A stretch of DNA of 64,000 nucleotides. Source: Candidatus Rokuibacteriota bacterium. Lineage in GTDB: Bacteria; Methylomirabilota; Methylomirabilia; Rokubacteriales; CSP1-6. Location of the stretch: NCBI GenBank assembly GCA_016188005.1, contig JACPIQ010000116.1:1-64000 (forward strand), in the 5' to 3' direction. Of this stretch, positions 1 to 64,000 are shown one piece after another. How positions within the stretch are numbered: the stretch's first letter is position 1; the number at the start of each line of letters is the position of its first letter. A model generated the notes under the pieces. The model saw nothing but the letters and a program-made list of their open reading frames with translations. It had not been told where the DNA came from and made no database searches. The translations under genes were made by a program, and so were the position numbers.

Positions 1-213
1 GCCCCGGCGGTGGCCTGGACGGCCGCCGCCGAGGCGCGGCTCGGGCGCGTCCCGGCGGGCTTCATGCGGGAGCGGGCGCGCCAGGAAATCGAGCGGGCGG
101 CGCGCGCGGCGGGGCTCGACACCATCGAGCTCGGCAGCTGCGAGGAGTGGCTGGCCGCGATCCGCGCCACGATGTGCCAGGGGCGCGGCGGCCACCCGGA
201 GGCCGGGGCGTGA
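1..213 (+). CDS. C-terminal end of a PCP_red-domain protein (5' end outside window)
   Basis: Only the last 70 or so codons are in the window. The reading frame is open from base 1, so the gene starts upstream. The visible part reads as a protochlorophyllide-reductase C-terminal-type domain (PCP_red): an opening tryptophan with WTAAAEARLGRVP, then a helix rich in Arg/Glu (FMRERARQEIERAAR) and AAGLDTI. The same module ends the next protein and the one at 8136-8561. The stop overlaps the GTG start of the radical SAM gene (GTGA at 210-213), so the two are probably translationally coupled. The N-terminal function cannot be seen. Confidence 0.7.
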   Translation, partial: APAVAWTAAAEARLGRVPAGFMRERARQEIERAARAAGLDTIELGSCEEWLAAIRATMCQGRGGHPEAGA

Positions 214-1517
214 CGGCAGGCCCGGGGCGTGAGGCCGTGGGCCCCCGGGACGGTCCCACGGCCTACGCGGTATCGTGGAATCTCACTCGGCGCTGCAACC
301 TGCACTGCGACCACTGCTACATCTCGGCGGGCCCGGGGCCGCGCCCGCCGGACGAGCTGTCCACGGCCGAGTGCCGGCGGGTGATGGACGAGATCGCCGA
401 GGTCAACCCGGACATCTTCCTGATCCTGACTGGCGGTGAGCCGTTGCTGCGACCGGACCTGCCGGAGATCGCCTCGGCGGCCCGGGCCCGCGGCTTCACG
501 GTGGTCGTGGGCACCAACGGGGTGCTGCTGCGGGAGCGGCAGGCGCAGAGCCTCCACGCGGCCGGCGTCCAGGGGGTGAGCCTGTCCCTGGACTCGACGG
601 TGCCCGCTCGGCACGACGCCTTCCGTCGGCGTCCCGGGTCCTGGCAGGGCGCCGTGCGTGCCACCGAGATCTGCCGCGCCGAGGGGCTCGACTTCTCGCT
701 CCACATGTCGGTGACCGAGTGGAATGCCCGGGAGATCCCGGCCATGATCGAGCTGGCGGGCGAGCTCGGGGCGACCGTGCTCAACCTCTTCTTCCTCGTC
801 CGCTGCGGGCGGGGGGAAGGGCTCACCGACATCCCGGCGGCGCAGTACGAGGCGATCCTCACCGACCTCGTGGAGATGGAGCGGGCGGGTGGCCGCCCGG
901 GCGGCCTGCAGGTGCGCACCAAGTGTGCGCCGCAGTACCGGCGCCTCGTCTGGCAGCGGGACAAGGCCTCGCCGCTCCTCGCGGCCTATGCCGAGGGGGC
1001 CTGCCCCGCGGGCAAGCACTACTGCCGCATCACTCCGGAGGGCGATGTGACGCCCTCGCCATACATGCCGCTCTCGGTCGGCAACCTCCGGGAGGGCTCC
1101 TTCGCCGATCTGTGGCGCTCGGCGCCGGTCTTTCAGGCGCTCCGGACGGCACCGCTCCGGGGACGATGCGGAGCGTGCGAGTTCTCGAAGATCTGCGGCG
1201 GCTGCCGCTGCCGCGCGTATGCGGCCTCCGGCGACTATCTGGCCGAGGATCCGGCCTGCGCCTACGAGCCCGGTACCTACGGGGGCGTGCCCGCCGAGGT
1301 GCCTGCCGCCTTCACCTTCGGGCTCGAGGTGTCGCGGGAGCTTGCCTGGAGCGAGGCCGCGACCGCCAGGCTCGAGGCCATCCCCGGCTTCGCCCGCGGG
1401 ATGGTGGTGCAGGCCGTGGAGGCCCACGCCCGGGCCGCGGGGCATTCCGTCGTCACCCCCGAGATGATGGCGGAGGTCCGCCGGCACTGGGGCGGGCGCT
1501 TCGCCCAGCGATCGTAG
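210..1517 (+). CDS. Radical SAM/SPASM protein with C-terminal PCP_red domain
   Basis: Likely radical SAM enzyme of the haem-maturation or peptide-modification type. CNLHCDHC (C29, C33, C36) is the [4Fe-4S]/SAM motif, followed by the LTGGEPLL segment. A cysteine-rich SPASM region late in the protein (CGACEFSKICGGCRC) should bind auxiliary clusters. The last ~60 residues (LAWSEAATARLEAIPGFARG onward) repeat the PCP_red-like module of the preceding protein. GTG at 210 is chosen as start because it overlaps the upstream stop. A longer frame reaches 147 but would lie inside the previous gene. It precedes a bd-type oxidase-like subunit and cytochromes, so a role in haem or cofactor assembly for that complex is plausible. 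Similarity to NirJ/AhbD-type haem enzymes is a family-level guess; the substrate is unknown. Confidence 0.8.
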   Translation: MTAGPGREAVGPRDGPTAYAVSWNLTRRCNLHCDHCYISAGPGPRPPDELSTAECRRVMDEIAEVNPDIFLILTGGEPLLRPDLPEIASAARARGFTVVVGTNGVLLRERQAQSLHAAGVQGVSLSLDSTVPARHDAFRRRPGSWQGAVRATEICRAEGLDFSLHMSVTEWNAREIPAMIELAGELGATVLNLFFLVRCGRGEGLTDIPAAQYEAILTDLVEMERAGGRPGGLQVRTKCAPQYRRLVWQRDKASPLLAAYAEGACPAGKHYCRITPEGDVTPSPYMPLSVGNLREGSFADLWRSAPVFQALRTAPLRGRCGACEFSKICGGCRCRAYAASGDYLAEDPACAYEPGTYGGVPAEVPAAFTFGLEVSRELAWSEAATARLEAIPGFARGMVVQAVEAHARAAGHSVVTPEMMAEVRRHWGGRFAQRS

Positions 1518-1547
1518 CCCGTGATCAGCCGAGAGGAGACGGCCCGA

Positions 1548-3356
1548 ATGCGTGTGCACGGTGAGGAGGGCGGCCTGGCGCGCCAGCCGGCCGAGAGCTG
1601 GCGCCTGTACGCCTGGGCGGTGCTGGGGGGCTCGGTGCTGAGCCTCTGCCTGCTGGCGCTCCCGGCCCTGGCGCAGGAGGTGGGGAAGGCCGTGGAGTAC
1701 CGCGCCGTGCCCCTCGTCGGCTCGCGGCTGGCGGTCTGGGCCGTGGCCCAGATCCATCTCAACTTCGCCGCCTTCATCCTCGGCGTGCCCATTTTCGCCG
1801 TCATCATCGAGATCATGGGGTGGGGGACAGGCGAGCAGCGCTACGACTGGCTCGCTCACGAGCTGGTCAAGCTCACCTTCGCCGCCTTCTCGACCACCGC
1901 CCTCCTGGGGGCAGCCCTCCTCTTTCTCCTCATCGGGTACTACCCGAAGGTCTGGACCTACCTGACGGGGATCTTCTTCCCGACCTACTGGGTCTACGTG
2001 CTCCTCTTCTTCCTCGAGACCTTCACCGTCTATCTCTGGTACTACGGCTGGGACTGGCTGTCGGGGCCGCGGAAGGCGATTCACGTGGCCCTCGGGGTCC
2101 TCTCGAACCTCTTCGGCACGGCGATCCTCGTCGTGGCCAACTCCTGGGTGACCTTCATGATCTCCCCGGGCGGCGTGGACGAGTCCGGCGCCCTCAAGAG
2201 CTTCTGGGGGGCCGTGAACAACTTCACCTGGATGCCCATCAACATCCACCGGCTCATCGCCAACATCGTGTTCGGGGGCACCATCTGCGCGGCCTATGCG
2301 GCCGTCCGGTTCCTGTCCGCCAAGAGCGACGAGGAGCGGGCGCGCTACGACTGGATGGGGTACATCGGCAACTTCGTGGCGCTGGCGGCCTTCATCGTGC
2401 TCCCCTTCGCGGGGTACTACCTGGGGCGCGAGATCTACGCCTACAACCAGACCATGGGCATCACCATGATGGGCGGCTTCATGTCCTGGCTCTGGATCAT
2501 CCAGGCGATTCTCATCGGGATCCTCTTCATCGGCTCCAACTACTATCTCTGGCTCGGCATGGAGCGCATTCCGGGCTCCGAGCGCTACCGCAAGTACGTG
2601 CCGTATCTGCTCATGGTCCTGGCCGCCGGTTTCATGGTCTGGGCCACGCCCCGGAGCCTCATCCTCACGCTCGGGGAGGCGCGGGCCATGGGCGGCACCC
2701 ACCACCCGATCCTGGGGCTCCTCGGCGTGATGTCGGCGAAGAATACGGCCGTGAACCTGATGATCCTGACGACCTTCCTGTCATTCGTCTTCTACCGCCG
2801 GGCGAACAAGGTCTCCCAGCGGTCCTGGGCCGGGCTCGGCATGGCAGTGCAGTGGGTGGCGATCGGGGTGGCGGCGGGGCTCGTCACCTTCTACGGGGTG
2901 TACGGCTACTTCGTCGAGTCCATCGTCCGGATCGGCTTTTCGGTGTACCAGGTGGCGGCCGTGCTCGGGGCCATCGTCGTGATCATGGCCATCGACATCC
3001 CCATGTTCCGGGGGGCGCGGACGACAGGGGAGATCCGGTGGGGCAGCATCGCGCCCCGGTCGCAGTATGTGTTGATCCTGCTGGCGGTGACCTTCACCTG
3101 GCTGATGGGGCTGATGGGCTTTGCCCGCTCCGGGATCCGCCAGCACTGGCATGTCTACGGCGTGCTCCGTGACACCTCAGCGGAGGCGGTGACGCCGGCG
3201 CTGGGCTACGCCTCGACCGTGATCACGGGGGTCACCATCGTGTTCTTCGCGCTGGTGATGTTCATCTTCTGGCTGGGAGGGCTTGGCGACAAGGGCAAGG
3301 CGGCGGCCCACGCGGCGCCGGCCATGGCCGGCGGTTCGGCTCGGGAGGCCCGGTGA
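1548..3356 (+). CDS. Cytochrome bd-like oxidase subunit I (CydA superfamily)
   Basis: Polytopic membrane protein of about 602 aa with many long hydrophobic segments. Features fit the CydA fold: His in AQIHLNF (about residue 70, haem b595-like ligand), Glu in FFLETF (about 157, equivalent to E. coli Glu107), His in NIHRL (about 234), and IRQHW near 531 in place of the usual GRQPW. The glutamate eight residues before the conserved one (E. coli Glu99) appears to be valine. There is no CydB-like gene next to it. The following genes encode c-type cytochromes, which suggests a c-fed or c-linked bd-family complex rather than a classic quinol oxidase. ATG 1548 is preferred over GTG 1521 because AGGAG at 1534-1538 is well spaced. 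Its stop overlaps the next start (TGATG). Confidence 0.75.
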   Translation: MRVHGEEGGLARQPAESWRLYAWAVLGGSVLSLCLLALPALAQEVGKAVEYRAVPLVGSRLAVWAVAQIHLNFAAFILGVPIFAVIIEIMGWGTGEQRYDWLAHELVKLTFAAFSTTALLGAALLFLLIGYYPKVWTYLTGIFFPTYWVYVLLFFLETFTVYLWYYGWDWLSGPRKAIHVALGVLSNLFGTAILVVANSWVTFMISPGGVDESGALKSFWGAVNNFTWMPINIHRLIANIVFGGTICAAYAAVRFLSAKSDEERARYDWMGYIGNFVALAAFIVLPFAGYYLGREIYAYNQTMGITMMGGFMSWLWIIQAILIGILFIGSNYYLWLGMERIPGSERYRKYVPYLLMVLAAGFMVWATPRSLILTLGEARAMGGTHHPILGLLGVMSAKNTAVNLMILTTFLSFVFYRRANKVSQRSWAGLGMAVQWVAIGVAAGLVTFYGVYGYFVESIVRIGFSVYQVAAVLGAIVVIMAIDIPMFRGARTTGEIRWGSIAPRSQYVLILLAVTFTWLMGLMGFARSGIRQHWHVYGVLRDTSAEAVTPALGYASTVITGVTIVFFALVMFIFWLGGLGDKGKAAAHAAPAMAGGSAREAR

Positions 3357-4186
3357 TGCAGCTGCCGGTGCCGGTGAAGGTCGGCGTGTTCGCGCTCGCG
3401 GTGATGGGGGCCTACACCTACTATGCGAACTCCATCCCGCAGATCCAGTCCAAGCCCCCGGAGGAGCTGTCCCTGGAGGGGGGAAAGGTCACCCCACAGC
3501 AGCTGGTCACGGCCGGAGAGAAGCTCTTCAAGGAGAAGGGCACCTGCGAGATCTGCCACAAGATCGGCCAGAAGGGGACGCGGGCGCCGGACCTGGCCGG
3601 CGTGGGCGCTGCCGCGGCCAAGCGGCGTTCCGGCGTGAGCGCGAAGGGCTATCTGGTGGAGTCGCTGCTGGATCCCGGCGCCTTCCTCGTGGAGGGGTAC
3701 CCGAATATCATGCCGAAAGTCGACCGGCCACCCATCGGGCTCAACCGCTCGGAGTTGTGGGCGCTGACGGCCTTTCTGCAGTCCCAGGGGGGGACGGTGG
3801 ACGTGACGCTGGACGACATCCCGAAGACGGCGGGGGCCCAGGCCTCAGGCGGCGGGGCGCCGGCGGCGGCACTGACGCTGCCGGGCGATGCCAAGGCGGG
3901 GCAGGCGGTGTTTGCGGGCAAGGGCGCCTGCATTGCCTGCCACAAGGCCGGCGCCCTCGGGGCCTCGCCCGTGGGCCCCGACCTGACTCAGCTCGCGCGG
4001 ATCCAGACGCCCGAGTACATCATGGGCAAGATCCTGAACCCGGCCGGCATGGGGACGGTGGCCGGATATCCGCCCGGGGTCATGCCATCGACCTTTGGCC
4101 AGACGCTCACGGCCCGCGAGTACCTCGACCTGGTCTCGTTCCTCCTCACCCTCAAGGGTGACGGGGCCGCGACGGCGAAGAGATAG
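3356..4186 (+). CDS. Membrane-anchored dihaem cytochrome c
   Basis: 276-aa protein with an N-terminal hydrophobic segment (VKVGVFALAVMGAYTYYA) acting as uncleaved anchor or signal. Two class I cytochrome c domains follow, with CEICH at about residue 64 and CIACH at about 192. Downstream methionines (MPKVDRPP, GVMPSTFG) are likely axial ligands. The linker is rich in Ala and Gly. It sits directly behind the bd-like subunit (TGATG overlap) and 4 nt before the trihaem fusion gene, so it probably delivers electrons to, or takes them from, that complex on the periplasmic side. GTG 3353 is an alternative start. Confidence 0.85.
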   Translation: MQLPVPVKVGVFALAVMGAYTYYANSIPQIQSKPPEELSLEGGKVTPQQLVTAGEKLFKEKGTCEICHKIGQKGTRAPDLAGVGAAAAKRRSGVSAKGYLVESLLDPGAFLVEGYPNIMPKVDRPPIGLNRSELWALTAFLQSQGGTVDVTLDDIPKTAGAQASGGGAPAAALTLPGDAKAGQAVFAGKGACIACHKAGALGASPVGPDLTQLARIQTPEYIMGKILNPAGMGTVAGYPPGVMPSTFGQTLTAREYLDLVSFLLTLKGDGAATAKR

Positions 4187-4190
4187 GCGC

Positions 4191-6446
4191 ATGGGCCTCT
4201 TCCGCTCGAGGCTGTTCCAGTCGGTGCTGGTCCTCGTCGTGACCTTCGCCGTGTTCCGGTTCGCCATCCGGCCACCGGCGCCCTGGAGCGTGATCACCCT
4301 GTACATGGGCGTCGTCCTCCTGGCGCTCCTGGTCTACGTCTCCTCCGACGGGGACTCCTGGCGGGCCTTCGTGGCGCCGCTGCGCGCCCTGCTGGTGGAC
4401 GACTCTCTGATGCCGATCCGCGTGGTGGCCATGATCGTGCTGCCGCTCGGGCTCGGCTACTACGCCTACAGCCAGGCGGCGGCCACCGTGGAGGCCCCGC
4501 CCGAGCTGCGGGCCGTGCACCCCGCGCCGCCGGCGTCGATCTCGTTCCGCGGCAAGCCGCTGGACATCCAGGGGCTCGACAACCCGCTCCGGAAGGACGC
4601 GGCCGGCCTCAAGCAGCACGCGGCCGAAGGGGGGAGCATCTACATCAAGAACTGCATGTACTGCCACGGCGACAATCTGGACGGCGCCGGCCCCTTCGCG
4701 CACGCCTTCAACCCGCCGCCGGCCAACTTCCAGGACCCCGGGACCATAGCGATGCTGCAGGAGGCCTACCTCTTCTGGCGCATCGCCAAGGGCGGCCCGG
4801 GGCTGCCGAAGGAGTCCACGCCCTGGAACTCCGTCATGCCGGCCTGGGAGGACCGGCTCAGCGCGGAGGAGATCTGGAAGGTCATCGTGTATCTCTACGA
4901 CGCCACGGGGTATCAGCCGCGGCGCTGGGAGGAGGGCGGCGAGCCCAAGCACTCGCGGCTCGCGGTTCCCGTGAAGCTCGCGGGGCTTCCCGGGATGGGC
5001 CTGCTGACCCCGCGGGCAGTCGAGGCCCAGCAGGTGGGCGATCCGGCCCAGGGCAAGGCCGTGTATGAGAAGAAGTGCCTGCTCTGCCACGGGGAGAAGG
5101 GCGACGGCGCCGGACCCGGCGCGCCGCTGCTCGAGCCGCGGCCGCGCGACTTCACCAAGGGCAAGTTCAAGATCCGCACGAGCGCCTCGGGGCAGGTCCC
5201 CACCGACGCCGATCTCTTCCGCATCATCACGGAGGGCATGCCGGGAACCACCATGCCCGGCTGGAAGGGGCTGTCGGAGAAGGACCGCTGGAGCCTGGTC
5301 GCCTACCTCAAGACCTTTGCGCCCGAGGCCTTCAAGGAGGCGCCGAAGCGGGCCGTGCTGCCGAAGGAGGTGGCCGCATCGAAGGAGTCGCTGGCCCGGG
5401 GCAAGGAGATGTTCGAGGCCATCGAGTGCCACAAGTGCCACGGGGCCGGCGGGCGGGGCGATGGGCCCTCGGCCGCGGAGCTGCGGGATGATTGGAAGCA
5501 CCCGGTGCGGCCCGCCAACCTGACGAAGCCGTGGAACTTCCGCGGTGGCAGCAGCACGAAGGAGATCGCCACGCGGCTGGCCACCGGGCTCATGGGCACG
5601 CCGATGCCGACCTTCATCGACAGCGTGGAGAAACCCGAGGACATCTGGCATGTGGCCAATTACGTGAAGGCGCTCGGGACGGACAAGCCGGCCTTCGCCA
5701 CGATGCTGACAGTCCGGGCCGTCGCGGGCCCGATCCCGGACGACCCGGCGGCCGCCTTCTGGAGGCAGCAGCCGGCGGCGGTCTTCCCGCTGGCGGGGCA
5801 AGTGATCGTGGAGCCGCGCAACGTCAATCCCTCCATCGACACGGTCACGGTGCGCGCCGTCTACACCGGCACCGAGATCGCCTTCCACCTCAGCTGGGAC
5901 GATCCGACGAAGTCCATGCCCGATGCCACGGCCAAGACCTTCGCCGACCAGATCGCGCTGCAGCTGGCGGCCCGGCCCGCCGAGGGCAGCGAGCGCCCCT
6001 ACGTGCTCATGGGCGACGGATCGAGCCCCGTCTACCTGCTCCGCTGGGCGTCGGACGCCGGCGTGGGGGAGGCCAGTGCCTCGGGACTCGGCACGCTCGC
6101 TCCGCAGACGGGTCAGGCCGTCCAGGCCACGGGCGGGGCGGTCTTTGCCGACGGCCAGTACCGGCTGGTGATCAAGCGGCCGCGCGTCACCAAGGATCCC
6201 GGGGATCCCGCGTTCCCGGTCGGGCGGTTCCTCTCCGTGGCGGTCATGGCCTGGGACGGCGGGGCCGGAGAAACGGAGAGCAAGCTGTCGTTCTCGTCGT
6301 GGTATTACCTCCGCCTGGAGGAGCCAGGCTCAACCACCCCCTACCTCATCCCCCCGCTGGTGGTCCTCGTCGCCGCCGCGCTGGAGCTGCTCGTGGTCCG
6401 GCGCGCGCGGGGGCGGGCTTCCGCGGAGCCAAGGAGACCCAACTGA
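4191..6446 (+). CDS. Trihaem cytochrome c fused to ethylbenzene-dehydrogenase-type haem domain
   Basis: 751-aa membrane-bound multidomain protein. Two N-terminal hydrophobic segments are followed by three cytochrome c domains: CMYCH (~155), CLLCH (~296) and CHKCH (~413). Residues from about 510 to 715 resemble the EB_dh/cytochrome b558-566 subunit A family, a b-type haem-binding fold seen in DMSO-reductase-family gamma subunits and archaeal cytochromes. A C-terminal transmembrane helix (YLIPPLVVLVAAALELLVV) follows. The combination would form a periplasmic electron wire attached to the bd-like complex. The start is ATG 4191, just after the upstream stop; the frame is open further upstream but that part overlaps the dihaem gene. 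The stop overlaps the next start (ATGA at 6446). Confidence 0.8.
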   Translation: MGLFRSRLFQSVLVLVVTFAVFRFAIRPPAPWSVITLYMGVVLLALLVYVSSDGDSWRAFVAPLRALLVDDSLMPIRVVAMIVLPLGLGYYAYSQAAATVEAPPELRAVHPAPPASISFRGKPLDIQGLDNPLRKDAAGLKQHAAEGGSIYIKNCMYCHGDNLDGAGPFAHAFNPPPANFQDPGTIAMLQEAYLFWRIAKGGPGLPKESTPWNSVMPAWEDRLSAEEIWKVIVYLYDATGYQPRRWEEGGEPKHSRLAVPVKLAGLPGMGLLTPRAVEAQQVGDPAQGKAVYEKKCLLCHGEKGDGAGPGAPLLEPRPRDFTKGKFKIRTSASGQVPTDADLFRIITEGMPGTTMPGWKGLSEKDRWSLVAYLKTFAPEAFKEAPKRAVLPKEVAASKESLARGKEMFEAIECHKCHGAGGRGDGPSAAELRDDWKHPVRPANLTKPWNFRGGSSTKEIATRLATGLMGTPMPTFIDSVEKPEDIWHVANYVKALGTDKPAFATMLTVRAVAGPIPDDPAAAFWRQQPAAVFPLAGQVIVEPRNVNPSIDTVTVRAVYTGTEIAFHLSWDDPTKSMPDATAKTFADQIALQLAARPAEGSERPYVLMGDGSSPVYLLRWASDAGVGEASASGLGTLAPQTGQAVQATGGAVFADGQYRLVIKRPRVTKDPGDPAFPVGRFLSVAVMAWDGGAGETESKLSFSSWYYLRLEEPGSTTPYLIPPLVVLVAAALELLVVRRARGRASAEPRRPN

Positions 6447-7153
6447 TGCGTCATTGGACAGCTGTGCTATGCGCGTTCGGCCTGGCCGCCGCCCTGGTCT
6501 GGGCCGGCTCGACCCCCGTCACCGCCCAGGGGGCGGGCTCCATCGTGGGCGAGGTGAAGTTCTCGGGGACCCCGCCAGCCGCCAAGAACCTCAAGGTCGA
6601 CAAGGACTCCGAGGTGTGCGGCAGCGACAAGCCGAGCGAGGAGCTCGTGGTGGGCGCCAGCAAGGGGATCAAGAACGCCGTGGTGTCGCTGGCCGGCGCC
6701 AAGGGCCCGGCGCCCAAGCCCGCTCAGAAGCCGGCGCTGGACCAGAAGAAGTGCCACTTCGCCCCGCACGTCCTGGTGGTCCCGGCGGGGGCCGAGGTGG
6801 ACATCCTCAACTCCGACGGCATCCTGCACAACCTCCACACCTTCTCCGCGGCCAACTCCGCGATCAACAAGGCCCAGCCCAAGTTCAAGAAGGTGATGAC
6901 CGAGAAGTTCGACAAGCCCGAGGTCATCAAGGTACAGTGCGACGTGCACAGCTGGATGTCGGCCTGGATCGTCGTGGCCGACCACCCCTACTACAGCGTC
7001 ACCGACGAGGGCGGCACCTTCAAGCTCGACAACGTGCCCCCCGGCAAGCACAAGGTGGAGGTCTGGCACGAGAGTCTGGGCAAGCTGAGCCGGGAGGTCG
7101 AGGTCAAGGCCGGCGCCCCCACGAAGGTCACCTTCGAGCTGAGCAAGAAGTAG
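6446..7153 (+). CDS. Exported cupredoxin-like blue copper protein
   Basis: 235 aa with a signal peptide (AVLCAFGLAAALVWAG then TPVTAQG). The central domain shows a plastocyanin-like copper site: His128 (HNLHTF), then Cys165, His168 and Met171 in QCDVHSWM. The tail (FKLDNVPPGKHKVEVWHE) resembles carboxypeptidase-regulatory or carbohydrate-binding beta-sandwich repeats, a combination known from methylamine-utilisation-type plastocyanins. It probably shuttles electrons in the periplasm for the neighbouring haem complex. ATG overlaps the previous stop by one base, indicating co-translation. A 36-nt gap-spanning inverted repeat lies just downstream. Confidence 0.8.
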   Translation: MRHWTAVLCAFGLAAALVWAGSTPVTAQGAGSIVGEVKFSGTPPAAKNLKVDKDSEVCGSDKPSEELVVGASKGIKNAVVSLAGAKGPAPKPAQKPALDQKKCHFAPHVLVVPAGAEVDILNSDGILHNLHTFSAANSAINKAQPKFKKVMTEKFDKPEVIKVQCDVHSWMSAWIVVADHPYYSVTDEGGTFKLDNVPPGKHKVEVWHESLGKLSREVEVKAGAPTKVTFELSKK

Positions 7154-7155
7154 CC

Positions 7156-7191
7156 GGCGCCCGAGGAGCGGCGCACACTCTCACGGGCGCC
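7156..7191 (+). terminator. Inverted repeat after the cupredoxin gene (possible attenuator)
   Basis: GGCGCCCG at 7156-7163 is exactly complementary to CGGGCGCC at 7184-7191, with a 20-nt loop, starting 3 nt after the stop codon. There is no T-tract, so this may be an RNA-stabilising or attenuating hairpin rather than a true terminator. It is the only break over 10 nt between genes in the cluster from 1 to 8561 apart from the 30-nt gap before 1548. Confidence 0.35.
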
Positions 7192-7242
7192 TGTGTTGCC
7201 GTGAGCGGTGTGCCGCTTCTCGGGCATCATGCGGAGGATCCC

Positions 7243-8139
7243 ATGCTCAAACGGTATCGCGACATCGCGGGAGACGGCGGCTCCAATATCGTGGGACAGG
7301 TGGAGGCGCTCACCGGCCGGGTGCGGGCCCGGATGGCCCGGGTCCGCCGACGGCTGGCCGTCACCAGCGGAAAGGGTGGTGTGGGCAAGAGCATGCTCAC
7401 CACCAATCTGGCGATCCTGCTGGCGGCTGATGGATGGCGGGTCGGCGTGCTCGACGCCGACCTCAACGGCCCCTGTCTCGCGCGCATGCTCGGGATCCGT
7501 GGCCCGGCCCTCCGCCTCTCGCCCGAGGGCCTCCACCCCGCCGAAGGGCCGCTCGGCATCAAGGTGCTCTCCATGGATCTCCTCCTTCGTGAGGGGCCCG
7601 TGCCGCTCGTCTGGGAAGCTCCGACCCAGGACCACAGCTTCGTCTGGCGTGACACCATGGAAGCGACCGCGCTTCGGGAGCTGCTGGCCGACACGGTCTG
7701 GGGAGATCTCGACGTGCTCCTGCTCGACCTGCCACCGGGGGCGCCGAGGTTGCCGGCCCTTGCCGGACTCCTCGCCGACCTCGACGGAGCCCTGGTGGTC
7801 ACCATTCCGTCGGAGGTGTCCCGGCTCGTCGTCGAGCGGGCCGTGGAGCTGGCGCGAGCCCATGCCGTGAGACTGCTCGGGCTCGTGGAGAACATGGCGG
7901 GCCACCTCTGCCCGCACTGTGGCGCCGTCGGGGATCTCTTCGTCCGCGATGACGGCCCACTCGAGGTTCCCGGCCTTCCGACCCTGGCCAGGATCCCCTT
8001 CGACCCACGAATCGCCCACTGCGCGGACCGCGGACGCCCGTACGCCGTGGAGCATGCCGACACCGCGGCGGGCCTGGCCTTGCGCGCGCTGGCCACCCAG
8101 GTGCGGACGCTGCTCTCTCCGGCGGAGGCGGCCCGGTGA
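7243..8139 (+). CDS. Mrp/NBP35-family P-loop ATPase (Fe-S carrier-like)
   Basis: 298 aa. A deviant Walker A motif (SGKGGVGKS, about residues 43-51) is followed by LDADLNGP, DVLLLDLPPGAP and the CPHC pair near residue 223, all typical of the ApbC/Mrp/NBP35 group that carries and transfers iron-sulphur clusters. A role in supplying clusters to the radical SAM or PCP_red proteins of this cluster is an inference from location. ATG 7243 is chosen because GGAGG (7233-7237) lies 5 nt upstream; the open frame extending back to 6454 is antisense-free but overlaps the cupredoxin gene in another frame. The stop overlaps the next start as GTGA. Confidence 0.85.
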   Translation: MLKRYRDIAGDGGSNIVGQVEALTGRVRARMARVRRRLAVTSGKGGVGKSMLTTNLAILLAADGWRVGVLDADLNGPCLARMLGIRGPALRLSPEGLHPAEGPLGIKVLSMDLLLREGPVPLVWEAPTQDHSFVWRDTMEATALRELLADTVWGDLDVLLLDLPPGAPRLPALAGLLADLDGALVVTIPSEVSRLVVERAVELARAHAVRLLGLVENMAGHLCPHCGAVGDLFVRDDGPLEVPGLPTLARIPFDPRIAHCADRGRPYAVEHADTAAGLALRALATQVRTLLSPAEAAR

Positions 8140-8561
8140 AGCTTCTCTGCGTCGCATGCAACGAGCCCATGCAGGTCAGTTCGGTAGAGGGCCCCGAGGA
8201 GGGATCCGTCAGCGTCAGCTTCGGATGTGCGACCTGCGGCCAGCGAGTCGCCCTGCTCACCAATCCCCTGGAGACCCAGCTCGTCCGGTCCCTCGGAGTG
8301 AAGATCGGAGGACAGAGCGTGGGTCACGAGCCGCTCGAGGTGGTCCGGGCGAGCCTGGCGCCGCAGAGCCAGGGCGCGCTCCACGCCGCGGAAGGGGAGG
8401 CCGTGGTCTGGACCGAGGAGGCCAACGCGCGCCTCCAGCGCCTGCCGCCGATGGCCCGGCCCATGGCGCGCACGGCCATCGCCCGGTACGCGCGGGAGCA
8501 CGGCGTCACGACGGTGACCCCAGAGCTGATGGACGAGTACCGGGCGCATGCTGGTTTCTGA
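8136..8561 (+). CDS. Zinc-ribbon protein with C-terminal PCP_red domain
   Basis: 141 aa. Two CxxC pairs at the N terminus (CVAC and CATC) should form a zinc ribbon or bind a cluster. The C-terminal half starts at VWTEEANARLQRLPPMAR and carries the same PCP_red-type pattern as the ends of the proteins at 1-213 and 210-1517 (Trp, RLxxxP, then Arg-rich helix and HGVTTVTPE). No enzymatic motif is visible. It is translationally coupled (GTGA) to the Mrp-type ATPase, suggesting a partner or substrate of cluster delivery. The function is unknown. Confidence 0.7.
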   Translation: MKLLCVACNEPMQVSSVEGPEEGSVSVSFGCATCGQRVALLTNPLETQLVRSLGVKIGGQSVGHEPLEVVRASLAPQSQGALHAAEGEAVVWTEEANARLQRLPPMARPMARTAIARYAREHGVTTVTPELMDEYRAHAGF

Positions 8562-9756
8562 AGGGGCGACGAGTCGGCGGTGGGTGGTCGTGCCGGTGCT
8601 GGCCGCGGCGGTGATGCTGACCGCCTCGGCGCCGGTCCATGCGCAGTTACAGACGCTCCCGCCGGTCAGGGTCGGAGTCATCCAGCCGCTGTCCGGTCCG
8701 GCCGCCACCTCCGGCACCTACGTCCGCATGGGCGCCGAGATCGCGCGCGACCGACTCAACGCCCGCGGCGGCGTGCTGGGCGGCCGCCGGCTCGAGCTGG
8801 TGATCGAGGACAACAAGTCCGACCCCGCGGAGACGGCGAGCGCGGCGGAGAGGCTCATCGTCCGCAGCAAGGTGCGCGTGATCATGGGCGCGGGTGATGA
8901 CGCGATGACGCTCGCGGCGATGCCGAAGATCGAGGAGCGCGGGGTCCCCATGGTCGTCGAGAGCGCCAGCGGCGCGCCGATCACCACCCGCGGGAACCCC
9001 TGGGTCTTCCGCCTCAGCCCACCCCCGGAGATGCAAGCCTTCGGGTTCGAGCCGCACGTGGGCAAGCTCGGCGTCAAGCGCGCCGATTTTCTCGTGGTCA
9101 ACAGCGACCGGGGGCGCAGCACGGCCACTGCGTTCGGCGACATGCTGAAGCAGAACGGGGCGGCGGTCGGTGTCACCGAGGTCATGGAGGCGTCCGCGAC
9201 CGACATGAGCGCCCAGCTCGCGAGGATCAAGGCCACGGGTTCCGACACCCTGTTCCTGGCGAGCGGCGTCGAGCAGATCGCGCTGGCGATGAAGCAGGCG
9301 CACGAGCAACGCCTCGCGCGGAGGATCGTCACCATCGGAGACGGCGCCTCCCCCTCCCAGATCGTCAAGCGGGTGGGCGCCGCGGCCGAGGGCACCTACC
9401 ACATCGTCTCCTCGATCCCCTGGTTCCCCGAGGCGTTGCCAAACCCAAGGATCGCGCGGGAGTTCGTCGACGAGTGGACCAAGCGCGGCCATCCCGGCGA
9501 GGGGCTCATGGAGGGGGGCCGGGGTCACGACGGGATCACCACGATCATCGCGGCGATCAAGCTCGCGGGCAAGGACGACGCCGGGATGATCCGCGACGCG
9601 CTGTGGCGCGTGTACTTCAGCGGCATCAGCGGTCCCATCAAGTTCGGGAAGGATGGACCGGCCGGGAAGGAGAGCGGTCAGCGCCAGCCCAGCATCTTCG
9701 TGGTTCAGATCAGGGACGCGAGGTTGGCGCTCCCGGACTTCGGCGCGAAGAGGTAG
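8548..9756 (+). CDS. ABC transporter substrate-binding protein, branched-chain amino acid type
   Basis: 402 aa with an N-terminal hydrophobic signal ending SAPVHAQ. The mature part opens with RVGVIQPLSGPAATSG and continues with GAEIARDRLNARGGVLGG and the pattern of the periplasmic binding protein type I fold (LivJ/Peripla_BP_6). Typical length for the family. The start overlaps the previous stop by 14 nt, but the gene may simply follow the cluster. No permease or ATPase genes lie nearby, so it is an orphan receptor here. Ligand unknown: in this family it may be amino acids, amides, aromatic acids or urea. Confidence 0.85.
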   Translation: MLVSEGATSRRWVVVPVLAAAVMLTASAPVHAQLQTLPPVRVGVIQPLSGPAATSGTYVRMGAEIARDRLNARGGVLGGRRLELVIEDNKSDPAETASAAERLIVRSKVRVIMGAGDDAMTLAAMPKIEERGVPMVVESASGAPITTRGNPWVFRLSPPPEMQAFGFEPHVGKLGVKRADFLVVNSDRGRSTATAFGDMLKQNGAAVGVTEVMEASATDMSAQLARIKATGSDTLFLASGVEQIALAMKQAHEQRLARRIVTIGDGASPSQIVKRVGAAAEGTYHIVSSIPWFPEALPNPRIAREFVDEWTKRGHPGEGLMEGGRGHDGITTIIAAIKLAGKDDAGMIRDALWRVYFSGISGPIKFGKDGPAGKESGQRQPSIFVVQIRDARLALPDFGAKR

Positions 9757-9783
9757 ACTCGCGCGGCACTCCTGCCCGCTGTC

Positions 9784-11331
9784 TCACCCCTGACGCCGGC
9801 TCGCGCGCCACTCCGCCAGCTCCCTGGCGACAACGGTGGCGCGGCAGTCGGGACAGACGCCGTGGCTGAAGGTGGCCTGCGAGCGCTCCCCGACGTAGGT
9901 CTCGATCTGCTCCCAGTAGTTCCGATCGTTGCGAACCTTCTTGCAGTACGCGCAGATCGGCAGCAGCCCGTGAAGCTGCTTGACCTGGCCCAGCGCCATC
10001 TCGGCCTCCCGCCGCGCCTGCACCGCCGCCTCGTACAGCCGCGCGTTCTCGATCGCGATCCCCGCCTGGTCGGCCAGCCCCTGCGCCACCGTGACCGCGT
10101 CGTCGTCGAACCGATGGCCGCGCGGGCCAAAGACGATGAGGGTGCCCAGCACCCGCGTCCCCATCCTCACCGGCACGCACATGAGGGCCCCGGTCCGGGC
10201 CGCCTGCGCCTGCGCCCGGTGCGCCGGCACCAGATAGGGATCCGCCGCCGTGTCCGCCGTCACGTACGGCCGGCCCGTCGCCGCCACCCTCCCGCTGATC
10301 GACTCCCCGATCCGGATCCGGTCCCTCGCCATCACCTCCAGCGCCCCCGCCGTCGCCCCCACCCGCCCCAGCCACTCCCCCTCCGCCAGCCGGAACCCCG
10401 CCTCCCCCTCGAAAATCTCCGCCGCCGCCTTCGCAATCGACCCCAGCAGCTCCGGCAGGTCCAGCTCCGCCGTCAGCCGACGCGACACCGCCACCAGCGT
10501 CCCCACCCGCTGCCGCCGCCCCTCGGACTCCTCCAGCAACCGCGACACCGACGCGTTCGAGGCCTCCAGCTCCCCCCTGGCCGCCTCCAGCGCTGCCGTC
10601 CGATCCACCACCCGCTGCTCCAGCCCCTGGTTCAGCCGGAGCAGCTCCCCCTCCGCCCTCTGCCGCCCCGCCTCCGCCCGGATCTGGATCCGGTGCGAGA
10701 TGCGGACCACCCAGAAGAGGGACAGGTACAGCAAGAGACCCCCCAGCACCGTCGTGGCCCAGATGGTGTTCCGGGACTTCCGGATGTCCTCGTAGAGCCG
10801 TTCCGGGACCTTGTAGACCTCCAGCACCCCGATCACGGAGCGGGGGTCCTCGGGGGCGAAGATCGGCACATACACTTCCGCCAGCGTGGAGAAGAACTCA
10901 CGCTCCTGCACGTTCTCGGGCTTCTGCAGGCTCTTGAGCTGAACCCTGACCTGCCCCCGCAGGGCAGCCACGAGATCGGAGTTGTCGGCAAACCTTCGGC
11001 CGATGAGACCCTCGTCTTCGGCCCAGATCACGACGGCGTCACGGTTCCACACCTTGACGCGAACGACCTCGGGAAGCTTGTAGAGCGGGCTCAGGGCCGA
11101 GCGGATCCGCGCCCGGTCCAGCCGAAGCGCGGGATCGATGAAGAGCTGCTCCATCCCGTGATCGCTGGCCTCGTAACGGACGAACTGGGCGGTGGTCTGC
11201 CACTCGCTGGCCCGCATGTGACGCGCGAGCACATCCGAGGTCACCCATCCGAGTGCACCCATCAAGGCCAGCACGCACCCCAGGCTCAGCACCGAGAAGC
11301 GAGTCAGGAGGCTCCAGGCGGGAAGGCGCAT
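9784..11331 (-). CDS. Membrane sensor with GAF domain and Cys-rich C-terminal tail, no kinase domain
   Basis: 515 aa. N-terminal TM helix, a periplasmic sensing segment (about residues 30-180), a second TM helix (LGGLLLYLSLFWVV), a coiled-coil stretch, then a cytoplasmic GAF domain (about 280-440). The tail contains ICAYCKKVRNDRNYWEQIE and HGVCPDC, a short Cys-pair/His module known at the end of many bacterial GAF/PAS proteins. No histidine kinase, GGDEF or phosphatase domain is present, so output is unclear. ATG 11331 is chosen because GGAG lies about 8 nt upstream; 11361 is the longer alternative. It is convergent with the binding protein at 8548-9756. A candidate sigma-70 promoter precedes it. 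Confidence 0.75.
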   Translation of the reverse strand: MRLPAWSLLTRFSVLSLGCVLALMGALGWVTSDVLARHMRASEWQTTAQFVRYEASDHGMEQLFIDPALRLDRARIRSALSPLYKLPEVVRVKVWNRDAVVIWAEDEGLIGRRFADNSDLVAALRGQVRVQLKSLQKPENVQEREFFSTLAEVYVPIFAPEDPRSVIGVLEVYKVPERLYEDIRKSRNTIWATTVLGGLLLYLSLFWVVRISHRIQIRAEAGRQRAEGELLRLNQGLEQRVVDRTAALEAARGELEASNASVSRLLEESEGRRQRVGTLVAVSRRLTAELDLPELLGSIAKAAAEIFEGEAGFRLAEGEWLGRVGATAGALEVMARDRIRIGESISGRVAATGRPYVTADTAADPYLVPAHRAQAQAARTGALMCVPVRMGTRVLGTLIVFGPRGHRFDDDAVTVAQGLADQAGIAIENARLYEAAVQARREAEMALGQVKQLHGLLPICAYCKKVRNDRNYWEQIETYVGERSQATFSHGVCPDCRATVVARELAEWRASRRQG

Positions 11332-11394
11332 CACAAGGTCTCCATGGTTCGGGCAGACCATCCACCTGGCGGCGGGCGGCCCCCTCAGTGTTCC

Positions 11395-11423
11395 AAGATA
11401 CTGTAAAGTTTATCCTCTCACAA
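11395..11423 (-). promoter_or_regulatory. Candidate sigma-70 promoter for the GAF sensor
   Basis: On the minus strand, TTGTGA (11423-11418) and TATCTT (11400-11395) are separated by 17 nt, four of six matches to each consensus hexamer. The start codon lies about 64 nt downstream of the -10. The remaining part of the 250-nt gap up to 11581 shows no gene. Confidence 0.35.
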
Positions 11424-11581
11424 TCGAGCCAAGGGGAGATGCGGATTCTTGGCCAAAGGAGGCTGCGGCCACTGAGGTCCAGCCGCCGGGCCCTGGCGGC
11501 AGCGCTCCCCCCCCTTGGAGTGGCGGGACCACTTGGCCGGGACCGGACCGAAGGAAGGCGCCGAGCGCGCGGGAAGGATGC

Positions 11582-13366
11582 TCAGCCGGCCTTGCCGGGT
11601 GCTGGCGAATCCCCTTCGCCGAACGAGCGCTCCAGGTCGACCATGGTCGTGCTCCCGATGTAAGGGCTCTCGGCAACCCGCCGCAGGTCGGGCAGGCGCC
11701 TGACCAGCGCCTCGATCTTCCTGATCTCCTCCTCGGCCGCGGCCACGGTCCGGGCCCGCTCCGGGAGTCCGAGGTCCTCCTGCTTCAGCACCTGGATGGC
11801 CCCAAGGATCCCGGTGAGCGGGTTGAGAATCGCGTGGTGGAGACCAACGACCACCTGGCCGATCGCCGCGAGGCGCTCCTTTTCCACCAGCTGCGCCTGG
11901 GCATCGAGGAGCGCCTGGTTCGAGTCCTTGAGACGCGCCTCCATCTCGACCATCTCCGTGATGTCCCGCGAGACCTCGAGGATCTGGTAGACCTGCCCCG
12001 ACGCGTCGCGCAGCGGCGCGGCGACGACATCCGCGTAGGTCGTCCGGCCACCCGGCCCGGGCTGGGCGAGCACGCCCCGCTCCACCTGCCCGGTGTAGAG
12101 CGTTCGCACGGCGGGGCAGCCGTCGCAGGCCTCGCGCGGCGAGCCCGTCAGCTCGAAGCAGGTCCTGCCGACAGCCCCAGCACCCGCGTGAGCCGTCGCC
12201 GCAGCGTTCATCCACACCACGTGCAGCTCGCGGTCGACGATCACCAGCCGATCGGCGATCCCGGCCAGGATGGCTGCCAGCCGCTCATGCGCCTCGCGGA
12301 TGTCGCGGAACAGCTCCACGTTGGCAAGGGCTATGGCCGCCTCGTGGAGCATGATCTCCAGCGTCTGGAGCGCCGCCGGCGCCGGCGCGACACTGCCAGG
12401 CAGGAGGTGGCCCGCGAACAGGTGCGCCGGGCCGCGCTGGGGGAAGACCGGGATGACCACCAGACCCTCCTCAGCCTGGTGGGCCCGCCCGGCGAGGGCC
12501 TCGGCGACCAGCGCTCCCGGAGGGGGGAGCACCTCGGCGCCCGGCGGCCAGGACGCGAGCCGCGTGAGCCCGCCACCGGCCTCGGCCCTGTAAAGCGAGG
12601 CGTCGGCGAGACGCAGTCCGCTGGCGGCACTCTCGACCACGTGGGCCGCCACCTGGGCGAGATCCAGCGGGCGGAGCACCGACTCGGTGAACTGCTGCAG
12701 CAGCGTCAGCTCCTCGTTCTGCCGCTCGAGCCGCTGGATGGCCCGCTCCTCGCTGGCCGAGGCCCGCCATACCACGAGGCCCAGGGCGCCGTAGAGGAAC
12801 AGCCCCATGGCCCCCGCGACGCCCCAGATCAGCCGCGAGGTGCGCTGCAGGTCCAGCATGACCGCCGTCATGTCCTTGTACGTCTCGATCACGCCGGCCG
12901 CCTGGGAAGTGCCCGGGAAGGTGATCGGAACATACGCCTCCGCCACGTACCGCGGGTTCTTCTCGAAGACGTGCTCCGAACGCTTCGGCTCCTCCAGGAC
13001 CGTCGTCACCCGGCCCCGGAGAGCTGCGAGCAGGTAGGCATTGTCGGGAAAGGCCAGGCCGATGAGCCGGGGCTCGTTCGACCAGATGATGCGTCCTGTC
13101 CGGTCATATGCCTTGATCCTGAACACGCCGGGAAGCCCCTCGAGGAAGGTCGCGAAGCCCTCGTGCGCTGAGGGATCGGAGGCGTTCTCGAAGTTCAGCG
13201 CGGTGAGGTGCTGGTGCGCCTGGCTCTGCACGATCTCGGCTGTTTGCGCTTCCTCCTGGGAGAGGACGTAGCGCTCGAAGAAGGCGCCGACGAGCAACCC
13301 GGCGGCGACGACGACCACCACCACCAGCCCCGCGCTGACGATCAGGTAACCCTTGAAGCGGCTCAT
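11582..13366 (-). CDS. Membrane sensor, histidine-kinase-like but lacking the ATPase domain
   Basis: 594 aa. TM helix (LIVSAGLVVVVVVAAGLLVG), a periplasmic domain similar in pattern to that of the neighbouring GAF sensor (VFRIKAYDRTGRIIWSNEP, GVIETYKD), a second TM, a GAF-like region and a PAS domain with CFELTGSPREACDGCPAV. The end has a dimerisation/phosphoacceptor-like segment (KERLAAIGQVVVGLHHAILN, PLTGI) with a candidate phospho-His, but the protein stops about 75 residues later with no N, G1 or G2 ATP-binding boxes. It may be an adaptor, a phosphoacceptor for another kinase, or a truncated kinase. ATG 13366 is chosen because upstream sequence in frame overlaps the cytochrome gene. Confidence 0.75.
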   Translation of the reverse strand: MSRFKGYLIVSAGLVVVVVVAAGLLVGAFFERYVLSQEEAQTAEIVQSQAHQHLTALNFENASDPSAHEGFATFLEGLPGVFRIKAYDRTGRIIWSNEPRLIGLAFPDNAYLLAALRGRVTTVLEEPKRSEHVFEKNPRYVAEAYVPITFPGTSQAAGVIETYKDMTAVMLDLQRTSRLIWGVAGAMGLFLYGALGLVVWRASASEERAIQRLERQNEELTLLQQFTESVLRPLDLAQVAAHVVESAASGLRLADASLYRAEAGGGLTRLASWPPGAEVLPPPGALVAEALAGRAHQAEEGLVVIPVFPQRGPAHLFAGHLLPGSVAPAPAALQTLEIMLHEAAIALANVELFRDIREAHERLAAILAGIADRLVIVDRELHVVWMNAAATAHAGAGAVGRTCFELTGSPREACDGCPAVRTLYTGQVERGVLAQPGPGGRTTYADVVAAPLRDASGQVYQILEVSRDITEMVEMEARLKDSNQALLDAQAQLVEKERLAAIGQVVVGLHHAILNPLTGILGAIQVLKQEDLGLPERARTVAAAEEEIRKIEALVRRLPDLRRVAESPYIGSTTMVDLERSFGEGDSPAPGKAG

Positions 13367-13430
13367 TCGCCTTTCCCGCATCCCTGATGATGCTCCAGCC
13401 TGCGTCCTGGCACAACGCCAGCGGCGCCCT

Positions 13431-14438
13431 CTACATTCCCACCTTGTCCCGGTGGCAGTTTCGACAGAGGCCGAGCCAACTGACGGCGCCGAAGTTCCAC
13501 AGCTTCGGCGCCGGCGCGGCATGGGGGTTGTGACAGCTGGCGCAGGACAGCTCCCGCTTCGGCCGGTTTGGATCGGGCCGGCCGCGGGTGGGATGCCCCT
13601 GGCCACTTGGCCCCCAGTTGATCACGTGGCGCCCGTCCGCCTTCTCGAAGTGACAGGTCGTGCAGAGGTTCCAGGCAGCCTTCTTGAGAAAGAACTGGTT
13701 GTCCGTGCCGTGCGGGTTGTGGCAGATCGTGCACCGGCCGGTGGAGGTGGGCCCGTGCTGGTAGCGGCTGCCGTAGAAGCGCTCCTTCTGCTCGTCGTGG
13801 CAGGAGAAGCAGAGCGGCATGACGGGGTCCGGGGTCGCGTACCGCTGAGGCGACGCAGTCGGGTCATGGCATTTCGTGCAGGCCCACAGCGCCGCCGGGC
13901 CGTGCACTTCCTTGGCCTTCGTCAAGCGGGCGTGGCACGAGTAACAGGTGGACTGGTCGGGGCTGGCGGGCCCGGTGTCACCGGGCACCGCCTGGGTGCG
14001 GTGACACTCGTGGCACATCGCCTCGTTCCGCGCCTGGTGAAACGGCACGCGCCTGAAGCCCTTCGGCGGCTCCGAGGCCGAGAGGATCGCGGCAGAGTAA
14101 TAGACTGCGCGAGCCTCGCGCACGGCCGGCTTGCCTGGAGGGCTGGATTCCACCTCGACCACGTTCTGGCCGGCAGCGAGCTGGGCGCTCCAGTGCAGGA
14201 CACCGCCCCCGGCCGGGCGCGGCTGGTGGGCCGCGGGGCCGAGGTCGGTCCCGTTGAGCCGCGCCCGTACGGCGGAAGGCGCCACTCCCCCGTCGATCCC
14301 CACGATCACGTGGATGTTCCCACCCCCCGACACGACCGAGTCCGCCGCCGGGGCGTGCACGCGGACCCCCTGGCCGGCGGCGGCCGGAGCCCAGGCCACG
14401 CTGAGCACGATCACGAGCCCGGGAATCGAGCGCCTCAT
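13431..14438 (-). CDS. Exported octahaem cytochrome c (doubled CxxCH type)
   Basis: 335 aa with a signal peptide (LVIVLSVAWAPAAAGQG). The first ~110 residues form a beta-rich, Ig-like segment (VRVHAPAADSVVSGGGNIHV). Eight CxxCH motifs follow: CHECH, CYSCH, CTKCH, CFSCH, CTICH, CTTCH, CASCH and CRNCH, with frequent CHDP/CHNPH context typical of the doubled CxxCH family. Expected in the periplasm or outer surface as part of an electron chain. The start overlaps the preceding thioredoxin-fold gene (ATGA, 14435-14438), so it is part of the long minus-strand operon. Confidence 0.9.
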   Translation of the reverse strand: MRRSIPGLVIVLSVAWAPAAAGQGVRVHAPAADSVVSGGGNIHVIVGIDGGVAPSAVRARLNGTDLGPAAHQPRPAGGGVLHWSAQLAAGQNVVEVESSPPGKPAVREARAVYYSAAILSASEPPKGFRRVPFHQARNEAMCHECHRTQAVPGDTGPASPDQSTCYSCHARLTKAKEVHGPAALWACTKCHDPTASPQRYATPDPVMPLCFSCHDEQKERFYGSRYQHGPTSTGRCTICHNPHGTDNQFFLKKAAWNLCTTCHFEKADGRHVINWGPSGQGHPTRGRPDPNRPKRELSCASCHNPHAAPAPKLWNFGAVSWLGLCRNCHRDKVGM

Positions 14439-15406
14439 TTCCTTCCTTGGAGCAGTTTCAAGAACGCCCACCGATACCGGGAGACGGCGCGGGCGGCATC
14501 GCCGCGCGCCTCGTACGCGCGTCCGAGCTCGTAGTAGCCACGGACAGGCTCCGGGTTGAGCATCACCGCCTCTTCGAGCAGGCGGATGCCCTCGTCGACC
14601 TGGCCGAGCCGGATACGCGCGATGCCGACGCCGACGCGCGCGCCCGGCGAGGTCGGGTTCTTCGCGAGCACGAACTCGAACTCCCGCAGCGCCTGAGCCG
14701 CTTCGTTCGTGTCGAGGCGGGCGTAGCCGAGCCCGAGGTGGGCCTGGGTGAGGTCTGGCTGGAGCGCCAGGGCCCTCGCCAGCTCGCGCGCCGCTTCCTC
14801 GTACCGCCGCTCCGACGCGAGCGCCGTGCCTTGCCTGTACGCGGCCTGCGCCGCCTCGGCGTCTCGCCCGTGCACCTCGCCGACGCTGACCAGGCGTGCC
14901 GTCACGTCTGCATCGGAGATCTCGCCCAGCGCCCGAAGGGTGTAGGCCTCGACGAGCCGGCGGTAGTTGCTGTTGCGGCTCGGCACATACGCCTTCAGAA
15001 CTCCTCGAGCGTCGACCACCGCAGTGCTGGGAAACACGATCACCCCGAACGCGTCAGACGCCTGCCGGTTCCTGTCCGTCGCCGCATCGAGGGGCGGTCG
15101 CGGCACGCGCCCGGCGCCGGATCCGGCCTCCGCGAGGGCGACGACCGCCACCCCCTTCGCGGAGAGCGCCGCCGCGAGCGCTTCGAGATCGGCCAGCGCT
15201 TCCTCCGAGAACACCTGCCCGGGCCGCCAGAACAGAAGGACCATCGGGCGCCCTGGCGCTGGCACCGCGACGCCCCGGCCGCCGGCGCCGTCGAGCGCGA
15301 GCGCGGGGACAGGGCTGTCCACGGGGACGTTCCGGAAGCCGAGCGCCGGACCCGCCAGGCCCAGCGTGGCCAGCACCGCGATCAGGAACGCGCGCAGGTG
15401 TCTCAT
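14435..15406 (-). CDS. Exported thioredoxin-fold (TlpA/AhpC-like) protein with TPR tail, no CxxC
   Basis: 323 aa. Signal peptide (LRAFLIAVLATLGLAGPALG), then an AhpC/TlpA-like fold: VPVDSPVPALALDGAGG, PMVLLFWRPGQVFSEEALAD and VFPSTAVVDARG. The position of the redox CxxC holds RPGQVFS, so no thiol-disulphide activity is expected. Residues from about 185 onwards are TPR repeats (ALALQPDLTQAHLGLGYARL, AVMLNPEPVRGYYELGRAYE). It may be a scaffold or assembly factor for the multihaem proteins encoded on either side. A second protein of the same design lies two genes upstream. Confidence 0.75.
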   Translation of the reverse strand: MRHLRAFLIAVLATLGLAGPALGFRNVPVDSPVPALALDGAGGRGVAVPAPGRPMVLLFWRPGQVFSEEALADLEALAAALSAKGVAVVALAEAGSGAGRVPRPPLDAATDRNRQASDAFGVIVFPSTAVVDARGVLKAYVPSRNSNYRRLVEAYTLRALGEISDADVTARLVSVGEVHGRDAEAAQAAYRQGTALASERRYEEAARELARALALQPDLTQAHLGLGYARLDTNEAAQALREFEFVLAKNPTSPGARVGVGIARIRLGQVDEGIRLLEEAVMLNPEPVRGYYELGRAYEARGDAARAVSRYRWAFLKLLQGRK

Positions 15407-15418
15407 CCGCCAGCCCTC

Positions 15419-16468
15419 CTAGTAGATGATGACGAGCTTGACGAGCCGGTCACGCGCCGCGACGTCGGCAGAATCGTAGACGACGAGGATCCCCAGCTCG
15501 GAGAACGATTCGGCCATGAGGTCGACCGGCAGATAGTGGAGCTTGCCGTCGGCCTTCGTTCCCGCCCCGGCCGCCGCGCGACCCGTCATGCGCAGGAACT
15601 CTCCGTACGTGAGCAGCCGCCCGGAGCCGAACACCGCGCGAACATCGCGGTCGAGCGTCCCCCACACCGGAAAGACGAAGATGGACTCGATGGGGCCGTC
15701 CGGCGAGGCGTTGACCGCGATGGACTCTGTCCGCAGCGGTGACGGCACGGCGTCGCCACGGAAGAGGAATGCGTCCGCAGTCCGCTGCAGGGCAGTGCCG
15801 AGGCGCTCGGTGGCGTCGACGAGGGTGCTCTGGCCCACCTTGAGCCCGAGCCACTCGTGAGCCTTGACCGGCTTCGCCTGGGCCCCGGCGCTCGCCACGG
15901 CCGTCGCGTCCGGCCGCCGGCCCGCGCCGTCGCGGACTCTGGCGAACTCCCGCTTCACGGTGGCCAGATGGTCGTCTGGGCTCTCGCGCAACACCTCCGC
16001 GACCCGGGGCAGCACTGCCGTGCCACCCTGCTGCAAGAGCGCCAGCGCCGCGAGACGCCGGACGAAGGGATCGGGGTCGGCGAGCATGGAGCTCAGCGCC
16101 TCCATCGCCTCGCTGCCCCCGATCTCGCCGAGCGCATCGGCGACAAGCCGCTTGCCCCACCGGTACGCCTCCTTTCGTCGCAGGTACTGCACCAGCGGCG
16201 GCACCGCCCGGCGGTCTCTCAGCTCGCCGAGCGCCTCGATGGCGACCCATCGAACATCACGCTTCTCGTCGCGGAGGGCGCCGAGAAGCGCCTCGAGGAC
16301 CTTCGGGTCCCGCGAGTGCCCCAGCTCGGCCACCGCCGCCATGCGCGTCGCCGTGTCGCGCGTGGTGCCGAGCGTCCGCAGCGCGGCGGCCACGTCGACC
16401 GCTGGTGCCTGCGCCAGGGCCGGGCCGGCAAGGAGCCACAGGAACCCCGCCAGGAGAGCGCGTCTCAT
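15419..16468 (-). CDS. Exported HEAT-repeat protein
   Basis: 349 aa with a signal peptide ending GPALAQA. Residues about 30-170 contain HEAT/PBS-lyase-type helical repeats (AALRTLGTTRDTATRMAAVA, ALRDEKRDVRWVAIEALGEL, LADPDPFVRRLAALALLQQG). The C-terminal part has no recognisable domain but includes a segment starting HEWLGLKVGQSTLVDATERL, reminiscent of small lipoprotein folds. Probably a periplasmic protein-protein interaction scaffold. It sits between the two thioredoxin-fold/TPR genes in the operon (gap 4 nt upstream, 12 nt downstream). Confidence 0.7.
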   Translation of the reverse strand: MRRALLAGFLWLLAGPALAQAPAVDVAAALRTLGTTRDTATRMAAVAELGHSRDPKVLEALLGALRDEKRDVRWVAIEALGELRDRRAVPPLVQYLRRKEAYRWGKRLVADALGEIGGSEAMEALSSMLADPDPFVRRLAALALLQQGGTAVLPRVAEVLRESPDDHLATVKREFARVRDGAGRRPDATAVASAGAQAKPVKAHEWLGLKVGQSTLVDATERLGTALQRTADAFLFRGDAVPSPLRTESIAVNASPDGPIESIFVFPVWGTLDRDVRAVFGSGRLLTYGEFLRMTGRAAAGAGTKADGKLHYLPVDLMAESFSELGILVVYDSADVAARDRLVKLVIIY

Positions 16469-16472
16469 CCGC

Positions 16473-17666
16473 TCACCTCCCGTAGGAGAGCGGGAACAGC
16501 TCCCGCCGCGTCTGCCACAGGAGCTCGACGCCCTTTCGGTAATGGGCCATCGCTTCCGGCTTCATCCCCCGCTCGTCATACGCCTGTCCCGCCGTCAGGT
16601 AGAGGCGCCACTCGAGGGGATTGAGCTTGATGGCGGCGTCCAGCTCCTGCCGGCCCCGCGCGACGTCGCCGCTCCTCAGCAGGAGCACCCCGAGCTGGGC
16701 CCGCGCCGGCGCGTACGCGGGGCTGGCCGCCACGGCTTTCTGGAGGAGCTGCCGCGCCGCGTCGGTCTCCTTCCGCGCCGCGCGGAGCGCGGCCAGCTCC
16801 GTCAGCGCCGCCGGGCTCGCCGGATCGATCTTGAGCGCCTCGCCGAGCGTCCCCTCGGCCTCGCGCAGGAACCCCTCGCGCTCCTCCGGCGTCAGCCGCA
16901 GCGTCACGACGGACTCCCCGTTGAACTGGATCGCCTCGAAGGCGACGGCGCGCTCGCGATAGGTTTGTCCGAGGAGGACGCGCGGCAGCGCAAAACCGGG
17001 GTCCAGCTCGATCGCCTTCTTCAAGTTGCCGTCCACCTGATCGACCAGCCCGCGGGCGAGCATCGCCCGCGCCAGATTGAAGTACCGCACGGCCCGGGGA
17101 TTGGGCTGCTTCCCCTCCGCGACCGCCCGCTTGGCCACCGCCCGTCCCGCCACGGTCGCCTCCACCAGCTCGAAGAACTCCTCCCGCCCGGCGATCGGAT
17201 ACGCCGCGAGATCGGCGAGGATCGTTCCGTCACCACGCATCAGCACGGTCGACGGCACCGCGACGACGCCGTAGCTGTGGAACACCGTGAGGCCGCGGTC
17301 GAGGAGCAGGGGAAACGTCACCCCGATCTTCTGGGCGAGGGCGCGGGCCTTCGCCAGCTCCTCGGGCGTGCTGGCCGGGCTCTCGACGTTGACGCCGAGG
17401 ATCACGAGGGCCGGCTCCGGCGACCGCGCGTGGAGCTTCTGCAGGCGAGCGAGGACCTCCGGCGACTTGTCGCTCCAGCTCGACCAGAAGACGAGGACGA
17501 TGGCACGAGCGCTGGCGAAATCGTGAAGGGCGACGGCCTTGCCCTCGAAGCTTTCCAGCGAGAAGTCCGGCGCCTTCATGCCGGGCTGGAGCGCCTCCAG
17601 GGCAGCCGCCGGCGCCGCCGCGGCCAGAGTCAGCACGACGAGTATGCCGAGTGCGCGTCTCAACAT
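16473..17666 (-). CDS. Exported thioredoxin-fold protein with TPR repeats, no CxxC
   Basis: 397 aa. Signal peptide (LGILVVLTLAAAAPAAALE), then an AhpC/TlpA-like domain: GMKAPDFSLESFEGKAVALH, IVLVFWSSWSDKSPEVLARL and VPSTVLMRGDG. The active-site CxxC is replaced by SSWSDKS, so it cannot act as an ordinary thiol reductase. TPR repeats fill the C-terminal half. Start ATG 17666 has AGAGGA 5 nt upstream; ATG 17672 is the alternative. It is the paralogue of the protein at 14435-15406. A chaperone-like or structural role in multihaem cytochrome biogenesis is an inference. Confidence 0.75.
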   Translation of the reverse strand: MLRRALGILVVLTLAAAAPAAALEALQPGMKAPDFSLESFEGKAVALHDFASARAIVLVFWSSWSDKSPEVLARLQKLHARSPEPALVILGVNVESPASTPEELAKARALAQKIGVTFPLLLDRGLTVFHSYGVVAVPSTVLMRGDGTILADLAAYPIAGREEFFELVEATVAGRAVAKRAVAEGKQPNPRAVRYFNLARAMLARGLVDQVDGNLKKAIELDPGFALPRVLLGQTYRERAVAFEAIQFNGESVVTLRLTPEEREGFLREAEGTLGEALKIDPASPAALTELAALRAARKETDAARQLLQKAVAASPAYAPARAQLGVLLLRSGDVARGRQELDAAIKLNPLEWRLYLTAGQAYDERGMKPEAMAHYRKGVELLWQTRRELFPLSYGR

Positions 17667-17675
17667 GGTCATCCT

Positions 17676-19172
17676 CTAGTCCGCCGTAAAGGTCCGGTAG
17701 TCGATCGGGTTCTGAACAGTTTGCTTGCGGTTGTAGCCCCGCGGCACGTGGCATCCGGGTGCGCACTTGCCGCCATTGGCGTACTTGACGTAATTCGTCT
17801 TCACTTCCCACCCGCCGAAGGGGACGCCCTCACGAATGTGCTTCGGGCGATGGGAGGCATGGGTCTCGTGGCAGGCGCGGCAGGTCCGCCCCTTGATCTG
17901 GTTGACGTGGCGGAAGTGGAGGCTCTCGCTGCCGTTCCGGAAGCCGGTCAGCGTGGTCGTGCTGCGCTCGAGGGCGAGGGTGGGCTCATGGCAGCCGAAG
18001 CAGAGTCCGTACTGCTCGCGGGCGAACGGCGCGTAGAACTCCTGCGGGTACGGCCGGCGCAGGATGCGGAAGTTGTCGGTGCCGTGGGGGTCGTGGCAGG
18101 CCGCGCAATCCTGCTGCCGGATGGGGCCATGCCAGTCCCTGTGCTCGCCGAGGAACGCTTTCATGTTCACGAGCATCTTGCCATCCGTCGCCTTCCGCTC
18201 GCGGTCGTGGCAGCGGAGGCAGAGCACCATCGGGGTGTCCTGGAGCTGCTTGGGGAAGTTCGTGAAGTGCGGGTCGTGGCAGTTGAGGCACCGGCGCTCG
18301 ATCTTCACGGCCTCATGATCCGTCCGGGCCGTCCCCACCTGGGTCTTCTTGTCCGGGTGGCAGCCGAAGCAGAGCTCGGGAACCGACCGCTGCACGCGGT
18401 AGGGGTTGGGCGAGGTGTGGGGGTCGTGGCAGTTCGAGCAGTCCAGCCGTGCCGGCACGTGCCCGAAGCGCTTGGGCGTGAACTCCGCGCGCTTCTCCGT
18501 GTGGCACGTGTAGCAGAGCTCGGGCCCCTGCTTGACGAGCCGGTACGGGTACGGAGAGGTGTGGGGGTCGTGGCAGGCAACGCACTGGCCCTCCGCCACC
18601 GGGCCGTGAACCTCCCGCTCGAGGGTCTTGTCGCGGTCGTGACACTGGTAGCAGAGCTGGCTCGGGGGGCTCTTCCGCAAGCGATACCGGTACGGCGACT
18701 GGTGCGGGTCGTGGCAGGCCCCGCAGAGGCCGAAACGCACGGGCCCGTGCACGACCTTCTGCGAGTCCATGCGCTGCTCGTGGCACATGTAGCAGAGGTC
18801 CCGCTCCGCCCGCGCCATTCGGAAGGCGTGCTTCTCACCGTCGTACGCCGTCTTCTCGTCCTTCGGCGTGTGGCACTTGGTGCACTCCCCGGCCGCCACC
18901 GGGCCGTGAACGTACCGGGCCTGGCCCATCTGGCTGTGACATGCCCCGGTCACGCACGACGGCTTGGCCGCGCGTTGCGCGACCGGGGCCGGCGCGGCGG
19001 AGGTGGGCCTGGCAGGGACCGGCGCCCCGGGGGCCGGCTTGGCGGGCGCCGTCGGCGCCTGCGGCGCCGGCGCGCTCGGCGGCGCGGCCTTGGGCTGGGC
19101 GTGGGCGGCCGCGGGCAATGCCATGAGTGACGCCGCGAGCCCGCCGAGCAGGACGACGACGCGCACGATCAT
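17676..19172 (-). CDS. Large exported multihaem cytochrome c, 13 CxxCH plus two atypical haem sites
   Basis: 498 aa. Signal peptide ending AAAHAQ, an Ala/Pro-rich linker to about residue 70, then closely spaced haem sites: 13 canonical CxxCH (from CTKCH to CRACH) in HDPHxSPxPYR-like repeats. At the N-terminal end CVTGACH has the CX4CH form, and near the C terminus CAPGCH has CX3CH spacing. Both atypical motifs are conserved in the sister protein at 20518-21942, so they are probably used, giving up to 15 haems. Likely a periplasmic or outer-surface electron carrier. The GTG/ATG start overlaps the preceding cytochrome gene stop (ATGA at 19169-19172). Confidence 0.9.
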   Translation of the reverse strand: MIVRVVVLLGGLAASLMALPAAAHAQPKAAPPSAPAPQAPTAPAKPAPGAPVPARPTSAAPAPVAQRAAKPSCVTGACHSQMGQARYVHGPVAAGECTKCHTPKDEKTAYDGEKHAFRMARAERDLCYMCHEQRMDSQKVVHGPVRFGLCGACHDPHQSPYRYRLRKSPPSQLCYQCHDRDKTLEREVHGPVAEGQCVACHDPHTSPYPYRLVKQGPELCYTCHTEKRAEFTPKRFGHVPARLDCSNCHDPHTSPNPYRVQRSVPELCFGCHPDKKTQVGTARTDHEAVKIERRCLNCHDPHFTNFPKQLQDTPMVLCLRCHDRERKATDGKMLVNMKAFLGEHRDWHGPIRQQDCAACHDPHGTDNFRILRRPYPQEFYAPFAREQYGLCFGCHEPTLALERSTTTLTGFRNGSESLHFRHVNQIKGRTCRACHETHASHRPKHIREGVPFGGWEVKTNYVKYANGGKCAPGCHVPRGYNRKQTVQNPIDYRTFTAD

Positions 19173-20503
19173 GGCAAGCGCTCCCGGTGGATGAGGTAGG
19201 CGGTGACCACGCGCGCCTCTTCCTCCGTCAACTTGAGGTTCGGCATCCGGGTGTCGAGATAGTGCGAGGGATTGAGCACGAAGCGGTAGACCCAGGCGGG
19301 GTTCAGGCGCCGGCCGGCGAGCGTCAGGTCCGGACCGATACCGCCGGGTCTCGAGCCGATCCGGTGGCAGTTATCGCAGAACTTCTCCGAGAAGAGCCGC
19401 TCCCCCTCCGGCGCGAGCTTCGGACTGATCGCTGCGGCGGGCAGCGGCTTCAGGGTCTCGTCCTTGAGTCGCGCCATGATGTAGTCGGTCAGCGTCGCGA
19501 CCCCGCCGTCGGTGAGGCGGAAGTCGGGCATGCGGGCGTCCGAGCCCATGATGGCGTACTCCGGCTTGATCTGTACGGGGCGGCGCAGGAACCCTTCGAG
19601 CCACTCTCGCGTGACGCGGCTTCCCTGGAAGCCGAGCGGCGGACCCACTCGCTTGCCCTCCGGGAAGCCAGCGATCCGGTGGCAGCCGACGCAGTTGAGG
19701 CGGACGAGGAGGCTGCGGCCCATTGCCGCGTTTGCCTCCCTGTGCTCGTTCTTGGCCGCAGCAAAGCCCGGCTGGGGCGCCCTCTCCCTGCGCGAGGTCA
19801 GGTAGTCTCGCAACGCCAGGATCTGGGCTGTCTCGTCGCCACCCAGGATGTCGTCCGGCCCGGACTTGTCGTCGGCAAAGAACGAGGGCATCTTCGTGTT
19901 CGGGACGATCTTCGACGGGTCCCGGAGCCACCGCACGATCCAGTCGGGATCCAGCCGGTCCGGCACGCGCTCGAGGTTGGGGCCCCATTCCTCCGGCTTG
20001 CCGGCCGGCTTGCGATCGCCGTCGAAGTGGCAGCTGAGGCAGTCCAGGTAGTCCTTGCTCATGAGCTTCAGCGCGGCCTCGCGGGCGGACGCGCTGAGGG
20101 TCCCCCGGTGGCGGTGCGCCGGCGGCAGGGGGGAAGCCGAGCGGTCCTTCAAGCTCGCGAGCCCCTCGGTCAGCGCCACGGCTTCCTCGTCAGTCAGCCT
20201 GAAGTTCGGCATGCGGGCCCGGATCGCGGGACGGATCGTCTGGGGCGACTTGAGGAACGCGAACAACCAGTCCGGCCTGACACGGTCGCCCTCGGCGGTG
20301 AGGAGCGGGGCCTCCTGGCGGACCTGCGTGGTGTGGCCCGGGATGTCATGGCACACGGGACACCCGAGTCGCTCGATGAGGGCGCGCCCCGTCTCCTGCG
20401 CCTCGACGGGAGCGTTCCATGGCAACGCGAGGACGGCGACGATGACGGCCAGCCCCGCGAGGAGCAGGCTCAGGAACGGCGTCAGCCTCGGCCGCCACCT
20501 CAC
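19169..20503 (-). CDS. Exported tetrahaem cytochrome c
   Basis: 444 aa. N-terminal signal/anchor (LTPFLSLLLAGLAVIVAVLA), then four class I-like cytochrome c units with CPVCH, CLSCH, CVGCH and CDNCH. Each is followed by a repeated MPNFRLTDEEA-like sequence (MPNFRLTDEEAVALTE, MPDFRLTDGGVATLTD, MPNLKLTEEEARVVTA), where the Met is the likely distal haem ligand. GTG 20503 is chosen: it has GAGGGG about 9 nt upstream and yields a good signal. The frame upstream overlaps the preceding gene. It lies between the two ~15-haem genes, so it may link them to the inner-membrane chain. Confidence 0.85.
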   Translation of the reverse strand: MRWRPRLTPFLSLLLAGLAVIVAVLALPWNAPVEAQETGRALIERLGCPVCHDIPGHTTQVRQEAPLLTAEGDRVRPDWLFAFLKSPQTIRPAIRARMPNFRLTDEEAVALTEGLASLKDRSASPLPPAHRHRGTLSASAREAALKLMSKDYLDCLSCHFDGDRKPAGKPEEWGPNLERVPDRLDPDWIVRWLRDPSKIVPNTKMPSFFADDKSGPDDILGGDETAQILALRDYLTSRRERAPQPGFAAAKNEHREANAAMGRSLLVRLNCVGCHRIAGFPEGKRVGPPLGFQGSRVTREWLEGFLRRPVQIKPEYAIMGSDARMPDFRLTDGGVATLTDYIMARLKDETLKPLPAAAISPKLAPEGERLFSEKFCDNCHRIGSRPGGIGPDLTLAGRRLNPAWVYRFVLNPSHYLDTRMPNLKLTEEEARVVTAYLIHRERLP

Positions 20504-20517
20504 CCCAGCACCGCCCC

Positions 20518-21942
20518 TCACTTGTTCGCCACCGCGGTCACCCGGTCGTAGCCGCGCGACACGTGGCACCCGGGCGTGCAACGGCCGCCGGTGTCGGTCT
20601 TCTGGTAGTTCGTCGGAACCTCCCAGCGGCCGAAGGACACGGACTCGCGGATCTGCTTGGGCCGCTTCGAGGCGTGCGTCTCGTGGCACGCGCGGCACGT
20701 GCGCCCCTTGTCCGGCCGGTTGACATGGACGAAGTGGAGGTTCTTCTCCCCGTTGCGGAAGTTGGTGAGCTTCACGGTCGAGGCCTCGAGGGCGAGAGTG
20801 GGCTCGTGGCAACCGAAGCAGAGGGCGTACTGCTCACTGGAGAACGGCGCATAGAACTGCCGCGGGTAGGCGCGGCGGAGAATACGGAAGTTGTCGGAGC
20901 CGTGCGGGTTGTGGCACGCAGGGCAGTCGCCCTGGCGGATGGGACCGTGGATCACGGGGTTGTCGGCCAGCCAGGCCTTCATGTTCATGATCTTGCCGGT
21001 TGGCGTTTCGAGCTCCTTGTCATGACAGCTCAGGCAGAGCTGGGCGGCCACCGCGCGCAGCTGCTTCGGCTGGTCGGCCGTGTGCGGGTCGTGGCAGTTC
21101 AGGCACTTCTTCTCGATCTTGTAGGCATCGTGCTGCGTGCGCGCTCCGGCGACATGCTTGCCCTGGGCCTGATGGCACGAGAAACAGAGCTCGGGGACCG
21201 GCTTGCGCGTGCGCGCCGGGTTGTCCGAGGTGTGGGGATCGTGGCAGCCGTTGCAGTTCTCGCGCGCCGGCTTGTGGCTGAACTTCCGCGTCGCGAACTC
21301 CTGCTTGCGCTCCTCGTGGCAGCCGAGGCAGAGCGTGTTGCCCTGAGCCGTGAGCCTCACCTTGTCCTTGCCCTGGTGCGGGTCGTGGCAGGCCGTGCAC
21401 TCGCCCAGGGCGACGGGACCGTGCACCTCCCTCGACGTCGTCTTGTCGTCCTTGTGGCACTTGAAGCAGAGCTTGGAAACCGGCGTTTCCTTGAGGCGAA
21501 AGCGATTCGGGGACTGATGAGGGTCGTGGCAGAACGAGCACTGCCCCCACTGGACCGGCCCGTGGACCACGGGCAGCGTGTTCTTCCGCTCGTGGCACGT
21601 GTAGCAGAGGTCGGCGCCATGGGCCACCAGCTCGAAGTCGCCCTCCGAATCCTTCGCTTTGGACGGGTGCGCCACGTTGGGCTTGGGGGTGTGACAGGCC
21701 TTGCACGCGCCAACGACCACCGGGCCGTGCACATACCGGTCCACCCCCATCTTGGCGTGACAGCCGCCGGTCGTGCACGAGGACCCGGCCGGCGGCGCAC
21801 CCTTGGCGGGCGGACCGGGCGTGGGTGCTGCGGTGGCCTGGGCCGGCTTGGTCGAGCCACCGCGGGGCTGGGCAGAGGCCGCCAGCGCCAGGGCGAGCGC
21901 CAGCACCGAGCAGGCGCCCACTGCGACCCAGCGGCCGATCAC
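20518..21942 (-). CDS. Large exported multihaem cytochrome c, sister of the protein at 17676-19172
   Basis: 474 aa, first gene of the long minus-strand operon. Signal peptide (LALALAASAQ), Pro/Ala-rich linker, then 13 CxxCH motifs (CKACH to CRACH) and the same two unusual ones as its sister: CTTGGCH (CX4CH) first and CTPGCH (CX3CH) last. Repeats of the CHDPHQSPNRFRL and CFGCHEPTLALE type match the other protein almost unit by unit, so the pair arose by duplication. GTG 21942 has GGGGCGAGG just upstream. A candidate -24/-12 promoter (22026-22011) precedes it. Confidence 0.9.
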   Translation of the reverse strand: MIGRWVAVGACSVLALALALAASAQPRGGSTKPAQATAAPTPGPPAKGAPPAGSSCTTGGCHAKMGVDRYVHGPVVVGACKACHTPKPNVAHPSKAKDSEGDFELVAHGADLCYTCHERKNTLPVVHGPVQWGQCSFCHDPHQSPNRFRLKETPVSKLCFKCHKDDKTTSREVHGPVALGECTACHDPHQGKDKVRLTAQGNTLCLGCHEERKQEFATRKFSHKPARENCNGCHDPHTSDNPARTRKPVPELCFSCHQAQGKHVAGARTQHDAYKIEKKCLNCHDPHTADQPKQLRAVAAQLCLSCHDKELETPTGKIMNMKAWLADNPVIHGPIRQGDCPACHNPHGSDNFRILRRAYPRQFYAPFSSEQYALCFGCHEPTLALEASTVKLTNFRNGEKNLHFVHVNRPDKGRTCRACHETHASKRPKQIRESVSFGRWEVPTNYQKTDTGGRCTPGCHVSRGYDRVTAVANK

Positions 21943-22010
21943 AGCCTCGCCCCGACATCATCAAGTCCATGCCGCTGTCTTGCGCTCACACCTGCCTCCC
22001 AGGGATCACC

Positions 22011-22026
22011 AGCAACGGCTATGCCG
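22011..22026 (-). promoter_or_regulatory. Candidate sigma-54 (-24/-12) promoter of the multihaem operon
   Basis: On the minus strand the sequence CGGCATAGCCGTTGCT has GG and GC exactly 10 nt apart and matches the TGGCACG-N4-TTGCW consensus at GGCA and TTGCT. Transcription would begin near 22000, giving a leader of about 58 nt before GTG 21942. A palindrome (22099-22112) lies 73 nt upstream, a normal distance for an activator site. Confidence 0.45.
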
Positions 22027-22098
22027 ATCCCCGGGCCCCAGGTGGCTTGATCTTCGGGCACTTACCCGGCTGGCAGCCGGCGGTAAACTCACTGTGAG

Positions 22099-22112
22099 GG
22101 GGAAGCTTCCCC
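22099..22112. promoter_or_regulatory. Palindrome GGGGAAGCTTCCCC, candidate activator site
   Basis: Perfect 14-bp palindrome between two divergent transcription units. Related GGGGAA-TTCCCC elements occur at 39425, 42991 and 43293. Next to it a second inverted repeat, TGGGTG-AAAA-CACCCA (22118-22133), could be a half-overlapping operator. Placement 73 and 86 nt from the flanking candidate -24/-12 elements fits an enhancer for an NtrC-type regulator. Confidence 0.4.
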
Positions 22113-22198
22113 AATAGTGGGTGAAAACACCCAGTCGGTGCTCTCACGCGTCATCCCGAAAGCGTCCCACCCCCCGAGGGAGCCGGGCTTGGCCGTTC

Positions 22199-22212
22199 GG
22201 CATCCCGCTTGC
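22199..22212 (+). promoter_or_regulatory. Candidate -24/-12 element (or weak sigma-70 promoter) before 22228
   Basis: CGGCATCCCGCTTGCT (22198-22213) has GG and GC 10 nt apart and shares CGGCAT-N5-TTGCT with the divergent promoter at 22011-22026. If used, RNA would start only about 4 nt before ATG 22228. A sigma-70 reading (TTGGCC 22189-22194, TACTCT 22213-22218) also predicts an almost leaderless transcript. Either way the gene has no clear ribosome-binding site. Confidence 0.3.
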
Positions 22213-22227
22213 TACTCTCCTCGGGAC

Positions 22228-22821
22228 ATGAGGCCTCTCATCACCGCGGTACTGGCTGTAGCCCTCGTCCTCCCGCACCCCGCGTCAGCGGTATGGTCGG
22301 GCCTGAACGAACAGCAGGTTCAGGAGGCGCTCTCCCTCGCCACGGCCGCGTACGAGCGCTGGCGCAAGGAGGGAGGGGCCATCGACGACGTGGACCGCGA
22401 GTACCTGGTCAGTCTGGGGCCCGACACCGGCAGCGCGATCCTCTTCACCGAGTTCTCGACTCTGACGCTGGAGCATCGTCGGTGGCTCGCCATCGGACGG
22501 AAGATCGAACCCAAGGAGATCGAGCTGATTGCGGAGCGGTTCCGGAACCAGTTCAAGTTCTCCGTGACCCTCGTGGGCGAGAGCCGGGACTTCCTGCGCC
22601 AGTACCAGGTGCGGCTCCTCCAGTCCGGGGTGAGCAGGGAGCCGCTCAAGGCGGAGGTGTTCCGCGGGGTGCGTCAGGGAACGTCGAATCGCTGGGTCGC
22701 CCTCGGCGAGTACACCTTCTCGGTCGAGAAGCTGGACCTCGCCGGCGCCTTGAGTCTGGTGTGCCAGACCGCGGGGGGCAAGGAAATCCGCTTCGAGTTC
22801 GATCTCTCCCGGCTGCGATAG
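22228..22821 (+). CDS. Exported protein of unknown function
   Basis: 197 aa. Clear signal peptide (LITAVLAVALVLPHPASA) followed by a soluble domain with a helical first part (LNEQQVQEALSLATAAYERW) and a beta-rich second part (YTFSVEKLDLAGALSLVCQT). No known motif or haem site. The start at ATG 22228 is set by the signal peptide; the frame is open back to 22117. It is transcribed divergently from the multihaem operon across a shared regulatory region, which hints at a link with it, and is convergent with the membrane/TPR gene downstream. Confidence 0.65.
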   Translation: MRPLITAVLAVALVLPHPASAVWSGLNEQQVQEALSLATAAYERWRKEGGAIDDVDREYLVSLGPDTGSAILFTEFSTLTLEHRRWLAIGRKIEPKEIELIAERFRNQFKFSVTLVGESRDFLRQYQVRLLQSGVSREPLKAEVFRGVRQGTSNRWVALGEYTFSVEKLDLAGALSLVCQTAGGKEIRFEFDLSRLR

Positions 22822-22845
22822 CCCGCCGGGAGGATCGCCTTTCTC

Positions 22846-25230
22846 TCAGGACCGCGGCGCCCCGTCCAGCGCCTGCCGGGCTCTCCTGGCCCAGTAGCCT
22901 CGCGGATCCAACCGCAGGTACTCGGCGAAGTGGGCCCGCGCCCGGGCCGCCTGGCCCCGCCGCTCGTGGATCAGCGCGAGACCGTAGTGGGCGTTGGCGA
23001 AGGCCGGGTCCGCCTCGAGGGCACGCTGCTGCTGGACCATGGCCTCGTCGAGCCGCCCGAGGTCGAAGTACACGTAGCCCAGGTTGCTGAGCGCGGCCGG
23101 ACTCCGCGGGCTCAGCTGAAGGGACAGGCCGAAGGCCGCGATCGCCTCGTGGTGCCGGCCTTCCCGGTAAAGCTGAACGCCACGGCGGAAATGCTCCTCG
23201 GCCTTGACCCGGGTGAGTACCCGCGGAAAGGCCGCCTCGAGGCGCTCCGCACGCTCGGCGCGCCCGGTGCGGCGATAGGCAGCGAGGAGGACCGGGTACG
23301 CCTCCAGCAGACTTGGGCTTCGTTCGAGCGCCCGCTCCAGGCTGTGAATCGCCCGCCGGTCGTCGCCGGCCTTGGCAGCGAGAATGCCGATGTTGTAGAG
23401 CACATCGGCCGTCTCGTCGAGGGCGGCGGCCTTCGTGTAGTACTCGAGCGCACGGGCTGGCTGGGCCAGACGAGCATGGGCGAAGGCCAGCCCCTGGTAG
23501 ACGTTGGCGAGGTGGCTCCAGGGGCCCGGGAAGTCGCGCACCCGGCCCAGGACCTGGATGGCCTCGGCATGGCGGCCGCCGTCGTTGTAGAGGAAGCCCA
23601 GCAGCGCCAGTCCCATGGAGGAGCCGGTGTCGGCGACGTTGCGCTTCAGCTCGGCCTCGATCGCCGCCGGCGGCACGCCTGCCCGGAGCTGGCGCCGCAG
23701 GTGCAGGGCACCGTTGACCGGCCTGACATGTCGGTACTCGTCCCGCTGGGCCACAGCGGCCAGCGGCCCCGCGCGGTGCACGTAGACCAGGACCAGATCA
23801 TCCCAGTAGACGAGTGCCCAGGGAGCCGAGTTCCATCCCAGGTCCATGTCGGGAACATCGCTCCCCAGCCCGGAGGGCAAGACCGGATAGTCCACGAGGG
23901 CGATCTCGAACCCATAGGTTGACCGCAGCTTCTCGAGCCGCACCGGATTCTCCCGGACGACCATGGCCTCATCCAGCAGCCCGGCTGGCACGTGACCCCG
24001 GCCGTCCGTGAAGGGCGCAAGCCTCGGGAAGTCGCGCCAGGCGATGTAGCCGCCCCAGTGGAAGACGTTGAAGACTCGTCCGGAGGCGCCGACGCGCTCG
24101 AGGTAGCGGAGGGCGCCGTCGGGAATCATCACGGCGTTGATCCCGAAGCCGGGCTCCTTCAGAGAATCTCCCAGGGGCCCCGTCCGCGTCGCCCAGAGCC
24201 CGAGCACCGCCAGCCCGAGGCCCGCGGCTGCGACCGCCGCCGGGAGCGTGAGGCGACGGGCCCAGGCCTCCCCCAGACGCCCGATCAGCGCGCGAAGGTG
24301 GCGGGCCAGCACCGGCGCGCTCACCACCGCGAAGAGGAACATGAAGCGCCTGGCCGAGAAGGCGAGGTAGGCGAAGGGAAGGACCAGGAGCAGGGACACG
24401 ATGGACAGACGCTTGACGGTCAGGGCGAAGGCCAGCCCCAGGAGTGCCGCGATCACGAAGGGCGCGTTCTGCTGGCCGAAGCGCGGCGGCTGGAGCTCGC
24501 TGATCTCGTGGAGGAACCAGGGGGCTCCGGCGAGCCGGAACGGTGCCAGCAGCGGGTCGACTCCGTAGGGGTTCAGGAGAGAAACCAGGATGACAGCGGT
24601 GAAGACCGCGGCCACGACCCGGAGCTGACGGGGGGACGGCGTGCCCGGCAGCGCGAGGCCCCACCGGGCGCGCGCAACCGACTGCAGCGCCCCGCCGGCC
24701 AGGACGGCCACGAACGGCACGACGCCCACCACGATGCTCGGGTGCATGTTCACCCAGATGACCTGGAGCGCCGGCAGCGCGTACAGGTAGCGGCGTCCCT
24801 CGTAGAGATAGGCATCGAGCGCATAGACCGTGAAGGCCAGGAACACCATCAGTACGAGGTCCGGGCGCTCGACGAAACGGTGTCGGACGACGAGGAGCAT
24901 CGGGACCAGGACCACGCACGCGAGAGCCACGGCCAGGAGCTCGCGCCCGGGCGGATCGCGGGGGCAGAGGCAGCCCTTCAGCAGGATCCAGAAGGCCAGC
25001 GTGGCGACGGCCGCCTTGAGGAGGATCACCCCCGCGAGCCCGCCGGCGGCCTGGACGAGGTAGAGCAGGAGCCCGAAGAGCCACTCCGGGTTGTAGTACG
25101 GCAACGCGGCGCCTGGATAGCTGAAGGGCTCGGTGGCCGGGAAGCCCCGCTCCTGGACGATGGCCCGTCCCAGGGCCAGGTGCGTCCAGGCGTCGGTATC
25201 CTCGATCTTCACGACCCCGAGGACGAGCAC
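22846..25230 (-). CDS. Polytopic membrane protein with C-terminal TPR repeats
   Basis: About 794 aa. The first ~340 residues hold around ten hydrophobic helices with loops resembling membrane glycosyltransferases of the PMT/GT39-like superfamily (KIEDTDAWTHLALGRAIVQE, PEWLFGLLLYLVQ), though catalytic residues cannot be confirmed. A soluble middle part contains HWGGYIAWRD, and residues from about 550 form TPR repeats (LSLQLSPRSPAALSNLGYVY). It follows a dolichol-phosphate-mannose-synthase-like GT2 gene by a short overlap or gap, suggesting lipid-linked sugar transfer to exported proteins or glycans. The true start may be further upstream: the frame is open to 25268 and GGAGG lies there, but no ATG/GTG/TTG is present in that piece. 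Confidence 0.65.
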   Translation of the reverse strand: MLVLGVVKIEDTDAWTHLALGRAIVQERGFPATEPFSYPGAALPYYNPEWLFGLLLYLVQAAGGLAGVILLKAAVATLAFWILLKGCLCPRDPPGRELLAVALACVVLVPMLLVVRHRFVERPDLVLMVFLAFTVYALDAYLYEGRRYLYALPALQVIWVNMHPSIVVGVVPFVAVLAGGALQSVARARWGLALPGTPSPRQLRVVAAVFTAVILVSLLNPYGVDPLLAPFRLAGAPWFLHEISELQPPRFGQQNAPFVIAALLGLAFALTVKRLSIVSLLLVLPFAYLAFSARRFMFLFAVVSAPVLARHLRALIGRLGEAWARRLTLPAAVAAAGLGLAVLGLWATRTGPLGDSLKEPGFGINAVMIPDGALRYLERVGASGRVFNVFHWGGYIAWRDFPRLAPFTDGRGHVPAGLLDEAMVVRENPVRLEKLRSTYGFEIALVDYPVLPSGLGSDVPDMDLGWNSAPWALVYWDDLVLVYVHRAGPLAAVAQRDEYRHVRPVNGALHLRRQLRAGVPPAAIEAELKRNVADTGSSMGLALLGFLYNDGGRHAEAIQVLGRVRDFPGPWSHLANVYQGLAFAHARLAQPARALEYYTKAAALDETADVLYNIGILAAKAGDDRRAIHSLERALERSPSLLEAYPVLLAAYRRTGRAERAERLEAAFPRVLTRVKAEEHFRRGVQLYREGRHHEAIAAFGLSLQLSPRSPAALSNLGYVYFDLGRLDEAMVQQQRALEADPAFANAHYGLALIHERRGQAARARAHFAEYLRLDPRGYWARRARQALDGAPRS

Positions 25231-25267
25231 GCACGCCAGCAGCAGTCCGGTCAGGAGTCGCTCGATG

Positions 25268-25984
25268 TCAGGCCTCCGTGCGGTCGAATCCCTCGCGCCT
25301 CAGCGAGGTGAGCGAGACCGACAGCAGCATCTTGAAGGCGTAATAGACGGGCCGCAGGCCCGAGTGCATCGAGCGGCCGCCTCGCCTGCCGTACATGCGT
25401 ACGGGAACCTCCTGGATCCGGAAGCGGGAGCGCTGGAGCATGAGCAGCACGTCGGCGTCCGGATAGTCCGACGGGTAGCGGTCCGCCGCCAGGAAGCGCA
25501 CCACGTCACCGGAGAGCGCCTGGAACCCGGAGGTGACGTCAGTGAGCCGGGTGCCACCCAGCAGGAAGGCGAGCCGGGAGAAGAGCTGCATCCCGATGCG
25601 CCGGATGAGATCGGGACGATAGTCATCCTTGCCGAGGAACCGGGAGCCCAGGGCCACGTCCGCCCCTCCGCCGGCGATGGCCTCCACGAGGGCGGGGATA
25701 TCGGCCGGCTCGTGCTGGCCGTCGCCGTCGAGCTGCACCACGCAGTCGTGACCGTGGCGGAGGGCGTACTTGTACCCTGTCTGGAGCGCCACTCCGTAGC
25801 CCATGTTGAAGGGGAGCCGCACGACACGCGCCCCGGCCGCTCGGGCGATCGACGCAGTCCCATCCGTCGAGCCGTCGTCCACCACGACGACCGGAACCCC
25901 GGGAACCGCGGTCCGGATGGCGCCCACCACCCGCGCGATGGACGCGGCTTCGTTCAAGGCGGGGATGAGGACGATGGGGTTCAT
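25268..25984 (-). CDS. Glycosyltransferase family 2, dolichyl-phosphate mannose synthase type
   Basis: 238 aa. GT2 fold with PIVLIPALNEAASI, VVVVDDGSTDGT, QLDGDGQHEP (the DxD metal site) and TSGFQALS, which are the standard landmarks of DPM1/polyprenyl-phosphate sugar transferases. No C-terminal membrane domain. It would make polyprenyl-phosphate sugar on the cytoplasmic face, used by the membrane protein encoded next. ATG 25984 is chosen, with GAGGG 6 nt upstream; ATG 25990 is the alternative. Confidence 0.85.
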   Translation of the reverse strand: MNPIVLIPALNEAASIARVVGAIRTAVPGVPVVVVDDGSTDGTASIARAAGARVVRLPFNMGYGVALQTGYKYALRHGHDCVVQLDGDGQHEPADIPALVEAIAGGGADVALGSRFLGKDDYRPDLIRRIGMQLFSRLAFLLGGTRLTDVTSGFQALSGDVVRFLAADRYPSDYPDADVLLMLQRSRFRIQEVPVRMYGRRGGRSMHSGLRPVYYAFKMLLSVSLTSLRREGFDRTEA

Positions 25985-25990
25985 GACCAT

Positions 25991-26735
25991 CCCTCGCTCA
26001 TTCCGTGGGGCCTTTCACCCACTTCCTCCATGGTGGAACCATTATCGAGCCATTCTAGTGCATTCGGGGTGCCACCCCCCTCGGGGGGCCGGGGCCATCC
26101 CGGGAACGCCCGGGTGGGAGACGGCCGCCACAGAGAAGGCTGCGGGGAAGCCGCCGCGCAGCAGCGGGGTCGCGGCGACGTGGGAGGGAAGAGCCTCCCG
26201 GCGCCCCCGTGTCGTCGCCCGAGGGTCGCTGGCGCTGGCATCGGGAATGCTGCTCTCTACGAAACGGCGGCGGACCTGGGCGGAGGAGCGGGCGGCACAC
26301 TGCCGCCGGCTGCATGAGCGAGGGGGGTGGCGGAGGCCAACCGTCGCGAGGGACGAGAGCTTGCAGGAATGACGGAGACGCTCCGCGGAATCGTGGCTCC
26401 TGCACGATGCCGCAGCCAACGGCCTCGAACTCGCGGCTCCGTAAGGGACATCGCCACGGGTGGCGACTCAGCATGTTCCGCCCGGGGGGACCCACTGCCC
26501 CCGCCGGGCACATTATCTACGTATCTCTGTATCTCTGAGACGGCACACGAGAGAATGAGCACGACATGAGAGCCGCGAAGGCCCCACTCGAGCGCCGGAC
26601 GCCGACCAGTCAGAAGGGCCATGAGCGCCGCCGCGGAGCAGCCCGGCGTGCCACGATCCGCCCGTCCTCGCTCGGTCTCCCCTGCAGGCAGCGGCGTCTT
26701 CTTTCGCCTCCGCTGAGCTTGACGATCGGCCCTGC
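25991..26735. other. Long intergenic region with GC-rich inverted repeats
   Basis: No convincing gene is seen in these 745 nt, which separate divergently transcribed glycan genes. Strong short hairpins occur: CCCCCC-TC-GGGGGG (26075-26088), CCCGGG-AACG-CCCGGG (26099-26114) and CGCCAC-GG-GTGGCG (26452-26465). At 26521-26538 the octamer GTATCTCT is repeated in tandem. The region probably carries promoters for both directions; none is clear enough to place. Confidence 0.4.
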
Positions 26736-28007
26736 ATGAGCTGGACAGCCGACGCGCAGCGGTTCGTCCAGTCGTACGACACCGCGGCGGGACGGCAGGC
26801 CTTGCGCAACCTGGCGGGGTTGGGGTCATTCACCGCGATCTCCCAGGCGTGCGCATTCGGCGTCCTCCTGCTTCTCACGAACGGTCTCGGCCCGGAGGGC
26901 TTCGGGACGTATGTGTTCGGGACAAGCGTGCTGGCGTACCTGGTGGTCGTCGGCGGGGTCGGGCTGGGCAACGTCGTCGTCCGCGACCTGAACCTGCTAC
27001 CTGAGGACGCAGACAGGACGACGACGGCGTTCGTCGTTATCACCGTGGCCGGCGCCGCGATCGCTGGAGCAGCGGCGGCGGTCGTGGCAGCGCTCGCGCC
27101 CGTGTCCACCGCCGAAAGACATGTGCTGCTCATCGTTGCGATCGCGGCCGTACCGATGTGCCTGAACTTGAATCCCCTGTACGACTCCCACCATCGCCAG
27201 GCCTTGTCGGCGGCGTTGAGCATCCCTGGTGATGTGTTGATGCTGGGTGGGGTCGCGGGCCTCCATTACGCGGGGCTTCTCACGGCGCCGGGCGCCGCGC
27301 TGTTGCTGCTCGGAAAGCACGCGATCACGATGATCGCCCAGGCGGCTATCTACCACCGGAAGGTTCGACCGTTCCGCTGGGCATGGGATCCGAGATGGGC
27401 GCGCTCCCTGCTCCGTTCGGGCCGATTCATGTTGACTGCCGGCCTGGTCTACATGGTTCCCTTGCAGGGCGGAGTGATCCTGGCGAGGCTACTCCGCGGA
27501 GAGCGGGACGCTGGTCTGTACGGGGTTGCGTTCCAGATCGCCTCGGCGTACCTGATCGCCGGAACGCTGGTAACCCGGATCGTTCAGCCCCACATCGCCG
27601 GACCGTATGGGCTGGATCGCCTCTTCGTGCGGAAGCTGATTCTGAGCATGGGGGGAACCCTCATCATGCTGTGGCTCGCGGGTGGGGGGGTCGCCTGGCT
27701 GCTGATCGATCGCCTCCTGGACCCCGCATACGCTCCGGCGTTCGGCCCGATGCTCGTGCTGCTCACGACCGCCACGGTCGCCATCGCGACGTGGGCCGTC
27801 AACCTGTATCTCTTGCGGTTGCACCGCGAGCGGACGTTGCAGGCGGTGTACGTAGGTGCCGCGGCGGTGTATGTCGCCCTTGCCCTCCTGTCCGCGGGCA
27901 GCCCGCTGGCTCTCTTCGCAGCGGCCTCCCTGGCGGTGTTCACGATGGTGGCTGCCGTCGTGGTCCCGGCGGCTCGTCGCGCGGCCCACATGCCGGGAGG
28001 TTGTTGA
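26736..28007 (+). CDS. Oligosaccharide flippase-type membrane protein (Wzx/MATE-like)
   Basis: 423 aa with about 12 hydrophobic helices, starting GRQALRNLAGLGSFTAISQA, and a polysaccharide-synthesis (MVF/MOP superfamily) layout: LLLLTNGLGPEGFGTYVFGT, VVVRDLNLLPEDADRTTTAF. It would move lipid-linked oligosaccharides across the inner membrane. It heads a plus-strand group with a methyltransferase and glycosyltransferases. A truncated relative lies at 31624-32199 on the other strand. Confidence 0.8.
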   Translation: MSWTADAQRFVQSYDTAAGRQALRNLAGLGSFTAISQACAFGVLLLLTNGLGPEGFGTYVFGTSVLAYLVVVGGVGLGNVVVRDLNLLPEDADRTTTAFVVITVAGAAIAGAAAAVVAALAPVSTAERHVLLIVAIAAVPMCLNLNPLYDSHHRQALSAALSIPGDVLMLGGVAGLHYAGLLTAPGAALLLLGKHAITMIAQAAIYHRKVRPFRWAWDPRWARSLLRSGRFMLTAGLVYMVPLQGGVILARLLRGERDAGLYGVAFQIASAYLIAGTLVTRIVQPHIAGPYGLDRLFVRKLILSMGGTLIMLWLAGGGVAWLLIDRLLDPAYAPAFGPMLVLLTTATVAIATWAVNLYLLRLHRERTLQAVYVGAAAVYVALALLSAGSPLALFAAASLAVFTMVAAVVVPAARRAAHMPGGC

Positions 28008-28187
28008 ACAGTGTGGCGCGATCCTCGTCCCGTCACGAGCCCCTTGCGGAGATCGGCGGGCGCTCCGCACGCTCACATCGCGACCTGCCGGGTGGAGCCG
28101 ATTACCCCGGCGCCCTGCGGGAATGCGGGCATAGACACACAGGGATGAACGTGACTGACGCCCTGCGTTCTGGGGAAGGGGCAGACG

Positions 28188-28922
28188 ATGAGCCGGCTGC
28201 GACAGCGTCTCACTGAACAGTACGCCAGGCACTACCTCCGGCTCAACACGGCCTCCGAAGGGCCTCGGTTGCCGCGGCCTCAGTACCGCTTCTTTGACCG
28301 CACTTTCGCTCATGTAGTCAGAGCGCTGCCTCCGGCCAGCCGGGTGCTGGACCTCGGGTGTGGCACCGGGCAACTCCTCCAGTGGCTGGCGCACCAGTCG
28401 AATCTCGTGCCGATCGGCGTAGACACCTCGAGCGCGCAGGTGAGCATCGCGCGAGCGAAACTGGCCGGCATCGAGATCCATGCAGCCGACGGCCTCGGTT
28501 TCCTCCGGGAGCGTGCGGGGGCCTTTCACGCGATCTTCTGTGTCGATGTGCTCGAGCACATCCCGGGAGACGATGTCCTCCTCGAGTTGATCGAATTCGC
28601 CGTCGAGGCGCTCAAACCCGGCGGTGCTTTCGTGTGCCGGACACCCAATGCGGCAAATCTCTTTGCCTGCTACTCGCGCTACATGGATCTGACACACGAG
28701 CGCTGCTTCACCAGCAGCTCGATCATCCAGTTGCTCGAATCGGCCGGCCTGGAGCGATGTCGCGTCTTTCCCACGCGCCCGGGTACATTTCGAGGGCAGC
28801 TCGCGCTTTCCATCGAGCGCATCCTGCACCGAGTCCTGTTCGCCCTCACGGGGAGAAGTGGTGAAACCGGCTTCTCGATGAACCTCAACGCCCTCGGATA
28901 CAAGAAGAGCGACGACCGGTGA
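28188..28922 (+). CDS. Class I SAM-dependent methyltransferase
   Basis: 244 aa. Motif I is VLDLGCGTGQLL, motif II region VPIGVDTSSAQVSIARAK, and motif IV is FCVDVLEHIPGDD, followed by ALKPGGAFVCRTPNA. This is the usual Methyltransf_11/23 pattern found in glycan clusters, where such enzymes methylate sugars or terminate chains. The stop overlaps the next start (GTGA, 28919-28922). The 180-nt gap upstream holds no other gene. Confidence 0.85.
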   Translation: MSRLRQRLTEQYARHYLRLNTASEGPRLPRPQYRFFDRTFAHVVRALPPASRVLDLGCGTGQLLQWLAHQSNLVPIGVDTSSAQVSIARAKLAGIEIHAADGLGFLRERAGAFHAIFCVDVLEHIPGDDVLLELIEFAVEALKPGGAFVCRTPNAANLFACYSRYMDLTHERCFTSSSIIQLLESAGLERCRVFPTRPGTFRGQLALSIERILHRVLFALTGRSGETGFSMNLNALGYKKSDDR

Positions 28923-30115
28923 CGCGCGCCGAGCGCCCGCTCAGAATTCTCCACGTCGTCTACCACATGAACCCGGGTGGAATAGAGACGTGGCTCCTGC
29001 ACGTCCTTCGACATGTCGCCCGCGATCGATTCCGCATGGACTTCCTCGTGCACACGCCTGAGAAGAGCTGGTACGAGGACGAGATCCGCGCCCTCGGGGG
29101 GGGCGTGCTCCGCTGCGTGCGTCCGATCAAGCTCCCGCGGCACCTGTTGCAGTTCAGTCGGGTCTTGCGGGATTCCGGCCCCTACGACGTGGTGCACAGT
29201 CACGTCGGCTACACGGGCTACATCCTTCGACTGGCGCGCTACGCGGCCGTTCCGGTTCGCATAGCGCACTCGCACAGCGGTGCCGCGTACCTCCGACCGA
29301 GCCGCGCTCCACTCACGAATCTCTTCCTGAGGCTCACCAGCGCCTGGGTGCTGCGGGATGCTACGCTGGGCCTCGCGGCGAGTGACATCTCCGCGCGCGC
29401 CCTGTTCGGGGAGGACTGGCGGAAGGACCCCCGCTGGCGTGTCTTCTATTGCGGGGTGGATCTGGCACCCTTCGAATCGGCTTTCTCGCGCGCTGAAGTC
29501 CGCGGTGAGTTCGGCCTTGACCCCGACGCCTTCGTGATCGGCCACGTGGGGCGATTCTATCCGGTGAAAAATCACCGCTTTCTCATCGACGTCGTGGCGG
29601 AGGCCGCGAAGCGCGAGCCTTCGACGCGCCTCCTCCTCGTGGGTGACGGGCCACTTCGACCAGACATCGAGAGACGGATCGCCGCAGCCGGGCTCCACGG
29701 ACGCGTAGTCCTCGCGGGACTGCGTGGTGACGTCCCCCGCTTGATGCTGGGGGCCATGGACGCCTTTGTTCTCCCCTCGCTGTATGAGGGGCTGGCGCTT
29801 GCCCTTGTCGAGGCGCAAGCGGCCGGCCTTCCGTGTATCGCCGCGGAGTCGATACCACCAGAGGCCGACGTTTGTGCGCCGCTGGTCATGCGATTGCCGT
29901 TGCAGGCATCCGCCTCCCGATGGGCCGAGGTCATCCTTGCCACGCGCCAGGGCAGCAGGCCGCGGCCGCGTCAGGCACTGGAGGCGGTCCGCCGCAGCCC
30001 TTTCAATATCCGCGAGGGCGTCGAAGAACTCCAGAGACTGTACACGGGCGCAGTGCGCTCGGCGGCTTCCTCAAGCGAAACACCCAGGACTTATTCTGAC
30101 AATCGTGGCACCTGA
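28919..30115 (+). CDS. Glycosyltransferase family 4 (GT-B)
   Basis: 398 aa. N-terminal acceptor domain opens ILHVVYHMNPGGIETWLLHV, and the C-terminal nucleotide-sugar domain shows GHVGRFYPVKNHRFLIDVV, LLLVGDGPLRPDIE and LPSLYEGLALALVEAQAAGL, the EX7E-type region of GT4 retaining enzymes. It is co-translated with the methyltransferase. Sugar donor and acceptor are unknown. The last ~20 residues (SSSETPRTYSDNRGT) are hydrophilic and may be variable. It is followed by an IS remnant. Confidence 0.85.
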   Translation: MTRAERPLRILHVVYHMNPGGIETWLLHVLRHVARDRFRMDFLVHTPEKSWYEDEIRALGGGVLRCVRPIKLPRHLLQFSRVLRDSGPYDVVHSHVGYTGYILRLARYAAVPVRIAHSHSGAAYLRPSRAPLTNLFLRLTSAWVLRDATLGLAASDISARALFGEDWRKDPRWRVFYCGVDLAPFESAFSRAEVRGEFGLDPDAFVIGHVGRFYPVKNHRFLIDVVAEAAKREPSTRLLLVGDGPLRPDIERRIAAAGLHGRVVLAGLRGDVPRLMLGAMDAFVLPSLYEGLALALVEAQAAGLPCIAAESIPPEADVCAPLVMRLPLQASASRWAEVILATRQGSRPRPRQALEAVRRSPFNIREGVEELQRLYTGAVRSAASSSETPRTYSDNRGT

Positions 30116-30169
30116 CCTCGGTGTCGACCACGCCAATGGGGAGGGAGGGGAGAAAGGGGGGCCGAGGCG

Positions 30170-30300
30170 ATGACGACAGCGCAGAAGATCATCGAGACGA
30201 AGGCGGGGGTGCTGGAGCTGGGTCGGGGAGCTGTGCAACGTGGCCCGCGCGTGCCGGATCATGGGCTGTAGCCGGCGCAGCTTTTCCGGTTTCAGAGCGC
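30170..30300 (+). pseudogene. IS481-type transposase N-terminal remnant, frameshifted
   Basis: ATG 30170 begins MTTAQKIIETKAGVLELG, after which the frame must shift by one base to continue as ELCNVARACRIMGCSRRSF. Together they match the helix-turn-helix start of IS481-family transposases (typical pattern KxxLLELAKQLGNVSxACKxMGYSRDTFYRF). The rest of the transposase (the DDE domain) is missing. This is a decayed insertion sequence between the glycosyltransferase genes. Confidence 0.6.
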
Positions 30301-30309
30301 CTGCTCGGG

Positions 30310-30612
30310 AGGGACGCCGGACCGAACTTCTGGCAGTACGTCGACCAGCACTGCGTCGGGATGTCGATCGCTCTCGGCTGGGCGCGGCGGCACGCCGAGG
30401 CCTTCCGTCGGTTGCGCACCGCAACGGTCGCCCGGGGCTGGAATCGCGATACGCACATGACGGCATTCAAACTGGCCTACACGTGGCTCGCCCTGCGGCT
30501 GCGTTGGGGTACCTTCGGGGCCCCGGCGGACCGAGTTGGGGCATGCCTCGACTGCCTCGACGCCATCCGGACCCTGTGTGACCGCGCCGTGGCGCGCTCC
30601 TGGACGGGCTGA
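30310..30612 (+). pseudogene. C-terminal remnant of an unidentified protein
   Basis: An open frame of about 95 codons reads GPNFWQYVDQHCVGMSIALG and MTAFKLAYTWLALRLRWGTF, ending two bases before the next gene start. It looks like a real protein tail, with regular amphipathic helices, but has no start of its own and directly follows the IS481 remnant, so it is probably a gene cut by that insertion. The family is not recognised. Confidence 0.4.
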
Positions 30613-30613
30613 G

Positions 30614-31633
30614 ATGCCTCCCGTCGCCAGCATCGTCGTCTGCGTGTACAACCGGGCCAGACAGGTCTCCGCCTGCCTCGACAGCCTGCTCGCGCTGACC
30701 GGGTCGACTGTCGAAGTGGTCCTGGTAGACGATGGGTCAACAGACGAGACGCCGAGGGTGCTCGACGCCTATAGGGAGGCCCACCCCGACCGACTGATCG
30801 TGATCGAGAGGAATCCTCAGAATCTCGGCGTGGCGAGTGCGAGGAACTCAGGCATCCGCGTTGCCGCTGGTGAGTTCGTCGCCTTCACGGACTCGGATTG
30901 CACCGTCGACCCGGGCTGGTTGACAGCACTCCTCCAGGGGCTCACGGGCCCCATGGTCGCGGCTGTCAGCGGCACCGTTGTCGATCACCCGCCGAGGACC
31001 GCGGCGGAGCGAGCCTACGTGGGCACATGTCGCATTAGCCAAACCCCGTGGCAGCGGCGCGCGCTGGTCGGCAACAACATGGTGTTTCGCCGCAAGGTTC
31101 TCTGCCAGTACCTTTTCGACCAGAGCCTTCGCTACGGGTGCGACGAGGATGATCTCGCGTGGAGATTGCAGTCCGACGGGTATGAGATCCGCTTCGCTCC
31201 CGGTGCCATCGTTCACCACAACCACCCCATGACGCTCCGTCAATACTGGCGCACTGCGATCCGGCAAGGACAAGGGTCAGCCCGGTTCTGGTACAAGCGG
31301 GGGGCGTACATCGGCCGCGACATCCTTCCAATCACGCTCGCCGCCCTCACCCTCCCGCTCGGGTTGCTCGCGACCCGGCTGCTTCTCGTCCCCGCCATCT
31401 TCGGTCTCCTCCAGCTCATGGCGCTCGTCTACAACCAGTTCGCCCTCAAAGGCAAGAACGTCGCCACGGCCATCGGCGTGCTGCCGGTTGAGGTAGTGTA
31501 CTGTGCCTGCAAGACCCTGAGCGTCTACCGGACTCTGGCCCGCATCCTCAGCGGGTCCGAGCCCGAGATCCGCGAGTCCAAGCAGCGCTGGTGGGCCGCC
31601 CACCAGAATCCGCGCCCGCCGCTTCAGCCCTGA
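30614..31633 (+). CDS. Glycosyltransferase family 2 with C-terminal membrane segments
   Basis: 339 aa. GT2 landmarks: ASIVVCVYNRARQVSACLDS, EVVLVDDGSTDETPRV, AARNSG-like ASARNSGIRV, FTDSDCTVDPGWL (DxD site) and GCDEDDLAWRLQ (ED acid-base region). Two or three hydrophobic helices near residues 240-300 anchor it in the membrane. ATG 30614 is used because the longer frame overlaps the preceding tail. It overlaps by 10 nt, tail to tail, with the truncated flippase. Confidence 0.85.
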   Translation: MPPVASIVVCVYNRARQVSACLDSLLALTGSTVEVVLVDDGSTDETPRVLDAYREAHPDRLIVIERNPQNLGVASARNSGIRVAAGEFVAFTDSDCTVDPGWLTALLQGLTGPMVAAVSGTVVDHPPRTAAERAYVGTCRISQTPWQRRALVGNNMVFRRKVLCQYLFDQSLRYGCDEDDLAWRLQSDGYEIRFAPGAIVHHNHPMTLRQYWRTAIRQGQGSARFWYKRGAYIGRDILPITLAALTLPLGLLATRLLLVPAIFGLLQLMALVYNQFALKGKNVATAIGVLPVEVVYCACKTLSVYRTLARILSGSEPEIRESKQRWWAAHQNPRPPLQP

Positions 31634-32199
31634 CTCACTTCCGGAAGAGACGCCCAATGATGTATGTCGAAGAGCGGCTGCGCGTTCATCGACGCCGGGA
31701 CGCTCCCCATCACCACGAGGGCCAGGAGCCAGCGTTCCCCGTCGGACATCGGGAGCAGCCTGACGATCGCGAGGCTGCTCGCGCAGACGAGTAGCGAGCT
31801 TGCCGCGGTCAGGATGAGGAAGGAGGTGGCGATGGCATCTATGTCGTCCGGGCGTTGTACGCCCTCACGAATGACGACGGCTGTGCACCCGAGGCTGCCG
31901 AAGAGGGTCAGGTAGGTCTGCGTCGTCAGGGCGAAGATCAGCGTCCCGAACGCCTCCACCCCGAGTGCTCGCGTCAGGACCAGGAGGACTCCGAGCGTGC
32001 TCAGCTGCCAGAGGGCCGTCCAGCCAGTGAGACCGAGCAGGTTCCCAAGGGCTCGTCGCCCAGCCTCGGTGAGGTATGAGCCAACGAGCGTGCGCCCCCC
32101 CGCCAGGAACCGGCTGGGCAAGTGCCACGCTCCGGGTCGGGTTCGCCCGGACTGCCGGTTGCCTCCTTCGCTCAACACTCTCCCTGGAGCCGTGCGCAA
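31624..32199 (-). pseudogene. Truncated oligosaccharide flippase (N-terminal half)
   Basis: 191-codon frame clearly related to the flippase at 26736-28007: TEAGRRALGNLLGLTGWTAL, LLVLTRALGVEAFGTLIFAL and VVIREGVQRPDDIDAIATSF align with its first half, up to QPLFDIHHWASLPE against NPLYDSHHRQALSA. It then stops, against ~420 aa for a complete protein, and runs into the GT2 gene tail. Probably a broken copy left by rearrangement. Confidence 0.65.
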
Positions 32200-32259
32200 G
32201 GTCTCCCGCGAGGTCCCACGACCGCGTCGCGGAAGCGGACGGCGGCGCCGCCTGGCGCC

Positions 32260-34284
32260 CTACTGGATGTCGCCCGAGGAGGGCGGCGTGTAGCGATGCT
32301 TGTCGTCGCCATCCATGGTGGTGCCACCGGTGCCGCCGCTCGGTTGGTGGCACACCAGGTAGCACCGTCGCTGCCGGGTCGCAGTGTTGAAGCACCACTC
32401 GGGCTTGGTGCGGCTGCCCAGGCGCAGGATATTCGGATGGAAGTTGATGAGCCGGGTCGTGGAGAGCGCGACCATGTTCGGGTTCGTGGTGAGGGTCCCG
32501 GCCCCGCAGTTGGTGCTGGTCACCCGGTATTGAGTGTTCGACGCCTCCACGTTGGAGTGGATGTTGTAGTGGCAGCTCTTGCAGAGCGGCCGCGACTTGT
32601 CCACGCGGTCGATCAGGTGCACCCAGTGGAGGTTGTCCTTGCCGCCGGCCTCATCGTAGAAATTCGTCCGCGCCCCGTCCCCGGTCCGGCGCGCGGTCAA
32701 GCGCGTCACGTCGTGACAATGGAAGCAGAGGTCGAAGTTGGCCGAGGACCAGGAGCTCGGGCCCGGGAGCACGTTCCGGACCCGCGCCCGGAGCAGGTTG
32801 AAGCGGTCGGAGCCGTGCGGTCCCTTGGGCTGGGCCTCGTTCGCCGGGTACTGCGACACCACCCCCGTGAACGAGGGGCCGGAGAAGAAATTGTTGTTGT
32901 GGCAGTCCGTGCACCGGATCACCGAGGAGGTCGAGAGCCCGTTGGGCGAGAGCTGGGCGTTGAGATTCGACGAGGTGTTCTTGCCCGCGCCGGCGACAGG
33001 ATGGTAGGAGCTGTTGGCCGTCTGGAACTCCGTGCGCTTGTTGCCCGTCGGGATCGAGCCTGAGGGGTCGCCGGACACGCTGGTGCCGATGACGGTCGAG
33101 TAGGTGTCCCCGTGGCACCTGAAGCAGATCTCGTACTCGTTGATGTTGCGGTCCAGGGTGACATCCTGGACGGCGGCGCCGGACAGGTCGATCGCCCGCA
33201 TCCCCTCGTACACGCCTCCGGTCCCCGCCGTGCCCCGCGCCCTCACGCGGTGCGGGTTGTGGCAGTCCGTACACTCGACGTGCTTGCTGGTGTTGAGCAC
33301 CGCCTCGGCCGTGGGCGTCGACGTCGTGAACACGGGCTCGTGCCCCAGGTAATCGGCGATCGGATGGCGCCTGGCCTTGGCGAACTGCGTCTTGATGTCG
33401 AAGGTGATGCCGCCCTGCGCGGTGGGCGCGTGGCACCGGTAGCAGGTTTCCTCGATCGCTGGCGCCCCGCCGGAGGTCGCGCCCTCGCGGAGCAGTCGCG
33501 GCGCGCCGGGCTTGGTGTGGGGCGTGTGGCAGGCGCTGCACGACAGCTCCGCGACGGATGTCCCCGAGCCAGCGGGGAAGAACTTCGTGGTGGCGGACTC
33601 GTGGCTGGAGCTGGACCAGCCTGGCTTGACGTGACAGGTCAGGCACAGGTTGTCGGTGCGGCCCGTGAGCGGCTTCTTGAGGAACTTGGGGTTCAGGACC
33701 AGGTGGGGATCGTGACAGGTCGTGCACTGGACCGAGTCGCGGACCCCGATGGTGACGCCCTCGTACAGGCGGATGGGGCCCGTGAGCGCGCTCGGGGCCA
33801 CCAGCTCGCCATCCGCCGTGGTGAGGGACTGATTGAAGATGAACGATACAGGGTGGTCGTTGGTGAGATTCGTCCCGATCAGGGTGCTCCCCGCTGGGAG
33901 AACGCCTCCGGGACCCGTCCCTTGCATGTTGATGGTCGCGGACTGGGCACCGAGGTTGTTCACGCTACCGATGGCGATGGTGCCGTCGTGGCACGACAGA
34001 CACAGGCGCGAGTAGCCGTTGGGCTGGGCGACGGTGGCCTGCAGGGAGCCGCTGGCGTAGGGGGTGTAGGTGGCCCCCGACAGCGAGCGGTTCCAGAGGG
34101 GGGCCACGGGGTTGGCGTTGTGCGGGGTGTGGCAGAAGACGCAGATCTGCGTCTCGCTCAGGGCCCGGACGGGGCCCGGCCCGCTCACCGACAGGTTGTG
34201 CTTCGAGGACACCATCCCCTGGCCGCTCGCCTGGGCGCAGGACATGGCCACCAGCGCCAGAGCCAGCCCGAGCGACCGGATCAC
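32260..34284 (-). CDS. Large exported multihaem cytochrome c, 11 CxxCH plus one CX3CH
   Basis: 674 aa with a signal peptide (LGLALALVAMSCAQASGQ). Eleven CxxCH: CVFCH, CLSCH, CTTCH, CLTCH, CSACH, CYRCH, CTDCH, CFRCH, CTDCH, CFHCH, CKSCH; then CYLVCH (CX3CH) near the end. The first ~230 residues match the whole 37446-38204 protein (KHNLSVSG, CVFCHTPH, PLWNR, CLSCHDGTIA, NDHPVSF). Haems are widely spaced with long loops, as in outer-surface cytochromes. GTG start overlaps the upstream NHL gene stop (GTGA). Third gene of the beta-barrel/NHL/cytochrome operon. Confidence 0.9.
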   Translation of the reverse strand: MIRSLGLALALVAMSCAQASGQGMVSSKHNLSVSGPGPVRALSETQICVFCHTPHNANPVAPLWNRSLSGATYTPYASGSLQATVAQPNGYSRLCLSCHDGTIAIGSVNNLGAQSATINMQGTGPGGVLPAGSTLIGTNLTNDHPVSFIFNQSLTTADGELVAPSALTGPIRLYEGVTIGVRDSVQCTTCHDPHLVLNPKFLKKPLTGRTDNLCLTCHVKPGWSSSSHESATTKFFPAGSGTSVAELSCSACHTPHTKPGAPRLLREGATSGGAPAIEETCYRCHAPTAQGGITFDIKTQFAKARRHPIADYLGHEPVFTTSTPTAEAVLNTSKHVECTDCHNPHRVRARGTAGTGGVYEGMRAIDLSGAAVQDVTLDRNINEYEICFRCHGDTYSTVIGTSVSGDPSGSIPTGNKRTEFQTANSSYHPVAGAGKNTSSNLNAQLSPNGLSTSSVIRCTDCHNNNFFSGPSFTGVVSQYPANEAQPKGPHGSDRFNLLRARVRNVLPGPSSWSSANFDLCFHCHDVTRLTARRTGDGARTNFYDEAGGKDNLHWVHLIDRVDKSRPLCKSCHYNIHSNVEASNTQYRVTSTNCGAGTLTTNPNMVALSTTRLINFHPNILRLGSRTKPEWCFNTATRQRRCYLVCHQPSGGTGGTTMDGDDKHRYTPPSSGDIQ

Positions 34285-35300
34285 GGCAGACCTCTCACGT
34301 ACTGGAACATCTGGACCCGGTTGTTGTAGCTGTCCGCCACGTAGATCCGGTCCTGCCCGTCGATGTGCAACCCGGTGGGCAGCCAGAAGTTGCCAGGAGC
34401 ATGCCCCGTGGCTCCGATCCCGAGCAAGAACCGCCCCGTCACGTCGAAGATCTGCAGTACATCGTGGATTCCCTCGACCACGTAGACGTGCCCCTCCGAG
34501 TCCAGTGCAAGGCCCTTGGGTTGGGCGAAGTCACCGCTTCCGTCGCCGTGGCGACCGAAGTGCCCGCGGGGCTGGCCGTCGGCAGAGAAGATCTTGACCT
34601 GGAAGTTCATCGTGTCCGCGACGTAGATGACTCCGGCTCGGTCCACCGAGATGTTGGTGGGATAGTTGAACCCTGCGGCGCCCGCTCCCCGCTGGCCGAT
34701 GGTCCCGAGCCGCTTCCCCGCAGGGTCGAAGACGGCCACCTGATGAGCCAGGGTGTCGACCACGTAGACGCGGTCCCCCCTGGGGGACACTGCCAGGCCT
34801 GTGGGTCGCAGCAGGTCCTGGCCGAACTCGCGCAGCAGCTTCCCGCTCCGGTCGAAGGCGCCCACCCGTCGCATCTGGGAGTCCGAGATGTACACGCTGC
34901 CGTCGGGGGCCACGGCAATCCCGATGGGCGTCTCGAAAGGCTGCTTGCCCATCTGCTTGATGGCGCTGTACTTCTGGGCCTGGACGTCGAAGATGTGGAT
35001 CACCCGCGCGGCAGAATCGGCGACGTACACCCGGCCAGCCCGGTCCGCCGCGACGCCATAGGGCCGCTGCAGGCGAATCTCCTCTCGCCCCGCAAGGACC
35101 TCCCACAGCCGCCCGAGCCACGACTTCGGCGCCTCGATGTCCTCCGGCCGCGAGAGGCTACCGACATACCGGACCCGTGCGGGCTCCGGCGGCGGCGGCC
35201 AGACCAGAACCGGCACCGCCGCGGGGGGCGGGGGCGTGGGGCCGCAGGCCGCGGCGGCCAAGAGGATCGAGAGCACGAGGCCCGCCCGGCGCGATCTCAT
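34281..35300 (-). CDS. NHL-repeat lipoprotein
   Basis: 339 aa. Lipobox LLAAAAC near residue 20 predicts lipidation. Five or six NHL-type beta-propeller repeats follow (PYGVAADRAGRVYVADSAAR, PIGIAVAPDGSVYISDSQMR, PTNISVDRAGVIYVADTMNF, GLHIDGQDRIYVADSYNNRV). Such propellers bind protein partners. Next to a beta-barrel and a multihaem cytochrome it is likely an outer-membrane structural partner. Start ATG 35300 overlaps the beta-barrel stop (ATGA). A relative is encoded at 38270-39334. Confidence 0.85.
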   Translation of the reverse strand: MRSRRAGLVLSILLAAAACGPTPPPPAAVPVLVWPPPPEPARVRYVGSLSRPEDIEAPKSWLGRLWEVLAGREEIRLQRPYGVAADRAGRVYVADSAARVIHIFDVQAQKYSAIKQMGKQPFETPIGIAVAPDGSVYISDSQMRRVGAFDRSGKLLREFGQDLLRPTGLAVSPRGDRVYVVDTLAHQVAVFDPAGKRLGTIGQRGAGAAGFNYPTNISVDRAGVIYVADTMNFQVKIFSADGQPRGHFGRHGDGSGDFAQPKGLALDSEGHVYVVEGIHDVLQIFDVTGRFLLGIGATGHAPGNFWLPTGLHIDGQDRIYVADSYNNRVQMFQYVRGLP

Positions 35301-37081
35301 GGCCACGCGAAGCTGTAGCTCAGCGGGCGGGTGATCCTGAGGAAGACGCGGCTGCGCTCGGTGTCCGTGTCGGGGCGGGTCAGCACGGATTGCTCGAAGT
35401 CAAGGGTGATGCTCCAGATACGGAAGCGATAGGACACAGATCCGCGCACGCCGTGGCGGACTTCGTCGACGACCGGCTCGCGCTCGAGAAAGCCTTCCAC
35501 TTGCCCCTGCAGCGTCCCGAGCCTCACCGTGGCCTGGCCCCGGATGGCGTCGGAGTCGAAGTCGCCGGACTTGTCCTCCAGCTGGACCTGACGGACGCCC
35601 CGACGGCCGGAGAGCGACAGCGTGAGCCAGTACAGCGGGGCGGCGTCGATCCCACCCTCCCCGGCATAGCTCGTCTCCTCCGTCGGCACCCTCCCCCCTC
35701 CGCTCGTGGCGCGGTGCGTGTACTCCGAGGCCGCCCGCAGCGTCAACGGCGGCGCCACGGTGACGACGGCCTCCAGGCGGGCCCGCTGCCCGTCCTGCGT
35801 GCCGTCACCCTCCTGGCGGTCCAGCCCGACCGTCCCCTCGAGCGTCGTCCTCGGGATGACGAGGCTGGTCACACCGAGACTGCCCGACTGCGAGACGAAC
35901 GGCTCGGCGGACCCGCCTCGCTCGAAGAGGTTCACGTAGTAGTCAGCGGTCAGGGTGTGGCGCGGGAAGAACGTGCTTCCAGCTCCCAGGTGACCGCGGT
36001 GGCTGATGGTGGCGGCCTGCTCGCCCCCGGTGATCTGTGTCCCGTAGTCGGCGGCCGTGCGTAGATGCGGCAGCGGGGTGGCGCTCACCCCGCTGAAGAG
36101 GCCGCCGAACCAGTCGATCCCCTCAGTCCCCACGAGCCCGCCATTGGCGCCACCCGTGACGGTGAGGTTGGGGGTGATCCGCTTCGTCAACGTTCCGTCG
36201 GCGGCGACGGACTGCGTCGTGCTTCCCGCGCGTTCATCGACCGTGTAGCGCATCGTCGCGCCGCCGTCGAGCGTCGGGGACAGCGGGCCCGCCAGGCCGA
36301 GGGCGCCGGACGCCTGCTGCTCCAGCTCGGACCGCCGGTACGTGAGGCTGGGAGTGAGGAATCCCTGTGCGCCGATGCGCACCCGGTCCTGGTACTGGAG
36401 GGAGTGAGTGAGGTCCTGCTCCGGCAGGCCCTCCGCGCCTGTCCCCTGGCGGTTCCGCTCCACGCTCTCCAGACGGTAGCTCACCGTTGGGGTGGCGCGC
36501 TCGAAGCTCTTCCGGAGATCCAGCGAGGCACTCATGCGCGTCTCGTCAAGGACCAGGCCGGGGCCGATGGTCTCCACCGTCTCCCGCCTGAAGGCCACCG
36601 AGCTCTCCGGCAACAGCGCGCTGCCCCGGTAGTTCCAGCCCACCCCCTGCCGTTCGGTGGTGACGGTGGTGAACAGGGAGATCCCGCTCTGGCTGAACGT
36701 GCTCTCTGCCACCGAGCGCGAGGCCTCGATGTCGAACGAGTGCGGCGACTGCGGAAAGAAGTTGAGCCTGATCTGGTATGGATCGAGAAGGACGGACTCG
36801 CTGCTCGCACCCGACCCCTCCGTGGACTGGTCGGCATACGTCCCGGCCGCGGAGAACACGAGGAAGCGCGGGCTCCAGACGAACCCGTCCAGGGTCGGGC
36901 TGTAGAGGCTCCCCCAGCTGAGAGTCTGCGCCGTGCTGTCTCCGGTTCGCAGCCGATCCAGACCCCCGGTCGTCTCGATCCGGCCGGAGAGCCTGACCTG
37001 CACCTGTGCGCGGGCGATATCCACCGGCCCGAGGGCCGCTCCCATGAGTGCCACGGCCACGGCCACCGCGCGCCATCCCAC
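35297..37081 (-). CDS. Outer-membrane beta-barrel protein (porin-cytochrome type candidate)
   Basis: 594 aa. Signal peptide (VAVAVALMGAALGPVDIARAQ), then almost entirely alternating polar/aromatic beta strands: VQVRLSGRIETTGGLDRLRT, LNFFPQSPHSFDIEASRSVA, TLTADYYVNLFERGG, RIWSITLDFEQSVLT. About 20 or more strands can be counted, and the protein ends SYSFAW-P. No haem motif and no CxxC. Gene order barrel-NHL-multihaem cytochrome resembles porin-cytochrome conduits that pass electrons through the outer membrane. GTG 37081 (or TTG 37084) is chosen from the signal peptide; the frame is open to 37270. Family identity to MtrB or OmbB is not proven. Confidence 0.7.
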   Translation of the reverse strand: MGWRAVAVAVALMGAALGPVDIARAQVQVRLSGRIETTGGLDRLRTGDSTAQTLSWGSLYSPTLDGFVWSPRFLVFSAAGTYADQSTEGSGASSESVLLDPYQIRLNFFPQSPHSFDIEASRSVAESTFSQSGISLFTTVTTERQGVGWNYRGSALLPESSVAFRRETVETIGPGLVLDETRMSASLDLRKSFERATPTVSYRLESVERNRQGTGAEGLPEQDLTHSLQYQDRVRIGAQGFLTPSLTYRRSELEQQASGALGLAGPLSPTLDGGATMRYTVDERAGSTTQSVAADGTLTKRITPNLTVTGGANGGLVGTEGIDWFGGLFSGVSATPLPHLRTAADYGTQITGGEQAATISHRGHLGAGSTFFPRHTLTADYYVNLFERGGSAEPFVSQSGSLGVTSLVIPRTTLEGTVGLDRQEGDGTQDGQRARLEAVVTVAPPLTLRAASEYTHRATSGGGRVPTEETSYAGEGGIDAAPLYWLTLSLSGRRGVRQVQLEDKSGDFDSDAIRGQATVRLGTLQGQVEGFLEREPVVDEVRHGVRGSVSYRFRIWSITLDFEQSVLTRPDTDTERSRVFLRITRPLSYSFAWP

Positions 37082-37445
37082 AAGTAAGGGCCCTCTTCCC
37101 AGGGTCCGGAATCCTGACCGGGCACAGGAGGTCTCCCAGTGTCTGAACGGAATCGTCGGGCGATCTTCCGTTGCCCTCTTGGCGGCCCAGAGTAGCACGG
37201 AGGTGAGACGGGCCCCACATCTTGTGTTGCCGGCCCCGGGTCGGCTCGCCGGGCGCTCCCAGGCGGCCACAAGGCGGGTCCCGCTGCCGTACGATCAGGC
37301 CCGATCCGGCCGCGCATTGGCCCCGGCGGGACGGCGATGGGCCGGACTCACGCAGGATGGCCGTGTCATGTCGACGGTGGATAGCACGAGGCCGGCGGGG
37401 CCATGGACCCCGCCGGCCGGCTGCTGCGAGGGCCTACCCTCGCTG
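37082..37445. other. Intergenic region between two cytochrome operons
   Basis: 364 nt without a gene. It holds a strong hairpin at 37390-37418 next to the upstream cytochrome gene, and the promoter region of the beta-barrel operon. No convincing -35/-10 or -24/-12 pair was found for the latter. Confidence 0.4.
37390..37418 (-). terminator. Strong hairpin downstream of the tetrahaem cytochrome gene
   Basis: GGCCGGCGGGG (37390-37400) pairs perfectly with CCCCGCCGGCC (37408-37418) around a 7-nt loop, an 11-bp all-GC stem starting 28 nt past the stop codon at 37446. No T-run follows on the minus strand. It probably ends or trims the NHL/cytochrome transcript before the beta-barrel operon. Confidence 0.55.
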
Positions 37446-38204
37446 CTACCCGTCCTTCTTGTGGCAGGTCAGGCAGAGAGCGCTGCCGGTATTGTCCACA
37501 CGGAGGAAGGTCTGGGTGTTGGCCCGGTGCGGATCGTGGCAGGAGGCGCACTGCACCTTCCCGCTGTAGAGCCTGACGCCGCCGGTGCCGATGAGCTCGC
37601 CCGTGACCGTCTTGAAGCCGACGGTATAAGCCGGGGCCCCGTTCCCGTCTGTGGCGCTCGGGCTCCTGGCATCGATATACGTCATCGAGACGGGATGGTC
37701 GTTCGACAGATCGGTGCCGATCAACGTGATGCCGACCGGCATCTTCTTGTTAGTCGTGCCCTGGAAGGTCCAGTTGCTCGTGCCGTCCGCGCTCGGGGTC
37801 TCCGTGAAACCGCCGGACCCTGGCAGGTTCCGGAGAGCGTCGAAGGCGATGGTGCCGTCGTGGCAGGACAGGCACGCCAGCGACACGCCCGAGGGCTGGG
37901 TCGGCTGGGCGTCCAGCGTCGCGCTGTTGTACAGCGTGTATCCCCCGGAGGTGTTGATGGCCCGGTTCCACAGCGGAGCGGCCACGGTGGTATCCGCGCC
38001 GTGTGGCGTGTGACAGAAGACGCACACCTCGCCCGTCCCCGACGTGACGTGGATGGCGCCGGTGCCCGATGTCGAGAGGTTGTGCTTGGTCTGGAGGATG
38101 CTCGTCAGCCCGGTGTCCTGGGCCCACGCCCCTCCCGCCGCGATCAACCCCAGCGCCACCGCCCCCGCCAGGACGATGACTGCCTGCCGCATGACCGCTC
38201 TCAT
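37446..38204 (-). CDS. Exported tetrahaem cytochrome c (CxxCH)
   Basis: 252 aa. Signal peptide (VIVLAGAVALGLIAAGGAWA) and four motifs: CVFCH, CLSCH, CASCH and CLTCH. Surrounding sequence (KHNLSTSG, CVFCHTPHGAD, APLWNRAI, CLSCHDGTIAFDAL, NDHPVSMTY, CASCHDPHRANTQTFL) matches the first third of the 12-haem protein at 32260-34284, so this is a single-module version of it. ATG 38204 has GGGAGGG about 8 nt upstream. Co-transcribed with the NHL gene upstream, 65 nt away. Confidence 0.9.
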   Translation of the reverse strand: MRAVMRQAVIVLAGAVALGLIAAGGAWAQDTGLTSILQTKHNLSTSGTGAIHVTSGTGEVCVFCHTPHGADTTVAAPLWNRAINTSGGYTLYNSATLDAQPTQPSGVSLACLSCHDGTIAFDALRNLPGSGGFTETPSADGTSNWTFQGTTNKKMPVGITLIGTDLSNDHPVSMTYIDARSPSATDGNGAPAYTVGFKTVTGELIGTGGVRLYSGKVQCASCHDPHRANTQTFLRVDNTGSALCLTCHKKDG

Positions 38205-38269
38205 GGTGTGTCCCTCCCCGTTCATGCCTCGGTTCACCGCTTCACTCCTGGCCTCCATGGCCAGATTCC

Positions 38270-39334
38270 CTAGCGCGTCGCCTCGCGGCTACGTCCTGCA
38301 GGTGCTGCCGATTCACCCACCGGCTCGAAGACCTGGACCCTGCGGTTGTACTGATCGACCACGTAGATGCGGTCGCGTTCGTCGATGTGGATTCCCGCCG
38401 GCAGCCAGAATTCGCCGAACTTGCTGCCGAGGCCGCCGACGAAGAGGAGCAGCTGCCCCTCCTGGTTGAAGATCTGGAAGTTGTTGAACGCGGCGTCGGT
38501 GACGTAGACGTTCCCGCCGCTGTCCACCGCCACCCCCTTCGGCCTGGCGAACTGCCCGAAGTTCGCGCCGACCTCGCCGTACTTCCGGAGGAATTCTCCC
38601 TTCGGGGAGAACACCTGGACCCGGAAGTTCATCGTGTCGGTCACGTACAGGGCTCCGCCCTTCATGTGCAGATGCGTGGGGAAATTGAACTTGCCGGGCT
38701 CGGTGCCCCGTTCGCCGAACTCGAAGAGGAAGCGGCCGCTCTGCGTGTCGTACACGCGCACCTTGTGGCGGCCCGCGTCGGCGACGTACAGGCGCCCGGC
38801 GGTGCGGTCGATCGCCAGCCCCGCGGGCGAGTAGAACTCCCCCTGGGCGCCGATGGCCAAGGCGACCTTGCCGCTCTCGTCGTAGGCGAAGACCCGGTCC
38901 TGGCTCGTGTCGGAGACGAAGACGTACCCGCGGGCGTCCACCGCCACCCCGGACGGAGTCTTGAGCTGGCCCTGGCCGTCGGTGCCGAGGTACCGCACCT
39001 GCTGCTTCTCCTTGTCGAAGACCCAGACCCGCCCGCCGCCGGTGTCGGTGACGTACACGCGTCCCTTGTCGTCCGACGTCACCGCGTACGGCTTCCCCAT
39101 CCCCTCACCCTGGTTCCCGCCGGGCCCGGCCACGACGTCTTTGAGCCAGTTCGTGGACGGAGGCTTGAACTGGTCGGAACGGTAGAGGGTCTCGACGTAC
39201 CGGATGCGGGGCTGCTCGGGCGGCAGCGGCCAGACGAGCTCGACGGGCTTGGGTGGAACCGCCGTGGCACAGCCCGCTGCGGCGATTGCCAGCACCAGGA
39301 TCCCTGCCCCTCGGCTCACTGCGTCCGGCCCCAT
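38270..39334 (-). CDS. NHL-repeat lipoprotein
   Basis: 354 aa. Signal with lipobox (LVLAIAAAGC). NHL beta-propeller repeats: KPYAVTSDDKGRVYVTDTGG, TPSGVAVDARGYVFVSDTSQ, SPAGLAIDRTAGRLYVADAG, PKGVAVDSGGNVYVTDAAFN. It aligns over its length with the protein at 34281-35300, including the WPLPPEQPRIRYV opening (WPPPPEPARVRYV there). ATG 39334 is preferred: TGAGG lies 6 nt upstream, and the candidate -24/-12 promoter would start RNA near 39350, which excludes ATG at 39364. It leads a two-gene unit with the tetrahaem cytochrome. Confidence 0.85.
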   Translation of the reverse strand: MGPDAVSRGAGILVLAIAAAGCATAVPPKPVELVWPLPPEQPRIRYVETLYRSDQFKPPSTNWLKDVVAGPGGNQGEGMGKPYAVTSDDKGRVYVTDTGGGRVWVFDKEKQQVRYLGTDGQGQLKTPSGVAVDARGYVFVSDTSQDRVFAYDESGKVALAIGAQGEFYSPAGLAIDRTAGRLYVADAGRHKVRVYDTQSGRFLFEFGERGTEPGKFNFPTHLHMKGGALYVTDTMNFRVQVFSPKGEFLRKYGEVGANFGQFARPKGVAVDSGGNVYVTDAAFNNFQIFNQEGQLLLFVGGLGSKFGEFWLPAGIHIDERDRIYVVDQYNRRVQVFEPVGESAAPAGRSREATR

Positions 39335-39359
39335 TGCGAACCTCATGGGGAGGCAGGAC

Positions 39360-39375
39360 TGCAAGGAGTGTTCCC
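39360..39375 (-). promoter_or_regulatory. Candidate sigma-54 (-24/-12) promoter of the NHL/cytochrome operon
   Basis: Minus-strand sequence GGGAACACTCCTTGCA has GG and GC 10 nt apart and a full TTGCA -12 element. The predicted start near 39350 gives a ~15-nt leader with a TGAGG site before ATG 39334. A GGGGAAATTCCC element at 39424-39435 lies ~50 nt upstream. Confidence 0.45.
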
Positions 39376-39423
39376 GGGGTGGGGTTGTCGCAGGAGCCTT
39401 AGGTTTTCCGGGGGTTGAGGGCT

Positions 39424-39435
39424 GGGGAAATTCCC
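39424..39435. promoter_or_regulatory. Palindromic GGGGAAATTCCC element
   Basis: Arms GGGAA/TTCCC around a single A. It lies between the regulator gene's end and the NHL/cytochrome operon, about 50 nt upstream of its candidate -24/-12 promoter. A second GC-rich inverted repeat, GGGGG-GCTT-CCCCC, is at 39462-39475. Related to the palindromes at 22099, 42991 and 43293. Confidence 0.35.
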
Positions 39436-39494
39436 TCTGGGCGAGAACCCCCGTCCGGGCTGGGGGGCTTCCCCCGGTCGCTGCGCGGAAATCC

Positions 39495-40886
39495 TCAGCT
39501 GTCGCTGATGTCGGCGCGGGTCGCGAGGTCGAACTTCTTGACCCGGTAGCGCAGCTCGTCCCGCGTCAGCCCGAGGAGTCTGGCCGCATGGGTCTGGTTG
39601 CCGTGTGTCAGCTCCAGGGCCTGCCGGACGAACTCGCGCTCCACATCCTCGAGCACGACTCCCGTCGAAGGGATCTGGAAGCGCGGCTGCTCGCGGGGGG
39701 GGTCCGCCGGGCGCGCGGCAATCTCCGGCGGCAGATCTCCGGGGGTGAGCTCCCCCGACTCCACGAGAATCATGGCGCGCTCGATCACGTTGCGGAGCTC
39801 GCGCACGTTGCCGGGCCAGTCGTAGTGCACGAGCAGCCGTTCGGCCGGGGAGCCGAGCCGCGGCACCCGCTTCTTGAACTCACGGCCGAAGTGCTCGAGG
39901 AAGTGCCGCGCCAGGAGCGGGATATCCTCCCGGCGCTCCCGGAGCGGGGGAATCGTGATCGTGACGACCTGGAGGCGGTAGTAGAGGTCCTTGCGGAACG
40001 CCCCCTCGTCCACCGCGGCGCGCAGGTCCTTGTTCGTCGCCGCCACCACGCGGATGTCCACGCTGATGTCCTTGGTCCCGCCGACACGGCGGAAGCGGCG
40101 CTCCTCCAGCACGCGGAGCAGCTTGGCCTGGAGCGCGGGCGTCATGTCTCCGATCTCGTCGAAGAAGATCGTCCCGCTGTGCGCCAGCTCCAGCAGCCCC
40201 TTCTTCTGCACCTTGGCGTCGGTGAAGGCACCCCGCTCGTGCCCGAACAGCTCGGACTCGAGCAGTGTCTCCGGCATGGCGGTGCACGTGATCTCCATGA
40301 ACGCCTCGTCGGCGCGGGCGCTCTCGTAGTGGACGGCCTTCGCCAGGACATCCTTCCCGGTGCCGCTCTCCCCCTGGATCAGCACGGTGGTCGCCCCGCT
40401 GGCGCTGACCTTGCGCGCCAGCGACACCACGTCCTGGATGGCGCGGCTCGTGCCGACCAGGCGGTCGAAGTGAAAGGGGTACAGATGCTTCTCGCGGAGG
40501 AACTCCACCTTCTGCCTGAGCTGCCGGGTCTCGAGGGCATTCCTGAGGGTCACGCCCAGGTTCTCGAAGTCGATGGGCTTGGCGATGTAGTCGTAGGCAC
40601 CGAGCCGCATGGCCTCCACGGCGGTGCCGACGTCGGCGTAGGCGGTCATGATGATCACCTGAATGTCGGGATGGCTCTCCTTGACCTGGCGGAGGATCTG
40701 GATGCCGTCGGTGTCGGGCAGCTTGAGGTCCAGCAGGAGCAGGTCGGGAACCTCGTCCCGGACGGCCGCGACTGCGCGCGCGCCGTCCTCCGCCGTCTCG
40801 ACGTCGTAGCCGTGCTTCTCGAGCGTCTGCTCGAGGGACCAGCGGATCAGGCGCTCGTCGTCAACGACCAGCACTCTGGATGGCAT
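39495..40886 (-). CDS. NtrC-family sigma-54-dependent response regulator
   Basis: 463 aa in three parts. Receiver domain: VLVVDDERLIRW, phospho-acceptor Asp53 (LLLLDLKLPDTDG), Lys in YIAKPIDF. AAA+ domain: GESGTGKDVLAK (Walker A), the sigma-54 contact loop as GAFTDA (the common form is GAFTGA), SGTIFFDEIGDM (Walker B). C-terminal Fis-type HTH: LTHGNQTHAARLLGLTRDEL. It should activate -24/-12 promoters when phosphorylated by the kinase encoded just upstream, whose 3' end it overlaps by 26 nt. ATG 40886 has AGGAG 8 nt upstream; GTG 40895 is an alternative. Confidence 0.92.
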   Translation of the reverse strand: MPSRVLVVDDERLIRWSLEQTLEKHGYDVETAEDGARAVAAVRDEVPDLLLLDLKLPDTDGIQILRQVKESHPDIQVIIMTAYADVGTAVEAMRLGAYDYIAKPIDFENLGVTLRNALETRQLRQKVEFLREKHLYPFHFDRLVGTSRAIQDVVSLARKVSASGATTVLIQGESGTGKDVLAKAVHYESARADEAFMEITCTAMPETLLESELFGHERGAFTDAKVQKKGLLELAHSGTIFFDEIGDMTPALQAKLLRVLEERRFRRVGGTKDISVDIRVVAATNKDLRAAVDEGAFRKDLYYRLQVVTITIPPLRERREDIPLLARHFLEHFGREFKKRVPRLGSPAERLLVHYDWPGNVRELRNVIERAMILVESGELTPGDLPPEIAARPADPPREQPRFQIPSTGVVLEDVEREFVRQALELTHGNQTHAARLLGLTRDELRYRVKKFDLATRADISDS

Positions 40887-42126
40887 GGGTGTCACTCCTC
40901 GCCCCGTTGACCGGAGGCGTTGCGGGCAGCGCGATCGTGAACGTTGTGCCGTGCCCCAGCGAGCTCTCGACCGTGATGCGGCCGCCGTGCTGCTCGATCA
41001 CCCGGGCGGCAATGGCCAGCCCGAGCCCCGTCCCCTGGGCCTTGGTCGTGAAGAACGGTTGGAAGATGCGGGTGAGGTGCTCGCTCGCGATGCCCCCTCC
41101 CGTGTCGCTGATCCGGACCTCCACCGAGCGCGCCCGGGCCGGCGGCACGCGGGTCTCCAGCGTCAGCCGGCCCCCCTGGGGCATCGCCTGCCGCGCGTTG
41201 ACGAGGATGTTGAGGAAGGCCTGGTGGAGGAGGCTCGGATCGACGTAGACGGCCGGGAGCGAGCCGTCCAGTCGGCGAACGATCTGGATGTCCCCGCGTG
41301 GAAGGAACTGCAGACTCTGCTCCAGCAGTCCGTTGATCTCCACCGCGATCCGCTCCGGCGTCACTGGACGGGCGTGCTGGAGAAGCTCCGTCAACGTCCT
41401 GTTCATGCGGGAGATCTGGGCCTGGACATCAGCCAGCAGGGCGGCCCGCTCGTCCCCGGGCGCCAGCCGGCTGCCGAGGACGTGGAGCGCGCCCGAGATG
41501 CCCGCCAGCGGGTTCCGGAGCTCATGCGCGAGCCCCGCCGCCAGCTCGCCCACCGTCGCCAGCCGGTCCGACCGGAGCAGCTGCTCCTGCTGGCGTTCAA
41601 GGGCGTGCTGGCGCCGCCGGGCCTGCTCGGCCACCACGCCCATGCACAGGCCGACGAGGCCGAAGAACGCCACCCGCAGCGCGAACCCCGGCTGCGGCGG
41701 GGGCCAATCGCCCGCGAGGGCGTAGAGACCTGTCGCGGCAGCGGCAGTTGCCAGCCCCGTGAGCAGGCCGAAGTAGAAGGCGTGGAGCGCGATGAGGAGC
41801 GTGAAGGCGAGGTGCAGGTCGCTCGAGAACCCGCCGGTGATCCGCACCAGGAAGAAGACCACGGCCAAGTCGAAGACGAGCGCGACCTTGTACAGGAGCG
41901 CGATGCGCCCTGGACGTATCGCATTCAGGACATAGATGCCGACGCTGAACGCCAGGAACATCCCCAGGATCGGAAGCCGGGGCGCTCGTGTCCAGTCCGG
42001 CGCCAGGGCCCACCACAGGGTGCCCGCCGCCAGCGTCGCCGCGCGGAGCCCAAGGAACCAGAGGTCGAGCGGCTCGAGCCCCACGCGGCGGCCCCAGCGC
42101 GCGAGCTGCGCTCCGACGTCCTTCAT
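40861..42126 (-). CDS. Membrane histidine kinase
   Basis: 421 aa. Five or six TM helices in the first ~170 residues (no large periplasmic domain), then HisKA with GELAAGLAHELRNPLAGISG (phospho-His) and HATPase with NILVNARQAM (N box), ISDTGGGIA (G1) and GTGLGLAIA (G2). Similar in layout to ZraS/AtoS-like NtrB-type kinases. The signal is probably sensed within the membrane, such as redox or quinone state, but that is a guess. It overlaps the TPR gene (ATGA) and the regulator gene. Confidence 0.9.
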   Translation of the reverse strand: MKDVGAQLARWGRRVGLEPLDLWFLGLRAATLAAGTLWWALAPDWTRAPRLPILGMFLAFSVGIYVLNAIRPGRIALLYKVALVFDLAVVFFLVRITGGFSSDLHLAFTLLIALHAFYFGLLTGLATAAAATGLYALAGDWPPPQPGFALRVAFFGLVGLCMGVVAEQARRRQHALERQQEQLLRSDRLATVGELAAGLAHELRNPLAGISGALHVLGSRLAPGDERAALLADVQAQISRMNRTLTELLQHARPVTPERIAVEINGLLEQSLQFLPRGDIQIVRRLDGSLPAVYVDPSLLHQAFLNILVNARQAMPQGGRLTLETRVPPARARSVEVRISDTGGGIASEHLTRIFQPFFTTKAQGTGLGLAIAARVIEQHGGRITVESSLGHGTTFTIALPATPPVNGARSDTHAIQSAGR

Positions 42127-42791
42127 CCGCGCCGCCCGCCTGCGGCAATCTGGCGCCGGGCTTCGGCCAGCATGGCCCGCGCTCGGTCCGCGTCCGGGCC
42201 ACTCGGCACGAGGGCCAGGAAGGCCCCGAGGGCCTCCTGGGCGGCGGCATAGTCCTTCTTCCCCGTGAAGAGGAGGTTTGCGCGGTCCCAGTGGGCGTGA
42301 GCGTACTTCGGATCGAGGCGGATCGCCTCCTCGATGCGGGCGAGCGCCTCGTCCAGGTGCTTGCCCTGGTAGAGGATGAGGCCCATGTGCGTCATGGCCT
42401 CGACGTTCCGCGGCTCACGGGCGAGGACCCGCTTGTACGCCCAGATGGCCGCGGGGATCTGGCCCTCGTCCAGCCCCAGATGGGCGAAGGCCAGCAGCTT
42501 CTTGCTCGGCGCGTCCTCGCGTTCGACCTCCTTGCGCAGCATCTCGAGCTCCGCGCTGATGGCAGGGGCAATGGCCGCCCCGCTCACCGCTGCGGCCGGT
42601 CGGGGTGCGGCCGCGCCCTGGTTCGACGTCGAGCGCCCGAGGACCAGGCCCATGGTCACGCCCAGGACCACGAGCAGCCCTGCGCCGAGGGTGAGCGCCA
42701 GCGGGCTGCGCAGTCGCCCTGCCAGAGTTTGAGGCTTCGAGGCCGCCGCGGTCGATTCCCGCCGCGCCTCGAGGTCGCCCGGCGCCGTCAT
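42123..42791 (-). CDS. TPR protein with one transmembrane helix
   Basis: 222 aa. One TM helix (LALTLGAGLLVVLGVTMGLV) near residue 45, then TPR repeats (AHLGLDEGQIPAAIWAYKRV, MGLILYQGKHLDEALARIEE, HAHWDRANLLFTGKKDYAAA). Similar to cytochrome-biogenesis-type CcmH/NrfG TPR proteins in layout only. Its place at the head of the kinase-regulator operon suggests a role in sensing or cytochrome assembly. Start at 42791 with a GGGGGG-type site upstream. Confidence 0.75.
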   Translation of the reverse strand: MTAPGDLEARRESTAAASKPQTLAGRLRSPLALTLGAGLLVVLGVTMGLVLGRSTSNQGAAAPRPAAAVSGAAIAPAISAELEMLRKEVEREDAPSKKLLAFAHLGLDEGQIPAAIWAYKRVLAREPRNVEAMTHMGLILYQGKHLDEALARIEEAIRLDPKYAHAHWDRANLLFTGKKDYAAAQEALGAFLALVPSGPDADRARAMLAEARRQIAAGGRRG

Positions 42792-42866
42792 CAGGCCCCC
42801 CCCATGCCGATAGGGTCCCCATGATACTCGGAGTCATGCCTTAGCCGCTGCTTTCCTGGGTGGATA

Positions 42867-42882
42867 TGCCAGACCGATGCCA
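42867..42882 (-). promoter_or_regulatory. Candidate sigma-54 (-24/-12) promoter of the TPR-kinase-regulator operon
   Basis: Minus-strand TGGCATCGGTCTGGCA has GG and GC 10 nt apart and matches the consensus at TGGCA and at the -12 GCA; the -12 T preceding GC is G here. The RNA start would fall near 42856, about 65 nt before ATG 42791. The palindrome at 42991-43004 lies ~110 nt upstream, which would fit autoregulation. Confidence 0.4.
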
Positions 42883-42990
42883 GCGCCCTCCGGCAGAGAA
42901 GATCCTACATGAATCAAGCTGTTAGGAGCCATCGCGGACCGAACGACACCGGACTGGGACTAAAGACCGCGGTGAGGCTGACCCACCTGT

Positions 42991-43004
42991 GGGGAAAATT
43001 CCCC
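42991..43004. promoter_or_regulatory. Palindrome GGGGAA-AA-TTCCCC, candidate activator site
   Basis: Six-base arms GGGGAA/TTCCCC with an AA centre, ~110 nt upstream of the candidate -24/-12 promoter of the regulator operon. Same type as the elements at 22099, 39424 and 43293. Confidence 0.4.
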
Positions 43005-43291
43005 ATGGCTCCGAGATGGGTCCGCCGGCCGGAGCTCACTGTGGGTGCCTCCCACCTGACGTGGCGCGGTGCTCCTCGGGGTGGGCGTGCCAGGGGGCGA
43101 TCGTGACACCCCTCAGCCCCCGGCTTCGGGGCGTCAGCATCGTGCGCCGAGCATCCCGGGAACGATCCACGCGAGCGAGATGCCATCACCTCTGCCGTGC
43201 GCCCTCTCCTTGCCGATGGCCATGTTGCGAAGCATCGGGCGCGAGCACGAGGCGGCCAGTTGACCACACTCTGGTGGGCCTGCCCCACCGA

Positions 43292-43307
43292 CGGGGAAAT
43301 TTCCCCG
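43292..43307. promoter_or_regulatory. Perfect palindrome CGGGGAAATTTCCCCG
   Basis: Perfect 16-bp palindrome 22 nt upstream of the candidate -35 of the transporter operon and ~410 nt from the regulator promoter. Could act as an operator for the transporter genes or a distal activator site. Confidence 0.45.
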
Positions 43308-43328
43308 CTTCATGGAGCCCGCTGTCGG

Positions 43329-43357
43329 TTGTCCCCGCGTCGAATGGGGTCTATGAT
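43329..43357 (+). promoter_or_regulatory. Candidate sigma-70 promoter of the ABC transporter genes
   Basis: TTGTCC (43329-43334) and TATGAT (43352-43357) are 17 nt apart. RNA would start near 43364, 50 nt before ATG 43415, which has GAGGAGG upstream. Confidence 0.45.
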
Positions 43358-43414
43358 GCCGGGGTTCCCCGCAGATCCCCCGGCAACTGGACCCTTCAGC
43401 TCGAGGAGGCGGTC

Positions 43415-44301
43415 ATGGGCAGGATGAAGAAGGCACTGTGGCTCAGCGTCGGGATGCTCACCGCCCTGCTGCTCGGGCAGGCCCAGGTGGCGCATGCGCA
43501 GAAGAAGACGCTCGTGGTGGCGCTCAACCAGGACCCCGACATCCTCGACCCGACGCTCTCGCGCACCTACGTGGGCCGCATCATCTACGCCCACATGTGC
43601 GAGAAGCTGTACGAGATCGACGCGGGCCTCAGGATCGTCCCCCAGCTCGCCGCCGACTTGCCGCAGTTCAGCGACGCCGGCAAGACGGTCACCATCAAGC
43701 TCCGCCCGGGCGTGAAGTTCAACGACGGCACCGCGATGAACGCCGAGGCCGTGAGGTTCTCCCTCGACCGCCACCGCGCGATGAAGGGCTCCAACCGGCG
43801 CAGCGAGCTGGACTCGGTGACCGCCGTGGAGGTCGTCGATCCCCTGACCGTGCGCCTGCGTCTCAAGGCGCCGTTCTCCCCCATCGTGGCGACGCTGGCC
43901 GATCGCGCGGGCATGCCCGTCTCGCCGGCCCAGGCCAACAAGCTCGGCGACAAGTTCGGCACCGCGCCCGTGTGCGTCGGACCCTGGAGCTTCGTCGAGC
44001 GCGTGCCCCAGGACCGGATCGTGCTCGAGAAGTCCGCCCACCACTTCGACCCCGGCCAGGCCCGCTTCGACCGCCTCGTCTTCCGCGTCATCCCGGACCA
44101 CAACGTGCGGCTGGCCAACCTGCGCTCGGGCGACATCGATCTCATGCACCTGGTGAGCCCCACCGACGCCGCCAGCCTGCGGAAGGAAGGGCGCTTCGAC
44201 CTGCCGAGCGTCACCGGCCTCGGCTACCAGGGGATCACCCTCAACTATCACCTGAACTACATCGTGGCCCACGCCAAGAACCTCAAGGGCTACAAGAGGG
44301 C
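43415..44301 (+). pseudogene. Truncated peptide-type ABC substrate-binding protein (N-terminal ~295 aa)
   Basis: Signal peptide (VGMLTALLLGQAQVAHAQ) and an SBP_bac_5 (DppA/OppA-like) mature start: LVVALNQDPDILDPTLSRTY, VPQLAADLPQFSDAGKTVTI, KLRPGVKFNDGTAMNAEAV. Homology stops at about residue 295 (HAKNLKGYKRAW), where ~500 aa are expected. From 44302 the DNA codes for the interior of a permease in another frame; the SBP frame ends as nonsense at 44365. This indicates a deletion of roughly 0.9 kb across the SBP/permease junction, either real or an assembly error. Confidence 0.75.
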
Positions 44302-45000
44302 GTGGTCCGGACGGTGGCGGCGAAGCTGCCCATCACCATCGAGCTCGCCGGCCTCTCCCTCCTGATCGCGCTCGCGATCGCCATCCCCGCCGGCGTCTTC
44401 TCGGCGGTGCGGCGCAACACGATCTGGGATCTCCTGGCCAACGGCGTCTCCCTCTGCGGGCTCTCCGTGCCGTCCTTCTGGCTCGGCATCATGCTCATCC
44501 TGCTGTTCTCGGTGCGGCTGCGGCTCCTGCCCGCCTCCGGGTTCGTGCCGCTGTTCCAGGATCCCCTGGCCAACCTCGAGCGCATGATCATGCCGGCCTT
44601 CGTGCTGGGCGCGGGGCTGGCCGCCGTCCTCATGCGCCAGACCAGGAACAGCATGATCGAGGTGATGAGCGCGGACTATATCCGCACCGCCTACAGCAAG
44701 GGCCTGGCGGGCCGCGCCGTCGTGTTCCGCCACGCCATCCGTAACGGCCTCATCCCGGTGGTCACGATCCTCGGGCTGCAGACCGGGGCCCTCATGGGCG
44801 GGGCGGTGGTGACGGAGCAGATCTTCGTCGTGCCCGGCTTCGGGCGGCTGATCGTGGAGGCCGTGTTCACGCGCGACTACCCGATGGTCCAGGGCGTCGT
44901 GCTCATCACGGCGTCCGCCTACGTCCTGATCAACCTCCTCGTGGACGTGGCCTACTCGCTCCTGAACCCCCGCATCCGCATCAGGGGCGGCGAGACATGA
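44302..45000 (+). pseudogene. DppB-type ABC permease lacking its N-terminal ~90 aa
   Basis: From VVRTVAAKLPITIELAGLSL the frame reads as a complete C-terminal two-thirds of a DppB/OppB permease (BPD_transp_1): several TM helices, MRQTRNSMIEVMSADYIRTA and the EAA-like loop GLAGRAVVFRHAIRNGLIPV. The first transmembrane helix and start codon are absent; the sequence is joined directly to the truncated binding protein. It ends at an ATGA overlap with the intact DppC-type gene. Confidence 0.75.
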
Positions 45001-45833
45001 GCCGGCTCCAGCGGGGCTGGCTGCGCGCCCGCCGACGGCCCGTGGCGGTGGTGGGAGCCGTCGTGGTGCTCCTGTTCACGGCACTGGCGCTCGGGGCCCC
45101 ATGGATCGCGCCGAGCGACCCGCTCCGCACCGACTGGAGCCAGATCCGAAAAGCCGCGACCTGGGCGCACCCCTTCGGCACCGACGACCTCGGACGCGAC
45201 ACCTTCTCGCGCGTCATCTGGGGCACGCGCATCTCGATGCAGGCGGGGGTCTTTTCCATCCTCCTCGCCATCGCCATCGGGGTGCCGGTGGGCCTCGTGG
45301 CCGGCTACTACCGCGGCGCCTTCGACCAGCTGATCATGCGACTCACGGACGCGTGGCTGTCCTTCCCGTTCCTGATCCTGGCCATCGGACTCGTCACCAT
45401 CCTCGGTCCCTCGCTCACCAACGCCACCGTGGCCATCGGGCTCGGCGCCACGCCCACCTATATCCGGCTCACTCGCGGCCTGGTGCTCGGCACGCAGGCG
45501 GAGGACTATGTCCAGGGGGCGCGGGCGCTGGGCGCCGGCGACGGGCGCGTCATGGCGCGGCACATCCTGCCCAATATCGCGAGCGCCCTCCTCGTGCAGG
45601 CCACCGTGTCGATCCCCGGCGCCATCATCGCCGAGGCCATCCTGTCCTTCCTCGGCCTGGGCGTGCAGCCACCCAGCCCGAGCTGGGGGACGATGCTCAG
45701 CGCCGCCCAGCAGTTCCTCGAGGCCGCGCCGTGGATGGCCTGGTGGCCGGGGCTCGCCATCTTCTCGCTCACGCTGTCGTTCAATCTGGCCGGCGACGGG
45801 CTGCGCGATCTCCTCGACCCCAAGGACTACTGA
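44997..45833 (+). CDS. DppC-type ABC transporter permease
   Basis: 278 aa. Family signature PFGTDDLGRDTFSRVIWGTR, six TM helices, EAA loop GARALGAGDGRVMARHILPN and SFLGLGVQPPSPSWGTML, all typical of the OppC/DppC group for peptides or nickel. Start ATG 44997 overlaps the broken DppB-type gene. No ATPase genes follow in the window, so the transporter is incomplete here. Confidence 0.85.
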   Translation: MSRLQRGWLRARRRPVAVVGAVVVLLFTALALGAPWIAPSDPLRTDWSQIRKAATWAHPFGTDDLGRDTFSRVIWGTRISMQAGVFSILLAIAIGVPVGLVAGYYRGAFDQLIMRLTDAWLSFPFLILAIGLVTILGPSLTNATVAIGLGATPTYIRLTRGLVLGTQAEDYVQGARALGAGDGRVMARHILPNIASALLVQATVSIPGAIIAEAILSFLGLGVQPPSPSWGTMLSAAQQFLEAAPWMAWWPGLAIFSLTLSFNLAGDGLRDLLDPKDY

Positions 45834-45990
45834 TGCTCACACGCTGACCGCTGGGTCCGCTGTTCCGCAGCCTGCTGATCCCTGGTGATTCGAACCCCGT
45901 CGCCTCGCCGGCGCCGGGCACATTCCTTCCCCCGTCCGGTCAACCCCTTGGCCCCTTCGTTCGTCCGTATGAGTAAGAGGGCTGGCGGCT

Positions 45991-45997
45991 CGTCTAA
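45991..45997 (+). promoter_or_regulatory. Candidate ECF-type -10 element (CGTCTAA)
   Basis: CGTCTAA ends 5 nt before the GTG at 46003 and resembles -10 elements of ECF sigma promoters. No clear -35 (GGAAC-type) was seen. With no ribosome-binding site upstream of 46003, a leaderless, self-regulated transcript is possible. Confidence 0.2.
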
Positions 45998-46002
45998 CGC
46001 GC

Positions 46003-46515
46003 GTGGACCCATCTTCGGGATACGAGGCGTTGGTCCAGACCCACTCCGGCCGCCTGCAGCGGCTGTGCCAGCTGCTCCTGGCTGATGGTCAGGAGGCGGA
46101 GGAGGTCGTGCAAGAGGTGTTCGTGAAAGCATTCGAGGCGGAGAGGCGGCACGGACCCCCGGCGGACTGGGGGCCGTGGCTGACGCGGATCGCCGTCAAC
46201 ACCTGTCGGGACCGTCGCCGGGCCGGCTGGTGGAGGCGGTTCCGGCGCTGGAGCGAGCGGATCGAGGAGATGCCCATCGCCGACGGCGGACCGACACCGG
46301 AGGACGCGGCCATCAGTGACGAGACGAGGCGGCGCGTGTGGCTGGCGTTTCGGGCCTTGCCCGACCGGCAGCGCGAGGTGTTCGTGCTGCGCCATCTGCA
46401 GGGGTGGTCGGGGCCGGAGATCGCCGCCGCGCTGGAGCTCAGCGTCGGCAGCGTGAAGCGCCATCTCTTCCGGTCCATCCATCGGCTGCGCGAGACGCTC
46501 GGGGGAACACCATGA
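46003..46515 (+). CDS. ECF-type RNA polymerase sigma factor
   Basis: 170 aa. Region 2 (LVQTHSGRLQRLCQLLLADG, AEEVVQEVFVKAF, WGPWLTRIAVNTCRDRRR) and region 4 (AFRALPDRQREVFVLRHLQG, GPEIAAALELSVGSVKRHLF) give a standard sigma-70 family group 4 protein. The following overlapping gene encodes a cysteine/histidine-containing anti-sigma-like protein, and envelope genes follow, so an envelope-stress role is likely. Confidence 0.9.
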   Translation: MDPSSGYEALVQTHSGRLQRLCQLLLADGQEAEEVVQEVFVKAFEAERRHGPPADWGPWLTRIAVNTCRDRRRAGWWRRFRRWSERIEEMPIADGGPTPEDAAISDETRRRVWLAFRALPDRQREVFVLRHLQGWSGPEIAAALELSVGSVKRHLFRSIHRLRETLGGTP

Positions 46516-47039
46516 CCCGGTGCCTGCCCGACAAGAGCTTGACGCAGGTGCAGGCCGGCCTGGGCAGTGAAGCCGAGCAAGCCCATGTGCAGTCCTGCCC
46601 GGGCTGCGCCCAGCGCCTCAACGCCCTCGCGCGGGATCTGGCCGTCATCAGCCGCGTGCTGGCGACTACCGCCGAGCCGGCGACCCGGACCCTGCGAACC
46701 GCAAGACGATGGCTGCCCGCTGCCGTCGGCGCCTCGGCCCTCGCGGTGGCCGCCCTGCTATGGATCGAGGTCGCGGTCTGGCGGGCGATGACGTTCGTTC
46801 CCCCCACGATGCGGTCCGAGGAGGCTGCGGCCATCCTGACCGAGGTCTCCGCCGCCCTGTTCTCCGTTCGCGGGTATACGACGACCCGGGCGGAGGCCGA
46901 TGAGCTCGTGCCGAGGCTCGAGAGCGAGGAGGACGCCGAGAGCGACTGCGATGGACCGGACTGGCTGGTGACACCGGGCTGCGGCCCGGCCGCGCTCACC
47001 CCCACCGCCACGTCAGAGTGGGGATGGGCAGAGGAATGA
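46512..47039 (+). CDS. Membrane anti-sigma factor (zinc-finger type)
   Basis: 175 aa. N-terminal HVQSCPGC supplies the His/Cys cluster of ZAS-type anti-sigma domains, then one TM helix (LPAAVGASALAVAALLWIEV). The periplasmic tail has a negatively charged stretch (PRLESEEDAESDCDGPDW). ATG 46512 overlaps the sigma factor stop (ATGA), so the pair is coupled. Probably holds the sigma factor at the membrane until a signal. Confidence 0.7.
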   Translation: MTRCLPDKSLTQVQAGLGSEAEQAHVQSCPGCAQRLNALARDLAVISRVLATTAEPATRTLRTARRWLPAAVGASALAVAALLWIEVAVWRAMTFVPPTMRSEEAAAILTEVSAALFSVRGYTTTRAEADELVPRLESEEDAESDCDGPDWLVTPGCGPAALTPTATSEWGWAEE

Positions 47040-47073
47040 TCATGACTGACGATACTCCATCGGGAGGAAAGAC

Positions 47074-47589
47074 ATGAAGAGGCTGAGCGAGATGAAGACG
47101 ATGCTTCTTCGGCCAGCGGGCTGGGCCTTCGTCGTGCTGGCGGCGCTTCTCGCGAGCGGCGCCCAGCCGGCGGCCGCCCAGGGCATGGGCCCTGGCATGG
47201 GGCACGGCTGGGGGCGCGACAGCGGACTGGCGCTCCCCTTCCTGATCCGCGCGGTGAACCTCACCCCGGAGCAGAACACCAGGGTGCGGGCGATCCTGTC
47301 CTCGCATCGCACGGCGACGCGGAGTACGATGGAGCAGCTGAGAAAGGCGCAGGAGGAGCTGGCGGACAAGCTGATCACGCCAGGGCAGGTCCAGGCCGCC
47401 GACGTCCAGCCGCAGCTCCAGCAAATCGGGCAGCTCCGGGAGCAGCTCCTCCACGACAGCGCGCAGATCGCCCTTGACGTCCGGGCGATCCTGACGCCGG
47501 AGCAGCTGGCCAAGGCGGGTCAGGTGAAAACCCGCATGCAGCAGCTCCGGGTGGAGATGCGCCAGCTCTTCGAGCAGGCTCGCCCCTGA
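47074..47589 (+). CDS. Periplasmic Spy/CpxP-ZraP-like protein
   Basis: 171 aa. Signal peptide (AFVVLAALLASGAQPAAAQ), a Gly/Met/His-rich start (GMGPGMGHGWGRD) and two LTPEQ motifs (AVNLTPEQNTRVRAILSSHR, RAILTPEQLAKAGQVKTRMQ) within amphipathic helices, as in the LTXXQ family of periplasmic chaperones and metal-responsive proteins. It follows the anti-sigma gene by 34 nt with GGAGG before its start, consistent with an envelope-stress operon. Confidence 0.75.
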   Translation: MKRLSEMKTMLLRPAGWAFVVLAALLASGAQPAAAQGMGPGMGHGWGRDSGLALPFLIRAVNLTPEQNTRVRAILSSHRTATRSTMEQLRKAQEELADKLITPGQVQAADVQPQLQQIGQLREQLLHDSAQIALDVRAILTPEQLAKAGQVKTRMQQLRVEMRQLFEQARP

Positions 47590-47623
47590 GGGCCCGAGGA
47601 GAAGACGCAGGAGGAGAGTCGCC

Positions 47624-48025
47624 ATGAAGACAGTGCTCGGCCGATTGGGCATGGCGTGCTGTATCGCCGTCGCGCTGGTGGCCGCGACCGCGAGCCCCAG
47701 CGACGCGTGGGGCCGAGACCGGCACTCCCGGGGGGGGCCGCATTTCTGGGGGGGGGCGCATGTCCGGGGGGGCCCGAGCTTCTGGTGGGGCCCCCGCGTC
47801 TACCTCGGCCCCCCGGTGCTATGGGCGCCTTCCCCGTATCCGTATTACAGCCCCCATTATTACAGCCCCCCGGTGGTGGTCGAGTCGCCGCCGGTATATG
47901 TCGAGCAGCAGCCGGCGACGCCTGGGTACTGGTACTACTGCCAGAATCCGAATGGCTACTACCCATACGTCGCGCAGTGTCCCGGCGGGTGGACCCCGGT
48001 AGCGCCTACACCACCGGCACGGTAG
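47624..48025 (+). CDS. Exported Gly/Pro/Tyr-rich protein
   Basis: 133 aa. Signal peptide (CIAVALVAATASPSDAWG), then a low-complexity Gly/Pro/Trp/Tyr region (GGPHFWGGAHVRGGPSFWWG, YPYYSPHYYSPPVVVESPP). The end YYCQNPNGYYPYVAQCPGGW, with two Cys, recurs in many proteobacterial exported proteins of unknown function. Located in the sigma/anti-sigma operon. Its role is unknown, likely cell-surface or periplasmic. Confidence 0.65.
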   Translation: MKTVLGRLGMACCIAVALVAATASPSDAWGRDRHSRGGPHFWGGAHVRGGPSFWWGPRVYLGPPVLWAPSPYPYYSPHYYSPPVVVESPPVYVEQQPATPGYWYYCQNPNGYYPYVAQCPGGWTPVAPTPPAR

Positions 48026-48043
48026 GCGCCGAGGGGGCAAGAC

Positions 48044-48565
48044 ATGCCGGCACGCGTGACTGCGATCGGGCTCGTGGTGTTGCTCTTCACCGGGTGCGCG
48101 ACAGTCCCGACGGGACCGAGCGTGATGGTGCTTCCGGGCACGGGGAAGTCCTTCGAGCAGTTCCAGGCCGATGATGCGGTGTGCCGGTCATGGGCCCTTC
48201 AGCAAACCGGAACCGAGCCGGGGACGGCGGCCACGCGGGACACGCTGACCGGCGCTGCCGTGGGCGCGGTGGTCGGCGCCGGGCTCGGCGCCGCCATCGG
48301 CGCCGCGGCCGGGCATCCAGGGGCAGGGGCGGCGATCGGCGCCGGCGGAGGCCTCCTGGGCGGAACCGCCATCGGGGCCAGCGCCGGCCAGTCCACGGGG
48401 TACAGCGTGCAGCGGCGCTACGACATGGCCTATCAGCAGTGCATGTACGCCAAGGGCAACCAGATCCCCGGCGTCAGGCGGGCCGCTCCACCGGCCTACT
48501 TGGCGCCCCTGCCTCCGCCGCCGCCGCCGGGCCCCCCTCCCCCGCCCCCACCGCCTCCATCGTAG
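48044..48565 (+). CDS. Glycine-zipper lipoprotein
   Basis: 173 aa. Lipobox (LLFTGC) and a mature part with a strong glycine-zipper (GAAVGAVVGAGLGAAIGAAA, GGGLLGGTAIGASAGQS), as in YMGG-like/SlyB outer-membrane lipoproteins, ending in a Pro-rich tail (PPPPPPPGPPP). It shows the CRSWA and YQQCMYAKGNQIPG motifs of that family. Last clear gene of the envelope group. Confidence 0.75.
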   Translation: MPARVTAIGLVVLLFTGCATVPTGPSVMVLPGTGKSFEQFQADDAVCRSWALQQTGTEPGTAATRDTLTGAAVGAVVGAGLGAAIGAAAGHPGAGAAIGAGGGLLGGTAIGASAGQSTGYSVQRRYDMAYQQCMYAKGNQIPGVRRAAPPAYLAPLPPPPPPGPPPPPPPPPS

Positions 48566-48684
48566 TCGGCGGTTGCTGAGGGCGGAGCCTGCGACATGCG
48601 CCCCGCGGGGGAGACACCGCCCCTGCGCGGCTCAGGAGGCGTGAGGCTCACGCACCCCGCGCTGCCTGCTCCCACAGCCTCGCC

Positions 48685-48864
48685 GCGCGCCACCGCCTGG
48701 ATGGCTTCGGTCTGAAGGCGCGTCTCCATGATGGCGTTGGCTTTCAGCTTCTGCACGAACTCCCAGCCGTACAGCTCCAGCCACGCCTTGATCAGGAGCG
48801 TCGTCGAGGCGGCATTCTCGGGCGCTCCGAGCGCCAGCTTGTCCTCTGTGAAAGCCGCATGCAC
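48685..48864 (-). pseudogene. Fragment of a periplasmic (Fe3+-type) ABC binding protein
   Basis: About 60 codons, FTEDKLALGAPENAASTTLL followed by KAWLELYGWEFVQKLKANAI and TEAIQAVARGEAVG, resemble the central part of iron(III)/extracellular solute-binding proteins. Nothing of the rest of the family remains nearby. The frame continues into a Gly-rich antisense of the lipoprotein gene tail, which is not expected to be coding. Treated as a remnant. Confidence 0.45.
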
Positions 48865-48874
48865 TCCTTGTCGT

Positions 48875-50053
48875 TCAGATGACGCCGTCGCGCCGGAGGG
48901 CGGCGAGCTCCTCTGCGCCGAGGCCGAGAAGCGCGCCGTACACCTCCGCGTTGTGCTGCCCCTTGTCGGGGCCCGCCCACTTGATCGTGCCCGGCGTCTT
49001 CGAGAGCTTGGGGACCACGCCCACCATGGCGAGCCGCCCCACCCGCGGGTCGTCGATCTCGACGATGTTGCGCTCCCGGAAATGCGGGTCGGCCGCGATG
49101 TCGGCCACCGTATAGAGCTTCTCGGCGGGGATGCCGGCCTCCTCCAGCTGCCGCAGGAGTTCCGCCGCGGGACGCGTGCTCACCCACGCCGCGACCATCT
49201 TGTCCACGTCGTCGGCGCCGGCCACCCGGTCCGCGGAGCGGGCGTAGCGCGGGTCCTGCGCCAGCTCCTCGCCCCCCATCAGCGCCGCCAGGCGCTTCCA
49301 CAGGGAGTCCGTGCCGGCGTTGAGCACGACCCAGGCCCCGTCCCCCGAACGGTAATTCCCCGCGGGCGACACGCCGGGATGCCGGTTCCCGCTGCGCTCG
49401 CGCACCAGTCCGATCTTCTGGTAGGCGGTGAGCATGCCCTCCGAGCCGCGGAAGATCCCCTCGTAGAGGGCCAGGTCGATCTCCTGCCCGCCACCCCCGT
49501 TCCGGTCGCGATGGTACAGCGCGAGCATCACCGCGAAGGCGCCGAAGGAGGCCGCGAGATAGTCGCCCAGAGCAAAGCCCTGGCGAACCGGCTCCGCGTC
49601 TGGAAACCCCGACACGTAGGTCAGGCCGGCGAAGGCGGATGCGACCCGGTCGAAGGCCCCCTTGTGCCGGTATGGCCCAGTTTGCCCGTAGCCCGAGACC
49701 CGAAGCAGGACGAGCCCGGGGTTCTCCTGCGCCAGCGACTCGTAGCCGAGGCCCCACTGCTCCAGCGTGCCGGGGCGGAAGTTCTCCGCGAGGACGTCAC
49801 AGCCGGCCGCGAGCTGGCGGAGGATCGCCTGGCCGCGCGGGAGCCGGAGGTTCAACGTGATCGATTTCTTGTTGCGGGCTTCCTGGAGCCAGAGGAGGGG
49901 CCGGCCCTCGTAGCGAGGGCCGAACTGGCGCAGGAGGTCCCCCGTGGCCGGCTCTTCCACCTTGATGACCTCGGCCCCGAATTCTCCGAGCAAGGTGGCC
50001 GCGACCGGCGCCCCCAGAACGGTGGCCAGGTCGAGCACACGGATACCGGTCAA
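48875..50053 (-). CDS. Class III CoA-transferase (CaiB/BaiF family)
   Basis: 392 aa. Family III landmarks: VLDLATVLGAPVAATLLGEF, GAEVIKVEEPATGD, SGYGQTGPY, and Asp164 in ALGDYLAASFGAF, the position of the catalytic aspartate. It should transfer CoA between acyl groups, often formyl-, carnitine-, or succinyl-CoA partners; the acceptor is unknown. TTG 50053 is the start given by the open frame and by the family's usual N-terminus. A partial tRNA-Leu copy lies immediately upstream. Confidence 0.85.
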   Translation of the reverse strand: MTGIRVLDLATVLGAPVAATLLGEFGAEVIKVEEPATGDLLRQFGPRYEGRPLLWLQEARNKKSITLNLRLPRGQAILRQLAAGCDVLAENFRPGTLEQWGLGYESLAQENPGLVLLRVSGYGQTGPYRHKGAFDRVASAFAGLTYVSGFPDAEPVRQGFALGDYLAASFGAFAVMLALYHRDRNGGGGQEIDLALYEGIFRGSEGMLTAYQKIGLVRERSGNRHPGVSPAGNYRSGDGAWVVLNAGTDSLWKRLAALMGGEELAQDPRYARSADRVAGADDVDKMVAAWVSTRPAAELLRQLEEAGIPAEKLYTVADIAADPHFRERNIVEIDDPRVGRLAMVGVVPKLSKTPGTIKWAGPDKGQHNAEVYGALLGLGAEELAALRRDGVI

Positions 50054-50642
50054 GGATTGCGGTGTCGGATCCAGCTGGTCCTCCTCTTCTCTCGCGTTCT
50101 GCCGCGTGTGCCGGCCGGGGCAAGACCGCGCTCTGGCTCAACTATGGTGCCGGGAGGGGGAATCGAACCCCCACGGGCGTTGCCGCCCAAAGGGTCTTGA
50201 GTTCTGGAAGGTATCTTACACAGTTGCCGCAAACGGACAAGCTGCCCTTCTCCCCTTTGCCCCCTTTCATGCCGATTGGTGCTGGCACAAGGTGGGCAGC
50301 CCTCAAGGAGAGAAGGCGCAGCCCCCGCGCGTCATCGCCACCGTCCAGGACCCGGCCGGTCGCGCGCACGATCCTCGCCCCCCTCGGCCTCCCCTGCGCC
50401 CTTCAGCCTGCCGGCCCCGCCCCGCGCTCGCACCACGCCCGTTCCTTGACGGCGCACCCGCAGCGGGAGCAGGATTGCCGCAGCCCACAGGGCGATGACG
50501 GCTGCCGATGCGCGCTGGGCTCCCTCATGGGGCTGAGCTTGCCCGGGGGCCGGGCCAGAGGGTCCACGCGGCCGGCCGCCCGAATCGCGTTCATGATGGC
50601 CAGGTACTCCCGGGAGGGGCTCATCGAGGAGGGAGGGACGCG
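50054..50642. other. Region holding the tRNA-Leu fragment; no other gene seen
   Basis: Contains the tRNA-derived repeat at 50145-50200. Frames such as 50062-50646 and 50508-50828 lack recognisable domains except the small frame starting at 50643. Confidence 0.4.
50145..50193 (-). repeat. 49-bp repeat from the 3' part of tRNA-Leu (candidate attachment site)
   Basis: Identical to 53977-54025, the 3' portion (variable loop, T arm, acceptor end, CCA) of the tRNA-Leu gene. Here no 5' half is present, so it is not a functional tRNA. Two mismatches then TTGAG extend similarity into the anticodon loop (50196-50200). Same orientation as the intact gene: a direct repeat as left by integration at a tRNA 3' end. 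The segment between (50194-53976) is ~3.8 kb. Confidence 0.7.
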
Positions 50643-50828
50643 ATGACGGACACGCCGATGACCGAGCAAGGGCCGATCCTGGACCAGAGCCTCCGCGAGG
50701 GGGCCATCGCCGTCCACGTGCATGCCGATCCGTGCAGCCTCATCGCGCGGAACCAGGATTTCTGCCCCCCCTCGGCCCGGCCGATCGGCCTCGACGACAC
50801 GGCGCCGGCACCGGGCGGCAACCGCTGA
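50643..50828 (+). CDS. Small protein of unknown function, coupled to nitrilase
   Basis: 61 aa, MTDTPMTEQGPILDQSLREG and a middle part with Cys/His residues (HVHADPCSLIARNQDFCPP). A strong GGAGGGAGGG site precedes the ATG, and the stop overlaps the nitrilase start (TGATG, 50826-50830). These features favour a real gene despite its size. No family recognised; Cys and His could bind metal. Confidence 0.5.
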   Translation: MTDTPMTEQGPILDQSLREGAIAVHVHADPCSLIARNQDFCPPSARPIGLDDTAPAPGGNR

Positions 50829-51928
50829 TGAGCGGCCCCTGGCCGGCTTTCACGGCGGCGGCGGTGCAGGCGGCGCCCGTGTACCTCGACCGCCAGGCCA
50901 CCGTGGACAAGGCCTGCGCCCTGATCCGCGAGGCCGGGCGCGCCGGGGCCAGGCTGGTGGCCTTCCCCGAGGTCTTCGTCCCCGGCTTCCCCCACTGGAT
51001 CTACCTCGATCGCCCGCAGCCCAACGAGCGCTACTTCGTCGAGCTGGTGAGGGAAGCGGTGCAGGTGCCGGGCCCCGAGACTGAGCGCCTCGGCCAGGCG
51101 GCGCGGGAGGCCGGTGCCCACGTGGTGATCGGGGTCAACGAGCGGAGCCCCCGGAGCATGGGGGAGCTGTTCAACACCAACCTCCTCTTCGGGCCCGACG
51201 GCTCGCTCCTGGGGCGGCATCGCAAGCTGATGCCGACCTATGCGGAGAAGATGGTGTGGAGCTTCGGCGACGGCTCGACGCTTCGCGTGTACGACACCGC
51301 GGTGGGGCGGCTCGGCACCCTCTGCTGCGGGGAGAACACCAACCCGCTGGCCCGGTTCGCCCTCATCGCGCAGGGCGAGCAAGTCCACGTGGCCAATTAC
51401 CCCGCGCGGCCGGCGGGAGACCCCTATGACCTCACGCGGGCCATCGAGATCCGCTCCGCCGCCCATGCCTTCGAGGGCAAGTGCTTCGTGCTGGTGGCGG
51501 GGAGCCTCATCAGCGCCCCCATGCGCGAGCGGCTCGGCGACACGGCCGAGAAGCGCCGGCTCCTCGGCGACGGGAGCATGACGTTCACCGGCATCCTCGG
51601 CCCGGACGGCCGCGTCATCGCGGGGCCCGCGGCGCCGGACCGGGAGGAGATCGTCTACGGCAAGATCGAGCTCGAGGCGATCATCCGGCCCAAGATCCTC
51701 CACGACGTGGCCGGCAACTACAACCGCTTCGACGTGCTGTCGCTCCAGCTGAACCGCGCGCCCCTGGCGGCGATCCACGAGGCGATGCCGGCGCTGACGG
51801 ACTCCGAGGGCCCGGGGCCCGACACCCGGGCGCTGCTGGACGAGCTCCGCCGCCGCGTGGGCTCGGCCTCCCACGAGGAGCTCCGGGCGCTCGTCGCCTC
51901 GCTGCTGGCGGCCCTGGACGCCGGGTAG
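50828..51928 (+). CDS. Nitrilase-type carbon-nitrogen hydrolase
   Basis: 366 aa, the length of aliphatic/aromatic nitrilases. Catalytic triad visible: Glu48 (VAFPEVFVPG), Lys133 (GRHRKLMPTY) and Cys167 (GTLCCGENTNP). Should hydrolyse a nitrile to its acid or amide. The neighbouring membrane protein and CoA-transferase may import and activate the product. Start ATG 50828 is coupled to the small upstream gene. Confidence 0.85.
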   Translation: MSGPWPAFTAAAVQAAPVYLDRQATVDKACALIREAGRAGARLVAFPEVFVPGFPHWIYLDRPQPNERYFVELVREAVQVPGPETERLGQAAREAGAHVVIGVNERSPRSMGELFNTNLLFGPDGSLLGRHRKLMPTYAEKMVWSFGDGSTLRVYDTAVGRLGTLCCGENTNPLARFALIAQGEQVHVANYPARPAGDPYDLTRAIEIRSAAHAFEGKCFVLVAGSLISAPMRERLGDTAEKRRLLGDGSMTFTGILGPDGRVIAGPAAPDREEIVYGKIELEAIIRPKILHDVAGNYNRFDVLSLQLNRAPLAAIHEAMPALTDSEGPGPDTRALLDELRRRVGSASHEELRALVASLLAALDAG

Positions 51929-51975
51929 CGCCTGCGCCTCCCCGGCAGGGACATGTCCCACAGGAGACTGACACG

Positions 51976-52485
51976 ATGGGAACAGGGAACTCCGCCTGGC
52001 TCTGGTTTTCGGCCGTCGCGACGGTGTCTGTGGCACCGGTTCTCATCTCGATTCCCTTCTTCGCCAAGAATTTCCAGGTCAAGCCGGAGGCCTTCACGAC
52101 CTGGTACTTCGCCAGCGTCTCCGTCGGCGTCGCGGTGTGGCTCTGGCTGGCCGGCCGTGCGGCGGACCTCCGCCCCGGGGGAGCCGTCGCGGCCCTGGGC
52201 ATCGTGCTGGTCGGGCTGAGCTTCGGCGCGGCCGCGAACGGGTTCCTTTTCCACGCGGTGTCCGTGGCGCCCAATCCCGGGCTCCCGTCTGTCATGTACA
52301 GCGGCGCCAGCGTCATCGTCTTCTTCGCATCCGCGGCCCTCGCAGATCGTCTCCCCAGGCTCTTCGACCAGGTGAGCACGGACATCGACCGGTTTCTGGG
52401 CATCCTGCTCATGATTGCCGGCGTCTTCCTCATCGCCGGAGGATGGCCGCTCGTGAAGGGGGCCCTCACAAGGAGTTCGTTCTGA
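51976..52485 (+). CDS. Small integral membrane protein
   Basis: 169 aa with about four or five hydrophobic helices (WLWFSAVATVSVAPVLISIP, FLGILLMIAGVFLIAGGWPL). Fits half of a transporter such as the EamA/SMR-like superfamily, but no motif is firm. Position between nitrilase and CoA-transferase genes suggests transport of a nitrile-derived acid. ATG 51976 has AGGAG upstream. Confidence 0.55.
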   Translation: MGTGNSAWLWFSAVATVSVAPVLISIPFFAKNFQVKPEAFTTWYFASVSVGVAVWLWLAGRAADLRPGGAVAALGIVLVGLSFGAAANGFLFHAVSVAPNPGLPSVMYSGASVIVFFASAALADRLPRLFDQVSTDIDRFLGILLMIAGVFLIAGGWPLVKGALTRSSF

Positions 52486-52531
52486 TGCCTCGGCCCCGTG
52501 TGCGGCACACGGGTTCTTGAGGCGCCGGACC

Positions 52532-52558
52532 CGCTCGCGCGCGAGCGCCTGATATACT
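52532..52558 (+). promoter_or_regulatory. Palindromic operator and -10 for the CoA-transferase gene
   Basis: A perfect 16-bp palindrome CGCTCGCGCGCGAGCG (52532-52547) lies just upstream of TATACT (52553-52558). GTG at 52565 is 7 nt after the -10, so the transcript would be leaderless. No clear -35 hexamer, suggesting the palindrome binds a regulator. Confidence 0.4.
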
Positions 52559-52564
52559 CGGCCG

Positions 52565-53773
52565 GTGCGTGCCGCCGATCTCCCCCTGGTCGATGTCACG
52601 ATCCTGGACCTCACCCGCGTCCTCGCCGGGCCCTACTGCACCCGCTTGCTGAGCGACCTGGGCGCCCGCGTCATCAAGATCGAGCGCCCAGGCGAGGGCG
52701 ACGAGATGCGGCGCGCCTACCTGCAGCTCGAAGGCAACCGCACGGACCAGAGCACCTATTTCACCCGTGTGAACGCGGGCAAGGAGAGCGTCGCCGTCGA
52801 CATGTCACGTCCCGACGGCCAGGCCATCATCCGCGACCTGGCGCGCGTGGCCGAGGTGGTGGTGGAGAACTTCATGCCCGGCGTGGTGGCCAGGCTGGGC
52901 TGCGACTACGAGACGCTCCGGGCGGTGAAGCCCGACATCATCTACTGCTCCATCTCGGGCTTCGGCCAGACGGGGCCGTGGCGCGCGCGACCCGCGCTCG
53001 CCCACACCATCAACGCCATCTCCGGCCTCATGCACCTGGAACAGGGCGAGGAGCCGGCGCCGCGGGCCTCCAACCTGCAGGCTGCCGACGTCCTGGCCGC
53101 CACCCATGCCGCCAGCGCGATTCTGGCGGCGATCATCCGGAGAAGTCGCACCGGCAGGGGCGCACACCTCGATGTCTCCATGCTCGAGGCGCTCATCGCC
53201 GCCGACAGCGTGACCTATGCCGCCGTGCTCAACGGCGGCGAGGAGCACGGCAACCCGCGCCCCGGCATGGTCGTCGCCCCCATCGGCGACGGCTGCGTGG
53301 CCCTGCAGTTCGTGGGCGCCCCGCAGCTCTGGCCCCGCCTGCTGGCCGTCATGGGGCGGCCCGACCTGGATCAGGACCCGCGCTTCGATAGCGACGAGAA
53401 GCGGCGTGTCAACTGGGGCGACCTGCGGCAGATCGTCGAGTCGTGGCTCGCGACGTTCCGCACGATGGCGGACGCCCTCAAGGCGCTCTCGGATGCGCGC
53501 ATCCCGTGCGCACCGGTACTCCGCCCGGCCGAGGTGATCGCCGAACCCCACCTGTCCGAGCGGCAGTTCTTCCCGACGGTGACGCATCCGGCTCGTGGCG
53601 CCGTGCGCGTGACGGCCAGCCCCTTCCACCTCGACGGCGTGCCGGTGCATCCCCGGGGGCCCGCGGCCTACCGCGTTGGCGAGCATACGCGGGCGGTGCT
53701 CGGCGACCTGCTCGGCTACCCGGCGGAGCGCATCGACCAGTTGCGGCGCTCAGGGGTCGTCGACATCCCGTAG
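52565..53773 (+). CDS. Class III CoA-transferase (CaiB/BaiF family)
   Basis: 402 aa. VTILDLTRVLAGPYCTRLLS, GARVIKIERPGEGDEMR, SGFGQTGPWRARPA and Asp175 (LQAADVLAATHAAS, probable catalytic Asp) define the family. Only moderately similar to the other class III enzyme at 48875-50053, so probably different substrates. GTG start without a ribosome site; candidate promoter immediately upstream gives a leaderless mRNA. Confidence 0.85.
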   Translation: MRAADLPLVDVTILDLTRVLAGPYCTRLLSDLGARVIKIERPGEGDEMRRAYLQLEGNRTDQSTYFTRVNAGKESVAVDMSRPDGQAIIRDLARVAEVVVENFMPGVVARLGCDYETLRAVKPDIIYCSISGFGQTGPWRARPALAHTINAISGLMHLEQGEEPAPRASNLQAADVLAATHAASAILAAIIRRSRTGRGAHLDVSMLEALIAADSVTYAAVLNGGEEHGNPRPGMVVAPIGDGCVALQFVGAPQLWPRLLAVMGRPDLDQDPRFDSDEKRRVNWGDLRQIVESWLATFRTMADALKALSDARIPCAPVLRPAEVIAEPHLSERQFFPTVTHPARGAVRVTASPFHLDGVPVHPRGPAAYRVGEHTRAVLGDLLGYPAERIDQLRRSGVVDIP

Positions 53774-53976
53774 CCGCGCGTCCTGCCAGGACCCGACTCG
53801 CAATCCCGGCCCGACCCACCCCGCCCGGTCGATGGCCGGCATGCCTTGGCGGGCCGCTGCAGGGCCGCGTCGATCCGTGCCAGCACCGCCGGCTCGTCCC
53901 CGGGGATCCGCCGGTGAAGGAGAACACCTGCGTGGCGCCCGCTCGACCTTGCTCGGAGCCGTGCGTCCGCCACTGG

Positions 53977-54025
53977 TGGTGCCGGGAGGGGGAATCGAAC
54001 CCCCACGGGCGTTGCCGCCCAAAGG
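53977..54025 (-). repeat. 49-bp repeat, copy inside tRNA-Leu
   Basis: The second copy of the direct repeat (53977-54025), identical over 49 bp to 50145-50193. It lies wholly in the intact tRNA-Leu gene and marks the tRNA-proximal boundary of the 3.8-kb segment. Coordinates are written from the tRNA side; the block is 53977-54025. Confidence 0.7.
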
Positions 54026-54065
54026 TTTTTGAGACCTTCGCGTCTGCCAGTTCCGCCACCCCGGC
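53977..54065 (-). tRNA. tRNA-Leu (anticodon CAA)
   Basis: Minus strand starts GCCGGGG at 54065 and ends CCCGGC-A-CCA at 53977. The anticodon loop CTCAAAA gives CAA (codon UUG). Long variable arm (GGGCGGCAACGCCC), as expected for leucine tRNAs. CCA is encoded. Its 3' part is repeated at 50145-50193. Confidence 0.95.
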
Positions 54066-54189
54066 CCGAGCCGCGCCGCCAGTGTAAACGTCAGGCATCG
54101 ACGGGCACAAGCACTGCTCCCGGCATCCTCCACACGCCCGCCGCGCTGACCGGTCGGAAGCGCCTCGGCATGGGCGTGGCGAGATCCCC

Positions 54190-54217
54190 TTGACGCGCCC
54201 CCGTCGCCGGGTTTACC
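54190..54217 (+). promoter_or_regulatory. Candidate sigma-70 promoter of the cyclase gene
   Basis: TTGACG (54190-54195) and TTTACC (54212-54217), 16 nt apart. RNA would start near 54224, leaving a leader of ~335 nt before ATG 54558. Confidence 0.4.
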
Positions 54218-54422
54218 GTTTGGCTCATGTTCGTGATTCTTCTTGCCTATGGGCCTTGTATCCGGGGAGATCGGGGGCCCCGTCTATCCCATGCTCCAAC
54301 CGCGTTCCGCCTCCCAGGCCGAGGCGTCTTCTAGCGGGGTGAGCGCACCCCTCGCGCCCTGCTCCATCGCGCAGAGGGGCCTCGAGCACCCCGGGGAAAT
54401 GCCCTCAGAACGGCCTGCACGG

Positions 54423-54443
54423 AGAGATCGCGATGCGATCTCT
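54423..54443 (+). promoter_or_regulatory. Hairpin/palindrome in the cyclase leader
   Basis: AGAGATCGC-GAT-GCGATCTCT: 9-bp perfect stem with a 3-nt centre. Could be an operator or an RNA hairpin in the long untranslated leader. Confidence 0.4.
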
Positions 54444-54557
54444 GCTGACCGCCCCGAGGGGTCCGAGTATGCGAAGCGGGTCCCGGAGAGCGACTGGGCC
54501 CTGAAGGTTGCGTTCATACCGACAGTAGGACGAGGCATTCCGCCGGAGGAACATACG

Positions 54558-57500
54558 ATGGTGTGTCGCCAGTGCCAGCAGGAGAATCCGCCGAAGGCGA
54601 AATTCTGCAACGGCTGCGGGGCCGGGCTCGACTCGGCCTGCCCCGGCTGCGGCCAAGCGAACCCGCCGGCGAGCCGGTTCTGCAACGAGTGCGGCCACCC
54701 GCTGGCCGCCGGCGCAGCGCCCCGTGCGGCGGCCCCCGCGCAGCCCGCCGCGGCGGCGCCCCGGTTCGCCTCGCCAGAGGCCTACACCCCGAAGCACCTG
54801 GCCGAGAAGATCCTCACCTCCCGGACCGGCCTGGAAGGCGAGCGCAAGCACGTGACGGTGCTCTTCGCCGATCTGAAGGGGTCGATGGAGCTGCTCGCCG
54901 ATCGCGATCCCGAGGACGCCCGCCGGCTCCTCGATCCGGTGCTCGAGCACATGATGGAGGCGGTCCACCGCTACGAGGGCACCGTCAACCAGGTCATGGG
55001 CGACGGCATCATGGCGCTGTTCGGCGCCCCCGTGGCCCACGAGGATCATGCGGTGCGGGCCTGCTACGCGGCGGTCAGGATGCAGGAGTCCGTGAAGCGC
55101 TATGCCGAGGAGGTCCACCGCACGATCGGCGTGCCGGTCCACATCCGCGTCGGGCTGAACTCGGGGGAGGTGGTCGTGCGCTCCATCGGCAGCGATCTGC
55201 ACATGGACTACACGGCCGTCGGCCAGACCACCCACCTGGCGGCTCGCATGGAGCAGATGGCCATGCCCGGCTCGATCCTCATGGCGCCGGACACGCTCCG
55301 CCTGGCCGAGGACTACGTGGCCGTGAAGTCCCTCGGGGAGCGGCAGGTGAAAGGGGTCGACCACCCCATCGAGATCTACGAGGTCACGGGCGCCGGGACT
55401 GTCCGGTCCCGCATGCAGGCCGCGGCCGCGCGCGGCCTGACCCGCTTCGTCGGGCGCGACATCGAGCTCGAGCAGCTCCGCCAGGCCCTCCAGCGCGCCG
55501 GCTCCGGCCACGGGCAAGTCGTGGGCATCGTCGGCGAGGCCGGCGTGGGGAAGTCCCGGCTGTACTGGGAGTTCGTCCACTCCCACCGGACCGAGGGCTG
55601 GACGATCGTCGAGAGCGCGTCCGTCTCCTACGGCAAGGCGACGGCCTACCTGCCCACCATCGATCTCCTCCGCTCGTACTTCCAGCTCGAGCCTCGTGAC
55701 GAGCCGCGCAAGATCCGCGAGAAGGTCACCGGCAAGCTGTTCTCGCTGGATCGCTCCCTCGAGCCCGCCCTGCCCGCCCTGCTCTGGCTCCTCGAGGTGC
55801 CGGTGGACGAACCCGAGTGGCAGCACCTCGCCCCGGCCCAGCGCCGCCAGCGGGCGCTGGACGGCGTCAAGGCGCTGCTCCTGCGCGAGAGCCAGGTACA
55901 GCCCGTCATCGTGATGTTCGAGGACCTGCACTGGATCGACGCCGAGACCCAGGCCCTGCTCGACGCCCTCGTCGAGAGCGTGCCGACGGCGCGCCTGCTG
56001 CTGCTCGTCAACTACCGGCCCGAGTACGAGCACCGGTGGAGCGGGAAGAGCTATTACCGGCAGCTCCGTCTCGACCCGCTGCCCCCGGAGAGCGCCGAGG
56101 GGCTGCTCACCGGCCTGCTCGGCGAGGACCCCAGCCTCCGGGCGCTCAAGCCTCTCCTGTTCGAGCGCACCGAGGGCAACCCCTTCTTCCTCGAGGAGAG
56201 CGTCAGGTCCCTCGTCGAGACGAAGTTCCTCGCGGGCGAGCGCGGAGCCTATCGCCTCACGAAGGCGCTGGAGGGCCTCCAGATCCCGGCCACCGCGCGG
56301 GCGATCCTGGCCTCGCGCATCGACCGCCTCTCCCCGGACGAGAAGCGCCTGCTCCAGGCGGCCTCGGTGATCGGCAAGGACCTGCCCTTCGCGCTGCTCC
56401 AGGCCATCTCGGAGGAGAGCGAGGACGGCCTCCGCCACAAGCTCGCGCGGCTGCAGACGGCCGAGTTCCTCTACGAGGCCCGCCTCTTCCCCGATCTCGA
56501 GTACACCTTCCGCCACGCCTTGACGCTCGAGGTGACCTACGGCACGCTGCTCCACGACCGCCGGCGGGCGCTCCACGCCGGGATCGTGGAGGCCATCGAG
56601 CGCCTCTCTCCCGACCGGCTCGCCGAGGAGGTCGAGCGGCTCGCCCACCACGCCCTGCAGGGTGAGCTCTGGCCCAAGGCCCTGCGCTACCTCCGCCAGG
56701 CAGGCAGGAAGGCCAACGCGCGCTGCGCCTTCCGCGAGGCGGCGGCCCACTTCGAGCGGGCCCTGCTGAGCCTCCGGCACCTTCCCGAGGACGCGGACGG
56801 GACAGCCAGGGCCATCGACCTGCGCTTCGACCTCCGCAACGCGCTCATCCCGCTGGGCGACCTCGATCCCCTCCTCGACCATCTGCGCGAGGCGGAGCGG
56901 CTCGCCCAGACCATCGGCGATCAGCGCCGCCTCGGCCGCGCCTCGTCGCTCCTGAGCAACTTCTTCCAGCTCACGGGGGATCATGCCCTCGCCATGGAAT
57001 CGGGACGGCGCGCCGAGGCCATCGCCGCTGAGCTCGGCGACCGCAGCCTGGAGGCGGCCGCCAATCTCTACCTGGGTCAGACCTGCTGCGCCATGGGCAA
57101 CTACCGGCAGGCCGTCGAGATCCTCACCAGGAACGAGGTCGCGCTGGCCGGCGAGGCAGGCGGAGAGCGGCTCAGCGAGGCCGCCTTCCGCTTCATCACC
57201 AGCCGCACCTGGTCCGTGTGGTCCCTGGCCGAGCTGGGGCAATTCGCCGACGGGCTCGCCCGCGGCCGGGAGGCGGTCCGGCTGGCCGAGGAGGCCGATC
57301 ACGCCGGAGCCCTCGTCAGCGCGTACCAGGGCCTCGGGTTCCTCCACGTCAGCCGCGGCGAGGCCGACCAGGCGGCGGCCGTGCTCGGCCGCGGCGTCGA
57401 TCTCTGCCAGGCCGCCGGCATCCCCGCCATGTTCCCGCTCATGGCCAGCAGCCTGGGCGCCGCCCATCTCCTGGCGGGGCGGGTCGACGAGGGGCTGGCG

Positions 57501-57953
57501 CTCCTTGAGGAGGCGGTCGCCCAGGGTGCGGCCCGCCGGATGATGGGCTGCCAATCGCTCCGGGTCGCCCAGCTCGGCGAGGGACTCCTCCTTGCCGGCC
57601 GACTGGACGACGCCAGCGCGGCCTCGGACCAAGCCCTGGAGCTGGCCCGCGCTCACGAGGAGCGGGGGCACGAGGCGTGGGCGCTGCGGCTCGCCGCCGA
57701 GCTGCACTCCCATCCTGACCGCCTCAAGGTCGAGCAGGCCAGGGACCTCTGGCGCGAGGCCCGCGCACTCGCCGATGAACTCGGGATGCGCCCGCTTGTG
57801 GCCCGCTGCTATCTCGGGCTCGGAACGCTCTGCCTTCAGACCGGCGAGTGGCGGACGGGCCGCGAGCACCTCACGACGGCCGGGAGGCTGTTCCGAGAGA
57901 TGGAGATGCGGCTGTGGTCGGAGCGCACGGCGGCGCTGAACGAGCTTGACTAG
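54558..57953 (+). CDS. Adenylate/guanylate cyclase-like protein with zinc ribbons, AAA/NTPase and TPR domains
   Basis: 1131 aa. Two N-terminal zinc ribbons (C3, C6, C17, C20; C28, C31, C42, C45). Class III cyclase homology domain with metal Asp104 (LFADLKGS) and Asp148 (VMGDGIMALFGAP), but the usual Asn of the VNxAARL element is His (TTHLAARM), so catalytic activity is uncertain. Then a STAND-type NTPase with P-loop GEAGVGKSR (about 325-333) and MFEDLHWID, and TPR helices over the C-terminal 450 residues. Likely a cytoplasmic signal integrator. ATG 54558 is chosen for the ribosome site AGGA and the zinc ribbon at the very start. Confidence 0.85.
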   Translation: MVCRQCQQENPPKAKFCNGCGAGLDSACPGCGQANPPASRFCNECGHPLAAGAAPRAAAPAQPAAAAPRFASPEAYTPKHLAEKILTSRTGLEGERKHVTVLFADLKGSMELLADRDPEDARRLLDPVLEHMMEAVHRYEGTVNQVMGDGIMALFGAPVAHEDHAVRACYAAVRMQESVKRYAEEVHRTIGVPVHIRVGLNSGEVVVRSIGSDLHMDYTAVGQTTHLAARMEQMAMPGSILMAPDTLRLAEDYVAVKSLGERQVKGVDHPIEIYEVTGAGTVRSRMQAAAARGLTRFVGRDIELEQLRQALQRAGSGHGQVVGIVGEAGVGKSRLYWEFVHSHRTEGWTIVESASVSYGKATAYLPTIDLLRSYFQLEPRDEPRKIREKVTGKLFSLDRSLEPALPALLWLLEVPVDEPEWQHLAPAQRRQRALDGVKALLLRESQVQPVIVMFEDLHWIDAETQALLDALVESVPTARLLLLVNYRPEYEHRWSGKSYYRQLRLDPLPPESAEGLLTGLLGEDPSLRALKPLLFERTEGNPFFLEESVRSLVETKFLAGERGAYRLTKALEGLQIPATARAILASRIDRLSPDEKRLLQAASVIGKDLPFALLQAISEESEDGLRHKLARLQTAEFLYEARLFPDLEYTFRHALTLEVTYGTLLHDRRRALHAGIVEAIERLSPDRLAEEVERLAHHALQGELWPKALRYLRQAGRKANARCAFREAAAHFERALLSLRHLPEDADGTARAIDLRFDLRNALIPLGDLDPLLDHLREAERLAQTIGDQRRLGRASSLLSNFFQLTGDHALAMESGRRAEAIAAELGDRSLEAAANLYLGQTCCAMGNYRQAVEILTRNEVALAGEAGGERLSEAAFRFITSRTWSVWSLAELGQFADGLARGREAVRLAEEADHAGALVSAYQGLGFLHVSRGEADQAAAVLGRGVDLCQAAGIPAMFPLMASSLGAAHLLAGRVDEGLALLEEAVAQGAARRMMGCQSLRVAQLGEGLLLAGRLDDASAASDQALELARAHEERGHEAWALRLAAELHSHPDRLKVEQARDLWREARALADELGMRPLVARCYLGLGTLCLQTGEWRTGREHLTTAGRLFREMEMRLWSERTAALNELD

Positions 57954-57980
57954 CGACCGTCGCGCAAGTACCGGCCGTCC

Positions 57981-58010
57981 TTGACAGGGTCGCTCCGCCA
58001 CGGGTATGCT
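57981..58010 (+). promoter_or_regulatory. Sigma-70 promoter of tRNA-Ala
   Basis: Consensus TTGACA (57981-57986) and TATGCT (58005-58010), 18 nt apart, 12 nt before the tRNA 5' end. The clearest promoter in the window. Confidence 0.75.
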
Positions 58011-58022
58011 GTGCCGCGCGGT

Positions 58023-58098
58023 GGGGCTGTAGCTCAGCTGGGAGAGCACAAGGCTGGCAGTCTTGGGGTCAGGGGTTCGAGCCCCCTCAGCTCCACCA
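58023..58098 (+). tRNA. tRNA-Ala (anticodon GGC)
   Basis: GGGGCTG acceptor (58023-58029) pairs with CAGCTCC; D loop AGCTGGGA; anticodon loop CTGGCAG gives GGC (codon GCC); T loop TTCGAGC; CCA encoded at the end. 76 nt. Confidence 0.95.
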
Positions 58099-58106
58099 AA
58101 TCTTGA

Positions 58107-58138
58107 CGCGGGGTTACGGAGCGATCCGTGACCCCGCG
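58107..58138 (+). terminator. Hairpin after tRNA-Ala
   Basis: CGCGGGGTTACGGA pairs with TCCGTGACCCCGCG around GCGA, a 14-position stem with one mismatch, 8 nt after the tRNA. Followed by GGTTGTGT rather than a T-run. Confidence 0.55.
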
Positions 58139-58212
58139 GTTGTGTTCGGCACCCGCTGCTGCCGCGCGAATGGCGTTCACGTCGCTGTCGACGAGCTGGG
58201 CCGGCCCTCTAC

Positions 58213-58244
58213 TGTACAGACACATGCTATTATTCGTCTGTACA
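58213..58244 (+). promoter_or_regulatory. Inverted-repeat operator over the toxin-antitoxin promoter
   Basis: TGTACAGAC (58213-58221) and GTCTGTACA (58236-58244) are perfect inverted repeats flanking TATTAT (58228-58233), a probable -10. The antitoxin or the complex likely represses here. Confidence 0.6.
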
Positions 58245-58270
58245 CTGAACGTTCGGCAGGAGGAGGCGGA

Positions 58271-58501
58271 ATGGCCACGAAGGCAGGCGCGCAGACCCGG
58301 GTGGGCAGACAGCGCAAGAACTACCGCATCGACACGGCGAAGCTGGAGCGCACGAAACGGATCCTCGGGACCCGCACGGAGACCGAGACGATTCATCGGG
58401 CATTGGACCTGGTGGCTGACGAGGCTGCGCTCGCGACGGCCTTGGCGCGCTTTCTCGAGAAAGGGCGCGGGCACATCGAGGACGTCGATGCCCGCCGGTA
58501 G
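58271..58501 (+). CDS. Antitoxin of a PIN-type toxin-antitoxin pair
   Basis: 76 aa. Basic N-terminus (RVGRQRKNYRID) followed by LERTKRILGTRTETETIHRA and LDLVADEAALATALARFLEK, the pattern of small ribbon-helix-helix (VapB-like) antitoxins. Strong GGAGG upstream of ATG 58271. The stop overlaps the toxin gene by 14 nt. An inverted-repeat operator lies upstream. GTG/ATG extensions to 58103 are in the tRNA terminator region and not likely. Confidence 0.7.
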   Translation: MATKAGAQTRVGRQRKNYRIDTAKLERTKRILGTRTETETIHRALDLVADEAALATALARFLEKGRGHIEDVDARR

Positions 58502-58946
58502 ATGGCTGGTATTCGACACGAACGTCTACGTGGTCGCGCTGCGGGAGGGGGCAGGCGGTCACGCCTCCGAGCTGCTCGGACGGCTCGTGCCGCGTACGTA
58601 TCTCGCTGCCGTCGTGTCTGCGGAGCTGCACGCCGGCGCCCTGGACGATGTCGGGCGCGAGGCCGTTCGAGGGCTGGCCGAGCCATTCTTACGGCTGGGC
58701 CGCGTGGTGACGCCTGACGCTCGGGCCTGGGATCGGGTGGGCGATGTCCTCGCCGAGGCGTGGCGCCGCCAGCCCCAGCTTCGGGACCGGCTCTCCGCCC
58801 TCTGGAATGATGCGCTCATCGCCCTGTCCGCGCGCCAGATCGGCGCGACGGTGGTGACGCAGAACGTGCGCGACTTCGCCCTGCTGCGCCGGTACGCGCG
58901 CTTCGAATTCGAGCCCTTTCAAACCTTCGGCCAGCACCCCGCTTGA
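58488..58946 (+). CDS. PIN-domain (VapC-type) RNase toxin
   Basis: 152 aa. PIN acidic residues in order: Asp10 (VFDTNVYV), Glu46 (VSAELHAGAL), Asp108 (WNDALIALSA) and Asp129 (TQNVRDFALL). Should cleave RNA, such as tRNA, until held by the antitoxin. ATG 58488 overlaps the antitoxin. The pair lies next to tRNA-Ala, a common place for mobile modules. Confidence 0.8.
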   Translation: MPAGRWLVFDTNVYVVALREGAGGHASELLGRLVPRTYLAAVVSAELHAGALDDVGREAVRGLAEPFLRLGRVVTPDARAWDRVGDVLAEAWRRQPQLRDRLSALWNDALIALSARQIGATVVTQNVRDFALLRRYARFEFEPFQTFGQHPA

Positions 58947-58989
58947 CGGCGAGGGGGGGCGGGTGAAGCGCGGCGCGCCCCGGAACGGT

Positions 58990-60912
58990 TCAGCGCCTGC
59001 GCCGCTTGCCGGCGCGGGCGGACGGGAATTGGGCAGCGAGCCAGGGGCCGGCGCCCGGCGTGGCTCGCCAGAGGTCGCCGAGCATGTCCTCTATGACGGC
59101 GGCCTCCTCATGGCTGCCGAGCGCGTAGGCGGCGGGCATCGCGCCCGGCCATGTCTGCTTGCCGAGCAGGTAGCGGGGAGCATGGCGATTGGCGCGCACC
59201 GCCCGCCGGAGGTGTTCGTTCGCCGGGACGGCGTCGCCCCCGCGCCGGAAGGCATGGAGCGCCCATGCATAGGCCCATGCCGCGGTCCCCTCGTCATGGA
59301 ACTGATCGAGGAGCCCCTCCGCCTCGGCGTCACGGCCGGCCTCGAGCAGGACGGGTAGCAGCGAATAGCGGACACCCTGGTTGTCGCCCGGATTCAGCCG
59401 GAGGAGATCTCGATAGTGATCCACCGCCGCATCGCGCTCCCCGAGGGCTTGCAGGCTCTGGGCGAGCCCGAAGCGGGCCCGCATGTAGGGGCGCGTGCTG
59501 ATCATGCTCCAGAAGTGGCCGGTATCCTCGGTGAAGGCGGTAGGGCCCAGCGCCCGCTCGCCGGCCGCCACCCCGCGGGCATAGAGATCGCGGGCGGCCG
59601 GTAGCTCCGTCGCCGCCTCCGCCAGGAGCACGTAGGCGTCGGCGCAGTCGGGGGAGACCTCGAGGGCCCGCCGGGCGAGCTGGACGCGCCGGCGGCCGCG
59701 AGCCTCCACCGCACGGTAGGCGATCTCCTGCGCGCGCTCGATCGGCGTCGAGGCCGTGGAGGGGATGGCGTCGAGCGCTCCCGAGAACTTCCGCTGGATG
59801 CTCGCGTTCAGCTCGTCCGTGCTCTCGAAGGACTCGCCGGCGGTAAAGCGCTGGACCTCGAGCAGCACGCGCTCCATGGCCCGGCGGTCCGGCAGGCCTC
59901 CGACTCGCGGCTCGGCGGGAGCATCGAGAGGCCGCAGCAGCTCCGGCAGAGCGAGCGTGATCCGGCGTGGCCCGTCCGCGGCGGGCACGTCACGGCTCCA
60001 GCGCCCGCTGTCGATCTCGTCCTCCGTGGCCCGCGCCAGCGCGCGAAGGATGGCCTCGAGCTCGGCCAGCATCGGTCCCTCGGGCCGGCGCAGCTGGCCG
60101 TTGGGCCCGAACCATACCGCCACCGGGTACGCCGAGGGCCCGGCCACCGGCAAGGCATGCTCCTCCCACAGATCCACGTCGCCGAAGGGCATCTCGTCGA
60201 TGGGGCCGAAGAGAACGCTCCACCGCCCGCGAGGCCCGATGAGCGTCTCGGGATCGGGGTCCTCCTGCAGCCGCTCGAGCTCCCGCGGGCTCGCGAAGAA
60301 CCCCACCCCGAAGACCTGGCCCCCGGCGCCGAGGACGGTAGCGCACGAGAGGCCGCGGTCGACTGCCGGGGCCTCGATGCGGATGATGTCCTCATCGCTC
60401 AGGTGGCGCCACAGGGCCGCGTCGAAGAACTCGCGGGCCGCCTCGGCGAACGCCCGCATACGCTCGACGGTCACGCCCCGGGCCCGGAGGGCCTCGGGTG
60501 GCAGGGGCTTGCCCTCCGTCATCTCCACCATCTGACCGAGCTTGCCCCGGACGAGCGAGATGTCGTCGACGACGTGAACCTCCAGCTCGGGGTCGCCGAC
60601 GCCCCGCGCGATCGCCTCGCCCAGGGCCGGGGCGACCACCTCGATCCGGGCCGGGCGCGTCCGGGTGAACCTGAGCCCCAGATCGAGGAACACGTCGAGG
60701 GCGAGCCCGGCGTCGGGCGCGCCCTCGGCGAGCTTGACGTTCACCATGTCGGTTTCCCGGCTGACCCACACCGCCCCCCACGGGCGGACGGGAATGTCGC
60801 CGGGCGCCCCGATCCACATGGGCATCTTCACGAGCCCGCCCTGCCAGGTCTCGGAGGAGCGCCGCGCGAGTCGCTTGAATCGACCGACCACCAGGGAGGA
60901 GATCTCGGCCAT
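58990..60912 (-). CDS. Large TPR protein related to the bacterial ST7-like family
   Basis: 640 aa, cytoplasmic. N-terminal half (about 1-340) has a beta-rich domain without known motif (RFKRLARRSSETWQGGLVKM, VNVKLAEGAPDAGLALDVFL). The C-terminal half has a regular helical repeat region with AYRAVEARGRRRVQLARRAL, TRPYMRARFGLAQSLQALGE and LLRLNPGDNQGVRYSLLPVL, which fits the ST7/TPR-like proteins found as single genes in many bacteria. Role unknown. It is convergent with the toxin gene. Confidence 0.6.
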   Translation of the reverse strand: MAEISSLVVGRFKRLARRSSETWQGGLVKMPMWIGAPGDIPVRPWGAVWVSRETDMVNVKLAEGAPDAGLALDVFLDLGLRFTRTRPARIEVVAPALGEAIARGVGDPELEVHVVDDISLVRGKLGQMVEMTEGKPLPPEALRARGVTVERMRAFAEAAREFFDAALWRHLSDEDIIRIEAPAVDRGLSCATVLGAGGQVFGVGFFASPRELERLQEDPDPETLIGPRGRWSVLFGPIDEMPFGDVDLWEEHALPVAGPSAYPVAVWFGPNGQLRRPEGPMLAELEAILRALARATEDEIDSGRWSRDVPAADGPRRITLALPELLRPLDAPAEPRVGGLPDRRAMERVLLEVQRFTAGESFESTDELNASIQRKFSGALDAIPSTASTPIERAQEIAYRAVEARGRRRVQLARRALEVSPDCADAYVLLAEAATELPAARDLYARGVAAGERALGPTAFTEDTGHFWSMISTRPYMRARFGLAQSLQALGERDAAVDHYRDLLRLNPGDNQGVRYSLLPVLLEAGRDAEAEGLLDQFHDEGTAAWAYAWALHAFRRGGDAVPANEHLRRAVRANRHAPRYLLGKQTWPGAMPAAYALGSHEEAAVIEDMLGDLWRATPGAGPWLAAQFPSARAGKRRRR

Positions 60913-60983
60913 CAGCGGGCACGATAGCGTGACCGGCCGCGCCGCGCAAGCCGCTCCCGGCTCAGTCGGCCTCGGGCTCGGAG

Positions 60984-61214
60984 TCAGGCACGTTCACGAC
61001 GGGCTCGCTGGGCCGCAAGCCCGGCGGCGAGCCTCCGTAGCTCCTCGGGGAAGATGCGCTTCGCCTTGACGGCGTCGGTGCGCTCGAACGCCTGCTCCTT
61101 GATGATCCGGTGTTTCTGCGACCGGGGCAGGTAGACGCGCACTCGATCCCAGTCGGCCTGCGGGATCGTGTCGCGCCCCGTCGCCGCCGTGATCGCCGTC
61201 GCGTAGAGGTCCAT
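60984..61214 (-). CDS. Small hypothetical protein
   Basis: 76 aa: MDLYATAITAATGRDTIPQA, then an Arg/Lys-rich helix (KHRIIKEQAFERTDAVKAKR). Nothing recognised. It lies in a gap between the ST7-like gene and 61295, and reads well as a helical soluble protein, but could be spurious. Confidence 0.4.
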   Translation of the reverse strand: MDLYATAITAATGRDTIPQADWDRVRVYLPRSQKHRIIKEQAFERTDAVKAKRIFPEELRRLAAGLAAQRARRERA

Positions 61215-61294
61215 AAGGTGTGACCTCGCCTGTCACAGCCGGGCGCGATTCTGAGCATGGAAGTAGCGAACCCCGGCACACAAGGAGGCCCCTG

Positions 61295-61540
61295 ATGGCC
61301 ACGGCCCGATCGAATCTTGAAGCGCTGGCTGACTGGCTCGCCGCGACGGCGAAGAAGATCTTCCTCGAGGACGGCGAGCACGGCACTACCACCCACATCT
61401 GGGTCAAGGGTTACCCGCTATTCGTCGGCGTGACGGGGTCCGAGGACGGCAAGGACGCCCTCGGGACCCTCACCGGCATGCACATGTCGGTCGACGAAGA
61501 CCTGCTGGAGTCCACTCGCGCCAGGCACAAATGGGGGTGA
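61295..61540 (+). CDS. Small hypothetical protein
   Basis: 81 aa with GGAGG 6 nt before ATG 61295. NLEALADWLAATAKKIFLED, then THIWVKGYPLFVGVTGSEDG suggest an alpha/beta fold. No family recognised. Its 3' end overlaps a fragment on the other strand. Confidence 0.5.
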   Translation: MATARSNLEALADWLAATAKKIFLEDGEHGTTTHIWVKGYPLFVGVTGSEDGKDALGTLTGMHMSVDEDLLESTRARHKWG

Positions 61541-61712
61541 GCTGCCGCCGCACTCGGACATCCTGCTCGAGGATGGCGATTACCGGGATCTCGATTTCGT
61601 CATCTGGCATCACCTCGACCTTGTCCCCGCCGACACGGCGCGCCCGCCCGAGCGCGTCCCCCACGGCCAGCCCGAGGAGCGCGCCGCGGTAGCGGTCGAT
61701 CCCCGGTCTCAT
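61470..61712 (-). pseudogene. N-terminal fragment of an ADP-ribosylglycohydrolase-type protein
   Basis: Begins MRPGIDRYRGALLGLAVGDA, the typical start of the ADP-ribosylglycohydrolase/DraG family, then diverges after LGRARRVGGDK and stops at 80 codons (the family is ~300). Its ATG overlaps the stop of the preceding gene (ATGA), so the intact gene once ended this operon. Confidence 0.6.
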
Positions 61713-63640
61713 GCCTCCCCGGTCGCCAGCCACGCCCGCTTGCCCTCGCGCACCCGCTCGTGGAGCGCGTCCCACTGAGAGCGCGTGAGGTGGAGGAAGC
61801 GGAACCGGCCGTTCCGCTCGAGCAGCGGTCGCGGGATCGCCGCGAGCAGCCTGTGGAGCAGGCGGACCCGATGCGCCCGGGCGATGGCATGGATCCGCTG
61901 GCCGGGCACGTAGCGGCTGTAGTACACCACGGGCTTCCGCTCGCAGAACGCGAACATGACATCGAGCCAGCCGTAGAGGTGGTCGTCCCCGCTCCGCGGG
62001 AGGGCGAGGAGGGGCGTGATCACCCGCGCGTAGAAGCTCTTCGTGTCCGGGGCGGGGAGCCAGGTCGGGGCATCGAGCGAGATCATGGAGAAGTCGCGGC
62101 GGCGCAGCGTCACGTGACACGGCTCGTCCTGGAGCACGGCCGGCTCACTCGCCTCGCGGGAGGCGCTGCCGATGCCCTCATAGCTCGGATCCACCCACCC
62201 GGCCTTGTCCTTGCCGTCGCCGCCGCCCCGCAGGATGCGCGAATCCTCGCGCGCGCTGATGAAGTCGATGATGCCGTTCGTCACCCGGAGTGGCTCGGCG
62301 CCGCCCTCGTGCACGTAGACGGTGCCGTCCTTCCAGTGGCGGAGCGTGGCTCGCACGTCCACGCCGTCGCGAAGCCCCGACACGAACGGGGCCGAGCGCG
62401 CCTCGGCGGGATCGCCGACCGTCGCCCGGCCGAGCACATAGCGGACGAAGGCCTCGTACTGCTCCTCTTCGGGCGGGTATGAGACCCATATCCGGGTCTC
62501 GCCAGCCTTCCCGGGTGGGACATGCCGGTAGGGCGTGTCGCCCCGGCGTCGCTCCGCCTCGTCCGGCGAGGGAATCGAGATCGTGATCCCCGGCCCCTGG
62601 ACCAGGAAGGGCTCCACGGTCACCCATCGGCCGTCCAGGCGAAACCCCTGGCGCTTTCCGATGACCTCGAACGTGAGGGCCGGGTGCTGGCGTCCCTTGC
62701 GGAAGGCCAGGTCGCGCATCGCCAGCATGTAGAGCGCTCCCGCGTAGCGGTTGCCGATCGTCGCGGAGGCGGCCGTGAGCAGCTCGCCCAGGTCCGGCCG
62801 CTCCGACAGCCCCCTCGACGCGGCGAGATTCCGCGCATAGAGCAAGGCCCGCGCGACGTCGATGGCCGTCCCGGCCGGCCCATCGGCCGGCTGCCCGCTG
62901 CGCGCCGGTCGGCGAAGAGCTCCCAGGGCCATCCCGCGGACCGCCGCCGTCTCCTCGTACCGGTCAGGGCCACTGGCGTAGTGCGCGACCAGGTACGGGA
63001 CGCGCCCGGACAGCCTCAGCAGCGCCGACGGCGCCAGCCGCACCCGACGGAAGCGCCGCGCCCGGCTGATGGGGACGCTCGGCGCGGCGAAGTCGCCAGC
63101 CTCCAGCCGGCGCACCAGGGCCGTCCAGTGGGCGAGGCCCCCGACCCAGAGCACGCGCTGATGGGCGGCCAGCAGCTCCGACAGCCGTCGCGCCATGTGC
63201 GCCTCGCGGGCGAGATCCTCGTCGGGGGGCGCCGGCCCGAGCGCGGCCAGCGCGTCATGCGCCTCCCGAAAGAGACGGCCGACCCGCGGAGCGAACTCGG
63301 GGCCGGGAAGAGACAGCCCTCGCTCGCGGCGCGCCCCCGCGGAGACCTCGAGGTCCACCAGGTAGAGCGGCCACCTCGCGCCCCGCGCCAGACGGCAGGC
63401 CTCGAGAATCGAGTCGCCCGGCACGAAGGGGAAGAGCATCGGCCCGGACAGCGAGGCCACCGGGCTCGGCCAGCAGGACAGCGCCCAGTCCACCTCATCT
63501 TCCGCCGAGGGCCGCAGCTCCACGGCGACGGCCGTCGGATGGAAAGCGGTGACGGCGCGCCGCGCCTCCCGCGCGAAGATCGGGTCGAAGTGGCAGGACG
63601 GCACGCCGAGGAGGTTGCCGGCGCGCTCGGCAATCCTCAC
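61709..63640 (-). CDS. Large protein with a TraB/ChaN-like N-terminal region, MoxR-linked
   Basis: 643 aa. Near the start CHFDPIFAREARRAVTAFHP and AVAVELRPS, then HQRVLWVGGLAHWTALVRRL, recall TraB/GumN/ChaN-type folds (H-x-VEL core and a later G-G-x-x-H). The C-terminal half has no recognised domain (WLPAPDTKSFYARVITPLLA, FRFLHLTRSQWDALHERVRE). GTG 63640 overlaps the end of the MoxR-like gene (GTGA), so the two are coupled. MoxR ATPase, this protein and a von Willebrand protein often go together; the last is outside the window. Confidence 0.55.
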   Translation of the reverse strand: MRIAERAGNLLGVPSCHFDPIFAREARRAVTAFHPTAVAVELRPSAEDEVDWALSCWPSPVASLSGPMLFPFVPGDSILEACRLARGARWPLYLVDLEVSAGARRERGLSLPGPEFAPRVGRLFREAHDALAALGPAPPDEDLAREAHMARRLSELLAAHQRVLWVGGLAHWTALVRRLEAGDFAAPSVPISRARRFRRVRLAPSALLRLSGRVPYLVAHYASGPDRYEETAAVRGMALGALRRPARSGQPADGPAGTAIDVARALLYARNLAASRGLSERPDLGELLTAASATIGNRYAGALYMLAMRDLAFRKGRQHPALTFEVIGKRQGFRLDGRWVTVEPFLVQGPGITISIPSPDEAERRRGDTPYRHVPPGKAGETRIWVSYPPEEEQYEAFVRYVLGRATVGDPAEARSAPFVSGLRDGVDVRATLRHWKDGTVYVHEGGAEPLRVTNGIIDFISAREDSRILRGGGDGKDKAGWVDPSYEGIGSASREASEPAVLQDEPCHVTLRRRDFSMISLDAPTWLPAPDTKSFYARVITPLLALPRSGDDHLYGWLDVMFAFCERKPVVYYSRYVPGQRIHAIARAHRVRLLHRLLAAIPRPLLERNGRFRFLHLTRSQWDALHERVREGKRAWLATGEA

Positions 63641-64000
63641 CGCGCCCTCCCGCCCGCCGGCGCCGTGCCGTCGGGCTTGACGAGGACCTGCTGCGCCGCG
63701 CGCCGGAGCGGCTCGCCGAGCCCCGACGCGCGGAGCTTCTGCGCGTACTGGGCCAGCGTGAGCATGTCCCGGATGCTGTCCTTGCGGCCCGCCGCCGCCC
63801 GGCGCCTGAGCTCCTCGAACACCCCGCGCAGCAGATCCTCGTCCACCGCCGGGCACTTGAGCCGCAGGATCTCCTCCTGCAACGCCCAGGGCGGCGAGAC
63901 GATCTCGATCTTCGGCTTGAGCCGGCTCTGGATATAGCCCGGCAGCTCGTACACGCTCGCATCGTCGTTCATCGTCACGCAGAGCCGGAAGTCGGGATGG
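63637..64000 (-). CDS. C-terminal end of a MoxR-type AAA ATPase (5' part outside window)
   Basis: The visible ~120 residues begin HPDFRLCVTMNDDASVYELP, the sensor-I region after Walker B of MoxR/RavA-like AAA+ proteins, and continue with GYIQSRLKPKIEIVSPPWAL and a helical lid. The remainder lies beyond base 64000. Stop 63637 overlaps the next gene start. Confidence 0.7.
   Translation of the reverse strand, partial: HPDFRLCVTMNDDASVYELPGYIQSRLKPKIEIVSPPWALQEEILRLKCPAVDEDLLRGVFEELRRRAAAGRKDSIRDMLTLAQYAQKLRASGLGEPLRRAAQQVLVKPDGTAPAGGRAR

Follow-up and report, generated by a model that had tools for sequence, protein, structure and literature searches.

The gene cluster at the start of this contig, in which a CydA-like membrane subunit is encoded together with multihaem cytochromes c and a copper protein, is very probably a Rokubacteria member of the already described cytochrome c-linked bd-like (OR-N) family, and we propose, at a probability of roughly 0.4, that by analogy with alternative complex III (ACIII) its products may form a complex III-like electron-transfer partner of cytochrome c oxidase. 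The family assignment follows from the shared gene set and from the presence of Anammoxibacter copies inside the same clade. The window analysed (the whole stretch of 64,000 nucleotides, positions 1 to 64,000 of contig C116, JACPIQ010000116.1) comes from the 5.37 Mb, 98% complete genome of a member of the Rokubacteria from soil or the subsurface. Since the four core genes abut or overlap by a few bases, they very likely constitute one operon (Table 1); all four had been picked out in the first-pass annotation of this DNA and were recovered at the same positions. Upstream, separated by 30 bp from the bd-like gene, lies a radical SAM gene whose open frame runs back to the edge of the contig, which leaves its true start unsure. 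Among 80 relatives, the bd-like gene was accompanied by a dihaem cytochrome gene in 77, by a trihaem gene in 73 and by a copper protein gene in 53, some of these loci ending at a contig edge. The closest relatives of the bd-like protein were those of other Rokubacteria, with up to 85-86% identity.

Table 1. Genes of the bd-like cluster (core genes, 1548-7153) and its immediate neighbours in the window.
Feature	Coordinates	Strand	Evidence
Radical SAM/SPASM protein, NirJ/AhbD kind, C-terminal PCP_red	147..1517	+	Pfam, NCBIfam
bd-like subunit, CydA fold, A-type, 602 aa	1548..3356	+	Pfam PF01654, PDB profile match, AF2 model, tree, residues
Dihaem cytochrome c, N-terminal membrane segment	3356..4186	+	CXXCH at residues 64 and 192
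Trihaem cytochrome c with C-terminal EB_dh / type II DMSO reductase gamma-like domain	4191..6446	+	Pfam EB_dh
Secreted copper protein, cupredoxin-like, CarboxypepD_reg tail	6446..7153	+	conserved ligand set, Pfam
Mrp/ApbC-like ATPase, probable Fe-S carrier	7249..8139	+	Pfam ParA 5.5e-62
Small protein, C-terminal PCP_red domain	8136..8561	+	Pfam PCP_red 2.5e-15

The bd-like protein has a signal-like N-terminus followed by about 13 further helices, and it matched the Pfam family Cyt_bd_oxida_I (PF01654) with an E-value of 2.3e-15 and 56.5 bits, against a cut-off of 26.2. A plain phmmer search of the PDB returned no match for it, whereas a profile built from 22 relatives did recover solved CydA proteins (best E-value 1.6e-15), with only the first ~200 residues matching. 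The AlphaFold model of the subunit (mean pLDDT 73) superimposed on CydA structures with Z scores of 26-29 over ~350 residues (rmsd 3.8-4.5), and on the ActC/ActF subunits of alternative complex III with Z scores of 18.6-21. In a phylogenetic tree of Anammoxibacter and other family copies together with canonical CydA, the protein grouped with Anammoxibacter and other members in a clade set apart from canonical CydA (100/100), which agrees with the c-linked affiliation initially suspected. The bd-like subunit and the dihaem cytochrome c form a single fused protein in Anammoxibacter and in one Acidobacterium, and an anammox genome carries three bd-like copies.

Residues were mapped to E. coli CydA by profile-profile alignment and their conservation was scored in 43 family members. 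H70 corresponded to E. coli H19 and was kept in 41/43 sequences, being replaced by Lys in two Acidobacteria (L064/L065), and H234 corresponded to H186 and was kept in 43/43; in addition, E157 aligned with E107 and H179 sat at the position of H126. The CydA landmarks first read from the DNA were thus borne out by the Pfam match and by the H19 and H186 equivalents, and the predicted alteration of the GRQPW motif was confirmed as well, the sequence reading GIRQHW. A second conserved Glu had been reported as replaced by Val, and indeed the E99 position fell on V149 when counted without gaps; the profile alignment with its gap placed it on Y150, an invariant residue, so that a single gap decides between the two. 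The E445 position fell on L522 or on R527/S528, a mapping less sure than the N-terminal ones because the C-terminal half aligns weakly to canonical CydA. None of the 43 family sequences had a Glu at any of the E99 or E445 candidate positions. The positions of the quinol residues K252 and E257 are taken by two glycines, G304 and G309, that do not vary among 22 relatives, and predicted membrane helices (313-338, 351-365 and 395-418) take the place of the Q-loop.

Where a CydB subunit would be expected, the cluster encodes the dihaem cytochrome c and the trihaem-EB_dh fusion noticed at first, and the CXXCH motifs and the Pfam match to EB_dh confirmed the nature of both. The two motifs of the dihaem protein are CEICH and CIACH, and its CXXCH and Met ligands were conserved in 75-85 of 86 homologues; the trihaem protein carries CMYCH, CLLCH and CHKCH at residues 155, 296 and 413, and a Cytochrom_C domain was also found in the cluster by Pfam. 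The EB_dh domain was matched with an E-value of 1.4e-17, and the protein hit the NCBIfam model TIGR03477 (type II DMSO reductase gamma) at 3e-33, under the cut-off. It also matched Kuenenia NxrC (7b04_C), and the part holding its second and third haems matched the dihaem cytochrome 6h5l_B at 1e-49. With these two known proteins it has in common the EB_dh domain and the dihaem cytochrome module, but in the Rokubacteria cluster the modules are joined in one membrane-anchored trihaem protein. In other phyla (e.g. at L047, L048 and L157) the trihaem protein is split in two, one part being a monohaem cytochrome c that carries membrane helices and the other the alternative NxrC, a dihaem-EB_dh protein. 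Within the EB_dh domain M607 was kept in 58/80 sequences and no Lys was conserved, so that a haem b in this domain would be putative at most. As for the copper protein, its description as a cupredoxin stood in respect of the ligands, H128, C165, H168 and M171, each of which was conserved in 58/60 homologues and which, judging from their sequence pattern, are a type-1 copper set; however, Pfam gave no cupredoxin match and returned only CarboxypepD_reg.

The lack of CydB, observed at first for the cluster, held for its surroundings too, as PF02322 had no match anywhere in the 98% complete genome, the same search having been positive in 10/14 known genomes used as control. Canonical cytochrome bd (CydAB, qOR) shares with the present system the CydA fold, the equivalents of H19, E107, H126 and H186, and a remnant of the RQxW motif, but the cluster is without CydB, K252/E257 and E99/E445, and has c-type and copper partners instead. 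A canonical CydAB quinol oxidase was consequently rejected, on the absence of CydB and of the quinol residues K252/E257, and the complex is not a canonical quinol oxidase. Taken with the separate clade, these traits make a bd-family complex linked to c-type electrons, as the first-pass annotation had proposed, the best reading of the cluster.

Conserved clusters with a bd-like oxidase, dihaem and trihaem/monohaem cytochromes c, an alternative NxrC and cupredoxin-like proteins are known from Nitrospina, Nitrospira and anammox bacteria (PMC3578206, PMC6606698, PMC8026999), and the cluster family was named OR-N by Murali et al. 2021, as cited in PMC10839748 and PMC12342949, for putative cytochrome c-oxidising O2 reductases. 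Among the features of that family, those found in the Rokubacteria cluster were conserved haem His residues, loss of the quinol residues, helices for the Q-loop and the full gene set. The likeness to the Nitrospira (bd-like_3, alt_NxrC_2), Nitrospina and anammox clusters thereby comprises the CydA-like N-terminal half with its haem His, the missing quinol residues and CydB, the extra helices, and the neighbouring genes for dihaem c, mono-/trihaem c, alternative NxrC and cupredoxin-like proteins. The differences are that the monohaem c and the dihaem alternative NxrC are fused in Rokubacteria as the trihaem-EB_dh protein, that a radical SAM gene of the NirJ/AhbD kind adjoins the cluster found in the window (A-type), and that relatives of this A-type are linked to an aa3 operon, not to nitrite oxidoreductase (NXR).

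A second, paralogous cluster, of another type, is present in the same genome on contig C30 and includes a separate set of dihaem, trihaem-EB_dh and copper genes; its bd-like protein shows 54% and 45% identity to the A-type protein in two pieces and belongs to a clade of its own (100/100). Two paralogue types of the bd-like cluster exist, a distinction not described before. At one site the A-type proteins mostly read GG[TSA]HHP whereas the C30-type ones mostly read GGQFHP; haem-copper-like copper ligands have been claimed for one Nitrospira variant, and we make no such claim for this site.

What is new with respect to the described clusters is the link between the A-type and cytochrome c oxidase. 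In most Rokubacteria and Gemmatimonadota loci reaching that far, CoxB-CoxA are encoded directly downstream of the copper protein on the same strand, and COX1, mostly preceded by COX2, was also found just past the copper gene in Tectomicrobia (L034) and Acidobacteria (L064/L065). In two loci (L255 and L049) the run continues through CtaA or further Cox subunits, the names of subunits beyond COX1 and CtaA having been assigned by reading the sequences. In a scan of the phylum, 24/58 A-type genes preceded a COX1 gene of the same strand by 6.1-6.8 kb, against a chance expectation of ~0.3% per gene; unfetched genes were typed as A-type from their match pattern, and the copies are related by descent, so that the count reflects a conserved linkage and not independent events. 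In the same scan, none of the 9 C30-type genes was at that distance from COX1. The linkage is not seen in the source genome, whose COX1 genes sit on other contigs, and one 97% complete genome (G085) has an A-type gene with neither COX1 nor a canonical CydA match.

The position of the cluster before a cytochrome c oxidase in relatives suggests that the complex may feed that oxidase rather than use O2 itself, and a c-type and copper relay with an aa3 oxidase encoded behind it would fit an electron-transfer complex. In such a scheme the subunits would assemble into a single membrane complex that could move electrons between the b haems of the bd-like subunit and the periplasmic c haems and copper; the c haems and the cupredoxin would hand electrons to the aa3-type oxidase or exchange them with the cytochrome c pool, and in NXR lineages the complex might operate backwards, taking electrons from nitrite or another donor of high potential. 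Alternative complex III offers an analogy, in that its genes tend to precede an oxidase (PMC12342949), that it has c-type haem subunits and that the bd-like model resembles ActC/ActF. It differs in the membrane subunit, which here belongs to the CydA family and retains conserved His residues, and no ActB-like Fe-S subunit or pentahaem ActA-like gene was found among the cluster genes with Pfam or NCBIfam. The absence of Glu at E99/E445, the Lys in place of H19, the three anammox copies and the NXR genes of the source genome are also consistent with the complex III-like role. In Gemmatimonadota, moreover, a caa3 oxidase is found in 74% of genomes whereas the bc1 gene petB is found in 23% and ACIII in <10%, and the authors of that survey raised the possibility of novel complex III modules (PMC9426454); for the complex III that went undetected in most of those genomes, the A-type complex would be a concrete candidate. 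Against this role, the canonical quinone site is absent and no other could be named, and the unlinked COX1 genes of the source genome and the genome with an A-type gene but no COX1 also weigh on that side. A bolder version, which we consider doubtful, would make the complex a third kind of complex III, that is, a quinol/quinone to cytochrome c/cupredoxin oxidoreductase built on a CydA fold, partnered by the aa3 oxidase in Gemmatimonadota and Rokubacteria and reversed in nitrite oxidisers and anammox bacteria, for which the radical SAM protein may supply a modified haem.

The first-pass annotation had wondered whether the complex might not be a quinol-oxygen reductase at all, and this doubt gains support from the loss of E99/E445, the Lys for H19 in one lineage, the occurrence in anammox bacteria and the position in front of the cox genes. 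In view of the missing canonical quinol site, of the loss of two acidic residues around the O2 site and of the occurrence in an anammox genome, neither a canonical quinol oxidase nor an obligatory reduction of O2 fits well. It is nevertheless possible, if somewhat unlikely, that the bd-like subunit would be a terminal oxidase, taking electrons from cytochrome c or cupredoxin and reducing O2 with cytoplasmic protons, as in the OR-N proposal. Its foremost support, which also counts against the complex III-like role, is that Nitrospira and some Nitrospinae lack haem-copper oxidases, the bd-like protein having been proposed as their terminal oxidase (PMC6606698, PMC8026999). The retained CydA fold with its H19, H186 and E107 equivalents, the genome without COX1 or canonical CydA and the standing of OR-N proteins as putative cytochrome c-oxidising O2 reductases (PMC10839748) point the same way, but the missing Glu residues in all 43 sequences, the Lys for H19 in two of them, the many genomes in which it is encoded in series with an aa3 oxidase and the anammox copies argue against it. 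A decayed, functionless canonical bd oxidase, to which the changed motifs alone might point, can practically be dismissed, as relatives at 51-86% identity in many phyla have open frames with ~140 invariant columns, and the operon is conserved.

Another role to be weighed is that of membrane anchor and electron acceptor of NXR, attached through the EB_dh (alternative NxrC) domain. An NXR gene set is encoded in the genome, where a protein of contig C8 matches Kuenenia NxrA at 1e-254 and genes for NxrB and a chaperone adjoin nxrA, and no EB_dh gene was seen beside these three. Two-haem proteins resembling the dihaem-EB_dh type are encoded directly upstream of nxrA in four genomes (G095, G096, G005 and G075), in one of which (G005) an A-type cluster, and in another (G075) a C30-type cluster, is physically linked to nxr. 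The C30-type tracks NXR (7/9 versus 25/86 genomes, p 0.006, an optimistic value given that the genomes are related). Across 95 genomes, the presence of the bd-like family taken together does not follow that of NXR (22 with both, 37 with bd-like only, p 0.38), and in Gemmatimonadota and Acidobacteria the family members have cox genes as neighbours. Co-occurrence therefore does not support the idea that the A-type serves generally as an anchor specific to NXR, and we regard the anchor reading as improbable. The complex III-like reading accommodates the position in front of aa3 genes in several phyla and the association of one paralogue type with the oxidase and of the other with NXR, a pattern that separates two roles and from which we argue that the common core would be an electron-transfer machine rather than an oxidase.

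Proteins of the NirJ/AhbD kind act on haem precursors, and the radical SAM gene upstream of the bd-like gene is possibly a maturation gene for the cluster. Its product matched Radical_SAM (4e-28), SPASM and PCP_red (4.5e-12) in Pfam, and the NCBIfam models for NirJ2 (304 bits) and AhbD (296 bits), both under their cut-off of 500. Such a gene was near the bd-like gene in 38/80 relatives, and the Anammoxibacter counterpart has the same radical SAM-SPASM-PCP_red make-up. Because ferrochelatase is present in the genome, ordinary haem b needs no radical SAM protein, and a requirement of the AhbD-like protein for that haem is unlikely; we would guess that the protein, with its PCP_red domain, makes or inserts a special or modified haem for the complex. 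According to NCBIfam matches, PCP_red otherwise occurs as the C-terminal domain in the B subunit of protochlorophyllide reductase. The Mrp/ApbC-like ATPase and the small PCP_red protein encoded downstream presumably belong to the system as well, their genes being near the bd-like gene in 31/80 and 44/80 relatives, respectively.

The reading of the bd-like (CydA-fold) subunit itself as a cytochrome c-fed, O2-reducing terminal oxidase finds a good test case in G085, one of the genomes compared (2.3 Mb, 97% complete), which carries a bd-like gene of the window's paralogue type (A-type; locus L252) together with NxrA, and in which neither a haem-copper oxidase subunit gene (COX1) nor a match to canonical CydA was found.

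The window genome holds a second bd-like cluster, on contig C30, preceded by the gene of a nitrosocyanin/halocyanin-like cupredoxin and followed by PCP_red proteins, and its paralogue type (C30-type) was found to co-occur with nitrite oxidoreductase (NXR). The NXR of the window genome itself, on contig C8, belongs to a subgroup sharing only ~42% identity with the phylum's commoner NXR and having a conserved C-terminal extension (residues 1068-1178); no EB_dh gene was seen adjoining its genes within L133. On contig C238 of G075, the C30-type cluster has NXR downstream and, directly upstream, a dihaem peroxidase-like gene and an oxidoreductase resembling arsenite oxidase or iodate reductase. Two C30-type clusters lie in tandem in Anammoxibacter (G095, contig C140).

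In several phyla, radical SAM proteins, universal stress proteins and small proteins encoded near bd-like clusters repeatedly carry a PCP_red domain. The window's radical SAM protein has a paralogue on contig C123, and a COX1 gene (C123:14411) lies ~8 kb from it.

Features in the window, elsewhere in its genome and in the compared genomes
Feature	Location	Strand	Remarks
NxrA, NxrB, TorD-like chaperone	L133:5075-11394 (window genome, C8)	minus	
Second bd-like cluster	L008:8527-15479 (window genome, C30)		paralogue type other than window's
Rieske/molybdopterin oxidoreductase, dihaem peroxidase-like gene	L233:79-4510 (G075, C238)		
Cytochrome b, octahaem protein, two C30-type bd-like clusters, tetrahaem protein, Usp-PCP_red, radical SAM-PCP_red	L157, L158 (G095, C140)		same ~25 kb run
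PCP_red-domain protein regions	window 147-1517, 7249-8561; L158:4017-7265; L049:4544-7926		near bd-like clusters
Paralogue of window radical SAM protein	C123:5340-6422 (window genome, L198)		42%
Multihaem protein	window 13431-14471	minus	CXXCH motifs in pairs; matches a DmsE-like decahaem model below its cut-off
Two sensor-like proteins	window 9784-11361 and 11582-13606 (minus)		adjoin multihaem protein

In two acidobacterial loci (L064, L065), the bd-like subunit carries a Lys in place of the His equivalent to H19, and the L064 cluster is flanked on both sides by haem-copper oxidase gene sets. Within the window, the N-terminal halves of the two sensor-like proteins are alike.

Follow-up and report, generated by a model that had tools for sequence, protein, structure and literature searches.

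Among the described systems that come closest to the locus reported here, the divergent operons of Desulfovibrio vulgaris comprising the ORP operons and their GAFTDA-type regulator DVU2106 (Fievet et al., 2011, cited in PMC4641369) share with it two divergently oriented operons under the joint control of sigma-54 and one cognate activator, as well as the GAFTDA loop of that activator. However, DVU2106 is a single-component regulator and the genes concerned are listed under cell division, whereas the system analyzed here is of the two-component type, is linked to cytochrome genes and has a box of its own. Another Desulfovibrio regulator, DVU3142, was predicted to be the sigma-54 activator of the ohc octahaem cytochrome operon (PMC4641369) and, similar to the present case, is a sigma-54 activator for a multihaem cytochrome electron-transfer operon encoded beside that operon, but it is single-component, acts on a one-way sigma-54 promoter and belongs to another phylum, and sharing of a box is not claimed. 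The PrsK/PrsR system, whose PEP-CTERM promoter box has been described in proteobacteria only (Haft et al., 2006, PMC1569441), likewise pairs a kinase with a sigma-54 response regulator and has a motif that precedes a -24/-12 element, and one box of the present genome also fronts a PEP-CTERM protein. However, the PrsR box (motif 1) ends in TTTACA, in contrast to the GGGGAA-NN-TTCCCC found here (PMC1569441). Finally, the RpoN regulon of Geobacter sulfurreducens resembles our system in linking sigma-54 with extracellular electron-transfer cytochromes and in its -24/-12 consensus, although the consulted passages of that paper mention neither a common activator box nor an orthologous regulator (PMC2725144). 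In summary, divergent sigma-54 operons with one activator are known, and no description of such a case in Rokubacteria or for the present gene set was found: our literature search returned nothing on sigma-54 gene control in Rokubacteria and no paper with the searched box sequences.

The features of the divergent control region and of the regulator operon, both of which lie in the 64 kb stretch of DNA analyzed here (the window), are listed in Table 1.

Table 1. Features of the divergent control region, its flanking genes and the regulator operon in the window.
Feature	Position	Strand	Remark
8-haem cytochrome, left operon	13431-14471	minus	
Sensor gene, left operon	11582-13606	minus	PAS, HisKA
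TPR protein, left operon	14435-15406	minus	
HEAT protein, left operon	15419-16468	minus	
Redoxin-TPR protein, left operon	16473-17672	minus	
Second 13-haem cytochrome, left operon	17676-19172	minus	
c-type cytochrome, left operon	19169-20500	minus	
13-haem cytochrome, first gene of left operon	20518-21942	minus	doubled CXXCH
-24/-12 element CGGCATAGCCGTTGCT	22026-22011	minus	toward multihaem operon; RNA start predicted ~22000
Perfect palindrome GGGGAAGCTTCCCC	22099-22112	strandless	proposed activator box
GTGGGT flank	22117-22122	plus	same offset from palindrome as in regulator-operon boxes
-24/-12 element CGGCATCCCGCTTGCT	22198-22213	plus	toward exported protein; RNA start predicted ~22224
Exported protein, 197 aa	22228-22821	plus	predicted target of right promoter
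NtrC-type response regulator	39495-40895	minus	proposed activator; receiver, AAA+ with GAFTDA, Fis-type HTH
Histidine kinase	40861-42126	minus	proposed partner; HisKA, HATPase_c
TPR protein	42123-42791	minus	first gene of regulator operon
-24/-12 element TGGCATCGGTCTGGCA	42867-42882	minus	regulator operon; 108 nt from operon's box
Perfect IHF-type site TAACAGCTTGATT	42912-42924	minus	between regulator-operon box and promoter
Box GGGGAATTTTCCCC-ACAG-GTGGG	42991-43004	minus	regulator operon
Second box GGGGAAATTTCCCC, GGTGGG flank	43293-43306	minus	upstream of regulator operon

The preliminary description of this DNA had claimed two divergent sigma-54-type elements with a perfect palindrome between them, and both elements are indeed present at the places given, near-consensus and flanking the palindrome. 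Their GG/GC spacing is right as claimed, GG-N10-GC in the minus and plus elements alike, and they are the only exact matches in the window to the CGGCATN5TTGCT that they were said to have in common; only the distances to the palindrome need correction, since the actual gaps are 72 and 85 nt, each one less than the 73 and 86 nt originally stated. The textbook consensus for sigma-54 is TGGCACG-N4-TTGCW, and both elements are 3 positions off its TGGCACG part while keeping GG, GC, CA, TTGCT and the spacing. A pattern search of the whole genome (5.37 Mb), which encodes a single rpoN gene (E 4e-60), yielded 42 matches to YGGCAYN5TTGCT compared to 2 for the reversed-pattern control, an approximately 20-fold enrichment. 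A looser pattern with 3 mismatches to TGGCACGN4TTGCW was not enriched in the window (69 matches compared to 85 expected from shuffles), and a loose -24/-12 match alone is therefore meaningless. This result, together with the finding that perfect 14-bp palindromes as such are not rare (13 in the window), is what might be expected if the entire pattern had arisen by chance in a GC-rich genome; however, the enrichment of the strict motif and the recurrence of the box and its spacing at regulator operons in eight genomes make such an origin exceedingly improbable. Judged from its motifs, region 22011-22213 is a strong candidate for a two-way, activator-dependent control region.

The palindrome at 22099 represents one copy of the box GGGGAANNTTCCCC-N4-GTGRG and matches all 12 fixed positions of the pattern GGGGAA-NN-TTCCCC. 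The genome contains five exact copies of GGGGAANNTTCCCC, of which three lie inside the window (22099, 42991 and 43293) and the remaining two on contigs C69 and C130; a control pattern gave 0 exact matches. A good outward-reading -24/-12 element was found 72-139 nt off in four of these five sites. Activator sites of sigma-54 promoters are expected upstream, roughly at -80 to -200, and the predicted box is placed accordingly, 72 and 85 nt away from the elements here and 108 nt at the regulator operons. The box on contig C130 is part of another copy of the regulator-operon control region that has diverged in sequence and is followed by TPR and kinase genes, the latter interrupted by the contig end. 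Two stretches of the alignment of this copy (mean column identity, 86%) are unbroken blocks, namely the box including its flank and the -24/-12 element including the sequence around it. This copy may be a paralogue or may represent DNA of a related strain (assembly contamination estimate 4.67%). The box on C69 lies 139 nt from the -24/-12 element TGGCATTGTGCTTGCT, which fronts the PEP-CTERM protein. This box, located with its -24/-12 element in L124 8077-9193, is unlike the described PrsR motif.

Both further boxes of the window are located upstream of the operon that, read from TGGCATCGGTCTGGCA, encodes a TPR protein (42123), a histidine kinase (40861) and an NtrC-type regulator (39495). The box at 43293 lies 288 nt beyond that at 42991, with only a weak -24/-12 match nearby. 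The regulator has receiver, sigma-54 interaction AAA+ and Fis-type HTH domains, with GESGTGKD as Walker A motif and the contact loop GAFTDA, not GAFTGA. GAFTDA is also present in every clade orthologue with a readable loop; it is listed among the loop variants that would stay active (PMC4641369), and the NorR variant G266D, which carries the same change, is active (PMC2941729). Recognition of the PEP-CTERM box by a PrsR was considered as an explanation and rejected, as the motif is different and the TIGR02915 (PrsR) score of the window regulator, 416.3, is below the curated cut-off of 502.6. The argument that an NtrC-type activator is encoded in the window, on which the preliminary description had relied, is weak on its own because the genome contains at least 21 NtrC-type matches at E <= 1e-100; it is the box that singles out the regulator at 39495-40895. 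On the other side of this gene, the segment 39360-39475, which separates it from a series of NHL-repeat, cytochrome and barrel-like genes, contains a possible further sigma-54 promoter on the minus strand (GGGAACACTCCTTGCA) and degenerate boxes at 39424 and 39461, and boxes with -24/-12 elements are located at the matching place in G020, G022 and G016. Pairs of boxes 21-22 nt apart were also seen just 3' of the regulator gene in three relatives, at L182 (7322-7356), L186 (10104-10139) and L187 (4639-4673), with cytochrome genes coming after the pairs in L182 and L186.

Orthologues of the regulator with 74-87% identity were found in 9 other genomes of the phylum, two of which are Candidatus Rokubacteria GWC2_70_16 and GWA2_70_23. 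The box fronts the regulator-containing operon in seven of these nine genomes (G020, G016, G029, G002, G022, G078 and G001); no box was seen on the 7 kb contig of G077, and the contig of G036 carries only one-mismatch boxes, which lie 3' of the regulator gene. At the regulator-operon promoters the -24/-12 element follows 108-111 nt downstream of the box, and an alignment of nine such promoters, seven from relatives and two copies from the present genome, revealed that GGGGAAWWTTCCCC-ACAGGTGRG is conserved with small departures. When the extended box pattern was counted with at most one mismatch among 57 family genomes, 8 of the 9 regulator-encoding genomes contained it, compared to 3 of the 48 that lack the regulator (Fisher p = 8.5e-7). 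Mismatch-free copies of GGGGAANNTTCCCCN4GTGRG in these 57 genomes number seven, four in the present genome, including that at 22099, and three at the regulator operons of relatives. In the f9 regulators, which are more distant (55% identity), the recognition helix is different (ISRDALRNRMKKFGF vs LTRDELRYRVKKF), and the box is absent from the f9 loci taken. Moreover, no exact box was found in approximately 0.8 Mb of DNA flanking distant regulators (41-48% identity) from other phyla. The earlier suggestion of control by an NtrC-type activator is thus supported by the presence of the same box at that activator's own operon, here and in seven relatives, by the near-constant distance between box and -24/-12 element, and by the co-occurrence of box and activator across the family.

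The core of the 22099 box is GC, in contrast to the A/T core of the other sigma-54-linked exact boxes. Elsewhere, most exact boxes with a G or C core fall in Ffh coding sequence or in hairpin-like sequence and lack good -24/-12 elements; in genus g9, whose genomes lack the regulator, they are mostly Ffh coding sequence, judged by eye from the translation, and no strong -24/-12 element was present within 300 nt of G/C-core palindromes in regulator-less genomes. Since such copies exist without the regulator and without a strong -24/-12 element, the bare palindrome is not diagnostic. It is conceivable that the sigma-54 promoters and the box are real but that an activator represented by another of the at least 21 NtrC-type matches binds at 22099, where the palindrome, with a core unlike that of all other sigma-54-linked boxes, would be a mere lookalike. 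We consider this quite improbable, given that 12 of 12 fixed positions match and GTGGGT follows at the same offset, a flank match that is supporting rather than predictive because both groups were already known when the extended pattern was defined. Furthermore, the sensor gene of the left operon, in which no ATPase domain was found, has homologues (51-71% identity, in pieces) that relatives encode within their regulator operon, which ties the left operon to the regulator at 39495-40895.

Additional evidence comes from the arrangement of promoters around the box. Divergent -24/-12 elements surround the regulator-operon box in G016, G029, G002, G022 and G078, with gaps of 108/86, 108/76, 109/197, 108/75 and 109/166 nt, respectively, and the genes on the far side encode a small QrcA-related multihaem cytochrome and a QrcB-related molybdoprotein, which fall below curated cut-offs in G022, the one genome scanned. 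G020 has a box at a distance of 96 nt from an element fronting hemA, whose product, glutamyl-tRNA reductase, is above cut-off, and a further box 111 nt from an element fronting a series of ccmF, dsbE-like, TPR, kinase and regulator genes. Predicted divergent promoters around one box are the rule at the five related loci, in line with the proposal that the two promoters at 22011-22213 share a single site.

The intergenic region 22011-22213 itself was found in no other genome searched, and no IHF-type site was detected in it. The left genes, lying closely spaced on one strand, appear to form one operon; for its 13-haem gene P0002 an orthologue was present in none of 95 phylum genomes (E 1e-45), its own paralogue excepted, nor in the named genome collection. 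The exported protein on the right belongs to no Pfam or NCBIfam family, and its homologues in relatives (24-33% identity) have neither a box nor a convincing -24/-12 element in front. The absence of such a promoter from the homologues and the predicted rightward start, which leaves a leader of only ~4 nt before the ATG, could mean that the left promoter alone is functional and that the exported protein is read from elsewhere, in which case the plus element would be either a minor promoter or a match by chance. This is unlikely in our view, albeit less so than the other alternatives, as the two elements have equal scores and the plus element is correctly spaced, divergent use is the rule at the five related loci, and a search of 21500-22700 found no sigma-70-type promoter (nor an intrinsic terminator). 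Further to the right, the segment between the two cytochrome regions (22846-31633) contains glycosyltransferase-like, flippase-like and other polysaccharide-type genes, as judged from translations alone.

Taken together, the sequence comparisons make it likely that the regulator at 39495-40895 binds the 22099 box and activates transcription in both directions via sigma-54 RNA polymerase. We infer binding, phosphorylation, looping and activity at the 22099 site as follows: the kinase at 40861-42126 would phosphorylate the regulator, which would then bind the GGGGAA-NN-TTCCCC box and, through DNA looping, cause sigma-54 RNA polymerase to form open complexes at each of the two -24/-12 elements. 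As a consequence, the multihaem cytochrome operon including its sensor gene would be turned on to the left and the exported protein to the right, and the same regulator would use the 42991 and 43293 boxes to govern the operon that encodes it. The nature of the targets suggests redox state or electron-acceptor availability as the signal.

Rokubacteria, a common group in soil and groundwater, have no cultured members. Our results suggest, with somewhat more reserve, that they possess a clade-specific and previously undescribed two-component sigma-54 regulon marked by GGGGAANNTTCCCC-N4-GTGRG, in which one activator probably exerts joint control over haem synthesis (hemA), cytochrome c maturation (ccmF/dsbE-like), Qrc-like modules and multihaem cytochromes, and in which a single box shared by divergent promoters would be the standard layout. 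With a box that points to its cognate regulator, the co-controlled genes can be listed from sequence alone, and box and regulator together constitute a testable DNA-protein pair that is open to study in a laboratory host. Since the genes of this regulon make up electron-transfer apparatus, they would provide a handle on when Rokubacteria switch respiratory chains.

Follow-up and report, generated by a model that had tools for sequence, protein, structure and literature searches.

The locus lies on the minus strand of a 64,000-nucleotide stretch of Candidatus Rokuibacteriota DNA (contig JACPIQ010000116.1), which was analysed whole and is called the window here, and its core is a run of three genes that encode, 5' to 3', a beta-barrel, an NHL beta-propeller lipoprotein and a 12-haem cytochrome (Table 1). 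The coordinates of the open reading frames bear out an earlier sequence-only reading, which had given the order as barrel, propeller, cytochrome with ATGA and GTGA junctions: the barrel stop overlaps the NHL start in ATGA (35300-35297), and in GTGA (34284-34281) the cytochrome's GTG start shares bases with the NHL stop codon.

Table 1. Features of the cluster and its surroundings, with window positions
Feature	Position	Strand	Basis or remark
TPR, unnamed, and thioredoxin-like plus TPR genes (three)	14435..17672	-	downstream of 13-haem cytochrome
Compact 13-haem cytochrome, candidate periplasmic partner	17676..19172	-	13 CXXCH in 498 aa
Second 13-haem cytochrome	20518..21942	-	paralogue of 17676..19172
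12-haem cytochrome, UetJ-like, OmcE-like module fused to 8-haem module	32260..34284	-	paired-CXXCH Pfam E 4e-25
8-haem module, haems 5-12	32263..33624	-	begins with invariant His at 33601-33603
OmcE-like tetrahaem module, haems 1-4	33625..34221	-	phmmer to PDB 7TFS E 9e-27
NHL beta-propeller lipoprotein A, UetI-like	34281..35300	-	Pfam NHL E 4e-35; lipobox LAAAAC
Predicted outer-membrane beta-barrel, UetC-like	35297..37081	-	594 aa including signal peptide; profiles, AF2 model
Free-standing OmcE-like tetrahaem cytochrome, UetA-like, candidate filament subunit	37446..38204	-	phmmer to 7TFS E 4e-30
NHL beta-propeller lipoprotein B, partner of tetrahaem cytochrome	38270..39346	-	Pfam NHL E 1e-37
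Sigma-54-dependent response regulator (AtoC/NtrC type)	39495..40895	-	same place in L011, L012
Sensor histidine kinase, the regulator's partner	40861..42126	-	kept beside cluster in L011, L012, L016, L017, L091
TPR protein, overlaps kinase gene	42123..42791	-	relative near L091

The 12-haem count of the cytochrome follows from its 11 CXXCH motifs and one CX3CH (CYLVCH). Its N-terminal part of about 200 residues is homologous to OmcE, and the protein is therefore read, from alignment, as a fusion of an OmcE-like unit with one of 8 haems; in other bacteria the two have a gene each. The protein in 7TFS is OmcE, in which the interfacial haem is ligated across subunits (PMC12954529). The neighbouring tetrahaem protein aligns with 7TFS over nearly its full length, including the four CXXCH motifs and four other histidines. 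Its alignment to the 12-haem protein covers residues 6-224 of the latter with 48% identity, which upholds the claim that the adjacent NHL/cytochrome pair (37446-39346) holds the first module alone. The homology to OmcE, which that reading overlooked, alters the likely mechanism. An N-terminal histidine of module 1 (34198-34200) is invariant in 22/22 aligned relatives, and a second invariant histidine, His207, lies 10 residues past haem 4 of the fused form. Most of the free 4-haem relatives stop 2 residues past haem 4, and six loci (L064, L080, L082, L085, L086 and L087) have a gene of its own for the 8-haem half, which there begins with a histidine at the position of His207; because of these free ends and histidine positions, the fusion resembles a subunit-subunit joint made covalent. 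The count of conserved histidines that could serve as cross-subunit ligands is not decisive alone, because there are more candidates than haems. An AlphaFold model of the 12-haem cytochrome reached a pLDDT of only 41 and was discarded.

The barrel has a signal peptide with an ARA/Q cleavage site and no cysteine, and it matches nothing in Pfam or NCBIfam. A single-sequence search of 99 relatives found only the query itself, and in blastp among the neighbourhood barrels it stayed unpaired; profiles alone detected its kin. The window barrel was matched by a profile of 16 trio-type barrels, taken from other loci only (E 1.7e-12), by a profile of five L011/L080-type barrels (E 1.8e-10) and, in a search of all neighbourhood proteins, by a UetC-type profile (E 6e-6), while the barrel profiles matched nothing outside these clusters in that protein set and nothing significant among solved structures. 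The AF2 model has at least 22 strands, with a stretch of about 140 residues (279-419) unmodelled, and its Foldseek matches are transmembrane barrels; MtrB is not among the best 50 fold matches listed. A pore too small for a conduit had been named earlier as grounds for doubt, and the at least 22 strands modelled, with residues 279-419 left out, do not point to one.

Lipid anchoring is a property of the propellers. NHL A contains a single cysteine, which is located in its lipobox, and at least 49 of 63 NHL proteins carry a lipobox, compared with one of 63 cytochromes; by the rule used, the window 12-haem cytochrome has none. The NHL proteins also sort by cytochrome partner, with 3 label changes in their tree compared with 19 in shuffles (0/500 as low), and there is one NHL clade per cytochrome type: NHL A groups with those adjoining 11- or 12-haem cytochromes, and NHL B falls in the clade of those adjoining tetrahaem cytochromes. 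The NHL protein is thus probably a lipid-anchored, partner-specific companion of its cytochrome, and the proposal that it stands in for a periplasmic haem protein was rejected in view of these clades and lipobox counts, and of the MtrA-like cytochromes in the window.

Conservation of the trio had been set as a test, and barrel, NHL and cytochrome genes are contiguous in 17/18 loci, a count restricted to loci with a 12-haem relative whose upstream region is long enough; the NHL genes of L014, L035 and L069 and the cytochrome gene of L089 were located by tblastn. Because the gene order is conserved elsewhere, a chance arrangement is ruled out. An OmcE-like gene accompanies 14/17 of the 12-haem loci. 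The genomes that carry the trio are metagenome-assembled and are labelled as belonging to many phyla. Within the host's class the system is present in 3/95 genomes, which we count against the interpretation given below.

Further cytochromes and regulatory genes flank the cluster. MtrA-like cytochromes with 13-14 haems occur as two copies in the window and beside L011, L012, L017 and L039. The best PDB match of the first copy is 6r2q chain A, which is MtrA (E 3e-20). L011 and L012 have orthologues of this first copy (E<1e-220) next to their own versions of the cluster, and they also share the three-gene block downstream of it. There is no periplasmic multihaem cytochrome within the trio itself, the 13-haem candidates being 10-15 kb off here and adjacent in some relatives. 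The role of periplasmic partner probably falls to a 13-haem cytochrome (17.7-21.9 kb) rather than to the propeller. A two-component pair adjoins the other side of the cluster. The locus L091, which keeps the kinase, is a second copy of the cluster in the host's own genome. A scan for sigma-54 promoters gave 53 matches where 56 were expected and hence no signal, and scans for sigma-70 promoters and terminators did no better than shuffles.

We lean towards the reading that this cluster provides an OmcE-type cytochrome filament with its base in the outer membrane, in the form of a compact Uet-like conduit. What favours a conduit across the outer membrane over other readings is that a barrel, probably a wide one, and a high-haem cytochrome are conserved together as a trio; these elements of the original proposal stood, and its role for the NHL protein did not. 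The barrel would span the outer membrane, and the 12-haem cytochrome would reach it by export or insertion and, lacking a lipid anchor, would be kept in place by its own NHL lipoprotein. Its 8-haem C-terminal half would dock in or on the barrel, with the OmcE-like N-terminal module pointing outward, where the invariant N-terminal histidine of module 1 could supply the missing axial ligand for the last haem of a filament built from the neighbouring 4-haem protein. On the inner side, electrons would be exchanged with a compact periplasmic cytochrome, probably one of the 13-haem proteins, and the whole set probably wires the cell interior to electron donors or acceptors outside. More tentatively, and with somewhat less than even confidence, we propose that the 12-haem cytochrome is an end-cap that joins an OmcE-type nanowire to the barrel, a filament subunit fused to an 8-haem conduit domain, in which case Uet and OmcE would be parts of one system. 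The 12-haem protein has about 55 residues for each haem, a bulk that exceeds that of known barrel-inserted cytochromes and counts against the favoured reading, and homology to OmcE is in itself no proof of polymerization.

Similar parts could also serve filament assembly, with the barrel exporting OmcE-like cytochromes, the NHL proteins controlling folding or filament shape, and transmembrane electron transfer done elsewhere. The osc operon of Geobacter is described in PMC13194489 as having like parts around a filament cytochrome, a separate NHL clade for each cytochrome type would suit a dedicated chaperone, and Uet clusters contain a peptidyl-prolyl isomerase (PMC10734462); however, a scan of 20 window proteins turned up no isomerase, and the conserved 8-haem extension on the base cytochrome fits conduction better than export, so that we regard such a station as unlikely. 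An ordinary porin-cytochrome conduit without filaments, in which the 12-haem protein is the outer-surface terminal, the barrel holds the 13-haem protein and the 4-haem one is a surface cytochrome in its own right, would account for the 13-14-haem cytochromes here and in relatives, for the barrel that directly precedes a 14-haem cytochrome in L017, and for the 10-haem gene that overlaps the barrel start in L020. This explanation leaves the OmcE-like module on the surface cytochrome and the frequent company of an OmcE-like gene unexplained, and appears quite unlikely. It is very improbable that the cluster is a periplasmic redox or sensory system beside an unrelated barrel, because the three genes are contiguous across distant lineages, all have Uet homologues, and the OmcE-like module shares its ancestry with a known extracellular filament protein.

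How nanowires attach to the cell and how electrons enter across the outer membrane are disputed. The physiological role of cytochrome filaments is disputed as well (PMC11077965, PMC13194489). Candidate filament subunit, proposed base protein, barrel and lipid-anchored propellers stand side by side here and offer specific, testable partners. The cluster suggests that Geobacter, in its OmcE nanowires, shares parts with the Uet system of electrode- and iron-oxidizing bacteria, and with it the compact form reaches into lineages of soil and groundwater in which this metabolism is not known. If the end-cap reading is true, the 12-haem protein would physically connect a cytochrome nanowire with the cell, the first such connection to be identified.

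Among known systems, Mtr/Omb porin-cytochrome complexes place a wide outer-membrane barrel beside high-haem cytochromes, as is predicted here, but the barrels are not linked by sequence (neither Pfam nor the barrel profile run against solved structures gave an MtrB-type match), a periplasmic cytochrome is missing from the trio, and the lipoprotein is the propeller instead of the surface cytochrome. The osc operon, the companion of OmcS, is alike, as described, in its filament cytochrome and channel-like protein, and its OscD is propeller-like. The roles proposed in PMC13194489, which cites Shen et al. 2025, are folding for OscH, secretion for OscEFG and morphology for OscD; OmcS itself has no sequence similarity to OmcE (PMC12977616). 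The putative conduits PCC3 and PCC4 (He et al. 2017) also combine a porin with multihaem cytochromes, and PCC3 includes an inner-membrane protein that is conserved, along with cytochromes of very large size, with NHL proteins unmentioned (PMC5566968). To the OmcE nanowire of Geobacter sulfurreducens (7TFS) the likeness is a homologous 4-haem protein whose C-terminus lies a few residues past haem 4; the differences are that a barrel of its own adjoins here, that a 12-haem relative carries the unit fused to eight haems, and that polymerization is predicted.

The closest counterpart is Uet, the undecahaem electron transfer conduit (uetABCDEFGHIJ) of Tenderiales and also Gallionella, whose parts list is given in PMC10734462. 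Homologues of UetA (4-haem), UetC (barrel), UetI (NHL) and UetJ keep the order A-C-I-J here, and the window cytochrome is a full-length homologue of UetJ, with 37-40% identity to 11-haem proteins (set A2) and the terminal CX3CH. In contrast to Uet, there are 12 haems instead of 11, an extra NHL gene stands ahead of the 4-haem gene, the UetB isomerase and UetD-H are missing, and a barrel of 570-650 residues is followed directly by NHL and cytochrome, whereas the barrel lies exactly two genes upstream in 0/32 11-haem loci. With no UetB-type isomerase in the 20 window proteins scanned and none of the trihaem genes of the UetD, E and G type in the cluster, it is therefore classed as a Uet variant, not a strict member. 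As judged from homology and gene order, the arrangement is not unprecedented and represents a compact relative of the Uet conduit.

The gene cluster most likely forms the outer-membrane base for a filament of the OmcE type, OmcE being the tetrahaem nanowire subunit of Geobacter sulfurreducens. Its core is a trio of barrel, NHL lipoprotein (NHL A) and 12-haem cytochrome genes overlapping at ATGA (barrel/NHL A) and GTGA (NHL A/cytochrome) in the window sequence, and this gene-level description, already made in the sequence-only reading, was borne out by coordinates, haem motifs, lipobox and signal peptide. A sigma-54 response regulator, a histidine kinase and a TPR protein are also encoded upstream on the trio's strand.

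Features of the window and their coordinates
Feature	Position	Strand	Remarks
Cytochrome bd oxidase subunit I-like protein, then cytochrome c genes	1521-6446		one cytochrome c gene joined to an ethylbenzene-dehydrogenase haem domain
13-haem cytochromes (two paralogues)	17676-19172; 20518-21942		compact, MtrA-like; thioredoxin-like/TPR genes adjoin
Flippase-like protein	26736-28007
191-aa ORF	31624-32199	minus	similar to the start of the flippase-like protein; seemingly a second copy cut short, bordering the polysaccharide genes
12-haem cytochrome	32260-34284	minus	11 CXXCH and one CX3CH
NHL lipoprotein A	34281-35300	minus	single Cys, in the lipobox
Predicted outer-membrane barrel	35297-37081	minus	signal peptide, no Cys
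Pair of 4-haem cytochrome and NHL lipoprotein (NHL B)	37446-39346	minus	upstream of the trio
Weak -24/-12-like site	39361-39375		directly before NHL B start; within chance level for the window

The 12-haem family profile matched PDB 7TFS with an E-value of 1e-48, and single sequences of the 12-haem (residues 5-199) and 4-haem proteins did so at 9e-27 and 4e-30. 7TFS is OmcE, the Geobacter tetrahaem filament in which an interfacial haem is ligated by two His residues contributed by different subunits (PMC12954529). By these sequence matches, the 12-haem protein comprises an OmcE-like unit and an 8-haem unit. The latter is encoded by a stand-alone gene in six loci (L064, L080, L082, L085, L086, L087), with an OmcE-like 4-haem gene upstream wherever the contig extends far enough. 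All six stand-alone proteins carry a His near the start, shortly ahead of the first CXXCH, equivalent to His207. In the fused form this residue follows haem 4 by 10 residues and is shared by all 22 aligned proteins; free 4-haem relatives mostly end 2 residues past haem 4. Because structure prediction gave no usable cytochrome model, we only hypothesize that the fused protein copies a subunit-subunit joint and that its invariant N-terminal His8 is left free to link a preceding 4-haem subunit. Position 286 (mature 12-haem sequence in A2, a comparison set including 11-haem proteins) is a conserved His, replaced by Met in 11-haem (UetJ) proteins and L012, and might mark a His/Met-ligated haem.

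Searching with the cytochrome yielded 78 loci on genome contigs, in which relatives take two forms: 12-haem (~550-680 residues, terminal CX3CH) and 11-haem (~800-950 residues, mostly Proteobacteria). The outer-membrane electron conduit proposed in the sequence-only reading is supported, the trio being contiguous, by tblastn-supported gene calls, in 17 of the 18 12-haem loci with sufficient upstream sequence; the sole exception, L055, has the 11-haem layout. A barrel exactly two genes upstream occurs in 0/32 11-haem loci. Record titles name Planctomycetes, Omnitrophota, Eisenbacteria, Victivallales, Deltaproteobacteria and Gammaproteobacteria, labels that are provisional as most records are MAGs. 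One short contig titled Desulfurococcales archaeon (L074) encodes a stretch that resembles OmcE and shares 48% identity with the window cytochrome, its label possibly a binning error. The full order (kinase, regulator, NHL B, 4-haem, barrel, NHL A, 12-haem) is kept in L011 and L012, and a second trio in the window's own genome (L091, contig C123) has kinase, regulator, NHL and 4-haem genes in the same order. Distribution is patchy, since only 3/95 genomes of the class have the system. The same genome also holds a third related cluster (L092, contig C104, 82000-100000), whose cytochrome matches the 8-haem half only, with a 747-aa barrel-looking protein ending in F, a SurA-like isomerase and a 14-haem cytochrome.

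The barrel had no match in Pfam or NCBIfam, nor in pairwise searches, even to syntenic barrels of relatives. Profiles built without it nevertheless recovered it (E 1.7e-12 and 1.8e-10), as did a UetC-type profile at 6e-6, UetC being the barrel of the undecahaem electron transfer conduit (Uet); their remaining non-member matches were all barrels from the same kind of cluster. AlphaFold (17 sequences) placed 14 strands at the N-terminal end and 8 at the C-terminal end with good confidence, leaving out residues 279-419; the predicted total is therefore at least 22, perhaps 26-28. Foldseek matched the model to transmembrane barrels of receptors and ushers. A secretion station, one of two main rivals to the filament base, is unlikely. 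The other, an ordinary porin-cytochrome conduit, we consider rather improbable. The compact 13-haem cytochromes, which resemble structure 6r2q chain A (MtrA), could be the periplasmic side of the conduit; in L011 and L012 the 13-haem block (14.4-19.2 kb in the window) is likewise found close to the trio, with one 14-haem copy.

The proposal that an NHL propeller replaces the periplasmic haem protein probably does not hold. In a maximum-likelihood tree, NHLs beside 11/12-haem and beside 4-haem cytochromes separate (3 label changes versus 19 shuffled), and a strict lipobox rule is satisfied by 49/63 NHLs versus 1/63 cytochromes; the simplest reading of the propeller is thus a lipid anchor or assembly factor specific to its partner. 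Geoalkalibacter, Desulfovibrio ferrophilus and Dethiobacter are earlier reported cases of NHL proteins accompanying OmcE-like and other cytochromes.

We found no statement that UetA or UetJ are OmcE homologues in the accessible literature, outside which key Uet, archaeal-filament and osc papers lie, and claim no priority. The Uet conduit is described for Tenderiales and Gallionella in PMC10734462, and, by the components given there, the window has homologues of UetA (4-haem), UetC, UetI (NHL) and UetJ (cytochrome) in matching order. Unlike Uet, it lacks UetB (isomerase) and UetD-H and its cytochrome has 12 haems, and the cluster is therefore a compact Uet variant, outside strict membership.
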